Positions 1 to 55,788 of a DNA stretch of 55,788 bases are shown one piece after another. Source of the stretch: Phyllobacteriaceae bacterium UBA1940 (GTDB lineage Bacteria > Pseudomonadota > Alphaproteobacteria > Rhizobiales > Rhizobiaceae); assembly GCA_002336975.1 (NCBI GenBank), contig DDFA01000021.1, positions 1 through 55,788 on the forward strand, in the 5' to 3' direction. The notes under the pieces were generated by a model, which was given only the letters and a program-made list of their open reading frames with translations, did no database searches and was not told where the DNA came from. Within the stretch, counting starts at the first letter, position 1. Every line of letters begins with the position of its first letter. The position numbers and the translations under genes are program-made.

Positions 1-379
1 CGCGCGCAGCCCGCTCGCCGCGCCGACGCCCGATCTGGCGCCGGACGCGCCCGACCCGGCCGCCGCGACGGCGCTCAACCGGCATCTCGACGCGGTTCAG
101 GATCTGCTCACCGACCAGGAGAACGTCCGTCCCGACATGGTCGAGCAGGGCGAAAAGCTCGCATGGGGACAGATGGATCAGGCGATCGAGGACGGCGACT
201 TCGCCGACGCCAACAGCGCCGAGAAGCAGATCGGCTGGGTCGCCAGGGGCAGGAACGGCGACAGGCCGAAACTGCGCCGGCCGAAGGTCGATCTGAAAGC
301 CATGACCCGGCTCAGGCTCAACGAGAACGGCTCGACAGTGCTCGACATCGCCAAGGGCGCCATCGTCACCAGATTCTAA
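1..379 (+). CDS. Unrecognised protein, C-terminal part only
   Basis: This reading frame enters from the left edge (first full codon at base 2) and ends at a TAA at 377-379, giving 125 visible residues. The visible start is rich in Ala, Pro and Asp (APTPDLAPDAPDPAAATA), like a flexible linker. A more ordered, charged part follows (EQGEKLAWGQMDQAIEDGDF) and the protein ends IVTRF. I do not recognise a family, catalytic motif or membrane segment. It converges on the sugar kinase gene, with 30 bp between the two stops. The true start lies outside the window, so length and function cannot be judged. Coding use is supported by the continuous open frame and the GC-rich third positions. Confidence 0.6.
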   Translation, partial: ARSPLAAPTPDLAPDAPDPAAATALNRHLDAVQDLLTDQENVRPDMVEQGEKLAWGQMDQAIEDGDFADANSAEKQIGWVARGRNGDRPKLRRPKVDLKAMTRLRLNENGSTVLDIAKGAIVTRF

Positions 380-409
380 AGCACGCCGCGTCTTGCCTGA
401 CGCGAGCTC

Positions 410-1399
410 TCAAAGGCCGTGGCGTCGCGCCGCGTCGCGGAGGTTTTCGCGCGGCCTTGGCCCGATCTGCTGGATGACCAGGCCGGCGGCGAGCGAGCCG
501 AGCCGGCCGCATTCGCCGAGCGGACGCCCGGTGGTGTAGCCGTGCAGGAAACCCGAGGCGTAGAGATCGCCCGCCCCGGTGGTGTCCACGAGTTGATCGA
601 TCCTGATCGCGTCGACGTCGACGGTCTCGTCGCCGCGCACGATCACCGATCCTTTTTCCGACCGCGTCACCGCGGCCAGCCGGCAGTCCCGGCGGATCGC
701 CGCCAGACCGTCCTCGAAGGACGAGGTCTGGTACAGCGCCTTGAGCTCGCTCTCGTTGGCGAAGACGATGTCCACCGTGGCGGAGCGCATCAGCTCGAGG
801 AATTCGGCGCGATAGCGGTCGACGCAGAAGGAATCGGACAGCGTCATCGACACTTCGCGACCCGCGCCATGAGCATAACCGGCGGTGAGGCGGATCGCCT
901 CCTTGGCCCGCGGCGGATCCCACAGATAGCCTTCGAAATAGGTGACCCTGGCGGCCTCGGCCTTGTCCTTCTCGACGTCTTCGGGGCCAAGCTCGACGCA
1001 GGCGCCGAGATAGGTGTTCATCGAGCGTTCGCCGTCGGGGGTGACGAAGATCATCGAACGGGCGGTCGGCGGCTGGCCGGCAAGCGGCTTCGTGTCGAAG
1101 GCGACGCCCTGGGCGCGGATGTCGTGGCGGAAGATGTCGCCGAGCTGGTCGCGGGCGATCTTGCCGAAATAGGCGGCCTTGCCGCCGAGGCTGGCGATGC
1201 CGGCGGCGGTGTTGCCGGCGCTGCCGCCCGAGGTTTCGATCGCCGGGCCCATGCGCGAATAGAGAAGTTCGGCGCGTTCGGCGTCGATCAGGTTCATCGC
1301 GCCCTTGATGATGGCGTTGTCGCGCAGGAACGTCTCGTCGCAGCGCGCGATGATGTCGACAATCGCGTTGCCGATGCACAGGACGTCATATTGGCTCAT
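410..1399 (-). CDS. PfkB-family carbohydrate/adenosine kinase
   Basis: This is a 329-residue ribokinase-family kinase, most like the adenosine kinases annotated in rhizobia. It should phosphorylate a nucleoside or sugar hydroxyl with ATP in the cytoplasm. The N-terminal substrate lid contains the glycine-rich [10 protein letters not shown] signature. The C-terminal anion-hole and catalytic-base motif DTTGAGD lies near residues 272-278, with the Asp as presumed base. The start is the ATG at 1399 ([15 protein letters not shown]), preceded by an AAGGAAG Shine-Dalgarno; an upstream in-frame ATG adds only six residues. It is divergent from cysteine synthase. Exact substrate (adenosine, or another sugar or nucleoside) is inference, because PfkB members are hard to separate by motif alone. 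Confidence 0.85.
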
Positions 1400-1578
1400 C
1401 GATACCGCTTCCTTCACCGAGCGCCGCGCGCTTCGCCGCCGTCGGGTTATGCGGCGGCGGCGCGCTTTGCAAGTCTATGGCGGTGGAGACGCCGACGGGG
1501 GTTGACGCGGCGCTGGGTATTTCCTCATCTGGCGGACGACGCGCCCGGCGACGCCGGGCACAAAGCTGGGAGCAAATC

Positions 1579-2538
<960 letters not shown>

Positions 2539-2672
2539 GGCCTCCCGTTCGACCGGAAGCTTGCGTCAGCGCGCCGTAACCACCGGCGCGTTTGCCGCAG
2601 TGACGCGCAGAGATAGCGACGCACAGACCGCAATATGAATGCTCTCGCCACTTGCGTTCAAACGCGCCGATG

Positions 2673-3212
2673 TCAGGCAGGCGCGCCGAGAATCTTGCGA
2701 ACCGTCTGAATGCTCTTGTCGCGGTCCTTCTTGAGCTTGCTGCGAAAATACCGGTAGGCGCCCCAGAGCAGTAATATCAGGATCAGATTCTGGACGGCGA
2801 CCACACCAAGATCCGTCGGCGTCATGCTGGCGGCAGACTCCCTATTCAGCATGATCAGGAGATGGAAGAACCAGACAAGGCCGGAAAAGATCCAGACGGC
2901 AATGAGATCAAACTTGCGACCCGGCGCCAATGTCAGATTGCAGGCAACCCGGGAACCGGTGTTCAACGGCCACCATTCGACGTTCAGCAGGCCCACCTGA
3001 TGTTGGATCGTGCTGTGCGCTACCAATGCGCCATCGTCACGGACCTGGCCCTGCAGCAGCTTCGACGTCGAAATCTGCGGAAACATCGACTTGCCGGATG
3101 CCGTTTCGTGTTCAAGCAGTTCCCGGCATCGCTGCGGTGAATGGGCAACGTTGAAGACATCGGTCCGAGCTAGGATGTCGCCGTATTGCTTGTCGATCAG
3201 GCGGTCAATCAT
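2673..3212 (-). CDS. Unknown membrane protein with two predicted helices
   Basis: The product is 179 residues and I do not recognise a family. The N-terminal ~100 residues look soluble and mixed alpha/beta. Two hydrophobic helices follow, at about residues 103-124 (FDLIAVWIFSGLVWFFHLL) and 138-157 (VVAVQNLILILLLWGAYRYF), then a strongly basic tail (RSKLKKDRDKSIQTVRK) that should stay cytoplasmic. No good Shine-Dalgarno precedes the ATG at 3212, so a shorter start is possible. The stretch is visibly less GC-rich than its neighbours, which could mean recent acquisition. It lies alone between cysK and the yifB-like gene. Confidence 0.6.
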   Translation of the reverse strand: MIDRLIDKQYGDILARTDVFNVAHSPQRCRELLEHETASGKSMFPQISTSKLLQGQVRDDGALVAHSTIQHQVGLLNVEWWPLNTGSRVACNLTLAPGRKFDLIAVWIFSGLVWFFHLLIMLNRESAASMTPTDLGVVAVQNLILILLLWGAYRYFRSKLKKDRDKSIQTVRKILGAPA

Positions 3213-3332
3213 GGCGACCAGACAGACATTATTCTTGGCGGCTGTTCAATATCTGCCGGCGCGCCGACCCTTTCCGTTGCGACCGCAGGCTCGTTCGGCG
3301 AAACGGCCAGGGCGCTCCCGCCTCTGGCTTGA

Positions 3333-4865
3333 CTACGCCGCCAGCGCCAGGCGCTCCGACGCCATTCGATAGGAAATCGCTTCCGCCAGATGGATGCGCG
3401 CCACCCCGTCGACGCCGTCGAGATCGGCGAGGGTACGCGCCACCCGCAGCACCCGGTGATAGGCGCGGGCGGAAAAGCCGAGCTTGTCCGACGCGTCGCG
3501 CATCAGCGCCTGGCCGCCGGCGTCGGCGACGGCGATCTTCTCGATCACCGCCGATGAACAATGAGCATTGGTGACGCCGGGGCCAAGCCCCAGCGCCTCG
3601 AACCGCCGGTGCTGGATGTCGCGGGCCCGCGCGACGCGTCTGGCGACCGACGCGCTCGGCTCCGACGCGCCGGGCGCGATCAGGTCGCTGGCGGCGACGG
3701 CCGGCACGTCGACGCGCAGGTCGATGCGGTCGAGCATCGGACCCGAGATCCGTCCCAGATAGTCGCTCTGGCAGCGCGGGCCGCGCAGGCAGCGGTAGCC
3801 GGGCGTGCCTGCCATGCCGCAACGGCACGGATTCATCGCGGCGACCAGCTGCACCCGGGCCGGATAGCTGACGCGGTGGTTGGCGCGGGCGATGACGCAT
3901 TCGCCCGATTCGAGCGGCTGGCGCAACGCGTCGATCACCGGCGGCGCAAACTCCGGCAGTTCGTCGAGGAACAGCACGCCATTGTGCGCCAGCGACGCCT
4001 CGCCCGGCCTGACCCGCAGCCCGCCGCCGACCATCGCGGCCATCGAGGCGGAATGGTGCGGCGAGCGGAACGGCCGCCGGTCGGTCAGCTTGCCGCCGGC
4101 AATCTCGCCGGCGATCGACGCGATCATCGACGCTTCCAGCAGTTCGCGCGCGCCCAGCGGCGGCAGGATCGACGGCAGGCGCTGCGCCAGCATCGACTTG
4201 CCGGAACCCGGCGGGCCGATCATCAGCAGATTGTGGCCGCCGGCGGCCGCCACCTCCAGCGCCCGGCGCGCCGATTCCTGCCCCTTGATGTCGGCAAGGT
4301 CGGGCAGGTCGGACGCGGCGCGGTGGATGCTCGCCTCGGGCCGCGTCAGGACCTGCGCGCCGCGAAAATGATTGGCGATGGCGATCAGGCTGCGCGGCGC
4401 GAGAATGTCGATCTCGGCGCCCGCCCAGGCGGCTTCGGGACCCGACGCATGCGGGCAGATCAGGCCCTTGCCGATGGCGTTGGCGCCGACCGCCGCCGGC
4501 AGCGCGCCGGCGACAGGCGCAATGGTTCCGTCGAGCGACAGTTCGCCGAGCACGACATAGCCGGCGATCGCGTCGCCCGGAATCGCGCCCAGCGCCGCCA
4601 TCAGGCACAGCGCGATCGGCAGGTCGTAGTGGCTGCCCTCCTTGGGCAGGTCGGCCGGCGCGAGGTTTATCGTCACCTTTTTGACCGGCAGCGACAGGCC
4701 CGAGGCGTGCAGCGCCGCCTGCACCCGCTCGCGGCTTTCGGCCACCGCCTTGTCGGGCAGGCCGACGATGTGAATGTTCATCTTGCCCGGCGCGATCATC
4801 ACCTGGACGTCGACCGGGACGGCCTCAATGCCCTCGAACGCGACAGTGCTGACACGCGAAACCAT
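3333..4865 (-). CDS. YifB/ComM-type Mg-chelatase-like AAA+ ATPase
   Basis: This 510-residue protein belongs to the YifB family. Its better studied member ComM is a hexameric branch-migration helicase acting in natural transformation and recombination. An N-terminal ChlI-like domain opens with VSTVAFEGIEAVPVDVQV. The AAA+ core carries Walker A GPPGSGKSM near residue 220, Walker B LFLDELPEF near residue 300, and a cysteine cluster (PCRCGMAGTPGYRC) typical of the family. The C-terminal domain contains the conserved FSARAYHRVLRVARTLADL. The start is the ATG at 4865, behind a GGGGAA ribosome site; a longer start at 4934 lacks family similarity. It lies downstream of gshB on the same strand. A direct role in DNA uptake is inferred from the family only. 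Confidence 0.9.
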   Translation of the reverse strand: MVSRVSTVAFEGIEAVPVDVQVMIAPGKMNIHIVGLPDKAVAESRERVQAALHASGLSLPVKKVTINLAPADLPKEGSHYDLPIALCLMAALGAIPGDAIAGYVVLGELSLDGTIAPVAGALPAAVGANAIGKGLICPHASGPEAAWAGAEIDILAPRSLIAIANHFRGAQVLTRPEASIHRAASDLPDLADIKGQESARRALEVAAAGGHNLLMIGPPGSGKSMLAQRLPSILPPLGARELLEASMIASIAGEIAGGKLTDRRPFRSPHHSASMAAMVGGGLRVRPGEASLAHNGVLFLDELPEFAPPVIDALRQPLESGECVIARANHRVSYPARVQLVAAMNPCRCGMAGTPGYRCLRGPRCQSDYLGRISGPMLDRIDLRVDVPAVAASDLIAPGASEPSASVARRVARARDIQHRRFEALGLGPGVTNAHCSSAVIEKIAVADAGGQALMRDASDKLGFSARAYHRVLRVARTLADLDGVDGVARIHLAEAISYRMASERLALAA

Positions 4866-5048
4866 GGCGTTCCCCGATGGCGACAGGTTCTGCAAACGAT
4901 ACGCAATCGAAGCATATTGATGACGTTGCGTCAAGAACGTTTCAGGAACGAAAAGGAAATGACTCCGGAATAACTTGCCGGACCTGCGGGCGACAGACCT
5001 ATCTTCGCCTCATCAACGTCCCCGCCGGCGCTTCAGGGGCGGCGAGAC

Positions 5049-5990
5049 TCAGGCCCGCTTGGCCTCGACCGCGTCCCAGAACAGCGCCGCAATGTCGGCG
5101 CCGCCGAACCGTTTCACCTCGCGCACGCCTGTCGGCGATGTGACGTTGATCTCGGTCATCCAGTCGCCGATGACGTCGATGCCGACGAGGATGAAGCCGC
5201 GTTGTTTCAGCGACGGACCGATGCGTTCGCATATCTCGCGCTCGCGCGCGGTCAGTTCGGTGGCTTCGGCGCGGCCGCCGACATGCATGTTGGAGCGGCT
5301 GTCATGTTCGGCCGGCACGCGGTTGATCGCGCCGACCGCTTCGCCGTCGATCAGGATGATGCGCTTGTCGCCCTTGCGCACCGCCTTGAGATATTGCTGC
5401 ACGATGAACGGTTCGCGGAACATCTGCGTAAACATTTCGAGCAGCGAGGCGAGATTGCGGTCGTCGTCCTTGAGGTGAAAGATGCCCGCGCCGCCATTGC
5501 CGTAGAGCGGCTTGACGATGATGTCGCCGTGCTCCCTGCGGAAGGCCGCGACCTCGGCGGGATCGCGGGTGATCAGCGTCGCCGGCATCAGGTCGGGAAA
5601 TTCGGTGACAAAGATCTTTTCCGGCGAATTGCGCACCCAGGCGGGATCGTTGACCACCAGCGTCTTCGGATGGATGCGCTCCAGCATATGGGTCGTGGTG
5701 ATGTAGTTCATGTCGAAGGGCGGGTCCTGGCGCAGCAGCACCACGTCCATCTCCGACAGGTCGGTGCGCACCGGGTCGCCAAGGGTGAAATGATCGCCCC
5801 TGACGTCGCGGACCGTCATCTCCTCGACCCGGGCGAAGACGCGCCCGTCGCACTGCGACAGGCGGTCGGGCGTATAGTGGAACAGTTTATGGCCGCGCCG
5901 CTGCGCCTCGAGCGACAGGGCGAAGGTGGTGTCGCCGGCAATGTTGACGGTGCGGACATGGTCCATCTGGACGGCGACGGACAGCGGCAT
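5049..5990 (-). CDS. gshB: Glutathione synthetase
   Basis: This 313-residue ATP-grasp enzyme joins gamma-glutamylcysteine and glycine in the last step of glutathione synthesis. It starts with the family-typical [25 protein letters not shown]. The conserved [19 protein letters not shown] follows, then [11 protein letters not shown]. The ATP-binding loop is [13 protein letters not shown], and the metal-binding segment near the C-terminus is [14 protein letters not shown]. All expected blocks are present and the length matches bacterial GshB. The yifB-like gene lies 183 bp downstream on the same strand. A 5-3-5 palindrome (TGACG-TTG-CGTCA) at 4921-4933 lies in that gap and may be regulatory. Confidence 0.95.
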
Positions 5991-6106
5991 GCGACTACTC
6001 CAGGATCAGCGTCCGACGATGTAGCGTGTCGGCGCAGACGGGTCCAGCGTCCGCGGCAAGCAATCGGCTGAAGGCGGGTACAATCGGATTGATCCGGATC
6101 GCGGCG

Positions 6107-6481
6107 CTAACGGTCGAAGACCAGCCGGGAATAGCCGAGATAGGAAAACAACATCGCCACCAGCGAACCGAAGGCGAGCGCCGCGAGCGGCGGCAGCGCC
6201 GGAACCGCCCAGACAAGCAGCGCATAGGCGCAATAATTGACCACCGACGTGGTGATCCCGACGCCGCCATAGCGCGCGCCCTCGACCGCGACGGGCCGCG
6301 ACGAGGCGCCGAAGGTGAGATGGCGGTTCAACTGCCAGGTGGCGACGAGCGCCACGGCGATGGAACACAGCCGCGCGGTGAACGGGTCGATCGGCGTGAC
6401 GTGAAGCAGTATTGCGAGCACGCCGGCGTCGACAAGGAACCCCGCGCCGCCGACGGCGACGAAGCGGGCGATCCGGTTCAT
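6107..6481 (-). CDS. GtrA-family membrane protein
   Basis: This 124-residue protein has four hydrophobic helices, as usual for GtrA proteins, which are thought to move polyprenyl-linked sugars across the inner membrane. The sequence opens MNRIARFVAVGGAGFLVDAG, a typical GtrA first helix. It contains the conserved NRHLTFG after helix two and ends SRLVFDR, the usual GtrA terminus. Its ATG overlaps the stop of the upstream GT2 gene by 4 bp (ATGA), so the two are translationally coupled. The pair resembles the GtrA/GtrB arrangement, in which GtrB makes the polyprenyl-phosphate sugar and GtrA flips it. The sugar is unknown. Confidence 0.87.
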   Translation of the reverse strand: MNRIARFVAVGGAGFLVDAGVLAILLHVTPIDPFTARLCSIAVALVATWQLNRHLTFGASSRPVAVEGARYGGVGITTSVVNYCAYALLVWAVPALPPLAALAFGSLVAMLFSYLGYSRLVFDR

Positions 6482-7479
6482 GCGGCGCGCGCCGCCTGGC
6501 CGCGCGCGGGGACGCCGGCGCGGCGGATGTCGACGGTTTCGCCGCGGATCGAGCCGTAGGACAGGTAAGCCATGCGCTTCTGCTCGGCGCGGCCGCGCGC
6601 CACCGAATCCAGGATCAGGCCGGTCATCGAGAACAGCATCGACAGCACCAGCAGTCCAACCGACAGCATCCAGGTGGGCATGCGCGGCACCAGGCCGGTG
6701 GCGAAATACTCGATCAGCACCGGAATCATCAGCGCCATGCTGACGCCGAGCGTCGCCAGCGAGATCGCGCCGAAGAAGCGAAAGGGCCTGGTCTCCTTCA
6801 GCAGCATCGCGAACATCCACAGGATCTTGGCGCCGTCCTTGTAGGTGGACAGTTTGGAACTGGAGCCTTCGGGACGACGGCCGTAGTCGAGCGCGATCTC
6901 GACCACCGGCAGTTTCAGCATCGAGGCGTGGACCGACATTTCGGTCTCGATCTCGAAGCCGCCCGACACGGCCGGGAAACTCTTCACATAGCGACGGGTG
7001 AAGGCGCGATAACCCGAGAAGATGTCGGTGAAATCGCGGCCGAACAAAGCGTGGTAGAGACGGTTGAAGATGCGGTTGCCAAAGGCATGGCCGGACCGGC
7101 CGGCGTCTTCCTCGACGCCGCGGCGCGTGCCGACCGCCATGTCGGCGTGTTCGGTCAACAGCGTGGTGATCAGCAGCGGGGCGTCTTCGGGCGCATAGGT
7201 GCCGTCGCCGTCGGCCATGACATAGATGTCGGCGTCGACGTCGGAGAACATGCGGCGCACCACATTGCCCTTGCCCTGGCGCGGCTCGCGGATGACGGTC
7301 GCGCCGGCGGTGCGGGCGCGCAAGGCGGTCAGGTCCTTGGAATTGTTGTCGAAGACGAGGATGCGGGCGTTCGGCAGCACCGCGCGGAACCGCGTCACCA
7401 CATCGGCGATGGTCGCCTCCTCATTGTAGCAAGGCAGCAGCACGGCAATCGAGAGATTGTTGAGGGCAGGTCCGGTCAT
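6478..7479 (-). CDS. Family 2 glycosyltransferase, polyprenyl-phosphate sugar synthase-like
   Basis: This 333-residue inverting glycosyltransferase probably transfers a sugar from a nucleotide donor to polyprenyl phosphate. The GT-A fold begins IAVLLPCYNEEATIADVV and includes the metal and donor motif MADGDGTYAPED (about residues 100-112). Two C-terminal transmembrane helices follow (FFGAISLATLGVSMALMIP and MLSVGLLVLSMLFSMTGLI), the layout of DPM1/GtrB-type enzymes. The start at 7479 gives MTGPALNNLSIAVLLPCYN; the open frame continues upstream but only as low-complexity sequence. It overlaps gtrA by 4 bp and diverges from the STT3-like gene across an 84-bp gap. Donor sugar and final target are unknown. 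Confidence 0.88.
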   Translation of the reverse strand: MTGPALNNLSIAVLLPCYNEEATIADVVTRFRAVLPNARILVFDNNSKDLTALRARTAGATVIREPRQGKGNVVRRMFSDVDADIYVMADGDGTYAPEDAPLLITTLLTEHADMAVGTRRGVEEDAGRSGHAFGNRIFNRLYHALFGRDFTDIFSGYRAFTRRYVKSFPAVSGGFEIETEMSVHASMLKLPVVEIALDYGRRPEGSSSKLSTYKDGAKILWMFAMLLKETRPFRFFGAISLATLGVSMALMIPVLIEYFATGLVPRMPTWMLSVGLLVLSMLFSMTGLILDSVARGRAEQKRMAYLSYGSIRGETVDIRRAGVPARGQAARAA

Positions 7480-7563
7480 CGCAGGCTCCGTCGGGCGCGT
7501 CGAACCCGTCGACGGCCGCGCTTTACTATTTATTGAACGGGTTAAGGCTAGGTTTAGCCGGAG

Positions 7564-9396
7564 ATGCCGGAGGCCCAGTTGAGCGATATTTCTTTGAATT
7601 CCGGCATGGCCGGAAAAAGGCGACTGCCGGCGTCGCCCGAATTGCTCGCCGCGCTGGCCACGATGGCCATGATGCTCGCCATGTCGGCCGCCAACGGCTT
7701 CGCGGCGCTCGTCAACGCCGGCGGCGACAATGACAGCGTGCTGCGGCTGACCCAGGTGCGCGACCTGCTGGCCGGACAGGCCTGGTTCGACCTGACGCAA
7801 TACCGGCTCGGCCTGGAAGGCGGGGTCGTCATGCACTGGTCGCGGATTGTCGACGCGCCCATCGCCGCGCTGATCGTGATCGCGAAATGGTTGGGCGCGA
7901 CGCCGTCGCTGGCGGAAATGATCGCAATGACCGTGTGGCCCTGCCTTTTGCTGGGCGCAGCGACCTGGCTTGCGGTGCGCATCGCGACCAGGATCTACGG
8001 TTCCCGGAGCGCCCTGCCCGCAACGGTGCTGGCGGCGCTGGCGCTGGTGTGGATCGGCCATTTCGGGCCCGGCCGGATCGACCATCACAATCTGCAGCTG
8101 GCACTGTCGCTTGGGGTAGTCCTCGGGCTCGTCGCCGGCAGCCGCTTCAGCGGCTTCGCGGCAGGCTGCTGCGCCGCGGTCAGCCTGGCGGTCGGCATGG
8201 AGACGCTGCCTGTCGTTGCGATCGGCGGCGCGACCTCGGCGATCCTGTTCCTGGCGCGCGGAGACAAAGAGGCGGCGACCGCAGCCGGCTTCGGGCTCGG
8301 TTTCGCCGCGGCCGGCGCGGCCTGTTTTGTCGCGACGGTTCCCGCCACGGCCTGGACGAGCGTCGCCTGCGACGCCTATTCGTCGGCACAGACAAGTGTG
8401 GCGGTTCTCGCCGGCCTGGGGCTATTCGCCGTCGCCAGCTCGCGCGCGGTGTCGAAGGACGTGCGGCGGCGCGCCGCCGCGCTGGCGGTTGTCGGCGTAG
8501 CAATCGGCACGCTCGTCCTCAGCCAGTTCCCGCAATGCCTCGCCGACCCCTACGCCAACCTTGATCCGCGTCTGAAGACCTATTGGCTCGACTATATTGT
8601 CGAGGCGCAATCGATGTTCGACATCTTGAAGAACGAGCCGGAAAAGGTCCTAGCCTGGTACGTCACGCCGCTGATCGCGCTGGCGATCCTCGCTTTCAGG
8701 GCGATCCGGACCGGACTGTCGCGCGGCGAAACCATCCTGGCGCTGGCGCTCGTCGGTGCGTTCGCCACCAGCGTGTGGCAGTTGAGGGGCGGGACGTTCG
8801 CGGTGCCGCTCGCCACGGCCGCGCTTGCCGGATGGGTCACCAGACACCGCACGACAAACGGATCGATCCGGGCCAATCTGATCAGCGTCTCAACCTGGCT
8901 GCTGTCGATCAACGTGGTATGGGTTGGCCTCGCCATGGCTTTCACCCCCGACGCCGCCGACAAATCCCAAGCCAACGGCGCGCAAGGCGCTGTTACAGCG
9001 CCAAGCGAATGCTATGCCGTGGCCGACTATGCGCAGCTGGCCGCGCTGCCCGCCGGCACGGTGCTTGGGGTCTCAAATCTCGGCTCGGGCGTCATCACCT
9101 ACACGCATCACCGGGCGCTGGCCGGCCCCTACCATCGAAACGTCGCCGGCAATCTGGCTGTGCTCGACACGTTGCTCGCCGAGCCTCAGGCCGCCAGACA
9201 GGCGGCGATCCGGTCCGGGGCGACGCTGCTGGCGGTGTGCAGGGGCAACCCCGAGACCGCCATTCTGGCAAAGCACGCGCCGGGCAGCCTGATCGCCGGG
9301 CTTGCAAAGGGCGACGCGCCCTACTGGCTTCGACGGGTCGCCGGAAGCGCGGACGGTATGGAGATCTATGAAATTTCGCCGCAGCCGGGCCCTTGA
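7564..9396 (+). CDS. STT3/PglB-like GT-C membrane glycosyltransferase (putative)
   Basis: The product is about 610 residues with many hydrophobic helices and a soluble C-terminal domain (from about residue 490). After helix one, the first loop holds an acidic motif in GGDNDSVLRLTQVRDLL, followed by GGVVMHWSRIVDAP. A second loop has FGPGRIDHHNLQLAL. These resemble the loop-1 acidic motif and the DHH-type loop-2 motif of oligosaccharyltransferases (STT3, AglB, PglB). I did not find a convincing WWD motif, so catalysis as an oligosaccharyltransferase is not established. Start choice: ATG 7564 has a GGAG touching it, whereas TTG 7579 has GGAGG at an ideal 5-nt spacing and may be the real start. 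It diverges from the GT2/GtrA pair, suggesting one glycan pathway. Confidence 0.7.
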   Translation: MPEAQLSDISLNSGMAGKRRLPASPELLAALATMAMMLAMSAANGFAALVNAGGDNDSVLRLTQVRDLLAGQAWFDLTQYRLGLEGGVVMHWSRIVDAPIAALIVIAKWLGATPSLAEMIAMTVWPCLLLGAATWLAVRIATRIYGSRSALPATVLAALALVWIGHFGPGRIDHHNLQLALSLGVVLGLVAGSRFSGFAAGCCAAVSLAVGMETLPVVAIGGATSAILFLARGDKEAATAAGFGLGFAAAGAACFVATVPATAWTSVACDAYSSAQTSVAVLAGLGLFAVASSRAVSKDVRRRAAALAVVGVAIGTLVLSQFPQCLADPYANLDPRLKTYWLDYIVEAQSMFDILKNEPEKVLAWYVTPLIALAILAFRAIRTGLSRGETILALALVGAFATSVWQLRGGTFAVPLATAALAGWVTRHRTTNGSIRANLISVSTWLLSINVVWVGLAMAFTPDAADKSQANGAQGAVTAPSECYAVADYAQLAALPAGTVLGVSNLGSGVITYTHHRALAGPYHRNVAGNLAVLDTLLAEPQAARQAAIRSGATLLAVCRGNPETAILAKHAPGSLIAGLAKGDAPYWLRRVAGSADGMEIYEISPQPGP

Positions 9397-9476
9397 GGCA
9401 TGTTGATTGGTCCTAGCGTCACCCGCATTTGAGCCGCCGGAGACACCTTTCCTCAACTCTTTTGGCTCAAATTGGT

Positions 9477-10844
9477 ATGACTACTTCTCGTTTGGATCCT
9501 TTGATGTCCGGATTCTCCGGCTCCATACCCAGCGTGACGTCCGAAGCGGGTCTGACCGACCCATTGACCGGCCTCGGCAATCATCGCCGGCTCCTCGACA
9601 GAATCGCCCGCCTGCAGGCCGAGCGATCCCACGATCCTGCGCCATTCGCCATCGGCATTATCGATCTCGACGGGTTCAAGCCGATCAACGACCTGTTCGG
9701 CCGCGCCGCCGGCGACGAAATCCTCAACCAGGTCGGACTGAGGCTGCGCGCTTCGGTGGACGGCGATTCCGAGGTGACCCGACTTGGCGCCGATGAGTTC
9801 GCCGTACTGTTGCCGGCGACGTTTTCGGTCCAGCAGGCCCAGATCCAGGCCGGCCAGTTGATCGAAATCCTCGCGGCGCCCTATGATGCGTCCGGCCGCA
9901 CGGTCCAGCTCTCTGCGTCGGTCGGATGCGCGATCTGCAATGGAGACATGACGGCGGAAATGCTGATCTCGAAGGCCGAGACCGCACTCTACCACGCCAA
10001 ACGCTCGGGCCGCGGCAGGGTCGCCGTCTATTCGCAGCAGATGGAGGACGCGGCCAAACGCGTCACGCGGCTCGAGCAGGCGCTGCGCGAAGCGGTGGCC
10101 CGCGGCGAGGTCGAACCCCACTTCCAGCCGATCGTCTCGCTGGCGTCGCGCAGGACGGTCGGGTTCGAGGCGCTGGCGCGCTGGACCAGCGCCGAGCTCG
10201 GCAATGTCGCGCCCAGCGTTTTCATCGCCATTGCCGAGGAACGCGGCATCATCGGCCCGCTGTCGCAGCTTGTGTTGAAGAAGGCGATCGTCGCGGCGAC
10301 GCAATGGCCGGGCGACCAGTTCCTGTCCTTCAATCTGTCGCCGTCGCAACTGGTCGACCAGAACACCGGCCTGCACATCCGCTCGATCCTGGATGCGACC
10401 GAGTTCGACCCGTGCCGGCTCGAGATCGAGATCACCGAAACCGGCATCATGAGCGACCCGGTGTCGGCGCTGAAAATCATCTCCGACCTGCGCGATGCGG
10501 GCATCCGCGTGGCGCTGGACGATTTCGGAACCGGCCAGTCATCGCTTGGCCGGCTGCGGGAATTCCCGTTCGACAAGCTGAAGATCGACCGCTCCTTCGT
10601 GGCTTCGATGTTCGACGATCGGGCGTCGGAACACATCATCCGCGCCATCCTTGCAATGTGCGAAGGCATCGGGCTGTCGGTGGTGGCGGAAGGCATCGAG
10701 CTGGAATCGCAGGCCCGCCGCCTGCTGCAGCTTGGCTGCGTCGACGGACAGGGCTACCTGTTCGGCAAGCCGGTGGACGCATTCTCGACGCTGAACTTGC
10801 TGCGTAACGGACCGGATCTCGCCGGGACCAGGCTGGCGAGCTAG
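9477..10844 (+). CDS. Cyclic-di-GMP protein: degenerate GGDEF domain plus intact EAL domain
   Basis: The product is about 455 residues, with no membrane segment or sensory domain visible. The GGDEF domain starts LTDPLTGLGNHRRLL. Its signature reads GADEF (residues 104-108) instead of GGDEF, though metal-site aspartates in IIDLDGF remain. The EAL domain starts near residue 200 and keeps the catalytic set: EAL at 231-233, N in FNLSPSQL, E in EITETG, DD in LDDFGTG, K in LKIDRSF, E in AEGIE and Q in GQGYLFG. It therefore probably degrades cyclic di-GMP, with the GGDEF half perhaps acting as a GTP sensor. The start is uncertain: TTG 9429, ATG 9477 and ATG 9504 are all possible and none has a strong ribosome site. 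Confidence 0.88.
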   Translation: MTTSRLDPLMSGFSGSIPSVTSEAGLTDPLTGLGNHRRLLDRIARLQAERSHDPAPFAIGIIDLDGFKPINDLFGRAAGDEILNQVGLRLRASVDGDSEVTRLGADEFAVLLPATFSVQQAQIQAGQLIEILAAPYDASGRTVQLSASVGCAICNGDMTAEMLISKAETALYHAKRSGRGRVAVYSQQMEDAAKRVTRLEQALREAVARGEVEPHFQPIVSLASRRTVGFEALARWTSAELGNVAPSVFIAIAEERGIIGPLSQLVLKKAIVAATQWPGDQFLSFNLSPSQLVDQNTGLHIRSILDATEFDPCRLEIEITETGIMSDPVSALKIISDLRDAGIRVALDDFGTGQSSLGRLREFPFDKLKIDRSFVASMFDDRASEHIIRAILAMCEGIGLSVVAEGIELESQARRLLQLGCVDGQGYLFGKPVDAFSTLNLLRNGPDLAGTRLAS

Positions 10845-10911
10845 ACCGTTTGCGCAAAGCGCCCCCTTGAGCGCCGTCACAGGTCCCGGTACCATCAAAC
10901 CGGGGGAACTG

Positions 10912-11679
10912 ATGATTGACACAGCGCGATATCCCGACCTCGACGGCAAGGCTGTCCTGATCACCGGCGGCGGCTCCGGCATCGGGGCGGCGCTGACCGA
11001 AGGCTTTGTGCGGCAGGGCTCGCGGGTGGCCTTCATCGACATCGACGCAGCGTCGAGCGAGGCCTTGTGCGACCGGCTGGCCCGGGAAGCCGGATCGCGG
11101 CCGCTTTTCCTCAACGCCGACCTGCGCGATATCGACGCGCTGCGCGCCGCGGTCGCTGCGGCGGAAGCGCGGCACGGCCCGGCGCTGGCGCTGGTCAACA
11201 ACGCCGCGCGCGACGACCGGCACGACATGATGGAGGTGACGCCGGACTATTGGGACGCCAACCAGGCGGTCAATCTCAGGCCGCAATTCTTCGCCGCCCA
11301 GGCGGTCGCCGACGGGATGAAACGGAACCGGACCGGATCGATCATCAACTTCACCTCGACGTCCTTTATGCTCAATCTCGGCAACATGCCGTCCTACACC
11401 ACGGCGAAGGCGGGCGTTATCGGCCTGACCAAGGGGCTGGCCGGGGCGCTTGGGCCGCACGGGATCCGCGTCAACGCCATTGCGCCCGGCTGGGTGATCA
11501 CCGAACGCCAGCAACAGTTGTGGGTGACCCCCGAAGGCCTGGCGGCCTTCATCGAGAGACAGTGCATCCGCGAGAAAATGGTCGCCGCGGATATTGTCGG
11601 GCCATGCCTGTTCCTGGCGTCGGACGCCTCGCGGATGATGACGGCGCAGACCATGATCGTCGACGGCGGGGTGATGTGA
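10912..11679 (+). CDS. SDR-family sugar dehydrogenase
   Basis: This 255-residue classical short-chain dehydrogenase carries the cofactor motif TGGGSGIG, with FIDID at the end of beta-2 suggesting NAD preference. The structural NNAA is present. The catalytic set is Ser in FTSTSFM plus YTTAK (Tyr and Lys). The C-terminal GPCLFLASDAS and VDGG are typical. The ATG at 10912 follows GGGGGAA; the longer TTG start at 10867 has no support. Its stop overlaps the GTG start of a SMP-30-type lactonase, so it probably oxidises an aldose to the lactone opened by that enzyme, as in oxidative arabinose, xylose or galactose pathways. The actual sugar cannot be read from sequence. Confidence 0.85.
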   Translation: MIDTARYPDLDGKAVLITGGGSGIGAALTEGFVRQGSRVAFIDIDAASSEALCDRLAREAGSRPLFLNADLRDIDALRAAVAAAEARHGPALALVNNAARDDRHDMMEVTPDYWDANQAVNLRPQFFAAQAVADGMKRNRTGSIINFTSTSFMLNLGNMPSYTTAKAGVIGLTKGLAGALGPHGIRVNAIAPGWVITERQQQLWVTPEGLAAFIERQCIREKMVAADIVGPCLFLASDASRMMTAQTMIVDGGVM

Positions 11680-12548
11680 CGGCGGCGCGCATCCTCAACG
11701 AGCATCGCTGCCTGCTCGGCGAGGGTCCGACCTATGATGTCGCGGCCGGCGCGCTCTACTGGTTCGACATTCTCGACCGTCAACTGCTGGAGCAGGATCT
11801 CGACACCGGGCGCTTCGTCCGCCACGACCTGCCGGTGATGGCGAGCGCGCTGTTTGCGGTCGATCCGCAGCGGCAATTGCTGTTTGCAGACGACGGTTTC
11901 TACCTGCGCGACCGGGCCAGCGGCGCGCTGAAACTGCACACCGCGCTGGAACAGGACCGACCCGGCAACCGCTGCAACGACGCCCGCTCCCACCCCAGCG
12001 GTTCGTTGTGGGCCGGCACGATGGGCCGCAAGGCCGAACCAAATGCCGGCGCGATCTACTGGTTCCGGGCGGGGGCGGTGCGGCGGCTCTATGACGGCGT
12101 CACCATCCCGAATTCGATCAGCTTCTCGCCGGACGGGACGATCGGCTATTTCACCGACACCGTAGTCGGGATCCTCTACCGGGTCGACCTCGACCCGGCC
12201 ACCGGCCTGCCGACCGGCGACCCGAAAATCTATGTCGACCATCGCGGCCATCCGGGCGGGCTGGACGGATCGGTGGTCGACCTCGACGGCGTGTTGTGGA
12301 ACGCCCGATGGGGCGCTGGCTGCGTCGACGCCTATTCAAGCGACGGCGTGCGATTGGAAAGCATCGCGCTTCCGGCGGCGCAGACCTCGTGCCCGGCCTT
12401 TGCGGGCAAGGACCTGACGCAGATGGTGGTCACCTCCGCGACCGAAGGCATGGACGACGCGGCGATGACGGGCGACCCCCATGCCGGCAAGACCTTTGTG
12501 CTCGACCGGCCGATGCGCGGGCAAGCCGACGCGGCGGTTGCGATCTGA
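11676..12548 (+). CDS. SMP-30/gluconolactonase-family sugar lactonase
   Basis: This 290-residue six-bladed beta-propeller of the SMP-30/regucalcin family hydrolyses sugar lactones with a divalent metal. Recognisable blocks are LGEGPTYD (the first metal-binding Glu), CNDARSHPSGSLWAGTM (the family NDG-type block), IPNSISFSPDG (metal-binding Asn) and GGLDGSVVDLDG (metal-binding Asp). The start is a GTG at 11676 overlapping the stop of the dehydrogenase by 4 bp (GTGA), which shows translational coupling. Upstream in-frame sequence is only the shadow of the dehydrogenase gene. It most likely opens the lactone made by that dehydrogenase. The next gene starts 2 bp downstream. Confidence 0.9.
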   Translation: MTAARILNEHRCLLGEGPTYDVAAGALYWFDILDRQLLEQDLDTGRFVRHDLPVMASALFAVDPQRQLLFADDGFYLRDRASGALKLHTALEQDRPGNRCNDARSHPSGSLWAGTMGRKAEPNAGAIYWFRAGAVRRLYDGVTIPNSISFSPDGTIGYFTDTVVGILYRVDLDPATGLPTGDPKIYVDHRGHPGGLDGSVVDLDGVLWNARWGAGCVDAYSSDGVRLESIALPAAQTSCPAFAGKDLTQMVVTSATEGMDDAAMTGDPHAGKTFVLDRPMRGQADAAVAI

Positions 12549-12550
12549 CG

Positions 12551-13606
12551 ATGGCGGACCGGGCGCAACTCGTCCTCGTCCACGAACCGGAAGCCGCCTG
12601 CCGAAAGCGGCTGCTCGCCGGCGGCATCGGGGCGCGGCAGGCGCTGGAAATATCCTCCTACCTGGCCCAGTCGACCGACCTCGCGCCGGAATTCGGCGCC
12701 ATCGCCGACGCCTGCGCGGCGCGCGGCGTCGGCTTCCTGCCGGTTGAGCTGGACGACGCGCCGGCGCTGCTGCCGTCGCTGCACGGCGCAGAGGCGGTCG
12801 TGTGGACGCTGACCGACGGCATCGCCTATTTCCGCGGCAGCGCGGCCCCGGCGCTGGCGCGGCTGACGGACCTTGCCGTGTTCGGCAGCGACGACAGCCT
12901 GTTCGGCCTGTGCCAGGACAAGTTCAGGTCGGGCGCGGTTTGCCGAGCGCTTGGACTGCCGATCCCGGAAGCCGGACTGGCGCGCGACGGCGCGTGGATC
13001 GTCACGCCGCCGCCATCGCCGACGGGCTGGTTCGTCAAGCCGAACCGGCTCGGCGCCAAGGTCGGCATCTGGCCCGATTCTCGGGTAAGCGACGAATTTG
13101 CGGTGCTGGAACTGAGCCGGCGGATTTTCGAGAACTATCGCGACGACGCGATCGTGCAGCCCTATGTCGCCGGGCGCAATGTGCGCGCCAGCTTTCTGGC
13201 CGTCACGCCGGACGCGGGCGCAAGCGACATCGGCGTCGCATTCGTCGACGCCGGCGGCGATTTCCAGACCATGGCCGACAGCATGGCGCTCTATGGCGAC
13301 ACCGGCGCAGCGGCGCGAGGCGACGGCAGCTACCGCGAGCCGGTTCTGGTCCCGGTCGCCGACAGCCAGCCGGCAGCCGACAAGGCAATCCGCGAGATCC
13401 TGGCCCGGATGATGCAGGGACTGGGCCTGCGCGACGTGTTCTCGGCCGACTTCAGGGTCGAGGCGAACGACATCGTGCACCTGATCGAATTCGAGGTCTG
13501 CCCGGGCCTGCCGTGCTTCGACTTTCGCGCCTATTGCGCCGCGCGGTGGACGCTTGGCCTGCCCGAGGCGATGGCGGCCGCGGCCGCGGCGCGCCTCAGA
13601 CCCTGA
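12551..13606 (+). CDS. D-alanine-D-alanine ligase-like ATP-grasp protein
   Basis: This 351-residue ATP-grasp protein joins a carboxylate to an amine via an acyl phosphate. The N-terminal domain is unusual and starts with an Ala/Arg-rich segment. The ATP-binding half runs from DKFRSGAVCRALGLPIPEAG through WFVKPNRLGAKVGI (nucleotide-binding Lys) and DAIVQPYVAGRNVRASFL. The metal-binding end is LIEFEVCPGLPCFDF, where Ddl has EINTxPGM: the usual Asn is Cys here, so metal binding may differ. It follows the lactonase by 2 bp, so it is in a sugar-oxidation operon rather than a cell-wall cluster. The substrate is unknown. It ends flush against the convergent rlpA-like gene, with no base between the stops. 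Confidence 0.75.
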   Translation: MADRAQLVLVHEPEAACRKRLLAGGIGARQALEISSYLAQSTDLAPEFGAIADACAARGVGFLPVELDDAPALLPSLHGAEAVVWTLTDGIAYFRGSAAPALARLTDLAVFGSDDSLFGLCQDKFRSGAVCRALGLPIPEAGLARDGAWIVTPPPSPTGWFVKPNRLGAKVGIWPDSRVSDEFAVLELSRRIFENYRDDAIVQPYVAGRNVRASFLAVTPDAGASDIGVAFVDAGGDFQTMADSMALYGDTGAAARGDGSYREPVLVPVADSQPAADKAIREILARMMQGLGLRDVFSADFRVEANDIVHLIEFEVCPGLPCFDFRAYCAARWTLGLPEAMAAAAAARLRP

Positions 13607-13948
13607 TCAGACCTTGGCCATGCAGATCGAGGTGTGACCGTGGCCGATGAAGCCGAGCCGGCCGGCCGCGGCCTTCGACAGGTCGATGACGCGTCCCTTG
13701 ATGAACGGGCCGCGGTCGTTGATGCGAACGACGACGCTCTTGCCATTCTGCTTGTTGGTGACGCGCACCTTGGTGCCGAAGGGCAGGCTGCGGTGGGCGG
13801 CAGTCATCGCCGATGGGTTCATGCGTTCGCCGGAGGCCGTTTTCGACGTCAGCGCGTACCAGGATGCCTTGCCGCACTGGGCCGCGGCCATGCCGGAGGA
13901 GAGAGAGAGCATGGCGAGCGACGCCGCCGCGATGGTGAGTTTCCGCAT
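13607..13948 (-). CDS. Small secreted RlpA-like double-psi beta-barrel protein
   Basis: This 113-residue protein has a clear signal peptide ([23 protein letters not shown]). A single RlpA-like double-psi beta-barrel follows: [20 protein letters not shown], then [28 protein letters not shown] and [15 protein letters not shown]. RlpA proteins bind or cleave denuded peptidoglycan at the septum. This one lacks the SPOR domain and has no convincing lipobox, so it is a short periplasmic or secreted version. The ATG at 13948 has an AAGGGATG site; the longer frame to 14053 adds no signal-like sequence. Its stop directly abuts the stop of the ATP-grasp gene, so convergent transcripts probably overlap. 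Confidence 0.85.
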
Positions 13949-14133
13949 TCGGTTGGCATCCCTTGCCGTTGATCCGGCAGGGGCATTAGGGGCAGAAGGC
14001 GGGCTCAATGTGGTGCGAATGCGGCTCCGGCAAGGCGGGACCGCCGGTTCCATAAACTTTGGAGTCGCGCCGCAACAGTTTGTCAGCCCGGCCGACGCGG
14101 CGGGAGCGCGGCGCGGCCGGCGCCGCCGAAACG

Positions 14134-14823
14134 CTATTCGTCGGTGAAATATTCCCGGTTCATGTCGCGGATCCGGTGAATCTTGGTGTCGATCTTGTGC
14201 AGGTGGTCGCGCATGCGGCGCTCGGCCAGATCGGCGTCGCCGGCGAGGATGGCGGCGGCGATGCCGCGATGCTCGTCGATGGTCACCGGCATGCCCAGAG
14301 CCAGGGACAGGTAACGGACACGGTCCATCTGGATCTTCTGCGCATCGATCAGCTTCCAGGTTTCCTCATGGCCCGCCTGCAGCGCGATCAGCCGGTGGAA
14401 GGCGTCGTCGTGACGATGAAACTCACGGAACTCATTGGCGTCGGAGGCTTTGGTCTGGAGCCGGAACAATTCGTCATAGACATCCGGCGCCAGCGTCGCC
14501 GACGCCTCGGTCGCCTTGCGCACCAGCGCGACCTCGAGCGCGACGCGGATGAAGCGGGCATTGAGCACCTCGCGGATGGATATGCGCACGATCTCGGTCG
14601 ACCGCTGCGGCCTGATCCTGACCAGCCCCTGCTCCGACAGCTGGATGAACGCCTCGCGGACCGGCTGGCGCGACACGCCGAAGCGGGCGGCGATGTCGCT
14701 TTCGGAGATCGTATCCCCGGGCTTCAGGTCGAGCCCTACAATGGCGTCGCGTAGCGACTGGGCGATGCGCCTTGCGATGGTCGGGCGGACGTCGTCGGCG
14801 AAATCGCGGGCTTCAATGTTCAT
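14134..14823 (-). CDS. GntR-family (FadR/FCD subfamily) regulator of the uronate operon
   Basis: This 229-residue regulator has an N-terminal winged helix-turn-helix ([20 protein letters not shown], then [20 protein letters not shown]) and a C-terminal all-helical FCD ligand domain. The FCD domain shows metal/ligand residues in [11 protein letters not shown], in DEHRGI and in [12 protein letters not shown] regulators of this type, such as UxuR and ExuR, sense sugar acids and usually repress. The gene diverges from uxaC, and a perfect 6-2-6 palindrome (14860-14873) lies in the 89-bp gap. This makes it the likely local repressor of uxaC-TRAP-kduI-kduD-kdgF. The effector, presumably a uronate or KDG-type intermediate, is inference. 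Confidence 0.88.
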
Positions 14824-14859
14824 GCTTCGCCTTCTTCAGAATCGGAGTTGACATAACAT

Positions 14860-14873
14860 GTATGGTTCCATAC
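14860..14873. promoter_or_regulatory. Perfect palindrome, probable GntR operator upstream of uxaC
   Basis: GTATGG-TT-CCATAC is a perfect 6-bp inverted repeat around a TT centre. It lies between the divergent GntR gene and uxaC. A TTGACA at 14848-14853 places the palindrome in the spacer of a possible promoter whose -10 region would fall near 14871-14876 (weak match). Binding here would block that promoter. The octamer TGTATGGT (14859-14866) recurs in inverted orientation at 36412-36419 upstream of the uxaA-type gene. Assignment to the adjacent regulator is inference. Confidence 0.6.
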
Positions 14874-14912
14874 GAGATGATGGCACAGGATTTCTCGGGA
14901 GGAAAGTCCGGC

Positions 14913-16319
14913 TTGGCGTTGCTCAACAAAGATCGTCTGTTTCCGACCGATCCCTCGGTCCGGGACATCGCGCGGGGCCTTTACGCCGAAGTCGCGAACC
15001 TGCCGATCGTCAGCCCGCACGGCCACACCGATCCGCGCTGGTATGCGCTGAACGAGGACTTCGAGAACCCGGCGCAGCTGCTGGTCGCGCCGGACCATTA
15101 TGTCTTCCGCATGCTGTTCAGCCAGGGTGTGCCGCTGGAAAAGCTCGGCGTGCCGCGCGTTGACGGCGGCCCGGTCGAGACCGACCCGCGCGCCATCTGG
15201 CGAGTGTTTGCGTCCAACTACCATCTGTTCCGCGGAACTCCGTCACGTCTGTGGCTCGACCATACGTTCGAGACGCTGTTCGACCTGGATCAACCGCTAT
15301 CGGCGGCGACAGCCGACGTCTACTACGATTCGATCGACGCGCGCCTCAAGCAGGACGACTACCGGCCGCGCGCGCTGTTCGAGCGTTTCAACATCGAGGT
15401 GATCGCCACCACCGAAGGCGCGCTCGACGACCTGCGCTGGCACAGGCAGATCGCCGAGTCGGGCTGGAACGGCCGGGTGGTGACCACCTACCGGCCCGAC
15501 TCCGTGGTCGATCCCGATTTCGAGGGATTTCGCGACAATCTGGCCGCGTTTGGCGAGCTGACCGGCTGCGACACCGGCAGTTGGCGAGGCTATCTCGAGG
15601 CGCACCGGCGCCGCCGCGCCTTCTTCCGCCAGCACGGCGCGACCGCCACCGACCACGGCCACGCCACCGCCGACACGGCCGACCTGTCGCAGGAGGCCGC
15701 CGCGAAACTCTACGCCGCCGTCTCGACGCGCGAGGCGACCGAGTCCGAGGCCAGCCTGTTCCGGGCCCAGATGCTGACCGAGATGGCCAGGATGAGCGTC
15801 GAGGACGGTATGGTGATGCAGATCCATCCGGGCGCGCGCCGCAATCATTCCGCCGGCATCTTCGCGCGTTTCGGGCGTGACAAAGGCTTCGATATTCCCG
15901 GCCGCACCGACTACGTGCAGGCGCTCAAGCCCCTGCTCGACGCGGTCGGGCTGGAGCCGAACCTGACGGTCATTGTCTTCACCCTCGACGAGACAGCCTA
16001 TGCGCGCGAACTGGCGCCGCTGGCCGGAGCCTACCCGGCGCTGAAACTCGGGCCGGCCTGGTGGTTCTTCGACAGCCCCGCCGGCATCCGCCGCTTCCGC
16101 GAACTGACCACCGAGACCGCGGGGTTTTACAACACCGTCGGCTTCAACGACGACACACGCGCTTTCCCGTCGATCCCGGCCCGCCACGACGTGGCGCGGC
16201 GGGTCGACTGCGCCTACCTCGCCGACCTCGTGGCCGGCGGGCAACTGCGCGAGGACGAGGCGGTCGAGCTTGCGCACGACCTTGCCTACCGGCTCGCGAA
16301 AAACGCCTACCGACTTTGA
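14913..16319 (+). CDS. uxaC: Glucuronate (uronate) isomerase
   Basis: This roughly 468-residue member of the UxaC family of the amidohydrolase superfamily interconverts glucuronate/fructuronate and galacturonate/tagaturonate. Signature blocks are LPIVSPHGHTDPRWYA near the N-terminus (metal His residues), EVIATTEGALDDL, MQIHPGARRNHS, then GPAWWFFDSPAGIRRF and FNDDTRAFPSIPARHDVARR near the end. Start: ATGs at 14877 and 14880 are adjacent to the operator and lack a ribosome site. TTG 14913 has GGGAGGAAAG at good spacing and gives ALLNKDRLFPTDPSVR, the usual family start. It heads an operon with the TRAP genes 28 bp downstream. The annotated start could reasonably be moved to 14877. Confidence 0.9.
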   Translation: MALLNKDRLFPTDPSVRDIARGLYAEVANLPIVSPHGHTDPRWYALNEDFENPAQLLVAPDHYVFRMLFSQGVPLEKLGVPRVDGGPVETDPRAIWRVFASNYHLFRGTPSRLWLDHTFETLFDLDQPLSAATADVYYDSIDARLKQDDYRPRALFERFNIEVIATTEGALDDLRWHRQIAESGWNGRVVTTYRPDSVVDPDFEGFRDNLAAFGELTGCDTGSWRGYLEAHRRRRAFFRQHGATATDHGHATADTADLSQEAAAKLYAAVSTREATESEASLFRAQMLTEMARMSVEDGMVMQIHPGARRNHSAGIFARFGRDKGFDIPGRTDYVQALKPLLDAVGLEPNLTVIVFTLDETAYARELAPLAGAYPALKLGPAWWFFDSPAGIRRFRELTTETAGFYNTVGFNDDTRAFPSIPARHDVARRVDCAYLADLVAGGQLREDEAVELAHDLAYRLAKNAYRL

Positions 16320-16347
16320 CCCAGAACGAGATGCAGGGAGGACTAGC

Positions 16348-17322
16348 ATGAACATGATCCGGAAACTGGCGGCGACCGCCGCCATGACCGCCTTGATGAC
16401 AGCCGGCGCGCTGGCGCAGACGGTGCTGAAATCGTCGGATACCCATCCGGACGGCTACCCGACGGTTGAAGGCGTCAAATATTTCGGCGAACTTCTGAAG
16501 GAACGCACCAAGGGACGCTACGCGGTGGAGGTCTATCACTCGGCGCAGCTTGGCCAGGAAAAGGACACCATCGAACAGGTGCGTTCGGGCGTGATCGAGC
16601 TGAACCGCATCTCGATGGCGCCGTTCAACGGCACGGTGAAGGAAACCATCGTTCCGGCGCTGCCGTACATCTTCCGTTCCGAAGACCATATGCACAAGGT
16701 GATGGACGGGCCGATCGGCGACCAGATCAAGGCGGCGTTCGAGCCGGCGGGTCTTGTCGTGCTCGCCTATTACGACGCCGGCGCGCGCTCGTTCTACAAC
16801 AAGACCCGGCCGATCAATTCGGTCGCCGACATGAAGGGCCTGAAGTTCCGCGTCATCCAGTCCGACATCTTCGTCGACATGGTGGCCGCGCTTGGCGCGA
16901 ACGCCACGCCGATGCCCTATGGCGAAGTCTATTCGGGCATCGAGACCGGCGTCATCGACGGCGCGGAAAACAATTTTCCCAGCTACGACACCGCCAAGCA
17001 TTTCGAGGTGGCCAAGAACTATTCGCTCGACGAGCACACCATCCTTCCCGAGGTGTTCGTGATGAACAAGGCGGCGTTCGACAAGCTGACGCCCGAGGAC
17101 CAGGAAATCTTCAAGCAGGCCGCCAAGGACAGCGTCGGCAAGCAGCGCGAATTGTGGGCCGCCAAGGTGGCGGAATCGCGCAAGATCGTCGAAGCCGGCG
17201 GCGCGATGATCACCACACCGGACAAGCAGGGTTTCATCGACGCGATGAAGCCGGTCTATGAAAAGCACGTCACCGACGAAGTGCTGAAGAAGATGGTCGC
17301 CGACGTTCAGGCGACGAAGTAG
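16348..17322 (+). CDS. TRAP transporter substrate-binding protein (DctP family)
   Basis: This 324-residue periplasmic binding protein has a signal peptide (MNMIRKLAATAAMTALMTAGALA, cleavage near AQT). The DctP fold is recognisable from KSSDTHPDGYPTVEGVKYFGE, YHSAQLGQEKDTIEQVRSG, YDAGARSFYNKTRPI, the carboxylate-clamp arginine region GLKFRVIQSDIFVDMVAALGA and GVIDGAENNFPSY. Such proteins deliver organic acids to the QM permease. Between uxaC and kduI the ligand is probably a uronate or unsaturated uronate monomer or dimer. ATG 16348 has AGGGAGG. Strong hairpins follow the gene (17340-17393), which would let it be expressed above the permease genes. Confidence 0.92.
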   Translation: MNMIRKLAATAAMTALMTAGALAQTVLKSSDTHPDGYPTVEGVKYFGELLKERTKGRYAVEVYHSAQLGQEKDTIEQVRSGVIELNRISMAPFNGTVKETIVPALPYIFRSEDHMHKVMDGPIGDQIKAAFEPAGLVVLAYYDAGARSFYNKTRPINSVADMKGLKFRVIQSDIFVDMVAALGANATPMPYGEVYSGIETGVIDGAENNFPSYDTAKHFEVAKNYSLDEHTILPEVFVMNKAAFDKLTPEDQEIFKQAAKDSVGKQRELWAAKVAESRKIVEAGGAMITTPDKQGFIDAMKPVYEKHVTDEVLKKMVADVQATK

Positions 17323-17339
17323 TGCGGCGATAAGAAGGA

Positions 17340-17393
17340 CCGGAGGGCTCACCTCCGGCCATCTCGGCCGCATCCCCTGGCGGGATGCGGCCG
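17340..17393 (+). repeat. Two tandem hairpins between TRAP binding-protein and permease genes
   Basis: Two perfect stem-loops sit in the 159-bp gap. The first is CCGGAGG (17340-17346) and CCTCCGG (17352-17358) around a 5-nt loop. The second is a 12-bp stem, 17365-17376 with 17382-17393, around CTGGC. No T-run follows, so neither is a complete intrinsic terminator. They are well placed to protect the upstream mRNA from 3' decay or to reduce read-through, as is common after abundant binding-protein genes. Confidence 0.7.
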
Positions 17394-17481
17394 TGGATGT
17401 CGGCGTTTCTCGATCCCGCTATCTGGATCGGATCGGGCGAGCGTCGCTTACGCCGGATTCCAACCACGACAGGTTACCCCG

Positions 17482-18072
17482 ATGAGCACCGCACTCAGGA
17501 CAGGCGTTCCCTTGATCACCCGCATCAACACCGCGGCGCTGTACGCCGCCGGGATCGGACTGGTGCTGATGACGGCCTTTGTCGCCTATCAGGTGTTCTG
17601 CCGCTATGTGCTGAACGACTCGCCGTCGTGGACCGAGCCGGGCGCGGTGATGCTGATGAGCTGGTTCATCTTTCTCGGCGCGGCCGTTGGCGTGCGCGAA
17701 AACAATCACCTCGGCTTCGACGTGCTGCTCTACGTATTGCCGCCGGCCGCCAAGAAATGGCTGCGGATGATCTCCGACTTCGTCGTCGCCGCCTTCGGCG
17801 CCGGCATGATCTGGTATGGCGGCAATCTCGTCGGGCTGACCTGGAACACCACATTGCCGGCGCTCGGCATCTCCGGCGGCTGGGACTATATCCCCGTCGT
17901 CGCCGGCGGCGTGCTGGTGCTGCTGTTTGCGCTGGAGCGCATCATCCTGCGCTTTGGCGGCGCGCCCATCGACGAGGCGCTCGACGAGCTGCCGTCGGCG
18001 GAAGTCCAGGTCGAACTCGACAATGTCGAGGAAGTCCGCCGCGACGCGGCCGAGCTGAGCAGGAGGGGCTGA
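17482..18072 (+). CDS. TRAP transporter small permease (DctQ family)
   Basis: The product is 196 residues with four predicted helices, the normal DctQ topology. Family features include VFCRYVLNDSPSWTEPGAVMLMSWFIFLGAAVGVRENNHLGFD, where the conserved E-P and G-A-A-x-G-x-R lie. The C-terminus is an acidic tail (about residues 170-196) longer than in many DctQ proteins. It forms the integral membrane complex with the DctM-type subunit encoded 2 bp downstream. The ATG at 17482 follows the long hairpin region; its ribosome site is modest. Confidence 0.9.
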   Translation: MSTALRTGVPLITRINTAALYAAGIGLVLMTAFVAYQVFCRYVLNDSPSWTEPGAVMLMSWFIFLGAAVGVRENNHLGFDVLLYVLPPAAKKWLRMISDFVVAAFGAGMIWYGGNLVGLTWNTTLPALGISGGWDYIPVVAGGVLVLLFALERIILRFGGAPIDEALDELPSAEVQVELDNVEEVRRDAAELSRRG

Positions 18073-18074
18073 CC

Positions 18075-19355
18075 ATGGAACTCTGGATTCTCTTCGGCAC
18101 CTTCGTCACCCTGATGCTGATCGGCACGCCGATCGCGTTCTGCCTCGGCGTCGCGGCCTTCGCCACCGTCGCCTATATGGGCCTGCCGCCGCTGGTGGTG
18201 TTCCAGCAGCTCAATTCAGGCATGAGCGTGTTCTCGCTGCTGGCGATCCCCTTCTTCATCTATTCCGGCGACCTGATGGTGCGCGGCGGCATCGCCCAGC
18301 GCATCGTCGCCTTCGCTGCGTCGCTGGTCGGCCATGTGCGCGGCGGCCTGGGGCAGGTCAACATCGTCACCGCGACGCTGTTCGGCGGCATTTCTGGCTC
18401 GGCGGTCGCCGAGGCCGCCGCCGTGGGCGGGCTGATGATCCCGCAGATGAAGGCGCGCGGCTATGGCGCCGACTACGCCGTCAACGTCACTTCGATGGCG
18501 GCGCTGATCGCGCTGCTGCTGCCGCCGTCGCACAACATGATCATCTATTCGATCTCGGCCGGCGGAAAGATCTCGATCGCCGACCTGTTCACCGCCGGCG
18601 TCATCCCGGGCCTGTTGCTGGCCGGTTCGCTGATGACCGCGGCCTATTTCGTCGCCCGCAAGCGTGGCTATCCGACTGAGCTGTTTCCAGGCTTCGCCGC
18701 GGTGGCGCAGCTGTTTGCCGTGGCTATTCCCGGCCTGCTGCTGATCGCGATCATATTCGGCGGGGTGCGCTCGGGCGTGTTCACCGCCACCGAAAGCTCG
18801 TGCATCGCGGTGCTCTACGCCCTGCTGGTGACGCTTCTGGTTTATCGCCAGATGAGCTGGGAGGATTTCGTCCACTCGACGATGGGCGCGGTGCGCACCA
18901 CCGCGATGGTGCTGCTGATCATCGGCACGGCGGCCGCCTTCTCCTGGCTGATGGCGTTCCTGCGGGTGCCCGCCGCGCTGGTCGCGTGGATGCAGACGAT
19001 TTCAGAAAATCCCATCATCATCCTCCTGTTGCTCAATGTCATCATGCTGCTGCTCGGCACGTTCATGGACATGGGGCCGACCATCATCATCACCACGCCG
19101 ATCTTCCTGCCGATCGCGCAGGCCTACGGCATCGACCCGGTGCATTTCGGCGTCATCATGATCCTCAACTACGGCATCGGCCTGAACACGCCGCCGGTGG
19201 GCGGGGTGCAGTTCGTGGCGTGCGCGGTCGGAAAGATCTCGGTGTGGGAGGCGATGCGGTCGATCTGGCCGTTCTACGGCGCCGGCATCGTGGTGCTCGG
19301 CCTTGTGACCTATATCCCGGCATTGTCATTGTGGCTGCCGGGCGTGTTCAAGTAA
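18075..19355 (+). CDS. TRAP transporter large permease (DctM family)
   Basis: This 426-residue, highly hydrophobic protein carries the sodium-coupled translocation pathway of the TRAP transporter. Family hallmarks include IPFFIYSGDLMVRGGIAQRI, the GGISGSAVAEAAAVGGLMIPQMKARGY block, then LLPPSHNMIIYS, GVFTATESS, FMDMGPTIIITTPIFLPI and NYGIGLNTPPVGGVQF. It starts 2 bp after dctQ and is followed 47 bp later by kduI on the same strand. Together with the DctP and DctQ proteins it should import uronate-type acids across the inner membrane. Confidence 0.95.
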   Translation: MELWILFGTFVTLMLIGTPIAFCLGVAAFATVAYMGLPPLVVFQQLNSGMSVFSLLAIPFFIYSGDLMVRGGIAQRIVAFAASLVGHVRGGLGQVNIVTATLFGGISGSAVAEAAAVGGLMIPQMKARGYGADYAVNVTSMAALIALLLPPSHNMIIYSISAGGKISIADLFTAGVIPGLLLAGSLMTAAYFVARKRGYPTELFPGFAAVAQLFAVAIPGLLLIAIIFGGVRSGVFTATESSCIAVLYALLVTLLVYRQMSWEDFVHSTMGAVRTTAMVLLIIGTAAAFSWLMAFLRVPAALVAWMQTISENPIIILLLLNVIMLLLGTFMDMGPTIIITTPIFLPIAQAYGIDPVHFGVIMILNYGIGLNTPPVGGVQFVACAVGKISVWEAMRSIWPFYGAGIVVLGLVTYIPALSLWLPGVFK

Positions 19356-19402
19356 GGCGTCGACGCCTCGACACACGAACCGACAACAGAACTGGAAATG
19401 AC

Positions 19403-20239
19403 ATGCGAACCGAGACCAGACAAGCGATCGATCCGGCCACGGCGGCGTCGTTCGGCACCGAACGGCTGCGCCGGGAATTCCTGATCGAGGGGCTGTTCGC
19501 GCCGGACCGGATCTCGCTGACCTATTCGCATCTCGACCGGCTGGTCGTCGGCGGCGCGACGCCGGTGAAAGGCGCGCTCAAGCTCGAACCGATCAAGGCG
19601 ACGGGCACGCCTTCGTTTCTGGATCGGCGCGAACTGGTGGCGGTGAATGTCGGCGGCGCGGGCGTGATTTCGGTCGGCGGCAAGGACTATCGGCTCGACC
19701 ATCGCGACATGCTCTATGTCGGCAAGGGCGCGGGCGAGGTCAGCTTCGCCAGCGACGACGCGGCGACGCCGGCGAAGTTCTACCTGCTGTCGGCGCCGGC
19801 GCACCACGCCTACGAGACGCGGCTGGTGAAGATCGGCGACGCCAGGCGGATCGACCTCGGCGCGCAGGCGACCTCGAACGAACGTTCGATCTACCAGTTC
19901 ATCCACCCCGCGGTGATGGAGACCTGCCAGCTGGTGGTCGGCATGACGGTGCTGGCGCCGGGATCGGTGTGGAACACCATGCCGTGCCATGTGCACGACC
20001 GGCGCTCGGAAGCCTACCTCTATTTCGCGCTGCCGCAGGACGCGCGCGTCTTCCACTTCATGGGCGAGCCGTCGGAGACCCGCCATCTGGTGGTAAAGAA
20101 CGAAGAGGCGATCCTGTCGCCCGGCTGGTCGATCCATTCGGGCGCGGGCACGTCGAACTATTCCTTCATCTGGGCGATGGCCGGCGACAATGTCGACTAT
20201 ACCGATGTCGACCCGGTGGCGATGGGCGACCTGCGATGA
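19403..20239 (+). CDS. kduI: 5-dehydro-4-deoxy-D-glucuronate isomerase
   Basis: This 278-residue double cupin isomerises 5-keto-4-deoxyuronate (DKI) to 2,5-diketo-3-deoxygluconate in pectin breakdown. It begins RQAIDPATAASFGTERLRREFLIEGLF, which is characteristic of KduI. Zinc ligands are visible in MPCHVHDRRSEAYLYF (the H-x-H and E set) and in SPGWSIHSGAGTSNYSFIW (His). The length is as expected. ATG 19403 is used, and the stop overlaps the ATG of kduD by 4 bp. It acts directly upstream of KduD and, by context, downstream of the KdgF-like cupin encoded two genes later. Confidence 0.95.
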   Translation: MRTETRQAIDPATAASFGTERLRREFLIEGLFAPDRISLTYSHLDRLVVGGATPVKGALKLEPIKATGTPSFLDRRELVAVNVGGAGVISVGGKDYRLDHRDMLYVGKGAGEVSFASDDAATPAKFYLLSAPAHHAYETRLVKIGDARRIDLGAQATSNERSIYQFIHPAVMETCQLVVGMTVLAPGSVWNTMPCHVHDRRSEAYLYFALPQDARVFHFMGEPSETRHLVVKNEEAILSPGWSIHSGAGTSNYSFIWAMAGDNVDYTDVDPVAMGDLR

Positions 20240-20994
20240 GCGGGCCGTTCGACCTCACCGGCAAGCGCGCCATGGTGACCGGGGCCAATACCGGCATCGG
20301 GCAAGCCATCGCCCTGTCGCTGGCGCGGGCCGGCGCCGAGGTTCTGGCGGTCGGCCGCTCGTCGATGGACGAGACGCTGCGGCGGATCGAAGCGGCGGGC
20401 GGCAAGGCGACCGCGATCAAGGCCGATCTCGGCAAGACGAAAACGGTCGCGGCGATGCTCGACGACGCCTGGGCCGGACATGGACCGATCGACATCCTGG
20501 TCAACAATGCCGGCATCATCCGCCGCGCCGATGCGACCAACTTTTCCGAAGCCGACTGGGACGACGTCATCGACATCAACCTGAAGAGCGTGTTCCTGCT
20601 GTGCCAGGCGCTGGCGCGGCAGGCATTCGCCGCCGGACGCCCGGCGAAGATCGTCAACGTCGCCTCGCTGCTGTCGTTCCAGGGCGGCATCCGGGTCGCG
20701 TCCTACACCGCCTCGAAGAGCGGCGTCGCCGGCCTGACCAAACTGCTGGCGAACGAGTGGGCGGCGCGCGGCGTCAATGTCAATGCGATCGCGCCGGGCT
20801 ATATCGTCTCGAACAATACCGAGGCGCTGCGCGCCGATCCCGAACGCTCGACCGACATCCTCAAGCGCATCCCGGCCGGCCGCTGGGGCGACCCGTCGGA
20901 CATCGGCGGCGCGGCGGTCTTCCTGGCGAGCGACGCCGCCAACTACGTCCACGGCGCGATCCTGCCGGTCGATGGCGGCTGGCTCGGCCGATGA
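20236..20994 (+). CDS. kduD: 2-dehydro-3-deoxy-D-gluconate 5-dehydrogenase
   Basis: This 252-residue classical SDR reduces 2,5-diketo-3-deoxygluconate to 2-keto-3-deoxygluconate (KDG). The cofactor motif is TGANTGIG, followed by NNAG, the catalytic serine in VNVASLLSFQGGIRV and YTASK. The FQGGIRVASYTASKSGV and APGYIVSNNTEALR blocks are characteristic of KduD rather than other SDRs. It overlaps kduI upstream and the KdgF-like cupin gene downstream by 4 bp each, so all three are translated as a coupled set. KDG kinase and aldolase are not in the window. Confidence 0.93.
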   Translation: MSGPFDLTGKRAMVTGANTGIGQAIALSLARAGAEVLAVGRSSMDETLRRIEAAGGKATAIKADLGKTKTVAAMLDDAWAGHGPIDILVNNAGIIRRADATNFSEADWDDVIDINLKSVFLLCQALARQAFAAGRPAKIVNVASLLSFQGGIRVASYTASKSGVAGLTKLLANEWAARGVNVNAIAPGYIVSNNTEALRADPERSTDILKRIPAGRWGDPSDIGGAAVFLASDAANYVHGAILPVDGGWLGR

Positions 20995-21347
20995 CGAAAC
21001 AGGACGCCGGCATGGCCGCGAACCGCAATTTCATCCGCCCGGCGGACGCAGACTGGACTGCGACCGAACCCGGCGTGAAGCGCCGCATCCTCGCCTATGA
21101 TGACGCCCTGATGCTGGTCGAGGTCAGGTTCGACAAGGGCGCGGTCGGGGCGCTGCACCGGCACCCGCACGTGCAGGCGAGCTATGTCGCGCAAGGCTCG
21201 TTCGAGGTGACGGTGTCCGGCGTGACCGAGCGGCTGACCAAGGGCCAGAGTTTTGTCGCGCCGTCGAACGAATGGCACGGCGTGACGGCGCTGGAAGAGA
21301 GCGTGCTGATCGACAGTTTTGCGCCGATGCGCGCCGAGTTCCTGTAG
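20991..21347 (+). CDS. kdgF: KdgF-like cupin, unsaturated uronate ring-opening enzyme
   Basis: This 118-residue single cupin has the metal set in GALHRHPHVQASYVAQGSFEV (H-x-H and downstream Gln) and a second half with GQSFVAPSNEWHGVTALEES (His). The pattern and the C-terminal DSFAPMRAEF match KdgF, which converts 4,5-unsaturated monouronates to the linear ketonized sugar used by KduI. The immediate overlap with kduD and the presence of kduI support this function. It ends 18 bp before the convergent hydrolase gene, with no obvious terminator. The KdgF name is inference from motif plus context. Confidence 0.8.
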   Translation: MTKQDAGMAANRNFIRPADADWTATEPGVKRRILAYDDALMLVEVRFDKGAVGALHRHPHVQASYVAQGSFEVTVSGVTERLTKGQSFVAPSNEWHGVTALEESVLIDSFAPMRAEFL

Positions 21348-21365
21348 AATAAGACGCGTCGCGCT

Positions 21366-22196
21366 TTATGCTTCCACCAGCGTTCGCGTCAGCGGATGGC
21401 GCGCGTCGGTCAGCCCTTCGAGGATGTTGAAATGGTGGCGGTCGGGCTCCTCGATGGCCGCCGTTTCCGAGCCCAGCCCCTTCCAGATCGACGCCAGCAG
21501 CGCATTCTGGCGCACGAACTCCGAGCGCTCGCCGCCACCGACCCAGCAGGTGAGGCGGGCGCCGTCCATCGGCCGCAGCAGCGCCGGGCTTTCGCGATCA
21601 GCCTCGTCCTCGTCAAGCTTCAGCGTCGCGTTCATGGCGGTGCGCAGCAAGGGCCGCAGATCGTGCACGCCGGAGATCGACACGACATGGCGGATGCGAC
21701 GGCGCAGCGTCGCGTCGAGGGGCGAGGTTTGGCTGACCATGCGGCTGACCAGATGGCCGCCCGCCGAATGGCCTGCCAGCAGGATCGGACCTGACACTTC
21801 ATGAGACGCCGCCTCGATGGCGCGGCCGATCTCGTCGGTGATGCCAGCGATGCGAATGTCGGGGGCGAGCGTGTAGGACGGCATCGCCACGGCATAGCCA
21901 TGCGCCAGTGGGCCGGCGGCATAGTGCGACCAGAAACTCTTGTCGAGCCGCATCCAGAAGCCGCCATGGACAAAGACGGCGAGACCGCGCGGCGCGCCGT
22001 CAGGCAGGAAGAGGTCGAACCGATTGCGCGCCCGGTCGCCATAGGCGATGTCGAGGCGGGCCCGGCCGGCGGACGTCAGCAGTTCGCGCGCCTGCCTCGC
22101 GGGCTCCACCCAGGCCTGCGGCCAGCGATCGCCGCCTGGAATGTTGACGCCGTTGGCATAGGCGTCGTCCCAATCCTCGATCCGCTGCAAGAACAT
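21366..22196 (-). CDS. Alpha/beta hydrolase, kynurenine formamidase-like
   Basis: This 276-residue alpha/beta hydrolase has the oxyanion motif VFVHGGFWMRLDKSFWSHYA and the nucleophile elbow GHSAGGH. A likely Asp is in the C-terminal third and a probable catalytic His in EEPDRHHFNILEGL. The HGG-F/Y-W signature with SYTLAPDIRIAGITDEI resembles the arylformamidase (AFMID-type) group that cleaves N-formylkynurenine. This fits the divergent operon, which encodes tryptophan dioxygenase. ATG 22196 has GAGGGGAAAG; the upstream frame to 22241 is less likely. The classical bacterial KynB is a different, metal-dependent fold, so this would be a functional replacement. Substrate is inferred, not proven. 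Confidence 0.8.
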   Translation of the reverse strand: MFLQRIEDWDDAYANGVNIPGGDRWPQAWVEPARQARELLTSAGRARLDIAYGDRARNRFDLFLPDGAPRGLAVFVHGGFWMRLDKSFWSHYAAGPLAHGYAVAMPSYTLAPDIRIAGITDEIGRAIEAASHEVSGPILLAGHSAGGHLVSRMVSQTSPLDATLRRRIRHVVSISGVHDLRPLLRTAMNATLKLDEDEADRESPALLRPMDGARLTCWVGGGERSEFVRQNALLASIWKGLGSETAAIEEPDRHHFNILEGLTDARHPLTRTLVEA

Positions 22197-22282
22197 CTCT
22201 TTCCCCTCGTCGCGGCCAGCCGCATGTGCCGCGCCCGACAAACTGCCGTCGCGACGACCACCAGTAAAGCGGCTTCCGGCGT

Positions 22283-22314
22283 TATTTCAAGTATGAAATT
22301 TTAGGATTGAAATA
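22283..22314. promoter_or_regulatory. Nested inverted repeats, probable MarR operator of the aminobenzoate operon
   Basis: In the 161-bp divergent gap, TATTTCAA (22283-22290) and TTGAAATA (22307-22314) form a perfect 8-bp inverted repeat. Nested in it, ATTTCA (22284-22289) and TGAAAT (22294-22299) form a 6-4-6 dyad, a typical MarR site size. The AT-rich stretch is unlike the surrounding GC-rich DNA. The MarR gene three places downstream is the likely binder; this is inference. Confidence 0.6.
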
Positions 22315-22357
22315 TGCAACAACCCGTGCAAACCTTCGATCAGGGAGGATTGCAGGC

Positions 22358-24646
22358 ATGAAAGTCGCGGTTCTGGGCGGCGGCCCGGCGGGTCTCTATT
22401 TCGCCATCTCGATGAAATTGCGCGATCCCGGCCACGAGGTCCTGGTGATCGAGCGCAACCGCGCCGACGACACATTTGGCTGGGGCGTGGTGCTGTCCGA
22501 CGAGACGCTCGACAATCTTGCCGAAAACGACGCCAGGAGCGCCGCCGCCATCCGCGAGCACTTCGCCTATTGGGACGACATCGCCGTCTACTACCGGGGC
22601 ACGCGCACGCTTTCGACCGGACACGGTTTTTGCGGCATCGGCCGCAAGATGCTGCTGCAACTTCTGCAAGAGCGCGCCATCGAACTGGGCGTCGACGTCC
22701 GGTTCTCGACCGAAGCGGAGCCTGTCGAAGACTATATGCGCGACTACGACCTGGTGGTCGCCGCCGACGGGCTGAACTCCAAATCCCGCGCCGCTTTCGC
22801 CGACGTGTTCAAGCCCGACATCGAAATCCGCAAATGCAAGTTCGTCTGGCTGGGCACCCACCAGAAATTCGACGACGCCTTCACCTTCATCTTCGAGCAA
22901 ACCGAACATGGCTGGGTCTGGGCCCACGCCTACCAGTTCGACGCCGACACCGCGACGTTCATCGTCGAATGCGATCCCGACACCTGGGAAAAGTTCGGCT
23001 TCGGCGAGATGAGCCAGCAGCAATCGATCAAGGTCTGCGAGGAGATCTTCAAGGACTATCTCGGCGGCCATTCGCTGATGACCAACGCAAATCACATCCG
23101 CGGTTCGGCATGGATCAATTTCCCGCGCGTGCTGTGCGAGCGCTGGTCCTACAAGAACCTGGCGCTGATGGGCGACGCGGCGGCAAGCGCGCATTTCTCC
23201 ATCGGCTCGGGCTCCAAGCTGGCCCTGGAAAGCGCCATCGCGCTGGCCGACTATGTGCATTCGGAGCCGACGCTGGCCAAGGCGTTCGAGCTTTACGAGG
23301 ACGCGCGCCGCGTCGAGGTGCTGAAGCTGCAATCGGCGGCCCGCAATTCGCTGGAATGGTTCGAGGACGTCGAACGCTATCTCGACCTCGATCCGGTGCA
23401 GTTCAACTATTCGCTGTTGACCCGCTCGCAGCGCATCAGCCACGAGAACCTGCGGCTGCGCGACCCCAAATGGATGGCGGGCGCGGAAACCTGGTTCCAG
23501 CGCCAGGCCGGCGGCGACGGGGCGCGCGCGCCGATGTTTGCGCCCTACCGCCTGCGCGGCATGGAACTGAAAAACCGCGTCGTGGTGTCGCCGATGGCGC
23601 AGTACAGCGCCATCGACGGCACGCCGACCGACTGGCATCTGGTGCATTACGGCGAGCGCGCCAAGGGCGGCGCCGGGCTGGTCGTGGTCGAGATGACCTG
23701 CATCAGTCCCGAGGGCCGCATCACGCCCGGCTGTCCCGGCCTTTATGCGCCCGAACACGAAACCGCATGGAAGCGCATCGTCGATTTCGTGCATCGCGAA
23801 ACGACGGCGAAGATCTCCTGCCAGATCGGCCATTCGGGCGCGAAAGGGTCGACCCGGGTCGGCTGGGAAGAAGACAACGCGCCGCTGCCGCACGGCAACT
23901 GGCCGGTGATGTCGGCCTCCGACGTTCCATGGTCGCCCGCCAACCAGACGCCGCATGCGATGACGCGCGCCGACATGGAGCGGGTGCGCGACCAGTTCGT
24001 CGCCTCGGCGCAGATGGCGGACCGCGCCGGCTTCGACATGTTCGAACTGCACATGGCGCACGGCTATCTGCTGTCGTCGTTCATCTCGCCGATGCAGAAC
24101 AAGCGCGTCGACGCCTATGGCGGCTCGCTGGAAAACCGGATGCGCTTTCCGCTCGAAGTCTATCATGCGGTGCGCGCGGCGGTGTCGCCGGACAATCCGA
24201 TCTCGGTGCGTATTTCGGCCAATGACTGGGTCGGCGAGCGCGGCGTGACGCCGCCCGAGGCGGTCGAAATCGCCCGGATGCTGCAGGAGGCGGGCGTCGA
24301 CATTTGCGACGTGTCGGCCGGGCAGACCTCGATCGAGGCGAAACCCGTCTATGGCAGGATGTTCCAGACGCCGTTCTCGGACCGCATCCGAAACGAGACC
24401 GGCATGGCGACGATGGCGGTCGGCAACATCACCGAGCCGGACCACGTCAATTCGATCCTGATGGCCGGCCGGGCCGATCTCGTCTGCCTCGCCCGGCCGC
24501 ATCTGGCCGATCCGTTGTGGACGCTGCACGCGGCGGTGACGCTGGGCGACCGGCAGGTCGACTGGCCGAAGCAATACTGGCCCGGCCGCGACCAGGCCTA
24601 CAGGCTGGCGGAACGGGCGGCCGAACAGTTGACGGGGAAGGTATGA
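22358..24646 (+). CDS. 2-aminobenzoyl-CoA (anthraniloyl-CoA) monooxygenase/reductase
   Basis: This 762-residue two-domain flavoenzyme hydroxylates and then reduces 2-aminobenzoyl-CoA in aerobic anthranilate breakdown. Residues 1 to about 380 are a FAD aromatic hydroxylase like salicylyl-CoA 5-hydroxylase, with the GxGxxG motif in [16 protein letters not shown] and FAD-binding [18 protein letters not shown]. Residues from about 395 are an Old Yellow Enzyme domain ([74 protein letters not shown]). The length and domain order match the known fused enzyme. ATG 22358 has AGGGAGG. The stop overlaps the next gene by 4 bp. A related salicylyl-CoA activity cannot be excluded, but the neighbours favour anthranilate. 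Confidence 0.92.
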
Positions 24647-25401
24647 GGATTTCAGGTTCGCACGCGCTGGTGACGGGCGGCGGAACCGGCGTTGGCCGGG
24701 CGATCGCCGAGACGCTGGCGAAGGCCGGCGCGACGGTGACGATCTGCGGCCGCCGGCGCGAACCGCTGGACGCGGCAGCCGCGGCAAATCCGAACATATT
24801 CGTCGAACTGGCCGACGTGACAAACGAAGCGTCGGTCGAACAGCTCTACAAGCGGGCCGAGGCGGCGCGCGGTCCGTTCTCGATCGTCGTCGCCAATGCC
24901 GGCGTCGCGGAGAGCGCGCCGGCGCACAAGACGACGCTTGCGCAGTGGAACCGGATCATCGCCATCAACCTGACTGGCGCGTTCCTGACCGTGCGCCCGG
25001 CGCTCGCCGGCATGGCCAAGCGCGGCGAAGGGCGGATCGTCTTCGTCGCCTCGATCGCCGGCCTTGTGGGCGGCGCCTATATCGCGCCCTACGTCGCCTC
25101 CAAGCACGGCGTCGTCGGCCTGGCCAGATCGCTGGCGATCGAACTCGCCAGGACCGGGGTGACCTCGAATGCGGTGTGTCCGGGCTTTGTCGAGACCGAA
25201 ATGCTGCAGCAATCCGTCGACAACATCGTCGCCAAGACCGGCCGCTCCGCCGAGGAGGCGCGCGCCAGCCTTGTCGCCGGCAATCCACAAGGCCGCTTCA
25301 TCCAGCCGGACGAGGTCGCCGACGCGGTGCTTTGGCTGTGCGGCGACAACGCCAGGTCGGTCAACGGCCAGGCGATCGCGCTTTCGGGAGGCATGCCATG
25401 A
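24643..25401 (+). CDS. SDR dehydrogenase, probable 3-hydroxyacyl-CoA step of the aminobenzoate route
   Basis: This 252-residue classical SDR has TGGGTGVG, then a CGRRREP loop after beta-2 that suggests NADP use. NAG follows, with the catalytic serine in [16 protein letters not shown] and YVASK. It ends LSGGMP. Its ATG overlaps the upstream monooxygenase stop and its stop overlaps the marR start, both by 4 bp. In this operon it most likely oxidises a hydroxyacyl-CoA or alicyclic hydroxy intermediate after ring reduction. The substrate is inferred from context only, since SDRs of this kind are diverse. Confidence 0.82.
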
Positions 25402-25867
25402 CGGCGAAGCTGGCCGAAACACCAGGAGCCGAAACGTCGAAGGACCGGCTGCGGCTGTGGGTGCGGCTGCTGCGCGCGGCGCGGGTGATCGAAGGCGAAT
25501 TGCGGCTGCGGCTGATCAGCCAGTACAAGACCACCCTGCCCCGGTTCGACGTGATGGCGGCACTCTACCGCCAGCCCGAGGGCATGCTGATGAGCGACCT
25601 GTCGCGCTTCCTGCTGGTCTCCAACGGCAATGTCACCGGCATTGTCGACCGGCTGGTCGATGACGGTTTTGTCCAGCGCTCGCGCCGCGACGGCGACCGG
25701 CGCACCTCGATGGTCAAGCTGACGGATGCTGGGCAGACATCGTTCCGCGACATGGCGGCGGCGCATGAAGGCTGGGTCGACGAACTGCTGCACAGCGTCT
25801 CGGCGGCCGACGCCGACGCGCTGGCAGGCATGCTGAAATCGTTCCGCAGCGAATGGGAGGACCATCA

Positions 25868-25871
<4 letters not shown>
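25398..25871 (+). CDS. MarR-family transcriptional regulator
   Basis: This 157-residue regulator has the MarR winged helix: [48 protein letters not shown], with the wing [19 protein letters not shown] containing the conserved DGDRR. MarR regulators of aromatic CoA pathways usually bind the CoA ester and release DNA. This one lies inside the operon it probably controls, overlapping both neighbours, so its level would follow operon output. The candidate operator is the nested dyad at 22283-22314. The ligand, probably 2-aminobenzoyl-CoA, is inferred. Confidence 0.9.
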
Positions 25872-26679
<808 letters not shown>

Positions 26680-26680
<1 letters not shown>

Positions 26681-27825
26681 TGACGGACCGTTCCTTCCTC
26701 GCCTGGCCGTTCTTCGACGATCGCCACCGCGAGCACGCGGCGCGGCTGGAGGCGTGGTGCGAGGCCAACCTGCCGGTCGGCCATGACGATGTCGACCTGG
26801 CCTGCCGCGAACTCGTCGCGGCGCTGGGCGACGGCGGCTGGCTGCGCGCCACCGCGGTCGACCCCGACAAGCCCGGCGCGATCGACGTGCGCACCCTGTG
26901 CATCACCCGCGAGACCCTGGCCCGCCATGACGGGCTGGCCGATTTCGCCTTCGCCATGCAGGGGCTGGGGACGGGGTCGATCTCGTTCTTCGGCTCGCAC
27001 CAGCAGCGGCAATGGCTGAAGAAGACCCGCGCCGGCAAGGCGTTGTCGGCGTTCGCGCTGTCGGAGCCGCGCTCCGGCTCCGACGTCGCCAATATGGAAA
27101 TGCAAGCGGTGCGCGACGGCGGCGACTATGTGCTGACCGGCGAAAAGACCTGGATATCGAACGGCGGCATCGCCGACGTCTACTGCGTCTTCGCGCGCAC
27201 CGGCGACGGACCGGGCGCCAAGGGGATTTCGGCCTTTGTCGTGCCCGCCGACGCGCCGGGCCTGCGGGTCGCCGAACGCATCGAGGTGATCGCGCCGCAT
27301 CCGCTGGCGCGGCTGTCGTTTGACGGCGTGCGCGTGCCGGCGTCGGCGATGATCGGCGAGAGCGGCCAGGGCTTTCGCATCGCCATGACGGTGCTGGACG
27401 TGTTCCGCTCGACCGTCGGCGCCGCCGCGCTCGGCTTTGCCCGTCGCGCGCTCGACGAGACGGTGGCGCGGGTGCGCGACCGGAAACTGTTCGGCGCGCC
27501 GCTGTTCGACCTGCAGATGGTGCAGGGCCACATCGCCGAGATGGCGCTCGACGTCGATGCGGCGGCGCTGCTGGTCTACCGCGCCGCCTGGACCAAGGAC
27601 ATGGGCGCGGCGCGGGTCACCCGCGAGGCGGCGATGGCCAAGCTCTACGCCACCGACAAGGCGCAGGACGTGATCGACAGGGCCGTGCAACTGCATGGCG
27701 GCGACGGGGTTCGCAAAGGCCATATCGTCGAGAGCCTTTACCGTGAAATCCGCGCGCTGCGCATCTACGAAGGCGCGTCCGACGTGCAGAAGGTGGTGAT
27801 CGCGCGACAGGTGATGGGAGCCTAA
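26680..27825 (+). CDS. Acyl-CoA dehydrogenase
   Basis: This 381-residue flavoprotein dehydrogenates CoA thioesters at the alpha-beta bond. Family motifs are [19 protein letters not shown] with [16 protein letters not shown] (FAD and substrate binding), and near the C-terminus [41 protein letters not shown]. The glutamate in IYEGASD is the expected catalytic base. It begins in a TGATG overlap with the hydratase stop and is followed 1 bp later by the ligase gene. It presumably acts on an alicyclic acyl-CoA after the monooxygenase/reductase step. Confidence 0.92.
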
Positions 27826-27826
27826 C

Positions 27827-29452
27827 ATGCAGCTTGGACCCTCGGCCCATGTCGACACCTTCGCCCGCGACAATCTCCCGCCGGTCGAGCTGCAGCCGGT
27901 GTTCCTGCTGGGCGGGTTCAACTATCCCGACCATCTGAACGCCGCGGTCGAGCTGACCGACCGCATGGTGGAGCGCGGTTTCGGCGACAACACCGCGCTG
28001 ATCGGCAACGGTCGCCGCCGCACCTACAAGGAACTGTCGGACTGGACCAACAGGCTGGCGCATGCGCTGGTGGAGACCTATGGCGTCAAGCCGGGCAACC
28101 GGGTGCTGATCCGCTCCGCCAACAATCCGGCGATGGTCGCCTGCTGGCTGGCTGCAACCAAGGTCGGCGCGGTCGTCGTCAACACCATGCCGATGCTGCG
28201 CGCCGGCGAACTCAGTCAGATCGTCGACATCGCCCAGGTCGAATTCGCGCTGTGCGACACGCGCATCATGGACGAACTGACCACCTGCGCGAAGTCGAGC
28301 AAATATCTCAAGACCGTGATCGGTTTCGACGGCACCGCCAACCATGACGCCGAACTCGACCGCGCCGCGCTCGACAAGCCGGTGCGGTTCGAATCGGTCA
28401 GGACCGGCCGCGACGACGTGGCGCTGCTCGGCTTCACGTCGGGCACGACCGGCAAGCCGAAAGCAACGATGCATTTCCACCGCGACCTGCTGATCATCGC
28501 CGACGGCTATGCGCGCGAGGTGCTGGACGTGCAGCCTTCCGACGTGTTTGTCGGCTCGCCGCCGCTCGCCTTCACCTTCGGGTTGGGCGGGCTGGCGATC
28601 TTCCCGCTGCGCTTCGGCGCGGCGGCGACGCTGCTCGAACAGGCGACGCCGCCCAACATGATCGCCATCATCGAGACCTACAAGGCGACGATCTGCTTCA
28701 CCGCTCCGACCGCCTACCGCGCGATGATGACGGCGATGGACCAGGGGGCGGACCTGTCGTCGCTGCGCATTGCAGTGTCGGCCGGCGAGACATTGCCGGG
28801 ACCCGTGTTCGAGGACTGGGTGAAGAAGACCGGCAAACCGATGCTGGACGGCATCGGCTCCACCGAAATGCTGCATATCTTCATCACCAACCGGCTGGAC
28901 GACCTGGCCCCCGCCACCACCGGCCGGCCGGTCGGCGGTTATGTCGCGCAGGTTGTCGACGACGAGATGAAAGAGGCGCCGCGCGGCGCCCCGGGACACC
29001 TGGCCGTGCGCGGGCCGACCGGTTGCCGCTACCTGGCCGACGACCGCCAGAAGGTCTATGTCAGGGATGGCTGGAACATTACCGGCGACACCTTCATCCA
29101 AGACGAGGACGGCCGGTTCCATTTCGCCGCGCGATCCGACGACATGATCGTCTCGGCCGGCTACAACATCGCCGGGCCCGAGGTCGAGGCGGCGCTGCTG
29201 AAGCACGAGATGGTGCGCGAATGCGCGGTGATCGGCGCCGCCGATGCCGATCGCGGACAGATCGTCGAGGCGCATGTGGTGCTGTCGGACGGCGTGGCGG
29301 CGAGCGACCTGACCAGAAAGATCCTCCAGGATCACGTCAAGGCGACGATCGCGCCGTTCAAATATCCGCGCTCAATCAAATTCATCGACGCGCTGCCAAA
29401 AACGACGACGGGCAAGATCCAGCGCTTTCGCTTACGGGAGAGCCAGTCATGA
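27827..29452 (+). CDS. Benzoate/2-aminobenzoate-CoA ligase
   Basis: This 541-residue ANL-superfamily ligase activates an aromatic acid with ATP and CoA. The phosphate loop is [17 protein letters not shown], the A5-like motif is [11 protein letters not shown], then GWNITGDTF and the hinge [17 protein letters not shown]. The catalytic lysine is in [15 protein letters not shown] at the C-terminus. The N-terminal [18 protein letters not shown] and [12 protein letters not shown] blocks are typical of benzoate-CoA ligases. With the anthraniloyl-CoA monooxygenase in the same operon, 2-aminobenzoate is the likely substrate. The stop overlaps kynA by 4 bp. Confidence 0.92.
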
Positions 29453-30285
29453 GCGGCAAGGAAACCACCACCAGGGACGGCGCGCTGACGGACTTTTCCG
29501 GCCGCATGTCCTATGGCGACTATCTCGGGCTCGACCAGGTGCTCGGCGCGCAGCACCCGCTGTCGCAGTCGCCGGACGAACTGCTGTTCATCATCCAGCA
29601 CCAGACGTCCGAACTGTGGATGAAGCTGGCGATCCACGAAATGCGCTCCGCGATGGCGGCGATCCACGGCGACCAGCCGCAGCCGGCCTTCAAGATGCTG
29701 ACGCGGGTTGCGCGCATCTTCGAGCAACTGACCGCCGCCTGGGACGTGCTGCGGACGATGACGCCATCGGAATACACCCGTTTCCGGGAATCACTCGGCC
29801 AGTCGTCGGGCTTCCAGTCGGCGCAGTACCGGGCGATCGAGTTTCTGGCCGGCAACCGCAACCTGGCGATGCTGCAGCCACACGCGCACAGGCCCGACAT
29901 CGTGGCGGGGCTCGAGGACATTCTCGCCAAGCCCAGCCTCTATGACGAGGCGATCATGCTCCTGGCGCGGCGCGGCTTCGACATCGGCGCCGACGCCAGC
30001 CGCACGGACTGGCGGCAGACGCGCAAGGAAAACCCGCAGGTGATGCGGGCCTGGGCCGAGGTTTATCGGGCGCCGGAACAGAACTGGGAGCTCTACGAAC
30101 TGGCCGAGAAGCTGGTCGATTTCGAAGACTACTTCCGCCGCTGGCGCTTCAACCATGTCACCACTGTCGAACGCATCATCGGACTGAAGCGCGGCACCGG
30201 CGGCACGGCGGGCGTATCCTACCTGCGGCGCATGTTGGAGGTGGAACTCTTCCCCGAACTGTGGAAAGTGAGAACGGAGCTTTGA
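29449..30285 (+). CDS. kynA: Tryptophan 2,3-dioxygenase
   Basis: This 278-residue heme dioxygenase opens the indole ring of L-tryptophan to N-formylkynurenine. Typical features are [20 protein letters not shown], the region [18 protein letters not shown] with the distal-side His, [19 protein letters not shown], and the proximal heme ligand His in [17 protein letters not shown]. The C-terminus [13 protein letters not shown] binds the substrate carboxylate. Length and motifs match bacterial TDO. It overlaps the CoA ligase gene and is followed 62 bp later by an ABC importer. The operon order suggests tryptophan is a source of anthranilate here. Confidence 0.95.
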
Positions 30286-30347
30286 AGCCTAAGGTTGCCG
30301 CAAAGCTGCTGCCGCAGAAAAGCCAGAACAAGAATGGGAGAAACGAC

Positions 30348-31496
30348 ATGAAAAAACTGATTGCAACAGCAGCCCTTGCGCTGTCGATCGGCGTCTCGGG
30401 CGCCGCGCTCGCCGAGCCGTTGAAGATCGGCATGATCACCACGCTTTCCGGCGGCGGCGCCGGCCTCGGAGTCGACGCGCGCGACGGCTTCGACCTGGCG
30501 CTGAAGCTCGCCGGCGACAAGGCCAAGGACATCACCGTCGTCACCGAAGACGACGCGATGAAGCCGGAACTGGCGGTGCAGATCGCCGACAAGATGATCC
30601 AGTCGGACCAGGTCGACGTGCTGACGGGCATCATCTGGTCGAACCTCGCCATGGCGGTGGTGCCGAACGCGGTCGCCCAGGGCAAGTTCTACCTGTCGGT
30701 GAACGCAGGCCCCTCGCCGCTGGCCGGCGAAAAGTGCAACGAGAACTATTTCAACGTCGCCTACCAGAACGACAATTTCCACGAAGCGGCCGGCCAGTAC
30801 GCGCAGACCCAGGGCATCAAGAAGATGTTCATCATGGCCCCGAACTATCCGGCCGGCACCGACTCGCTGAACGGCTTCAAGCGGTTCTACAAGGGCGAGC
30901 TGGTCGGCGAGGTCTACACCAAGCTCGGCCAGACGGACTACGCCGCCGAAATCGCTCAGATCCGCGCCTCGGGCGCAGACTCGGTGTTCTTCTTCCTGCC
31001 CGGCGGCATGGGCATCTCCTTCGTCAAGCAATACGCCCAGTCCGGCGTCGGCATCCCGCTGATCGGCCCCGGCTTCTCGTTCTCGCAGGACGTCCTCGCC
31101 GCCATCGGCGATGCGGCGCTGGGCGCGAAGAACACCGCCTCGTGGTCGCACGACCTCGACAATGCGGCCAACAAGACGTTCGTGGAGGAATTCAAGAAGG
31201 CCTACAACCGGCTGCCCTCCGTCTATGCGGCGCAGGCCTACGACACCGCTAACCTGCTGATCTCGGCCAACGCCAAGGCCAGCGTCAAGGACGCCGCGGC
31301 GTTCCGCGCGGCGCTGAAGGCGGCGGACTTCGCGACGGTGCGCGGCAAGTTCAAGTTCAACACCAACAACCATCCGATCCAGGACCTCTACGTGCGCGAG
31401 GTCGTCAAGGAAGGCGACGTGCTGACCAACAAGATCGTGGCCACCGCCTTCACCGACCATGCCGACGCCTATGCGGCGAAGTGCCCGCTGAAGTAG
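30348..31496 (+). CDS. Liv-type ABC transporter substrate-binding protein
   Basis: This 382-residue periplasmic protein has a signal peptide (MKKLIATAALALSIGVSGAALA). The mature fold begins EPLKIGMITTLSGGGAGLGVDARDGFDLALK, the usual start of branched-chain amino-acid and aromatic-acid binding proteins (Peripla_BP_6). Two cysteines (in GEKCNEN and at the C-terminal AKCPLK) could form a disulfide. The start ATG 30348 has GGGAG. Members of this family bind aromatic acids as well as Leu/Ile/Val. In this operon tryptophan, kynurenine or anthranilate is the probable ligand. A palindromic repeat separates it from the permease genes. Confidence 0.9.
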   Translation: MKKLIATAALALSIGVSGAALAEPLKIGMITTLSGGGAGLGVDARDGFDLALKLAGDKAKDITVVTEDDAMKPELAVQIADKMIQSDQVDVLTGIIWSNLAMAVVPNAVAQGKFYLSVNAGPSPLAGEKCNENYFNVAYQNDNFHEAAGQYAQTQGIKKMFIMAPNYPAGTDSLNGFKRFYKGELVGEVYTKLGQTDYAAEIAQIRASGADSVFFFLPGGMGISFVKQYAQSGVGIPLIGPGFSFSQDVLAAIGDAALGAKNTASWSHDLDNAANKTFVEEFKKAYNRLPSVYAAQAYDTANLLISANAKASVKDAAAFRAALKAADFATVRGKFKFNTNNHPIQDLYVREVVKEGDVLTNKIVATAFTDHADAYAAKCPLK

Positions 31497-31509
31497 GGGC
31501 GGCACACTC

Positions 31510-31644
31510 CTCATCCGGCCTCGCTTCGTTCGGCCGAGACGCCGAACGAAGCGCACCCGTCCTTCGCTCCTCGCAAAGGGGCAAAGCCGGGCGTGGTTTC
31601 CCCTTCTCCTCCAGTGAAGAAGGTGATCGGCGGGGCCGGATGAG
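31510..31644. repeat. Palindromic repeat element between binding-protein and permease genes
   Basis: A 135-bp block is bounded by inverted ends CTCATCCGGCC (31510-31520) and GGCCGGATGAG (31634-31644). Inside it, 31522-31534 and 31541-31553 form a perfect 13-bp stem with a 6-nt loop. The CTCATCCGGCC/GGCCGGATGAG and CCTTCTCC style is like the short palindromic intergenic elements common in rhizobia. It lies within the operon, so it would fold in the mRNA after the binding-protein gene. No T-run follows the main stem. Confidence 0.75.
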
Positions 31645-31652
31645 AGATTCAC

Positions 31653-32591
31653 TTGCAGAGACGATCGACCTTGCAAACCGCGCTCATCATCGAACAATTG
31701 CTCAACGGACTTCAGTTCGGCGTCATGCTGTTCCTGATGGCCGCCGGGCTGACCCTGATCTTCGGCGTCATGGGCCTGATCAATCTCGCCCACGGCTCGC
31801 TCTACATGACCGGCGCGTTCGCCTGCGCGGCGGTGGCGGCGTGGAGCGGATCGTTCTGGCTCGGCCTCGCCGCCAGCCTGGTCGCCGCCGCCGGGGCCGG
31901 CGCGATCGTCGAGATCACCGTCATCCGCCGGCTCTATGACCGCGACCATCTCGATCAGGTGCTGGCGACATTCGCGCTGATCCTGATCTTTTCCGAAGGC
32001 GCGCGCTGGCTGTTCGGCTCGTTTCCGCTTTATCTGGACATTCCGCCCCAGCTGGCGGGCGCGGTGCAACTGCCGGGCGGCGTCAGCTATCCGCTCTACC
32101 GGCTTGCTATCATCGCGGTCGGCCTCGCGGTCGCGGGAGGGCTTTTCCTGCTGATCTCGCGCACCCGGCTGGGCATGAGGATACGCGCCGGCGAAAGCGA
32201 CCGGGAGATGATCAGCGCGCTCGGCGTCGACATCCACACGCTCTACACCGTCGTCTTCGCGCTGGGCGCGGCGCTTGCCGGCCTGGCCGGCGCGATGGTC
32301 GGCGCGCTGCAATCGGTGCAGGTGGGAATGGGCGAGCCGGTGCTGATCCTGGCGTTCGTGGTCATCGTCATCGGCGGCATCGGCTCGATCCGCGGCGCAT
32401 TCATCGGCGCCCTGCTGGTCGGCGTGGTCGACACGATGGGCCGCATCCTGTTGCCGCAGGCGCTTGCCGCAATCATCGACCCGGCGCAGGCGGCCAGCAT
32501 CGGCGCGGCGATCGCCTCGATGCTGATCTACATCGTCATGGCGCTGATCCTGGCCCTGCGTCCGCGCGGCCTGTTTGCGGCGGGCGGCTGA
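31653..32591 (+). CDS. ABC transporter permease, LivH type
   Basis: This roughly 312-residue, strongly hydrophobic permease has the LivH signature IIEQLLNGLQFGVMLFLMAAGLTLIFGVMGLINLAHGSLYMTG. The coupling region is ISRTRLGMRIRAGESDREMISALGVD, followed by GIGSIRGAFIGALLVG. No ATG is near the start: TTG 31653 and TTG 31671 are both possible. TTG 31671 gives MQTALIIEQLL, closer to the usual family start. The gene follows the repeat element by 8 bp. It shares one base with livM. Confidence 0.92.
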   Translation: MQRRSTLQTALIIEQLLNGLQFGVMLFLMAAGLTLIFGVMGLINLAHGSLYMTGAFACAAVAAWSGSFWLGLAASLVAAAGAGAIVEITVIRRLYDRDHLDQVLATFALILIFSEGARWLFGSFPLYLDIPPQLAGAVQLPGGVSYPLYRLAIIAVGLAVAGGLFLLISRTRLGMRIRAGESDREMISALGVDIHTLYTVVFALGAALAGLAGAMVGALQSVQVGMGEPVLILAFVVIVIGGIGSIRGAFIGALLVGVVDTMGRILLPQALAAIIDPAQAASIGAAIASMLIYIVMALILALRPRGLFAAGG

Positions 32592-33559
32592 TGACCCGCG
32601 AGACGATCTTTTCGGCCATTCTGCTGCTGGCGCTCTTGGCGCTGCCCTTCGCCGCGCAGGCGATCGGCAATCCGTTCTATGTGACGCTCGCGACACGCAT
32701 GGCGATCCTGGCGCTCGCCGCGGTCGGGCTCAACATCGCGCTTGGCCTCGGCGGCCTGGTGTCGTTCGGCCATGCGGCGTTCTTCGGCATCGGCGGCTAT
32801 GCGGCGGGCATCATCGCGTCGCACGCCATGAATGGCGAGCCGGTGCTCGGCATGATGCTGCCGGGCTCGATGCCCGTCGCCTGGCTGCTGGCGGCGGCCG
32901 CCGCCGGGCTGGTGGCGCTGACCACCGGCGCGATCAGCCTGCGCACATCGGGCGTCTATTTCATCATGATCACGCTCGCCTTCGCCCAGATGGTCTACTA
33001 TTTCGCCATCTCCTGGCCAGCCTATGGCGGCGAGGACGGATTGTCGATCGCGTTGCGCAACTCCTTTCCCGGCGCCAACACGGCGCGGCCGCTCGACCTG
33101 TTCCTGATCTGCTACGGCGTGCTGGTGGTGGCGTTGCTGGCGTTCTGGCGGATCAGCGTTTCAAGGTTCGGCGCAGCGCTGCAGGCAGCGCGCCAGAACG
33201 AAATCCGCGTCGCCGCAGTGGGCATCGAACCGTTCCCGATCCGTCTCGCCGCCTTCGTCGTCTCGGCGATGATCACCGCGGTGGCGGGCGCGCTGTTCGC
33301 CGAGCTGACCCGTTACGTCAGCCCGTCGATGCTGGCCTGGCCGATGTCGGGCGAACTGATCGTGCTGGTCATTCTGGGCGGCGTCGGGCGGCTGGCGGGA
33401 CCTGTCGCCGGCGCGATGGCGTTCGTGATGCTCGAATACTGGCTGGGCGGACTGACCGAACGCTGGCAGTTCTTCCTCGGGCTGATCCTGCTTGGCGTGG
33501 TGCTGTTCGCGCGCGGTGGCATACTGGGCCTCGTCGCGGGAAAGGCCCGCCATGGCTGA
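32591..33559 (+). CDS. ABC transporter permease, LivM type
   Basis: This 322-residue polytopic permease has the LivM block LAAVGLNIALGLGGLVSFGHAAFFGIGGYAAGI. The cytoplasmic coupling segment is ISVSRFGAALQAARQNEIRVAAVGIEPFPIRLAAFVVSA, followed by GGVGRLAGPVAGAMAFVMLEY. It pairs with the LivH-type protein to form the membrane channel. Its ATG overlaps the livH stop by one base, and its 3' end overlaps the ATPase gene start by 8 bp. This shows tightly coupled translation of the importer. Confidence 0.93.
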   Translation: MTRETIFSAILLLALLALPFAAQAIGNPFYVTLATRMAILALAAVGLNIALGLGGLVSFGHAAFFGIGGYAAGIIASHAMNGEPVLGMMLPGSMPVAWLLAAAAAGLVALTTGAISLRTSGVYFIMITLAFAQMVYYFAISWPAYGGEDGLSIALRNSFPGANTARPLDLFLICYGVLVVALLAFWRISVSRFGAALQAARQNEIRVAAVGIEPFPIRLAAFVVSAMITAVAGALFAELTRYVSPSMLAWPMSGELIVLVILGGVGRLAGPVAGAMAFVMLEYWLGGLTERWQFFLGLILLGVVLFARGGILGLVAGKARHG

Positions 33560-34301
33560 GCCGGTCCTCGACATCCGCAACCTGTCGAAATCGTTCGGCG
33601 CGCTGAAGGCGACCGACAATGTCAGCCTCGACCTGCGCCCGGGCGAGATCCACGCCCTGATCGGGCCGAACGGCGCGGGCAAGACGACGCTGATCCACCA
33701 GATATCCGGCGCGATCAGGCCGGACGCCGGCTCGATCTCGTTTCTGGGGCGGGACATGCTGCCGCTCGGCATGGCGGCGCGGGCCAGGCTCGGGCTCGGC
33801 CGCACCTTCCAGATTTCGTCGCTGATCCCGGAATTCTCGGCGCTGCGCAATGTGATGCTGGCGGTGCAGGCGCAGCAGGGCTCCAGCATGGGGGCGCTCG
33901 CCAATGTAATGGCCGACGCCAGCCTGACCGGACCGGCGCATGAGGCGCTGGCGCAGGTGGGACTGCAGGAGCGTTCCGGCGTGGCGGCGGCCGAACTGTC
34001 GCATGGCGAGCGGCGACAGCTGGAAATCGCCATCGCCCTGGCGCTCGGCGCCAAGGCGTTCCTGCTCGACGAGCCGATGGCGGGCATGGACCCGGAAGGG
34101 GCGAAGCGGCTCACCGGCTTCCTGGCGAAGCTGCGCGAGGAAGCGCCGATCCTGCTGATCGAACACGACATGGACGCGGTGTTCGCGCTGGCCGACCGGA
34201 TATCGGTGCTGGTCTACGGCCAGGTGATCGCCACCGGAACGGTGGCGGAAATCCGGAGCAACCCGCAGGTGCGCGAAGCCTATCTGGGAGACGACGCATG
34301 A
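33552..34301 (+). CDS. ABC transporter ATP-binding protein, LivG type
   Basis: This 249-residue ATPase has Walker A GPNGAGKTT near residue 38, a Q-loop in GRTFQISSLIPEFSAL, signature LSHGERRQLEIA, Walker B AFLLDEPMAGMD and switch His in LIEHDMDAVF. The longer second domain segment is typical of LivG. The signature reads LSHGE rather than LSGGQ, which is normal for LivG. ATG 33552 lies 8 bp inside livM and the stop overlaps livF by 4 bp. It powers the importer as a heterodimer with the LivF-type protein. Confidence 0.95.
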   Translation: MAEPVLDIRNLSKSFGALKATDNVSLDLRPGEIHALIGPNGAGKTTLIHQISGAIRPDAGSISFLGRDMLPLGMAARARLGLGRTFQISSLIPEFSALRNVMLAVQAQQGSSMGALANVMADASLTGPAHEALAQVGLQERSGVAAAELSHGERRQLEIAIALALGAKAFLLDEPMAGMDPEGAKRLTGFLAKLREEAPILLIEHDMDAVFALADRISVLVYGQVIATGTVAEIRSNPQVREAYLGDDA

Positions 34302-34984
34302 GCCTGCTGTCGGTCTCGGGGATCCAGAGCTGGTACGGGATGAGCCAGGCGCTGTTCGGGGTCGATCTCGACATCGCCGAGGGAGAGGTGGTGGCGCTGA
34401 TGGGGCGCAACGGCATGGGCAAGACGACGACGATCCGCGCCGTCTGCGGCCTCACCCCCGCCCGCGCCGGCGCGATCGTGCTCGCCGGCGACGACATCAC
34501 CCGGCGCGAACCGTTCCACATCGCGCGCGCCGGCATCGGCCTCGTGCCGGAAGGCCGGCGCTGCTTCCGCAACCTGACGGTGGCGGAAAACCTGCTGGCC
34601 GCGGCACGGCCCGGCAAGTGGACGATGGCGCGGGTGGTTGAACTGTTCCCGCGCCTGGGCGAACGGATGGAGCAGGGCGCGTCGACGCTGTCGGGCGGCG
34701 AGCAGCAGATGCTGGCGGTCGGCCGCGCGCTGATGACCAATCCGCGCCTGCTGATCCTGGACGAGGCGACCGAGGGGCTGGCGCCGGTGATCCGCAAGGA
34801 TATCTGGCGCGCCATCCGCACGCTCAAGGACGAGGGGCAATCGATCCTCGTCGTCGACAAGACGATGGCGGAGCTGATGCCGGTGGCCGACCGCTGCTTC
34901 CTGCTCGAGAAGGGCCAGACGGTGTGGTCGGGGCGGCCGGCCGACCTGACCGATGAACTGCAAGACCGCTATCTGGGCGTGTGA
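34298..34984 (+). CDS. ABC transporter ATP-binding protein, LivF type
   Basis: This 228-residue ATPase has Walker A MGRNGMGKTTTI, a Q/Pro-loop region in GIGLVPEGRRCFRNLTV (hallmark of LivF), signature LSGGEQQMLAVGRALM, Walker B LLILDEATEGLAP and LVVDKTMAELM, where the usual H-loop His is replaced by Lys (LIVDK/LVVDK is common in LivF). It completes the five-gene importer. The RidA-family gene follows 27 bp downstream on the same strand with its own ribosome site, so it is probably in the same transcript. Confidence 0.95.
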   Translation: MSLLSVSGIQSWYGMSQALFGVDLDIAEGEVVALMGRNGMGKTTTIRAVCGLTPARAGAIVLAGDDITRREPFHIARAGIGLVPEGRRCFRNLTVAENLLAAARPGKWTMARVVELFPRLGERMEQGASTLSGGEQQMLAVGRALMTNPRLLILDEATEGLAPVIRKDIWRAIRTLKDEGQSILVVDKTMAELMPVADRCFLLEKGQTVWSGRPADLTDELQDRYLGV

Positions 34985-35011
34985 GCCCGACGCGCGACCT
35001 GGGAGACTGTG

Positions 35012-35407
35012 ATGAGCGATCTCGAAATGCTGAACCCGTCCAACTGGAAGCCGGCCAAGGGCTACGCCAACGGGGTGCTGGCCTCCGGGCAGGTGGCGTT
35101 CCTTGGCGGCCATATCGGCTGGAACGGCGACCAGGTGTTCGAGACCGACGATTTCGTCGGCCAGGTCAGGCAGGCGCTGGAGAACATCCGCGAGGTGCTG
35201 GCGGTGGCGGGCGCGTCGACCGACCGGATCGTCAGGATGACCTGGTTCATCACCGACAAGAGAGAATATCTGTCGCGCCTGCCCGAGGTCGGCCAGGCCT
35301 ACCGGTCGGTGATGGGCAAGCATTTCCCGGCGATGACGATGGTGCAGGTGGCGGCGCTGATCGAGGACCGCGCCAAGGTCGAGATCGAGGCGACCGCGGT
35401 GCTTTAA
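35012..35407 (+). CDS. RidA/YjgF-family protein, possible enamine hydrolase
   Basis: This 131-residue member of the RidA superfamily forms trimers with active sites between subunits. Recognisable parts are WKPAKGYANGVLASGQVAFLGGHIGWN, FVGQVRQALENIREVLAVAGAS and VRMTWFITDKREYLSRLPEVGQAYR. The C-terminal EDRAKVEIEATAVL carries the conserved E-x-E. In true RidA an arginine near residue 105 binds the carboxylate; here the corresponding region reads VQVAALIEDRAKVEIE, so the Arg position is shifted or absent. The GGGAG site fits ATG 35012. In an anthranilate operon it could hydrolyse the enamine formed after ring reduction; that is inference. Confidence 0.85.
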   Translation: MSDLEMLNPSNWKPAKGYANGVLASGQVAFLGGHIGWNGDQVFETDDFVGQVRQALENIREVLAVAGASTDRIVRMTWFITDKREYLSRLPEVGQAYRSVMGKHFPAMTMVQVAALIEDRAKVEIEATAVL

Positions 35408-35478
35408 CGCGCGTGTTGGCCCAAGCATTTCAGGCTGCATGGTCTTGATCGCCGCGGCGGCGGCTGAAAAGGAACATC

Positions 35479-36375
35479 ATGGCCCCGCAACCGTCGATCA
35501 CCAAAGCCGCATTGTGGATGGGCGTGTGGCTCACCCTGTTGCTCACCATGACGGTGGCCGGGCGCGAGGCGACGCGCGAACTCGACGTGTTCCAGATCAT
35601 GGAGATGCGGGCGATCATCGGCATCTTCCTGCTGGCGCCGCTGATCCACATGGCCGGCGGCGTCAAGACGCTGCGCACGAACGTGTTCGCGCTGCATGTC
35701 GGCCGCAACATCGTGCACTACGCCGCCCAGTTCGCCTGGTTCGTGGCGCTGACGATGATCCCGCTGGCGCAACTGATCTCGATCGAGTTCACCATGCCGA
35801 TCTGGACGGCGATCCTCGCCGCCTTATTCCTCGGCGAAAAGATCGGCCCGTGGAAGCTGATGTCGATCATATTCGGGGTGATCGGAGTGGCGATCATCGT
35901 TCGTCCCGGGATCGGCGACATCGACCAGGGCCAGTTCATCGCGCTGGCCGCGTCCGTCGGCTTCGCCATATCGGTGATCATGATCAAGGCGCTGACGCGC
36001 CATGACAGCGTGCTGACCATCATCTTCTGGATGCTGATCATCCAGTCGGCGCTCGGGCTGATCCCGGCGCTGCTGGCGTGGCGGTGGCCGTCGGCCGAGG
36101 TGTTGCCCTGGGTGTTCGTGATCGCGTTCTGCGGCACGTTTTCCCACTACAGCCAGGCGCGGGCGATGACCTATGCGGATGCGACCGTCGTCATCCCGAT
36201 GGATTTCCTGCGCGTGCCGCTGTCGGCCCTGCTCGGCTGGCTGCTCTACCAGGAGGCGCTCGACGCCTGGACGGTGGCGGGGGCGGTGCTGATCCTGTTC
36301 GGCAACACGCTTAACCTGCGCAAGGCGGGAACCGCGCGGATTGTGCCGGCGGACAAGGACCGGCCGCAGAGCTGA
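35479..36375 (+). CDS. EamA/DMT-superfamily transporter
   Basis: This 298-residue protein has ten hydrophobic helices in two EamA repeats, the usual drug/metabolite transporter topology. Repeat one includes REATRELDVFQIMEMRAIIG and FTMPIWTAILAALFLGEKIGPWK; repeat two includes YADATVVIPMDFLRVPLSALLGWLLYQE. Members of this superfamily export or import small metabolites. It lies 71 bp after the RidA gene and 71 bp before the uxaA-type gene, all on one strand. Its substrate could belong to either pathway or to neither. A good ribosome site (AAAAGGAA) precedes ATG 35479. Confidence 0.87.
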   Translation: MAPQPSITKAALWMGVWLTLLLTMTVAGREATRELDVFQIMEMRAIIGIFLLAPLIHMAGGVKTLRTNVFALHVGRNIVHYAAQFAWFVALTMIPLAQLISIEFTMPIWTAILAALFLGEKIGPWKLMSIIFGVIGVAIIVRPGIGDIDQGQFIALAASVGFAISVIMIKALTRHDSVLTIIFWMLIIQSALGLIPALLAWRWPSAEVLPWVFVIAFCGTFSHYSQARAMTYADATVVIPMDFLRVPLSALLGWLLYQEALDAWTVAGAVLILFGNTLNLRKAGTARIVPADKDRPQS

Positions 36376-36411
36376 GTTGAAAGGCCGGGCGCAAACCGGT
36401 ATCGTCAATCT

Positions 36412-36419
36412 ACCATACA
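36412..36419 (-). promoter_or_regulatory. Octamer shared with the uxaC operator, upstream of the uxaA-type gene
   Basis: ACCATACA on the + strand (TGTATGGT on the - strand) lies 28 bp before the uxaA-type ATG. The same octamer forms the left half of the palindrome upstream of uxaC (14859-14866). Here it is a half-site only; no perfect second arm is adjacent, though GGTA (36399-36402) faces it. Joint control by the GntR regulator is a hypothesis. Confidence 0.4.
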
Positions 36420-36446
36420 AGTTTGCCCAAGCTGAAAGACTCCGTC

Positions 36447-37952
36447 ATGATGCGGCTATCGCCCGCCGACAATGTCGCCATCGCCACCACCAGGATCGAG
36501 GCCGGACAGCCGGGTTATGAGGGCGTCGCCGCGACGGCGCGCATTCCCTTCGGCCACAAGATGGCGATCCGACCGATCGGGGCGGGTGAGCCGGTTCGAA
36601 AATTCGGTCAGATCATCGGCTTCGCCAAGGGGCCGATCGCGCCGGGCGAGTGGGTGCACGAGCACAATGTCGTCATGGGCGATTTCGAGCGCGACTACCA
36701 GTTCGGCGTCGACGCCCGCCCGGAACATATCCTGCCGGAGGCTGAACAGGCGACATTCGAAGGCTTTCGTCGCGCAAATGGCCGGTCCGGGACGCGCAAT
36801 TATCTCGGCATTCTGACCAGCGTGAACTGTTCGGCCTCGGTGGCGCGTTTCATCGCGCAGGCGGCGGTGCAATCGGGCCTGATGGAGCAGTTTCCCAATG
36901 TCGACGGCGTGGTGTCGTTCACCCATGGCGCCGGCTGCGGCATGGCCGGGTCAGGTGAAGGCTATGAGGTGCTGCAAAGGACGCAGTGGGGCTATGCCGG
37001 CAACCCGAACCTCGGGGCTGTGCTGCTGGTCGGCCTGGGATGCGAGGTGTTCCAGATCGGCCGGCTGAAGAAGGAACATGGCGTCGACGAGGGCGACACG
37101 TTCCAGACGATGACGATTCAGGATACCGGCGGGACGAAGAAGACGATCGAACAGGGGCTGGCCCGCGTCAGGGAGATGCTGCCCGCCGTCAACGCCGCCC
37201 GGCGCGAGACCCTGCCGGCGAGCGGACTGACGCTGGCGCTGCAATGCGGCGGCTCCGACGGCTATTCCGGCATCACCGCCAACCCGGCGCTTGGCGTCGC
37301 CGCCGACATTCTGGTGCGCCATGGCGGCACCGCGATCCTCTCCGAAACGCCGGAAATCTACGGCGCCGAACATCTGCTGACCCGCCGCGCCAGGACGCCG
37401 GCCATCGGCCAGAAGCTGATCGAGCGGATCAGATGGTGGGAGGACTACACGTCCCGGAACGGAGGCGAAATGAACAACAACCCCTCGCCCGGCAACAAGG
37501 CGGGCGGGCTGACCACGATCCTGGAAAAATCGCTCGGCGCCGCTGCCAAGGGCGGTTCGACCACGCTGAACGCCGTCTACGAATATGCCGAACCGGTGAC
37601 CGAAAAGGGTTTTGTGTTCATGGACACGCCCGGCTACGACCCGGTGTCGGCGACAGGCCAGGTCGCCGGAGGCGCCAATGTGATCTGCTTCACCACCGGC
37701 CGCGGCTCCGCCTATGGCTGCAAGCCCGCGCCGTCGATCAAGCTCGCCACCAACACGCCGCTCTACCAGCGTATGACCGACGACATGGACATCAATTGCG
37801 GCGACGTGCTGGAGGGCGTGTCGGTCGAGGAGAAGGGCCGCGAGATATTCGAGACCATTCTCGCGGTGGCATCGGGCAAGAAGTCGAAATCCGAGGAACT
37901 CGGCTATGGCGACAATGAATTCGTGCCCTGGCAGATCGGCGCGGTGATGTGA
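36447..37952 (+). CDS. uxaA: UxaA-family sugar-acid dehydratase (altronate dehydratase-like)
   Basis: This roughly 501-residue Fe-dependent dehydratase turns altronate (or a related hexonate/aldarate) into 2-keto-3-deoxy-gluconate. The N-terminal SAF domain is about residues 5-85 (LSPADNVAIATTRIEAGQ to VHEHNVVMGDF). The large domain has GRSGTRNYLGILTSVNCSASV, HGAGCGMAGSGEGYEVLQR, LVGLGCEVFQI, QCGGSDGYSGITANPALG and GRGSAYGCKPAPSIKL, including the conserved cysteines. Length matches altronate dehydratase. ATG 36447 is preferred over TTG 36423, and ATG 36450 is also possible. It would act downstream of UxaC, although it lies 20 kb away and the intervening tagaturonate reductase is not in the window. 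Galactarate dehydratase-type activity is an alternative. Confidence 0.85.
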   Translation: MMRLSPADNVAIATTRIEAGQPGYEGVAATARIPFGHKMAIRPIGAGEPVRKFGQIIGFAKGPIAPGEWVHEHNVVMGDFERDYQFGVDARPEHILPEAEQATFEGFRRANGRSGTRNYLGILTSVNCSASVARFIAQAAVQSGLMEQFPNVDGVVSFTHGAGCGMAGSGEGYEVLQRTQWGYAGNPNLGAVLLVGLGCEVFQIGRLKKEHGVDEGDTFQTMTIQDTGGTKKTIEQGLARVREMLPAVNAARRETLPASGLTLALQCGGSDGYSGITANPALGVAADILVRHGGTAILSETPEIYGAEHLLTRRARTPAIGQKLIERIRWWEDYTSRNGGEMNNNPSPGNKAGGLTTILEKSLGAAAKGGSTTLNAVYEYAEPVTEKGFVFMDTPGYDPVSATGQVAGGANVICFTTGRGSAYGCKPAPSIKLATNTPLYQRMTDDMDINCGDVLEGVSVEEKGREIFETILAVASGKKSKSEELGYGDNEFVPWQIGAVM

Positions 37953-37980
37953 CCGGCCGCGCCCGAGGCCGGCCGCGCCG

Positions 37981-39024
37981 CTACTGGATGAGCCCGCGCA
38001 CCCATTCGAAATAGGTCGCGTTGAGCCTGACCGCCGTGTTGGCGACAGGGTTTTCGGCGACATTGACGCCAAGGATGGTGCGCGACCTGGTCGCCTCGTC
38101 ATAGTCGTAGACGCCGCTGCCGCTGGACCCCGGATAGGTGTCGCATGCGTAGGCGAAGGTGAGCCAGCCGATCGAGTCGGAATCGACATCGCAGGAGGCG
38201 CGCCACATGGTGCCTTCCGGCTTGTCGCCGGGATAACCGATGATGTTGGCGGTGAAGCCGGCCAGTTCCGGGTCGTGGGTGATCGACATCCAGCCGGCCG
38301 TGTCGCCGGCGCGCTGCTTGAGGATGATGACGCCGAGATCCCAGGCCATCACCGAGCCGTAATAGCCCTGATAATTGTCGATGTAGCCCTGCATGATCGA
38401 GGCGCTTTCATATTCGAACGCGCCGAACGGCGCAGTGTGCATATCCTTCATGCCGGGTACAAAGACAAAATTCCGGCGCCAGCCGTTTTCGTGATCGTAG
38501 AGGCAGTGGGCCGCGGTCAGCACCGTGCGCGAACCGATCAGCGTTCCCGAGCAACCGGCAAAATTGCCGTTCTGTTTTTCGATCTGGACATAGCCGAACA
38601 TGCGGAACGGATGGCGGTCGGTCTCGACGATGTTGACGCGGGTGTCATCGCCGAACACCGTGCGGTCCTTGAGCGCCGGATCGACCGCGGCGGGACCGGC
38701 GTTGGTTTTGGGCCGCGCCGGAACGCCCGAGCGAAACGCCCCGCCGATCGCAGCGCCTGGCGGAGTCGACACGACGTCGCCGCTCGCGGCCGACAGGCTG
38801 ACCGTGCCGAGCATCGGCAAGGTCGCCGGCAGCGCCGTTCGCGCCGCGCCGGCAGGCGGCGTCCCATCAAATTTTTCCGACGCTTCGATCCGGTCGGTCG
38901 AGACGAGTTTCTCCAGCGGTTCGCCACGCTGCCTTGCGTCGCCTTCGCCGCCGGCCATCGCCGCGCCGGCCGGAAGCAAGGCGCCGGTCAGAAGCGCGAC
39001 GCCCACCACATTCCAACGCATCAT
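37981..39024 (-). CDS. Secreted trypsin-like serine protease, V8/glutamyl-endopeptidase type
   Basis: The product is 347 residues with a signal peptide (MMRWNVVGVALLTGALLPAGAAMA). A ~100-residue Ala/Pro/Gly-rich pro-segment follows, then a chymotrypsin-fold protease domain. The triad is visible as His in VLTAAHCLYD, Asp in VMAWDLGVIIL and Ser in DTYPGSSGSGVYDY. The GSSGSG motif and the simple S1 loop are closer to V8/glutamyl endopeptidases than to mammalian-type trypsin. ATG 39024 has GGGGTG; GTG 39033 is an alternative. It diverges from a second protease gene, and ends 28 bp from the convergent uxaA-type stop. Role (extracellular digestion or envelope quality control) is unknown. Confidence 0.88.
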   Translation of the reverse strand: MMRWNVVGVALLTGALLPAGAAMAGGEGDARQRGEPLEKLVSTDRIEASEKFDGTPPAGAARTALPATLPMLGTVSLSAASGDVVSTPPGAAIGGAFRSGVPARPKTNAGPAAVDPALKDRTVFGDDTRVNIVETDRHPFRMFGYVQIEKQNGNFAGCSGTLIGSRTVLTAAHCLYDHENGWRRNFVFVPGMKDMHTAPFGAFEYESASIMQGYIDNYQGYYGSVMAWDLGVIILKQRAGDTAGWMSITHDPELAGFTANIIGYPGDKPEGTMWRASCDVDSDSIGWLTFAYACDTYPGSSGSGVYDYDEATRSRTILGVNVAENPVANTAVRLNATYFEWVRGLIQ

Positions 39025-39312
39025 CAAAATCACCCCGAATTCGCCCGCTGAAAATCAAGAAGGAGATCGCGTCGTCATGTGGGCGGCTCCGACCTCTCGC
39101 GGATTTGTGATCGGCAGGTCCGCTGCACGCCCGAATCTCCGACCGGCGCACCAAATTCACCTTGCGTCAACGCCGCAATTAATTCCAGATTGCCGACGAA
39201 CCTGATGCCTGTCGCGCCAGTCGAAGGGGTTTGGCGACGCGGCAGGCAAGGGATGATGGCGGCGCGCCGGCGGACCGGTTCGCCGGAAATGACAGTCTCA
39301 GGAGATAGGCAA

Positions 39313-40317
39313 TTGACAACGAGATTTGTTCGACAGGCGCTCGCGGTCGCCGCTGGCGTCATGGTTCTTGTCGGGGCTGCGTCCGCACAGGACAAGACAC
39401 CACGCTCTGAAATCGATCCGTTCGGCCGCGTCGCCAAGGCGCGCGCCGAAGCCAACAAGGCCGGCGGCGACAGGGTCATCAACGGCTATGCGGCGAACCC
39501 GGGCCAGTTTCCGTTCCAGGTTTCGCTGCTGGTGGCGGGCGCGCTGGACGACAGCAAGGAATCGCAGCTCAACGCGCATTTCTGCGGCGGCAGCCTGATC
39601 TCGCCGGAATGGGTGCTGACGGCGGCGCATTGTCTGGTCTATGCCGGCGCGCCGCTGGAGCCCGAACAGCTTACGGTGCTGACCGGCGCGACCGACCTCG
39701 CCGAAGGCGAACGTCACCCGATCGCCGAGATCATCGTGCATGAAGGATACGACCCGTTCGTGATGGACAACGATCTGGGGCTGATCAGGCTGGCGACGCC
39801 GGCCAAGGAGGCGCCGATCAAGCTGTCGTTCGCCAGCGACGACCACGGGCCGGTGACGGTGACCGGATGGGGCCGCACCGAGACCGGGGAGATGCCGCGC
39901 AACCTGCTGCAGGCCAAGATGGAGCTGTTTCCCAACGACACCTGCAATGCCGGCATCAAGTCGATCTACGCCGAGGACATGAAATATGTGCTGTCCCGCT
40001 ATCTCGGCCGCTTCCGGCTCGCGGAAAGCTCGCTCGACGAGGTGAGCCGCAACCTGACGCCGGTGATGGGCGACCCGCTGACCGGCAATATGATCTGCGC
40101 CGGCGAGCCGGACGGCGCGCGCGACGCCTGTCAAGGCGACAGCGGCGGGCCGCTGTTCGGCGACGACGCCGGCACGCCGATGCAGGTCGGCATCGTCAGC
40201 TGGGGCGAAGGCCCGCTCGACGCCGACATGCCCTGCGGCCACGCCAACGCCTATGGCATCTACACCCGGGTCGCCAACTACAAGGACTGGATCGGCCAGC
40301 ACACCGGCATCGAATAG
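39313..40317 (+). CDS. Secreted S1A trypsin-like protease with zymogen activation site
   Basis: The product is 334 residues with a signal peptide (VRQALAVAAGVMVLVGAASA) and a short basic propeptide. An activation-type junction GGDR-VINGYAANPGQFPFQVSL follows, like the R-IVGG of trypsinogens. The triad is His in WVLTAAHCLV, Asp in MDNDLGLIRL and Ser in DACQGDSGGPLF. The Asp six residues before the Ser (D-ACQG-DS) is the S1-pocket residue of true trypsins, predicting Arg/Lys specificity. An insertion of about 30 residues (IYAEDMKYVLSRYLGRF) lies between Asp and Ser. TTG 39313 is chosen because AGGAG lies 8 nt upstream; ATG 39289 has a weaker site. A strong terminator follows at 40343-40367. Confidence 0.9.
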   Translation: MTTRFVRQALAVAAGVMVLVGAASAQDKTPRSEIDPFGRVAKARAEANKAGGDRVINGYAANPGQFPFQVSLLVAGALDDSKESQLNAHFCGGSLISPEWVLTAAHCLVYAGAPLEPEQLTVLTGATDLAEGERHPIAEIIVHEGYDPFVMDNDLGLIRLATPAKEAPIKLSFASDDHGPVTVTGWGRTETGEMPRNLLQAKMELFPNDTCNAGIKSIYAEDMKYVLSRYLGRFRLAESSLDEVSRNLTPVMGDPLTGNMICAGEPDGARDACQGDSGGPLFGDDAGTPMQVGIVSWGEGPLDADMPCGHANAYGIYTRVANYKDWIGQHTGIE

Positions 40318-40342
40318 ACCGGTTGCAACCGGACTGCCTGGA

Positions 40343-40367
40343 GGGGCGGCGCAGGCCGCCCCTTTTT
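40343..40367 (+). terminator. Intrinsic terminator after the S1A protease gene
   Basis: A perfect 8-bp GC stem, GGGGCGGC (40343-40350) and GCCGCCCC (40355-40362), encloses GCAG and runs directly into TTTTT (40363-40367). It begins 26 bp after the protease stop and ends 4 bp before the convergent hutC stop. A second small palindrome, CCGGTT-GC-AACCGG, lies at 40319-40332. Confidence 0.9.
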
Positions 40368-40370
40368 CAT

Positions 40371-41066
40371 TCAGAGCGACGTGCGCAATTCGTGCGATGG
40401 CGGATGCACCATGCGCACGAATGTCACCGGCTGGTTGCCGATCCAGGTGGTGCGCTCGCCGACGAACACCGCTTCGCCTGGCAGCAATTGCAGCAGTTCG
40501 GCCTCGCCGTCGCCGGCGCGCGCCGCCTTGAAGACGAAGTCGGCGCGCGAGAACGGGGCGTGCGTCACCAGCCAGTCATTGGGGCCGGTCGCGGAAAAAT
40601 CCGCCGCTCTGGCGGCGGGCACGGCCGACAGGTTGATCCAGCGGTCTTCGAACTGCCAGGGCCGACCATCCGCCATATGAAGGCAGCGCAGATGCAGCAT
40701 CTTGTCCGCCCTGGCGAGGTCGAGCTTGGCGCGCACCAGTTCGGGCGCCGGCGCGATCTCGCGCAACAGCAGCCGGTAACCGTAGACGCCGCCCTCGTCC
40801 TCGATCTCCTGGCGCACCAGCGGGATGACAAAACGCGCCTCGCGCACCGGATGCAGCGCGATGCGGGTGCCGGACTTGCGCTTGCGCTCGACGACGCCGG
40901 CGCGCGCCAGTTCCTGCAAGGCGCGGTTGACGGTGGCGCGCGCCGAGCCGAATTCGCGCGCCAGTTCCTCTTCGCCCGGGATCAGCATGCCCGGACCCCA
41001 TTCGCGCCGGGCGATGCGGCGTTCCATCTCCTGCTTGATGTCGCGGAAGGATGCGCGCTGGGCCAT
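40371..41066 (-). CDS. hutC: Histidine-utilisation repressor, GntR/HutC family
   Basis: This 231-residue regulator has an N-terminal GntR winged helix (FRDIKQEMERRIARREWGPGMLIPGEEELAREFGSARATVNRALQELARAGVVERKRKSGTRIA). The C-terminal UTRA domain contains LHLRCLHMADGRPWQFEDRWI and ends GNQPVTFVRMVHPPSHELRTSL, as in HutC proteins that bind urocanate. Its ATG lies in a TGATG overlap with the hutF stop, so hutF-hutC is one operon. The operator dyad in the hutF/hutI gap is the expected target. Repression would be lifted by urocanate, following the known family mechanism. Confidence 0.93.
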   Translation of the reverse strand: MAQRASFRDIKQEMERRIARREWGPGMLIPGEEELAREFGSARATVNRALQELARAGVVERKRKSGTRIALHPVREARFVIPLVRQEIEDEGGVYGYRLLLREIAPAPELVRAKLDLARADKMLHLRCLHMADGRPWQFEDRWINLSAVPAARAADFSATGPNDWLVTHAPFSRADFVFKAARAGDGEAELLQLLPGEAVFVGERTTWIGNQPVTFVRMVHPPSHELRTSL

Positions 41067-42436
41067 CAGATGCGTCCCATGATCGAAGACAGGCAGGCGT
41101 CGTAGCGCGCCGCGATCGCGTCGCGCTCGACATGGCGGCCGGAGCGGACGCGATGGCGGCCGGCCGACCAGACGTCGGCGACAGCGGCATTGCCGGCGCT
41201 GAACAGATAGGCGTCGAGCGCCGCGTCGCCGGTAAGCGAACCGAACCCGTGCGGCCGCAGGTCGAGCGCCGCAAGGTCGGCCCAGCGGCCGACCGCGATC
41301 TCGCCCGCGTCGCGGCCAAGCGCCTGCGCGCCGCCGGCAAGCGCCCGACGATAAAGGTTTGCGCCGACCGACTGGCCGGGATCGGCCAGCACGGCGCGCA
41401 GCCGGTCGCGCAGGCGTTGCGAATAATCGAGCTGGCGCAGTTCCTCGGCGACCGAGATACGGATGTTGGAGTCCGAGCCGACGCCCAGCCGACCCCCGTC
41501 GCCGAGGTAGGAGACGCCGTTGAAAATGCCGTCGCCGAGATTGGCTTCTGTGATCGGACACAGCCCCGCCACCGCACCCGATGCGGCAAGCCGCCGGGTC
41601 TCGCCGGCGTCGAGATGGGTCGAGTGGATCAGACACCAGCGCGGGTCGATCTCGTGTTCGCCCAGTAGCCACTCGACCGGGCGCGCGCCGTAGACCGCGC
41701 GGGTCTCGTCGATTTCCTTTTCCTGTTCGGAGATGTGCATGTGCAGCGGCCGCGCCGGCGCGAGCCGGACCAGTTCGGCGAGATCGCTTCGGCCGGAGGC
41801 GCGCAGCGAATGCGGCGCGATCCCCCAATTGGCGTCGGCGGAAAGCTGCGCCACGATGGCGTCAACGCGCCCGATCAGATCGTTGAAACCGGCGAGATCG
41901 TTACGGAAGCGCAATTGGCCGCCGGCGAGCGGGCGACCGTCGACGCCGCCCTGGGCATAATAGACCGGCAGCAAAGTCAGGCCGATGCCCGTGCGGCCCG
42001 CAGCGGCGGCGATGCGCGCCGCCAGTTCGGCGGGGTCGTCATAGCGCCCGCCGCCTGGCCGGTTGTGCAGATAGTGGAACTCGGCGGCGCCGGAAAACCC
42101 CGCCTCAAGCATTTCCATGAACGCATAGGCGGCGATGGCCTCGATCTCGTCGGGCGTCAGAACGTCGAGGAAACGGTACATCACCTCGCGCCAGGTCCAG
42201 AAGGAATCGTGCTGCGAGGGGCCGCGCCGTTCCGTCAGCCCGGCCATGGCGCGCTGGAAGGTGTGGCTGTGCAGGTTGGACATCGCCGGCAGCAGCAGTT
42301 CGACCGGCAAGGCGTTTCCAGCGCGCGGCGCGCCTTCGGCGACAGAGACGATGCGCCCATTTGCCCCGATCTCGACCGCGACGTCCCTGCCCCAGCGATC
42401 GCCCAGAAGCGCCTGCCGCGCGTGAATCGTCTGCAT
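41066..42436 (-). CDS. hutF: Formimidoylglutamate deiminase
   Basis: This 456-residue amidohydrolase converts N-formimino-L-glutamate to N-formylglutamate and ammonia. Metal ligands are in LLLPAMSNLHSHTFQRAMAGL (H-x-H), the later His in LHMHISEQEKEID and CLIHSTHLD, and the Asp in GVGSDSNIRIS. The SEQEKEID block is typical of HutF. Length is normal. ATG 42436 follows AGGGATG; a slightly longer start at 42445 is less well placed. With the HutG deformylase encoded across the operator, it defines the five-enzyme histidine route through N-formylglutamate. Confidence 0.95.
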   Translation of the reverse strand: MQTIHARQALLGDRWGRDVAVEIGANGRIVSVAEGAPRAGNALPVELLLPAMSNLHSHTFQRAMAGLTERRGPSQHDSFWTWREVMYRFLDVLTPDEIEAIAAYAFMEMLEAGFSGAAEFHYLHNRPGGGRYDDPAELAARIAAAAGRTGIGLTLLPVYYAQGGVDGRPLAGGQLRFRNDLAGFNDLIGRVDAIVAQLSADANWGIAPHSLRASGRSDLAELVRLAPARPLHMHISEQEKEIDETRAVYGARPVEWLLGEHEIDPRWCLIHSTHLDAGETRRLAASGAVAGLCPITEANLGDGIFNGVSYLGDGGRLGVGSDSNIRISVAEELRQLDYSQRLRDRLRAVLADPGQSVGANLYRRALAGGAQALGRDAGEIAVGRWADLAALDLRPHGFGSLTGDAALDAYLFSAGNAAVADVWSAGRHRVRSGRHVERDAIAARYDACLSSIMGRI

Positions 42437-42459
42437 CGGTATCATCCCTGTTGACTTCA

Positions 42460-42491
42460 TATGTCTAGACATAATAGCATTATGTCCAGAC
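42460..42491. promoter_or_regulatory. Large operator dyad between hutF and hutI (probable HutC site)
   Basis: A perfect 14-bp palindrome TATGTCTAGACATA occupies 42460-42473. It is part of a larger dyad in which GTCTAGACATAAT (42463-42475) and ATTATGTCCAGAC (42479-42491) are inverted copies around AGC with one mismatch. The two GTC(T/C)AGAC cores look like two binding sites for a dimeric GntR-family repressor, covering both divergent promoters. HutC as the binder is inference from context. Confidence 0.75.
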
Positions 42492-42507
42492 TTGAAAAGC
42501 GAAATCG

Positions 42508-43701
42508 ATGGCCCGGCGAATTCTCGACAATCTGCGCATCGCAACCATGGCGCCCGGCGCCGGCCGGGAGCCGGTCGATGGCGCCATCGGCATCAAAGAC
42601 GGCCGCACCGCCTTTGCCGGCGCGATCCCCGCCGACTGGGCCGGCGTCGAGCGCGAGGATTTTGGCGGTCGCGTCGCCACCCCGGCGCTGATCGATTGCC
42701 ACACCCATCTGGTGTTCGGCGGCAACCGCGCCCGCGAGTTCGAGATGCGGCTGGAGGGCGCGACCTATGAAGAGATCGCGCGCGCCGGCGGCGGCATCGT
42801 CTCGACGGTGGCGCAGACCCGCGCCCGGTCGCTGGACGAACTGGCAGCGCAGGCGCTGCCGCGGCTCGACGCGCTGCTCGCCGAAGGCGTCGCAACCGTC
42901 GAGGTCAAGTCGGGCTACGGCCTCACCGTCGCCGACGAACTGAAGATGCTGCGCGCCGCGCGCCGCCTTGGCGAACTCAGGCCGGTGCGGGTGAAAACGT
43001 CATACCTCGCCGCCCATGCGACGCCGCCCGAATACAAGGGCCGCGCCGACGCCTATATCGACGAGGTCGTTCTGCCCGGCCTCGACGCCGCGCACGCCGA
43101 GGGGCTGGTCGACGCCGTCGACGGGTTCTGCGAAGGCATCGCGTTTTCGCCAGAACAGATCGCCCGCGTCTTCGACCGGGCGAAGGCGCTCGGCCTGCCG
43201 GTCAAGCTGCACGCCGAGCAATTGTCCAGTCTCGGCGGCGCGAAACTCGCCGCCTCCTATGGCGCGCTGTCGGCCGACCACCTCGAATATCTCGACGCCG
43301 ACGGCGTCGCCGCGATGGCCGCGTCAGGCTCGGTCGCGGTGCTGCTGCCCGGCGCGTTCTATTTCCTGCGCGAGACCCAGGCGCCGCCGGTGAAGCTGCT
43401 GCGCGAGGCCGGCGTGCCGATGGCGCTCGCCACCGACGCCAATCCGGGCTCGTCGCCGCTGACCTCGCCGCTGCTGGCGATGAATATGGCTTGCACTCTG
43501 TTTCGCATGACGCCGCAGGAAGCCCTGGCGGGATTCACCATCAATGCGGCGAAAGCGCTCGGCCTTGCCGGCGAGACCGGCTCGATCGAGCCCGGCAAGC
43601 GCGCCGAGATCGCCATCTGGAACATCTCCGACCCGGCCGAGCTTGCCTACCGGATCGGATTCAACCCGCTGCATCGACTGATACGCTGGAACGACACATG
43701 A
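42508..43701 (+). CDS. hutI: Imidazolonepropionase
   Basis: This 397-residue metal-dependent amidohydrolase opens 4-imidazolone-5-propionate to N-formimino-L-glutamate. Key blocks are [76 protein letters not shown] and [14 protein letters not shown], containing the metal His residues and the conserved Asp. Length is normal for HutI. It is the first gene of the rightward hut operon, directly downstream of the operator dyad. Its stop overlaps the hutH ATG by 4 bp. Confidence 0.96.
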
Positions 43702-45230
43702 CAATCACGCTTCATCCCGGCGCGGTTTCGCTCGCCGATCTGGAAACGATCTACCGCACCGGCGCGCCGGCCAGGCTCGACGACGGTTTCCGGCCGGGCA
43801 TCGCCCGCGCCGCCGCCCGCATCTCCGAGATCGCCGGCGGCGATCAGGCCGTCTACGGCGTCAACACCGGCTTCGGCAAGCTCGCCTCGGTGCGCATCGC
43901 GCCGCAGGACGTCGCGACGCTGCAGCGCAACCTGATCCTGTCGCACTGCTGCGGCGTCGGCGCGCTGCTGGCGCCGGAGATCGTGCGGCTGGTGATGGCG
44001 CTGAAGCTGATTTCGCTGGGGCGCGGCGCGTCGGGGGTGCAGCCGTCGACGGTCGAACTGATCGAGGCGATGCTGGCCAATGACGTCATTCCGGCGATCC
44101 CGGAAAAGGGTTCGGTCGGCGCGTCGGGCGACCTGGCGCCGCTGGCGCATATGGCCGCCGCCATGATCGGCGAGGGCGAGGCCTTCTGGCGCGGCGCCAA
44201 AATGCCGGCGCGCGAGGCGCTCGCCAGCGCCGGGCTGAAACCGATCGTGCTGGCGGCCAAGGAAGGCATCGGCCTGATCAACGGCACCCAGGTGTCGACG
44301 GCGCTGGCGCTCGCCGGCCTGTTCCGCGCCCACCGCGCCGCCAACGCCGCGCTGATCACCGGCGCGCTGTCGACGGATGCGGCGATGGGGTCGTCCGCTC
44401 CCTTCGTCGAGGAGATCCACACCTTGCGCGGCCATCGCGGCCAGATCGAAACGGCCGCGGCGCTGCGGGCGCTGATGGCCGGCTCCGTAATCCGCGATTC
44501 GCACCTGGAAGGCGACGAGCGCGTCCAGGACCCCTATTGCATCCGCTGCCAGCCCCAGGTCGACGGCGCATGCCTCGACCTGCTGCGCATGGCGGCGAAG
44601 ACGCTGGAGATCGAGGCGAACGCCGTGACCGACAATCCGCTGGTGCTGTCGGACGGCGCGGTGGTGTCGGGCGGCAATTTCCACGCCGAGCCGGTGGCGT
44701 TCGCCGCCGACCAGATCGCCATTGCCGTGTGCGAGATCGGCGCGATCTCGCAGCGCCGCATCGCGCTCTTGGTCGATCCGGCGCTGTCGTTCGGCTTGCC
44801 GGCGTTTCTGGCGAAAAAGCCGGGGCTGAACTCCGGGCTGATGATCGCCGAGGTCACGTCGGCGGCGCTGATGAGCGAAAACAAGCAGATGTCGCACCCG
44901 GCCTCGGTCGACTCGACGCCGACCTCGGCCAACCAGGAAGACCATGTGTCGATGGCCTGCCACGGCGCGCGGCGGCTGTTGCAGATGACCGACAATCTGT
45001 CGGCGATCGTCGGCATCGAGGCGATCACCGCGGCGCAGGGCGTCGAGTTCCGCGCGCCGCTCAAGACCAGTCCGGAACTGGCGCGCGCCATCGCCGCCAT
45101 TCGCGGCCGCGTCGCAACGCTCGAGGTCGACCGCTACATGGCCGGCGATCTCGAGGCCGCCGCCGAACTGGTGCGCGACGGAACGCTGAACGCCAGCGTC
45201 AGCGCGGGCGTGCTGCCGGGGCTGGCATGA
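43698..45230 (+). CDS. hutH: Histidine ammonia-lyase
   Basis: This 510-residue lyase removes ammonia from L-histidine to give urocanate, the first step of the pathway. The MIO-forming Ala-Ser-Gly lies in [19 protein letters not shown] near residue 143. Further family blocks are [12 protein letters not shown] (catalytic Tyr), [29 protein letters not shown] and [30 protein letters not shown]. No cofactor gene is needed because the MIO group forms autocatalytically. It overlaps hutI and hutG by 4 bp each. Confidence 0.97.
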
Positions 45231-46036
45231 TGAACCCGGTCGAAGTGAGTTCCGGCTCGTCACCGGTCATCCTCGCGTTTCCGCACACCGGAACCAGCGT
45301 GCCGATGGAGATCGCGCTCAGCCTCAACGCCGAGGGCATGAAGCTGCGCGACACCGACTGGCATATCCACCAGCTCTATGCCGGCTTGCTGCCCGATGCG
45401 ACGACGGTGCGGGCGACGTTCCACCGTTATGTCATCGACGCCAACCGCGACCCGTCCGGCCAAAGCCTCTATCCAGGCCAGAATACGACCGGCCTCGTGC
45501 CGTCGACCGATTTCGACAACCAGCCGATCTGGATTGCCGGCGAGGAGCCGACCGACGCCGACGTCGCCAAGCGGCTGGCAAATTTCCACCGGCCCTATCA
45601 CGCGGCGCTGGAAGCGGAGATCGAACGCGTCAAGGCGCTCCACGGCGTCGCCATCGTCTATGACGGCCATTCGATCCGCTCGCGCTGTCCATTCCTGTTC
45701 GATGGCGTACTGCCGGACTTCAACATCGGCACCAACAATGGCGAAACCTGCGCGCCCGAGATCGAACGCGCCGTCGCCGGGATCTGCGCCGCCGCTCAAG
45801 GCTACACATCGGTCGTCAACGGCCGCTTTCGCGGCGGCTGGACGACCCGCCATTACGGCAGACCCGGAACCGGCGTGCACGCCATCCAGATGGAGCTGGC
45901 GCAGATCAGCCATCTGGCGAGCGAAGACACGCCCTTTGCGCTCGACGGCGCCAAAACGGCGCGCCTGCGCGCCGTGCTCGCCCGCATCCTTGCAGACATC
46001 GAAACGATCACCCTGAAAACCGGAAGCAACCGATGA
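45227..46036 (+). CDS. hutG: N-formylglutamate deformylase
   Basis: This 269-residue zinc hydrolase of the FGase family releases formate from N-formyl-L-glutamate. Zinc and catalytic residues are in [62 protein letters not shown] and [13 protein letters not shown], ending with [12 protein letters not shown]. This is the deformylase HutG, not the unrelated formiminoglutamase that shares the symbol in enteric bacteria. ATG 45227 overlaps the hutH stop; a second ATG follows immediately at 45230. The stop overlaps hutU by 4 bp. Confidence 0.95.
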
Positions 46037-47709
46037 CCGCCAATCCCCGCCACAACATCCGCGAAATTCGTGCGCCGCGCGGCGCCGAGATCACCGCCAA
46101 GAGCTGGGTGACCGAAGCGCCGATGCGCATGCTGATGAACAATCTCGATCCCGACGTGGCCGAGAACCCAAACGAACTCGTCGTCTATGGCGGCATCGGC
46201 CGCGCGGCGCGCACCTGGAACGATTTCGACGCCATCGTCGCAACGCTGAAATCGTTGAACGAGGACGAGACGCTGCTGGTCCAGTCCGGCAAGCCGGTCG
46301 GCGTGTTCCGCACCCACAAGGACGCGCCGCGCGTGCTGATCGCCAATTCCAACCTGGTGCCGCACTGGGCCAACTGGGACCATTTCAACGCGCTCGATAA
46401 GAAGGGCCTAATGATGTACGGCCAGATGACCGCAGGGTCCTGGATCTATATCGGCACCCAGGGCATCGTGCAGGGCACCTACGAGACCTTTGTCGAGGCG
46501 GGCCGCCAGCACTATGGCGGCAACCTCAAGGGCAAATGGATCCTGACCGCCGGGCTTGGCGGCATGGGCGGCGCGCAGCCGCTGGCGGCGGTGATGGCCG
46601 GCGCATGCTGCCTCGCCATCGAATGCGACGAGACCCGCATCGATTTCCGCCAGCGCACCCGCTATGTCGACGAAAAGGCGACGACGCTGGATGAGGCGCT
46701 GGCGATGATCGACCGCTGGACCAAGGCCGGCGAGGCGAAGTCGGTCGGCCTGCTCGGCAACGCCGCCGAGATCGTGCCCGAACTTCTGCGCCGTGGCGTC
46801 ATGCCCGACATCCTCACCGACCAGACCTCGGCGCACGACCCACTGAACGGCTACCTGCCCAAGGGCTGGACGATGGCCGACTGGCGGGCGAAACGCGAAA
46901 GCGACCCCAAGGCGGTGGAGAAGGCGGCGCGCGCCTCGATGCGCGAGCATGTCGAGGCGATGGTCGGCTTCTGGAACGCCGGCGTGCCGACGCTCGACTA
47001 CGGCAACAATATCCGCCAGGTCGCCAAGGACGAGGGTTTTGAGAACGCCTTCGCCTTCCCCGGCTTCGTCCCGGCCTATATCCGGCCGCTGTTCTGCAAG
47101 GGCATCGGCCCGTTCCGCTGGGCGGCGCTGTCGGGCGACCCTGAAGACATCTACAAGACCGACGCCAAGGTGAAGGAACTGACGCCCGGCAATACGCATT
47201 TGCACAACTGGCTCGACATGGCGCGCGAGCGCATCGCCTTCCAGGGCCTGCCGGCGCGCATCTGCTGGGTGGGGCTGGGCGACCGCCACCGGCTGGGGCT
47301 CGCCTTCAACGAAATGGTCGCCAGGGGCGAGTTGAAGGCGCCGGTGGTGATCGGCCGCGACCATCTCGATTCCGGCTCTGTCGCCTCGCCAAACCGCGAG
47401 ACCGAAGCGATGAAGGACGGATCGGACGCGGTGTCCGACTGGCCGCTGCTCAATGCGCTGCTCAACACCGCGTCGGGCGCGACCTGGGTGTCGCTGCACC
47501 ATGGCGGCGGCGTCGGCATGGGCTTCTCCCAGCACTCGGGCGTGGTCATCTGCGCCGACGGCACGGAGGATGCCGCGCGGCGGCTTGAGCGGGTGTTGTG
47601 GAACGACCCGGCGACCGGGGTGATGCGCCACGCCGACGCCGGCTACGACATCGCGCTCGACTGCGCCCGCGACAAGGGGCTGAGGCTGCCCGGCATTCTT
47701 GGCAATTGA
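46033..47709 (+). CDS. hutU: Urocanate hydratase
   Basis: This 558-residue urocanase converts urocanate to imidazolonepropionate with tightly bound NAD+ acting as an electrophile. Characteristic blocks are [56 protein letters not shown] (NAD binding), [17 protein letters not shown], then [22 protein letters not shown] and [17 protein letters not shown] ending in [19 protein letters not shown]. Length is normal. It completes the pathway between hutH and hutI and is followed 2 bp later by the hutD gene. Confidence 0.97.
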
Positions 47710-47711
47710 CG

Positions 47712-48287
47712 ATGCGGTTGCAGCGCGCCGCCGATCACCGCCTGACCCGATGGAAGAACGGGTTGGGCGAAACCCGCGAGGTGATCGCCGCGTTCGACCC
47801 TGACGGCCCCGCCGCCTTTCTGTGGCGGGTGTCGATGGCGACGGTCGCCGCCGACGGTCCGTTCTCGCATTTCCCCGGCGTCGACCGCTCGATCGCGGTC
47901 ATGCAGGGCGAAGGCATGCGTCTCAATGTCGACGGCGCCGACGTTACATTGCTGGCGGGCGGCGAGCCGTTCCGCTTCGCCGGCGAGGCCGATGTCGCCT
48001 GCATGCTGACCGGCGGCGCGACGGTAGACCTCAACGCCATGAGCCGGCGGGACCGGTGGTCGCACAAGTTGACGCGGCTGAACGCCGGGTCTCAGGCGAT
48101 CGCGACGGGCAAGGCCGGCCTATCGGTGCTGGTGTTCAACGCCGCGGCGAACGTGCGGTTCGCAGACACGGCCACAGGCGTCGAACAGTTTGACGCCATT
48201 GTCGACATTGCGCCCGGCGACCGCATCGAGATCGACGGCGCGACGGCGCTCGACGTGTTCCTGATCGAATTCGATCAGTCGCGATAG
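47712..48287 (+). CDS. hutD: HutD/Ves-family cupin
   Basis: This 191-residue HutD-family protein has a bicupin-like fold. Recognisable parts are LTRWKNGLGETREVIAAF near the start, FLWRVSMATVAADGPFSHFPGVDRSIAVMQGEGMRL, and the C-terminal DVFLIEFDQSR. HutD is found in many hut operons; published work on Pseudomonas suggests it limits over-expression of the pathway, but its biochemistry is not settled. Here it is the last rightward hut gene. Its last 13 bases overlap the 3' end of the convergent aldolase-like gene. Confidence 0.9.
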   Translation: MRLQRAADHRLTRWKNGLGETREVIAAFDPDGPAAFLWRVSMATVAADGPFSHFPGVDRSIAVMQGEGMRLNVDGADVTLLAGGEPFRFAGEADVACMLTGGATVDLNAMSRRDRWSHKLTRLNAGSQAIATGKAGLSVLVFNAAANVRFADTATGVEQFDAIVDIAPGDRIEIDGATALDVFLIEFDQSR

Positions 48288-49042
48288 TTCGACCCTTCCT
48301 CGTCGAGGATCAGCTTGAGCTGCTCGAGATGCTTGCGTGCGGCGGCGACGGGATAGTTGTCCATCTGGCGCGCGACGGTCTCAGCCACCTTGTCCGAGAG
48401 CAGCCGCAGCGGGCGGCCGGTCCACAGCGCCTTGACATAGTTTTCGCAGGCGCGCTCGAAATAGAACATCCGGTCAAACGTGTCGGCGACGGTTTCGCCG
48501 ATCACCAGCAGGCCGTGATTGCCCATCACCATGACCTTCTTCCTTGGATCGACAAACATCGCGGCGCAGCGCGCGCCCTCCTCCTCGAAGGCGAGCCCGC
48601 CATATTCTTCGTCGACCACGACACGGCCGAAAAACATCGCCGAATTCTGGTCGACGGGCGGCAGCGTCGAATCGGCAAGGCTGGCCAGCACGGTGGCGTA
48701 ACGCGAATGGACATGCATTGCGCAGCGCGCATGCGGCACCAGCCGGTGCAGCGCGCCGTGCAGGCCCCAGGCGGTCGGGTCTGGCGCGTCGGGGCGGCTC
48801 ATGGTGGCAAGGTCGTTGGCGTCGACCAGCAGCAGGTCGGACGCCTTGACACGCGAGAAATGCACCATGTTGGGATTGATCAGAAACTGCGCGCCATCGT
48901 CGCTGACCGCCAGAGAGAAATGATTGGCGACCGCCTCGTGCATGTCGAGCCGGGCGGTCCAACGCAATGCCGCGGCGAGATCGACGCGCTGCTGCGCGAA
49001 CTGGAGGCTGTCCGCGCTCTGGCGGCGGGCGGCGATGTTCAT
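48275..49042 (-). CDS. Class II aldolase/adducin-family protein
   Basis: This 255-residue member of the L-fuculose-phosphate aldolase/adducin fold has zinc-site residues in HARCAMHVHSRYATVLA (H-x-H) and VMVMGNHGLLVIGETVADTFDRMF (the third His). An N-terminal TARLDMHEAVANHFSLAV replaces the usual glycine-rich start. The zinc site suggests a real lyase or related enzyme, but substrate cannot be read. ATG 49042 has AGGAG; sequence upstream in frame is a structured leader. Its 3' end overlaps hutD by 13 bp in the opposite direction. The leader carries two hairpins and a T-run, so expression may be attenuated. Confidence 0.85.
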   Translation of the reverse strand: MNIAARRQSADSLQFAQQRVDLAAALRWTARLDMHEAVANHFSLAVSDDGAQFLINPNMVHFSRVKASDLLLVDANDLATMSRPDAPDPTAWGLHGALHRLVPHARCAMHVHSRYATVLASLADSTLPPVDQNSAMFFGRVVVDEEYGGLAFEEEGARCAAMFVDPRKKVMVMGNHGLLVIGETVADTFDRMFYFERACENYVKALWTGRPLRLLSDKVAETVARQMDNYPVAAARKHLEQLKLILDEEGSNYRD

Positions 49043-49435
49043 GGCGGGCTCCTGTGGCTGGGAGCCATGATGGGACCGGCCGGCGGCCGGCGCAACCTCC
49101 GGGATCGTCGAAAACCCGGGTGGTGCGGCCGGAAAAGAAAAGACCGCCACGCTGGAGGGAGCCGTGGCGGTCTGCTCAAAACGGAGCGGCAGCCCGGAGA
49201 GGGGGGATGAGGCTGCCGCTGTTGTCCGGAACAGGCGGGGGACGGGCCTAAACCGAACTCGACAATCAATGTCGATGACCCGGATTTGGTTCCCCGAACG
49301 TGGCAAATCAAGGGCGTGGGGGATTACATCTTTGTAACGTTGCCGTGAATGGCCGGCCGCGACGACCGTCAGTATCTGACGGTAGAGCGAGGCTTAAAGA
49401 TGGACCGGGCGCGGACGGCGCGCTAATCCTGCGCC
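49043..49435. other. Structured 393-bp gap between the aldolase-like gene and polA
   Basis: No gene is seen here. From left to right it holds the aldolase-like ribosome site, a terminator-like hairpin on the - strand (49133-49173), and a second hairpin (49185-49220). It then holds short palindromes: GTTC-CCC-GAAC (49289-49299), TTACA-TCTT-TGTAA (49324-49337) and CCGTCAG-TAT-CTGACGG (49366-49382). The last two lie where the polA promoter is expected and could be protein-binding sites. Confidence 0.6.
49133..49173 (-). terminator. Terminator-like hairpin in the leader of the aldolase-like gene (possible attenuator)
   Basis: On the - strand an 11-bp perfect stem (49163-49173 with 49141-49151, 11-nt loop) is followed by a T-rich run (TTTTCTTTTCC, complement of 49131-49140). 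It meets the usual form of an intrinsic terminator but lies 90 bp upstream of the aldolase-like start, not after a gene. A second stem (49185-49194 with 49211-49220) precedes it in transcription. That arrangement suggests premature termination control. Confidence 0.55.
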
Positions 49436-52423
49436 ATGAAAAAAGGCGACCATCTCTTTCTCATCGACGGCTCGGGCTATATTTTCCGGGCCTATCACGC
49501 TTTGCCGCCGCTGAACCGCAAATCCGATGGGCTGCCGGTCAATGCGGTTGCCGGCTTCTGCAACATGTTGTGGAAGCTGCTGCAGGACGCGCGCAACACC
49601 GATGTCGGGGTGACGCCGACCCATTTCGCGGTGATCTTCGACTATTCGTCCAAGACGTTTCGCAACGAACTCTATCCCGAATACAAGGCCAACCGCTCGG
49701 CGCCGCCGGAAGATCTGGTGCCGCAATTCGGCCTGATCCGGCAGGCGACGCTGGCCTTCAACCTGCCCTGCATCGAGATGGAGGGCTTCGAGGCCGACGA
49801 CCTGATCGCCACCTATGCGCGGATGGCCGCCGAATCCGGCGGCGATACGACGATCATCTCGTCGGACAAGGACCTGATGCAGCTCGTGGGGTCGGCGGTG
49901 TCGATGTACGACCCAATGAAGGACAAGGAGATCAACGTCCCGGAAGTGATCGAGAAATGGGGCGTGCCGCCGGAAAAGATGGTCGATCTTCAGGCGCTGA
50001 CCGGCGACTCGGTCGACAATGTGCCGGGTGTGCCGGGCATCGGGCCGAAGACGGCGGCGCTGCTGCTCGAGGAATATGGCGACCTCGACACGCTGCTGGC
50101 GCGCGCGACCGAGATCAAGCAGCAGAAGCGGCGCGAATCGATCATCGAGAACCGCGACAAGGCGCTGATCTCGCGCGAGCTGGTGCGGCTGAAGCAGGAT
50201 GTGCCGGGCGTCGAGCCGCTGTCCGACTTCGTGCTGCAGCCGCCGGACGGGCCGAAGCTGATCTCGTTCCTCAAGGCGATGGAGTTCACGACGCTGACCC
50301 GGCGCGTGGCCGAAGCCAGCGGCACCGACGCGGCCGAGGTGGAGCCGGCAACCGTCATCGTCGAGACCGGCGAGGCGCACGGACCAGATGTCGGCGCGGG
50401 TGAAACCTCCCCCTTGAGGGGGGAGGTCGCGCCGCGAAGCGTCGCGGGTGTAGGTGGAAACACCGCTCACCCCACGCCGGAGCTGCGCTCCGACCCGCCT
50501 TCTCAAGGAGAGGAGAGGTCCCCGGCCCGGCTTGCGATGCAGCGCGCCGCCGAGGCCGTGAACACGGGATTCGACACCGGTTCCTATGCCTGCGTCACCG
50601 ACCTCGCCGAACTGAACCGATGGGTGGACGAAGCGCGCGACCTCGGCGTCGTCGCCTTCGACACCGAAACCAATTCGCTCGACCCGATGCAGGCGGACCT
50701 GATCGGCTTTTCGCTGGCGACCGCGCCCGGCCGGGCCTGCTACGTGCCGCTCGGCCACAGGATCGGCGTCGGCGATCTGCTGGGCGGCGGGCTGGTCGAA
50801 GGCCAGATCCCGGTTCGTGAGGCGCTGGCGGCGATCAAGCCGCTGCTCGAAGACCCGGCTGTGCTGAAGATCGCCCAGAATCTCAAATACGACCTGGTTG
50901 TGATGAACCGCCACGGCGTCGACGTGCGGCCGTTCGACGACACGATGCTGCTGTCCTACGTGCTCGACGGCGGCACGGGCGGCGGCCACGGCATGGACGC
51001 GCTGTCGGAAAAGTGGCTCGGCCACAAGACGATCGCCTTCAAGGACGTGGCGGGCTCGGGCAAGTCGCTGGTGACCTTCGACCAGGTGCCGCTCGACCGG
51101 GCCACCGCCTATGCGGCGGAAGACGCGGACGTGACGCTACGGCTGTGGCGGGTGCTGAAGCCGCGGCTGGCCGCCAACTCCATGGTCTCGGTCTATGAGC
51201 GGCTGGAGCGGCCGCTGATTCCGGTGCTGGCCGAGATGGAGCAGCGCGGCATTTCGATCGACCGGCAGATTCTCAGCCGACTGTCGGGCGAGCTGGCGCA
51301 GGGCGCGGCGCGGCTGGAAGACGAGATCAACGCGCTGGCCGGCGAGAAATTCAACATCGGTTCGCCGAAACAGCTCGGCGACATCCTGTTCGGGCGGATG
51401 GGCCTGCCCGGCGGCGCCAAGACCAAGACCGGCCAGTGGTCGACCTCGGCGCAGGTGCTTGAAGAGCTCGCCGCCGAGGGGCACGAACTGCCGCGGAAAA
51501 TCGTCGACTGGCGGCAGCTGACCAAGCTGAAATCGACCTATACCGACGCGCTGCCCGGCTTCGTCAATCCCCAGACGCACCGGGTGCACACCTCCTACGC
51601 GCTGGCCTCGACCACGACCGGCCGGCTGTCGTCGTCCGATCCGAACCTGCAGAACATTCCGGTGCGCACCGCCGAAGGGCGCAAGATCCGGACGGCGTTC
51701 GTCGCCCAACCCGGAAACCTGCTGATCTCGGCGGACTATTCGCAGATCGAACTGCGCGTGCTTGCCCATGTCGCCGACATTCCGCAATTGCGCCAGGCGT
51801 TCGCCGACGGCACCGACATCCACGCCATGACGGCGTCGGAAATGTTCCAGGTGCCGGTCAAGGACATGCCGCCGGAAATCCGCCGCCGCGCCAAGGCGAT
51901 CAATTTTGGCATCATCTACGGCATTTCCGCCTTCGGGCTGGCCAACCAGCTGTCGATCCCGCGTGAGGAGGCGGCCGACTACATCAAGAAATACTTCGAA
52001 CGCTTCCCCGGCATCCGCGACTATATCGACGAGACCAAGGAGGCGGCGCGGCGCGACGGCTATGTCGAGACGATCTTTGGACGCCGCATCCACTATCCCG
52101 AAATCCGGTCGCCAAACCCGTCGGTGCGCGCCTTCAACGAACGCGCCTCGACCAATGCGCGGCTGCAAGGCACCGCCGCCGACATCATCCGCCGCGCCAT
52201 GATCCGCATGGACGCGGCGCTGGCTGGAGCAAAGCTCGACACGGTGGGCATGCTGTTGCAGGTGCATGACGAACTGATCTTCGAAGCGCCGCAAGGCGAT
52301 GTCGACAAGGCCATTCCCGTCATCGTCGAAGTGATGGAGAATGCCCCGATGCCGGCGGCGCATATGAAGGTTCCGCTGCAGGTCGACGCCCGCGCGGCGC
52401 ACAACTGGGACGAGGCGCACTAG
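49436..52423 (+). CDS. polA: DNA polymerase I, with in-frame repeat-derived insertion
   Basis: This 995-residue polymerase has all three domains. The 5'-3' exonuclease (about 1-300) shows LFLIDGSGYIFRAYHA, YPEYKANRSAPP, EGFEADDLIATYA, SSDKDLMQLV and GDSVDNVPGVPGIGPKTA. The 3'-5' exonuclease keeps DTET, NLKYDLVVMNRHG and YAAEDADVTLRL, so proofreading looks active. Polymerase motifs are ADYSQIELRVLAH (A), RRRAKAINFGIIYG (B/O-helix) and LLQVHDELIFE (C). Residues 323-364 are encoded by a palindromic repeat (50404-50523) inserted in frame in the linker between the two nuclease domains. ATG 49436 is used, with a weak ribosome site. It is monocistronic, ending at a bidirectional terminator. Confidence 0.96.
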   Translation: MKKGDHLFLIDGSGYIFRAYHALPPLNRKSDGLPVNAVAGFCNMLWKLLQDARNTDVGVTPTHFAVIFDYSSKTFRNELYPEYKANRSAPPEDLVPQFGLIRQATLAFNLPCIEMEGFEADDLIATYARMAAESGGDTTIISSDKDLMQLVGSAVSMYDPMKDKEINVPEVIEKWGVPPEKMVDLQALTGDSVDNVPGVPGIGPKTAALLLEEYGDLDTLLARATEIKQQKRRESIIENRDKALISRELVRLKQDVPGVEPLSDFVLQPPDGPKLISFLKAMEFTTLTRRVAEASGTDAAEVEPATVIVETGEAHGPDVGAGETSPLRGEVAPRSVAGVGGNTAHPTPELRSDPPSQGEERSPARLAMQRAAEAVNTGFDTGSYACVTDLAELNRWVDEARDLGVVAFDTETNSLDPMQADLIGFSLATAPGRACYVPLGHRIGVGDLLGGGLVEGQIPVREALAAIKPLLEDPAVLKIAQNLKYDLVVMNRHGVDVRPFDDTMLLSYVLDGGTGGGHGMDALSEKWLGHKTIAFKDVAGSGKSLVTFDQVPLDRATAYAAEDADVTLRLWRVLKPRLAANSMVSVYERLERPLIPVLAEMEQRGISIDRQILSRLSGELAQGAARLEDEINALAGEKFNIGSPKQLGDILFGRMGLPGGAKTKTGQWSTSAQVLEELAAEGHELPRKIVDWRQLTKLKSTYTDALPGFVNPQTHRVHTSYALASTTTGRLSSSDPNLQNIPVRTAEGRKIRTAFVAQPGNLLISADYSQIELRVLAHVADIPQLRQAFADGTDIHAMTASEMFQVPVKDMPPEIRRRAKAINFGIIYGISAFGLANQLSIPREEAADYIKKYFERFPGIRDYIDETKEAARRDGYVETIFGRRIHYPEIRSPNPSVRAFNERASTNARLQGTAADIIRRAMIRMDAALAGAKLDTVGMLLQVHDELIFEAPQGDVDKAIPVIVEVMENAPMPAAHMKVPLQVDARAAHNWDEAH
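50404..50523. repeat. Palindromic repeat element inserted within polA
   Basis: A 120-bp block inside the polA reading frame has the look of an intergenic palindromic element. Arms ACCTCCCCC (50405-50413) and GGGGGAGGT (50419-50427) form a 9-bp stem. CGGAGC-TGC-GCTCCG lies at 50478-50492. CCTTGAG (50412-50418) is inverted as CTCAAGG (50502-50508). It adds about 40 residues (ETSPLRGEVAPRSVAGVGGN and onwards) without a stop or frameshift. Similar CCTCCCCCTTGAGGGGGGAGG elements are, from memory, frequent in rhizobial intergenic DNA. Confidence 0.8.
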
Positions 52424-52461
52424 TGATCTGCCTGGATTGCGGGTTCCGCGGCGCGGCGCCT

Positions 52462-52489
52462 CAGTGACGGGGCGGCAGTGACGGGGCGG
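52462..52489. repeat. Short tandem duplication after polA
   Basis: The 14-base unit CAGTGACGGGGCGG occurs twice head to tail (52462-52475 and 52476-52489) in the 229-bp gap between polA and rpsA. It is probably a slippage product in GC-rich DNA; no function is evident. The rest of the gap holds the bidirectional terminator and nothing else recognisable. Confidence 0.7.
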
Positions 52490-52509
52490 CCGCCGCCGCA
52501 GGCGGTAAC

Positions 52510-52550
52510 AAAAAACCCGCCGGCAAGGCTGCCAGCGGGTTGTTGTTTTT
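52510..52550. terminator. Bidirectional intrinsic terminator between polA and rpsA
   Basis: AACCCGC and GCGGGTT form the outer stem and GGC/GCC the inner stem, around AAGGCT. On the + strand the hairpin is followed by TGTTGTTTTT (end of polA). On the - strand it is followed by a TTTTTTGTT run (end of rpsA). It therefore serves both convergent genes. Confidence 0.9.
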
Positions 52551-52652
52551 CAGAGCAGCGGGTTTCCCCGCGCGATTCCCGCCGGTGAAGGCCGCCGGGC
52601 GGCGGCCTTGCCCGCCTGACCTGCGCCCCGCGCGTCGCCGCGGGACGAACGA

Positions 52653-54347
52653 TCAGTTGCCCTGCTTCTTGAGGGCGGCGCCGAGGATGTCGCCCAGCGA
52701 CGCGCCGGAGTCGGTCGAACCGTACTGCGCGACGGCTTCCTTCTCCTCGGCGATCTCCAGCGCCTTGATCGAGACCTGCACCTTGCGGATCTTCTTGTCG
52801 TAGGCGATGACGCGGGCGTCGAGCTTCTGGCCGACCGAGAAACGCTCGGGGCGCTGCTCGTCGCGGTCGCGCGACAGGTCGGAGCGCTTGATGAACGAGT
52901 CGAGACCCGAATCCACCAGACGAACCTCGATGCCGCCATCCTTGACGCCGGTCACTTCGCAGGTGACGACGGCGTTCTTGCGCAGTTCGCCCGAAGCGGC
53001 GGCGTCGCCGGCCGCGTCACGCGAAAGCTGCTTGATGCCGAGCGAGATGCGCTCCTTGTCGATGTCGATGTCGAGCACCTGGGCACGGACCATCTGGCCC
53101 TTCTGGTACTCTTCGATGGCCTGCTCGCCCGGCTTCGACCAGTCGAGGTCGGAGAGGTGGACCATGCCGTCGACATCGCCGTCGAGGCCGATGAACAGAC
53201 CGAACTCGGTCTTGTTCTTGACCTCGCCCTCGACCTGGCTGCCGACCGGATGGGTGCGGGCGAAAGCCTCCCACGGGTTCTCCAGCGTCTGCTTGAGGCC
53301 GAGTGAAATGCGGCGCTTGGACGGGTCGACCTCGAGCACCACCACGTCGACGTCCTGCGACGTGGACAGGATCTTGCCGGGGTGGACGTTCTTCTTGGTC
53401 CAGCTCATCTCGGAGACGTGGATGAGGCCTTCGATGCCCGGCTCCAGTTCCACGAACGCACCGTAGTCGGTGATGTTGGTGACGGTGCCGTGGATCTTCT
53501 TGCCGATCGGGAACTTGGTGCCGATGTCGCCCCACGGATCAGCCTCGAGCTGCTTCATGCCGAGCGAGATGCGGTGGGTGTCCTGATTGATGCGGATGAT
53601 CTGCACCTTGACCGTCTGACCGATGTTGAGCATTTCGGTCGGGTGGTTGACGCGGCGCCAGGCCATGTCGGTGACGTGCAGCAGGCCGTCAACACCGCCC
53701 AGGTCAACGAAGGCACCGTATTCGGTGATGTTCTTGACCACGCCATCGACGATCTGACCTTCGGTCAGGTTGCCGATAACCTCGGCGCGCTGTTCGGCGC
53801 GGCTTTCTTCCAGAATCGCGCGGCGCGAAACAACGATGTTGCCGCGGCGACGGTCCATCTTCAGGATCTGGAACGGCTGCTTCATGCCCATCAGTGGGCC
53901 TGCGTCACGCACGGGGCGCACGTCAACCTGCGAGCCGGGAAGGAACGCAACAGCGCCGCCCAGATCGACGGTAAAGCCGCCCTTGACGCGGCCGAAGATC
54001 GCGCCATCGACGCGGGTCTCGGCGGCATAGGCCTTTTCCAGACGGTCCCAGGCTTCTTCGCGCTTGGCTTTTTCGCGGCTGATCTGGGCTTCACCACGGG
54101 CATTTTCCACGCGGTCCAGATAAACCTCGACCTCATCGCCAACATTGATGTTGGGCTGTTCGCCGGGGTTTGCGAATTCTTTCAGATCGACGCGGCCTTC
54201 CATCTTGTAGCCGACATCGATGATGGCTTGGCCCGCCTCGATGGCGATGACCTTGCCTTTGACAACCGAACCCTCTTCGGGGGTGTCAATCTCGAAGCTC
54301 TCTTTCAGAAGGGCTTCAAATTCTTCCATAGCGTTCTTGGCGCACAT
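52653..54347 (-). CDS. rpsA: 30S ribosomal protein S1, apparently mosaic
   Basis: This 564-residue protein has six S1 RNA-binding repeats (roughly 30-95, 115-180, 200-265, 285-355, 372-442, 459-528) and the alphaproteobacterial ending EKEAVAQYGSTDSGASLGDILGAALKK. It binds mRNA on the 30S subunit for initiation. ATG 54347 has AAGGA; ATG 54329 is an alternative. The first ~220 residues (SFEIDTPEEGSVVKGKVIAI, VDLKEFANPGEQPNINVGDE, GPLMGMKQPFQILKMDRRRG) read like Rhodobacterales S1. The rest (YGAFVELEPGIEGLIHVSEM, LDNPW/LENPW-type region, SIKALEIAEEKEAVAQYGS) reads like Hyphomicrobiales S1. The switch near 53.6-53.8 kb suggests an assembly join or recombination. Confidence 0.93.
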   Translation of the reverse strand: MCAKNAMEEFEALLKESFEIDTPEEGSVVKGKVIAIEAGQAIIDVGYKMEGRVDLKEFANPGEQPNINVGDEVEVYLDRVENARGEAQISREKAKREEAWDRLEKAYAAETRVDGAIFGRVKGGFTVDLGGAVAFLPGSQVDVRPVRDAGPLMGMKQPFQILKMDRRRGNIVVSRRAILEESRAEQRAEVIGNLTEGQIVDGVVKNITEYGAFVDLGGVDGLLHVTDMAWRRVNHPTEMLNIGQTVKVQIIRINQDTHRISLGMKQLEADPWGDIGTKFPIGKKIHGTVTNITDYGAFVELEPGIEGLIHVSEMSWTKKNVHPGKILSTSQDVDVVVLEVDPSKRRISLGLKQTLENPWEAFARTHPVGSQVEGEVKNKTEFGLFIGLDGDVDGMVHLSDLDWSKPGEQAIEEYQKGQMVRAQVLDIDIDKERISLGIKQLSRDAAGDAAASGELRKNAVVTCEVTGVKDGGIEVRLVDSGLDSFIKRSDLSRDRDEQRPERFSVGQKLDARVIAYDKKIRKVQVSIKALEIAEEKEAVAQYGSTDSGASLGDILGAALKKQGN

Positions 54348-54506
54348 GCGAGTTATATCCTTTTCACGGTTTTTCTGGCCATGCGGTTGGCTCCGCCGGT
54401 CTTTGGTGGCCCCACAATGGCAATCAGCCCGGAAAACCGGGCGCATTCTGCGGGATTGCGGCGCTATAGCGGCAAAGCGGGATGGGGGCAAGCAAAAGCG
54501 GGCAAT

Positions 54507-55788
54507 CTAGCGCGGTGGCAGGCCAAAGCGTTCGCGCGGGAAGCCAAAGCGCGCCAGATGCGCGAACAGCCGGTCTTCAAAGCCAGGGCTGTCGATATCC
54601 AGTGTGTGCCGGGTGAAATACCAGTAGAGCGCGGGGTCAAAATCGCGCGGGCCCGCCAGCGCGCGGTGCAGGGCGGCAGCCACACCCTCGGGGCAGCGGG
54701 CGGTTTGTACGAACTGGGCAAAATCGGCCCGCCCGCACAGGACAGCGGGCTTGCCATGCAGCAAGCCTTCGACCGACGCGGCAGAGTTGAACGAAACAGT
54801 CACATCGCAGGCCGCCAGAACATCGTGGATATTGGCTTCCAGCGGGGGCAGTTCCAGCCCGTCATCGGCCAGCCGCGCCAGCGTGAGCAGCCCCGGCTCG
54901 CGGGCAAGGGGGTGCAGCTTGACCACCACCGGCCGGTCGCCCGCCGCATCAACCACCGCGCGCAGCATGTCTTCCGATGACATGAAATGCTGGGCCAGGT
55001 TCGACGGCTCGATCCCTTGCAGGAATACTGCGATGCAGCCTTGCGGCACCTCGGTGAACTTGCGCGGCTGTTTATAGCGCGACCTGCGCGCCTGAACGAA
55101 CCGTTGGCGCAACCCGTCGCAAAATGCGCGCGCGGCCGCCGCATCCACCGTTGCCGCATCAAACACCGCATGACGGGCAGAGCTGTCGGCCAGCGTGCCT
55201 TCGGGATCAACGTGAAAATAGCCTTGCAGATAGGCCAGCGCGATGTTCAGCCAACCGTTGCGGGTTACCTGCCCGCCCTCGATCAGATGCAGGTCGCCAT
55301 CGGCCCGCGCATGGTCGGGATTGCGAAAAACCTCGCGCCGCAGCACGGCAGAGATGTCCAGATCATAACCCGCCAATGCCTCGATCATGCGGTTGGCCAG
55401 CGGCGGGCGGCGAATCCCGGGCCAGACTTCAAGGTTCTTGGGCGTCAGGTGAAAAACAATCCGCGCCGGGCCGGTCTTGGCGGCAATCGCCGCCCCGATC
55501 CGGGCGGTGGCCATGTCGATCGCCTCGGCGGCGGTCAGGGACGAGGTGTCGATCACCACCGCATCGGGCGCGGGGCGCAGGGGCGCATCGGCGCGGTTCA
55601 TGTCGCGGTCATCGCGCTCGATCACCTCGGCCAGAACGGCGTCATAGGGTTTTGGCGCGTCCTTGCCTCCCAGCTCCAGCCAGCGGCGGCGGGCGCGCAC
55701 CTCGGCGCTGGCGGTCACGAACAGCTTCACCTCGGCATCCGGGCAGATCACGGTGCCGATGTCGCGCCCGTCCAGCACCGCGCCGCCC
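54507..55788 (-). CDS. Cytidylate kinase C-terminal part fused to capsule-synthesis-like domain, 5' truncated
   Basis: The frame runs off the right edge; 427 residues are visible. The first ~95 are the C-terminal half of (d)CMP kinase: [20 protein letters not shown], then RARRRWLE and [25 protein letters not shown], including the lid arginines. Without a stop this continues into ~325 residues resembling capsule polysaccharide export/synthesis proteins (PF05159-like): [13 protein letters not shown] and [23 protein letters not shown] are the telling motifs. It ends 160 bp before the rpsA start, in the usual cmk-rpsA order. A cmk fused to a glycan domain is unusual. Codon style matches the foreign-looking rpsA 5' part, not the rest of the window. 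Confidence 0.75.

Follow-up and report, generated by a model that had tools for sequence, protein, structure and literature searches.

Organization of the locus

The window, that is, the whole stretch of 55,788 nucleotides that was analyzed, carries between positions 21366 and 35407 a formamidase-like hydrolase gene diverging from a tight operon. The operon encodes a fused 2-aminobenzoyl-CoA monooxygenase/reductase (ABM), a short-chain dehydrogenase/reductase (SDR), a MarR-family regulator, a crotonase-family protein, an acyl-CoA dehydrogenase, an aryl-CoA ligase, and tryptophan 2,3-dioxygenase (TDO); genes for a Liv-type importer and a Rid-family protein come next downstream. An earlier note on this DNA had listed the hydrolase, the ABM operon, TDO, a five-gene importer, and a RidA protein, and each gene was found at or near the position it gave.

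21366..22196, minus strand: alpha/beta hydrolase, probable N-formylkynurenine formamidase (AFMID-like), from Pfam, NCBIfam, and PDB matches, conserved residues, and co-occurrence with TDO
22284..22313, no strand: predicted tandem operator, two 16-bp palindromes ATTTCAAnnTTGAAAT, conserved in relatives
22358..24646, plus strand: fused 2-aminobenzoyl-CoA monooxygenase/reductase, ABM (PF01494 and PF00724; NF006101)
24643..25401, plus strand: SDR (family matches)
25398..25871, plus strand: MarR-family regulator (family matches; match also in ABM loci of relatives)
25868..26680, plus strand: crotonase-family protein (NF006107), start at 25868 (TTG) or 25877 (ATG)
26680..27825, plus strand: acyl-CoA dehydrogenase (family matches)
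27827..29452, plus strand: aryl-CoA ligase, probable anthranilate-CoA ligase (family matches; best PDB match 4wv3)
29449..30285, plus strand: TDO (TIGR03036)
30348..31496, plus strand: periplasmic binding protein of a Liv/HAAT-type importer (Pfam; nearest solved relatives 4evq and 4ey3/4eyg)
31653..32591, plus strand: Liv-type permease 1 (PF02653, 118 bits)
32591..33559, plus strand: Liv-type permease 2 (PF02653, 118 bits)
33552..34301, plus strand: importer ATPase 1 (PF00005 and PF12399)
34298..34984, plus strand: importer ATPase 2 (PF00005)
35012..35407, plus strand: Rid-family protein, candidate enamine deaminase (family matches; Met at the RidA Arg105 position)

From ABM to TDO the genes overlap or abut, with gaps of −4 to +1 nt when the TTG start of the crotonase-family gene is used. 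After TDO, 62 nt precede the binding protein gene, 156 nt separate it from the first permease gene, and 27 nt precede the Rid gene. Judging from this spacing, a single transcript from ABM to Rid is plausible. The locus had been described as one transcription unit, a view that has to be narrowed, since the divergent hydrolase gene lies outside that of the operon.

Probable enzymes for tryptophan cleavage

TDO scored 424.3 bits against TIGR03036 (cut-off 390.7) and has His51, Arg113, His236, and Thr250, which we take to be the catalytic residues. The hydrolase scored 360 bits against NF058665, "hormone-sensitive lipase" (cut-off 320). In the PDB, it matched the kynurenine formamidase 4e11 (7.8e-15) and, better, 2pbl, a putative esterase/lipase/thioesterase (7e-76), and 9n8r, Lipase 1 (6e-29). 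Residues H77, G78, G79, W81, S144, E223, and H255 were each present in at least 97% of a 54-sequence alignment. We take HGG[F/Y]W to be the AFMID-type motif and Ser144, Glu223, and His255 to be the triad, in which the acid would be Glu.

In a family sample of 151 genomes, the hydrolase was present in 64 of the 69 genomes with TDO versus 28 of the 82 without TDO over the cut-off, which ruled it out as a strict marker of tryptophan cleavage. As a matter of fact, two sampled genomes of the same genus, in which ABM over the cut-off, TDO, and kynureninase were all absent, each carry one orthologue of the hydrolase (69-70% identity), so that in some genomes the protein serves a function even though tryptophan cleavage is absent. 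The classical formamidase KynB (TIGR03035) was over the cut-off in none of the 151 family genomes, and no match was found in this genome at E 0.001. The AFMID-like hydrolase probably replaces KynB as the formamidase.

A kynureninase gene was not detected in the window. The sole match in the genome lies on contig C70 at 18796-19950 (306.9 bits, cut-off 246.4), outside the cluster, so that the cluster alone would be unable to convert kynurenine to anthranilate. Because the source genome is a draft bin, 81% complete and 5.15% contaminated, that contig could be foreign to it. Kynureninase was over the cut-off in 59 of the 61 family genomes having both ABM and TDO. Where ABM and TDO are at most 15 kb apart (34 genomes), it lies within 3 kb of TDO in 23; among the remaining 11, it is on another contig in 8, this genome included, and 6.5-6.8 kb from TDO in 3.

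Probable enzymes for CoA-dependent breakdown

The enzymes of this family hydroxylate and reduce anthraniloyl-CoA to 2-amino-5-oxocyclohex-1-ene-1-carbonyl-CoA. The ABM protein found here, of 762 aa, combines a PF01494 FAD monooxygenase domain and a PF00724 old-yellow-enzyme domain, and scored 1269 bits against NF006101 (cut-off 1078). That model carries the NCBI name salicylyl-CoA 5-hydroxylase/oxidoreductase, and the salicylyl-CoA 5-hydroxylase name stood on 26 of 30 of the plasmid matches listed. The ligase scored 364.9 bits against the benzoate-CoA ligase family TIGR02262, slightly below the cut-off of 375.25, and its best PDB match was the solved anthranilate-CoA ligase 4wv3. The beta-oxidation-type enzymes, MarR, and the Rid protein that accompany ABM here are conserved in relatives.

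Linkage of ABM and TDO across genomes

ABM and TDO were both present in 61 of the 151 family genomes (36.6 expected; Fisher p ~1e-16, kinship not being corrected for), and TDO was present in 61 of the 80 genomes with ABM. In a phylum sample of 398 genomes, 52 of the 64 with ABM also had TDO (52/398 with both, 15.3 expected). The two genes were at most 20 kb apart in 37 of the 61 family genomes and in 14 of the 52 genomes of the phylum sample, the other 38 not having them within 20 kb on one contig. Linkage was also seen in other families and, in the phylum sample, once outside the class. The arrangement is thus not unusual in this family, contrary to what the earlier note had proposed. The search for the same gene order that it had advocated showed the order to be kept in genera such as Mesorhizobium, Aquamicrobium, Chelativorans, Nitratireductor, and Thalassospira. 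Ruegeria pomeroyi DSS-3 has TDO and a hydrolase gene oriented divergently from ABM, and Paracoccus denitrificans PD1222 carries the ABM cluster. TDO was missing from 53 of the 102 distinct close ABM loci for which 7.5 kb of downstream sequence was available.

The linkage did not gain support for having arisen once: a quick tree showed 26 changes, at least 20 of them forced by the starred branches, and shuffles averaged 51.6. This tree is of uncertain root, does not distinguish gains from losses, owes part of its "no" labels to loci that are truncated, and drew a long-branch warning from FastTree.

A predicted tandem operator

The divergent promoter holds two copies of the palindrome, at 22284-22299 (one mismatch) and 22298-22313 (two mismatches), 14 bp apart. 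With up to three mismatches allowed, the predicted operator was found upstream of ABM in 108 of 122 distinct close loci versus 12 of 665 random pieces. At TDO loci apart from ABM that have a ligase, binding-protein, or Rid gene, it stood ahead of the first TDO-operon gene detected in 9 of 14, versus 2 of 20 loci without these genes (p 0.002; 3 of 37 loci were left out because they lacked upstream sequence). This predicted site, shared by ABM and split-off TDO operons, is a new finding of the present analysis.

The operator does not appear to be a general feature before kynureninase, as it was present, with up to three mismatches, at only 4 of 21 separate kynureninase loci (this genome's and 20 hand-chosen from 83 matches over the cut-off). 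At two of the four, both in one genus, it lies ~50 bp upstream of the gene with two mismatches. At this genome's kynureninase locus, none was found at two or at three mismatches.

A MarR match lay in the same locus in all 120 close ABM loci examined, and the operator accompanied it in 106. We propose the MarR regulator as the candidate protein that binds the site. Loci of the more distant ABM class carried the operator in 11 of 14 cases with MarR and in 13 of 14 without a matching MarR gene, so that presence of the site did not discriminate between loci with and without the regulator gene.

Candidate enzymes for deamination and ring opening

The Rid protein lacks the archetypal Arg of RidA: Met109 (numbered from position 35009) aligns with Arg105, which in RidA binds the carboxylate of the substrate, according to the accessible text of PMC4433059. 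All of the 111 distinct sequences that have a residue at that position share this Met, which would fit a substrate in which a CoA thioester masks the carboxylate. Of the 102 distinct close ABM loci, some of which end too early to reach it, 70 had the Rid gene, as did 20 of 20 loci of the more distant class. The crotonase-family protein scored 472 bits against the enoyl-CoA-hydratase family NF006107 (cut-off 330). Both catalytic Glu of hydratases, which we take to be rat 144/164 and to align as given here, are replaced by Ile/Met120 and Lys/Arg142 in every one of the 140 distinct sequences. Asp149 (numbered from 25877), which aligns with an Asp of PaaG 4fzw, is also present in 140/140. These features make the Rid protein a candidate enamine deaminase of the route and the crotonase-family protein a candidate ring-opening hydrolase or isomerase.

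A possibility, to which we give slightly less than an even chance, is that Rid acts as a general protector against reactive enamines, that deamination is spontaneous, and that the crotonase-family protein is an ordinary hydratase. The available text of the sources used offers several points in favor: the ABM product is unstable at pH <5 (PMC3534580), imine deaminase activity is broad across the Rid family (PMC5619798), and a protein without the Arg105 equivalent could have lost its deaminase activity (PMC4433059). However, the frequent presence of the Rid gene in both classes of loci, the invariant Met109, and the replacement of both Glu in every crotonase-family sequence argue against it.

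Cargo of the importer

The importer parts match Pfam permease, ATPase, and binding-protein families of the branched-chain-amino-acid type. The nearest solved relatives of the binding protein, 4evq and 4eyg, presumably bind aromatic acids. The earlier note had the locus importing tryptophan or anthranilate. That the system takes up tryptophan (or branched-chain amino acids), with external tryptophan as the main substrate, might be suggested by its position directly downstream of TDO and by the branched-chain amino acid transport families matched by the permeases and the first ATPase. Yet 17 of the 102 distinct close ABM loci had the binding protein but no TDO; among 36 TDO-centred loci, it was present in 6, all with ligase or Rid genes too, and in none of the 20 without such genes. 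The importer thus tracks the ABM and ligase genes more than TDO, and we regard tryptophan import as unlikely. Anthranilate, or kynurenine, is the likelier cargo.

Proposed route

Collectively, co-location, co-occurrence, and the shared predicted operator make it highly probable that the locus works as a unit for catabolizing anthranilate derived from tryptophan. The proposal of a tryptophan-to-anthranilate-to-CoA breakdown is thereby strengthened, save that kynureninase is encoded elsewhere in the genome. TDO would open the indole ring to give N-formylkynurenine, the divergent hydrolase would deformylate it to kynurenine, and kynureninase from another contig would yield anthranilate and alanine. 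The ligase would then form anthraniloyl-CoA, which ABM would hydroxylate and reduce to 2-amino-5-oxocyclohex-1-ene-1-carbonyl-CoA.

The steps beyond that product are tentative. Rid may hydrolyze the enamine to a 2,5-dioxo thioester, the crotonase-family protein may open the ring between C1 and C2, and SDR and acyl-CoA dehydrogenase may pass the chain into beta-oxidation. Deamination should give the CoA ester of a C7H8O4 acid; in the accessible text of PMC3534580, such an ester was seen only in anthranilate-grown Arthrobacter. The importer would take up external anthranilate or kynurenine, and a MarR repressor on the tandem operator would govern both directions until released by a pathway intermediate, perhaps anthraniloyl-CoA.

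That a different aryl acid, such as salicylate, is the substrate of the ABM-ligase half, with TDO as a passenger, as the NCBI name of NF006101 and of most plasmid matches listed and the close loci devoid of TDO might suggest, is very unlikely given the presence of TDO somewhere in most ABM genomes of both samples, the proximity of kynureninase to TDO in most genomes with linked ABM and TDO, the best PDB match of the ligase, and the operator common to ABM and split-off TDO operons.

Returning to tryptophan-derived anthranilate, the parts could be read jointly, with a confidence short of even: a specialized Rid would deaminate the ABM product, a crotonase homologue devoid of the Glu pair would hydrolyze the ring to 4-oxopimeloyl-CoA, and tryptophan cleavage would be tied in by a single MarR regulon whose tandem operator has a 14/15-bp spacing, the ABM pathway being chiefly the lower half of tryptophan catabolism in many Pseudomonadota.

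Comparison with known systems

The 2-aminobenzoate CoA clusters of Azoarcus evansii studied by Schuehle et al. in 2001 (J Bacteriol 183:5268) reportedly include genes for a MarR-like regulator and an ABC binding protein, as well as a Rid-family gene labelled "translation inhibitor". They share with this locus beta-oxidation-type enzymes and, as described in the available text of PMC4539516, the ligase (here a probable anthranilate-CoA ligase) and the fused monooxygenase/reductase of the first two steps. Compared by description, the present locus differs in that its CoA genes are accompanied by TDO, a formamidase-like hydrolase, and a complete importer; no operator is described for the A. evansii clusters in the portions of the accounts consulted. 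As in the kynBAU anthranilate branch, TDO and kynureninase (encoded elsewhere in this genome) would give anthranilate, but here no KynB scored over the cut-off, with the AFMID-like hydrolase probably in its place, and anthranilate would be converted to a CoA ester, not to catechol.

The same two steps are known from Arthrobacter sp. Rue61a, with ligase activity in E. coli extracts and CoA esters detected by LC-MS; as far as the available text of PMC3534580 goes, that system differs in being actinobacterial, quinaldine-fed, and equipped with PaaX-related regulators, and the word tryptophan has 0 occurrences in its main text. A tryptophan route via anthraniloyl-CoA is recognized in the available text of PMC9007349, where it was omitted from an automated pathway tool "due to a lack of knowledge". 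We found no published description of this operon by title or abstract opening, in a search that mostly did not cover subscription journals. The comparison supplies candidates for the enzymes that deformylate, deaminate, and open the ring, as well as a predicted operator. It also suggests that the family annotated as salicylyl-CoA hydroxylase is an anthraniloyl-CoA monooxygenase in many of these bacteria, and relatives that are named strains, R. pomeroyi DSS-3 and P. denitrificans PD1222, make the route testable.

The arrangement and its surroundings

All of the genes listed in the earlier note were found in the 55,788-base window (66% GC) by gene and family matches. The source genome is a draft bin (144 contigs, 3.36 Mb in total) with 81% completeness and 5.15% contamination. 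From the fused 2-aminobenzoyl-CoA monooxygenase/reductase gene (ABM; 22358) to the tryptophan 2,3-dioxygenase gene (TDO; 30285), adjacent genes overlap by 1-4 nt or sit 1 nt apart; 62 nt then separate TDO from the importer genes, and the Rid-family gene ends at 35407. Between the binding-protein and first permease genes, which are 156 nt apart, positions 31497-31660 showed a strong predicted fold (-81.7 kcal/mol, z -3.95). Such a gap is a common site for an mRNA-processing hairpin, and the fold is perhaps one that keeps the binding-protein mRNA high. Uronate genes occur on either side, which gives the cluster the look of an insertion. The flanking features were:

14868-20994, left of the cluster: glucuronate isomerase, TRAP transporter, KduI and KduD genes
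35479-36375, immediately downstream of the Rid gene: EamA-family transporter gene (PF00892)
36423-37952, right of the cluster: galactarate-dehydratase-like gene, score under its cut-off

The window also carries Alphaproteobacterial sRNA ar7 at 49138-49277, minus strand (Rfam RF02342, 98.5 bits).

ABM and TDO are recurrently linked in relatives

The earlier note had regarded the arrangement as unusual, a view contradicted by the family sample (151 genomes, 109 genera), in which ABM and TDO lay within 20 kb in 37 of the 61 genomes having both. Over the family cut-offs, ABM was present in 80 genomes, TDO in 69 and kynureninase in 80. The 61 co-occurrences compare with 36.6 expected, kinship not being accounted for and several genera being sampled repeatedly; 59 of these 61 also had kynureninase. 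In the phylum sample (398 genomes), ABM was over cut-off in 64 and TDO, counted at 283 bits or more with nine genomes matching below 120 bits left uncounted, in 95. TDO occurred in 52 of the 64 ABM genomes versus 15.3 expected, again with kinship not accounted for and some genera sampled more than once, and in 14 of the 52 the two genes lay no more than 20 kb apart, one of these 14 genomes being outside the class.

Locus comparison covered 79 further over-cut-off ABM loci, 12 long sub-cut-off ABM matches (one of which, L153, is a truncated main-class copy) and 38 additional TDO-centred loci; three genomes whose TDO matches were fragments scoring below 85 bits were left out. A further 80 named loci were the best 80 of at least 586 confirmed relatives, hence biased toward near kin, and 8 duplicate genomes of the family set. 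Looked for in relatives, as the note had suggested, the order ABM-SDR-MarR-crotonase-acyl-CoA dehydrogenase (ACAD)-ligase-(kynureninase)-TDO-importer-Rid, with the hydrolase divergent, was seen again in many. TDO placement varied: the gene may follow the ligase, precede ABM, stand between ACAD and ligase, or be divergent. When 161 ABM proteins were placed on a quick tree, the label for linkage to TDO changed 26 times, at least 20 by starred branches, against 51.6 in shuffles. The link has therefore been gained or lost repeatedly, which hints, in our view, that it is under selection.

A third ABM subclass (L142-L152; 46-49% identity, under the family cut-off) sits in other gene neighbourhoods and possibly acts on a different aryl-CoA substrate. 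TDO shares its stretch three times (L145, L149, L150), and the binding protein of L147/L148 is 71% like that of the window.

A predicted operator accompanies the genes

Two palindromes occupy the divergent promoter:

22284-22299: 16-bp palindrome of the form ATTTCAAnnTTGAAAT, 1 mismatch
22298-22313: 16-bp palindrome of the same form, 2 mismatches

The first is the sole site with at most one mismatch in the 3.36-Mb draft genome. Shuffling the window gave a mean of 0.31 matches, and 7 of 100 shuffles had at least two; the tandem site in the window alone is therefore no more than suggestive. Across relatives, the signal was strong. Within 250 bp upstream of ABM, at up to 3 mismatches, the site was found in 116/131 close loci (window included; 108/122 without the window and repeated genomes), 24/28 of the more distant class and 3/10 of the third, versus 12/665 random pieces and 2/131 shuffled upstreams. 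Where the second-best site had 4 mismatches or fewer, the best two were 14 bp apart at 48 loci and 15 bp apart at 19. The site was present in 13 of 14 distant-class loci lacking a matching MarR gene, so the MarR protein is a candidate regulator at most.

Because the consensus was built from ABM upstreams, these counts are no independent test; loci with TDO apart from ABM come closer to one. There, a site (up to 3 mismatches) preceded the first detected operon gene in 9/14 loci having ligase, binding-protein or Rid genes and in 2/20 without them (p 0.002), or 5/14 and 0/20 at 2 mismatches (p 0.007), three further loci without upstream sequence being dropped and a few loci being same-genus pairs. 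As for the five site-negative loci of the 14, L163 and L171 hit a contig end inside the operon, the ligase gene of L154 runs off its contig, and in L168 and L169 a site (2 mismatches) precedes an earlier gene.

The importer goes more with the CoA half than with TDO

The importer was followed in 102 distinct close ABM loci with 7.5 kb or more of downstream sequence, some ending before the importer: the binding protein was present in 45 (17 without TDO) and TDO in 49 (21 without binding protein). Of 36 TDO-centred loci, 6 had the binding protein, all six with ligase or Rid genes too. From this distribution, the importer goes with the CoA half (ABM and ligase genes) more than with TDO.

A probable formamidase, and kynureninase

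The classical formamidase KynB (TIGR03035) was over cut-off in 0/151 family genomes, with no match in the window's genome. An orthologue of the divergent hydrolase (at least 240 bits) occurred in 64/69 TDO genomes versus 28/82 others, and of the 20 TDO-centred loci with none of the ligase, binding-protein and Rid genes, 7 had the hydrolase near TDO. Its matches to a putative esterase (2pbl, 7e-76), to a lipase (9n8r, 6e-29) and to an NCBI "hormone-sensitive lipase" model were stronger than its match to a solved kynurenine formamidase (7.8e-15). Judged by these comparisons, the hydrolase is likely but not certainly the formamidase, because two same-genus genomes keep it with no TDO, kynureninase or ABM over cut-off.

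No kynureninase gene lies between ligase and TDO in the window's operon, where these two overlap by 4 nt. ABM and TDO lay within 15 kb of each other in 34 genomes, and 23 of these had kynureninase within 3 kb of TDO; in the other 11, kynureninase was on another contig (eight, including the window's genome) or 6.5-6.8 kb from TDO (three). The window genome's copy, on contig C70, had its nearest relatives among 70 matches in the fetched loci in G040 (56% identity) and G136 (54%), whose operons are also kynureninase-free.

Altered active-site residues

The Rid protein scored 60.9 bits against the general model TIGR00004, under its cut-off of 106.25. At the position of RidA Arg105, it has Met, as do 111/111 distinct Rid sequences with a residue there. 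RidA Arg105 is reported to contact the carboxylate, and imine hydrolysis was all but lost when it was changed to Ala (PMC4433059). Met would thus fit a CoA-thioester substrate, free of such a carboxylate; just as well, a protein without Arg105 may no longer be a deaminase. In the crotonase-family protein, Ile/Met and Lys/Arg occupy, in 140/140 distinct sequences, what we take to be the two catalytic Glu positions. Its Asp149, likewise in 140/140, aligns with an Asp in PaaG, an isomerase, and together these residues suggest ring opening or isomerisation over plain hydration.

Comparison with known systems

Most genes of the window's cluster are reportedly already present in the Azoarcus evansii cluster. 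The relative cluster L272, on a Paracoccus denitrificans PD1222 plasmid, carries two further candidates for the lower pathway: an extra acyl-CoA thioesterase adjoining the Rid gene, and a 3-hydroxyacyl-CoA dehydrogenase, which is divergent. The ligase and ABM steps are known from A. evansii (PMC4539516) and Arthrobacter (PMC3534580). Cupriavidus metallidurans has both abm and kyn genes annotated, yet did not grow on anthranilate (PMC8879955), and another report names the tryptophan route but omits it for lack of knowledge (PMC9007349). Within the literature accessible to our survey, what appears to be new is how far the tryptophan link extends, together with the predicted operator, the candidate formamidase replacement and the active-site observations.
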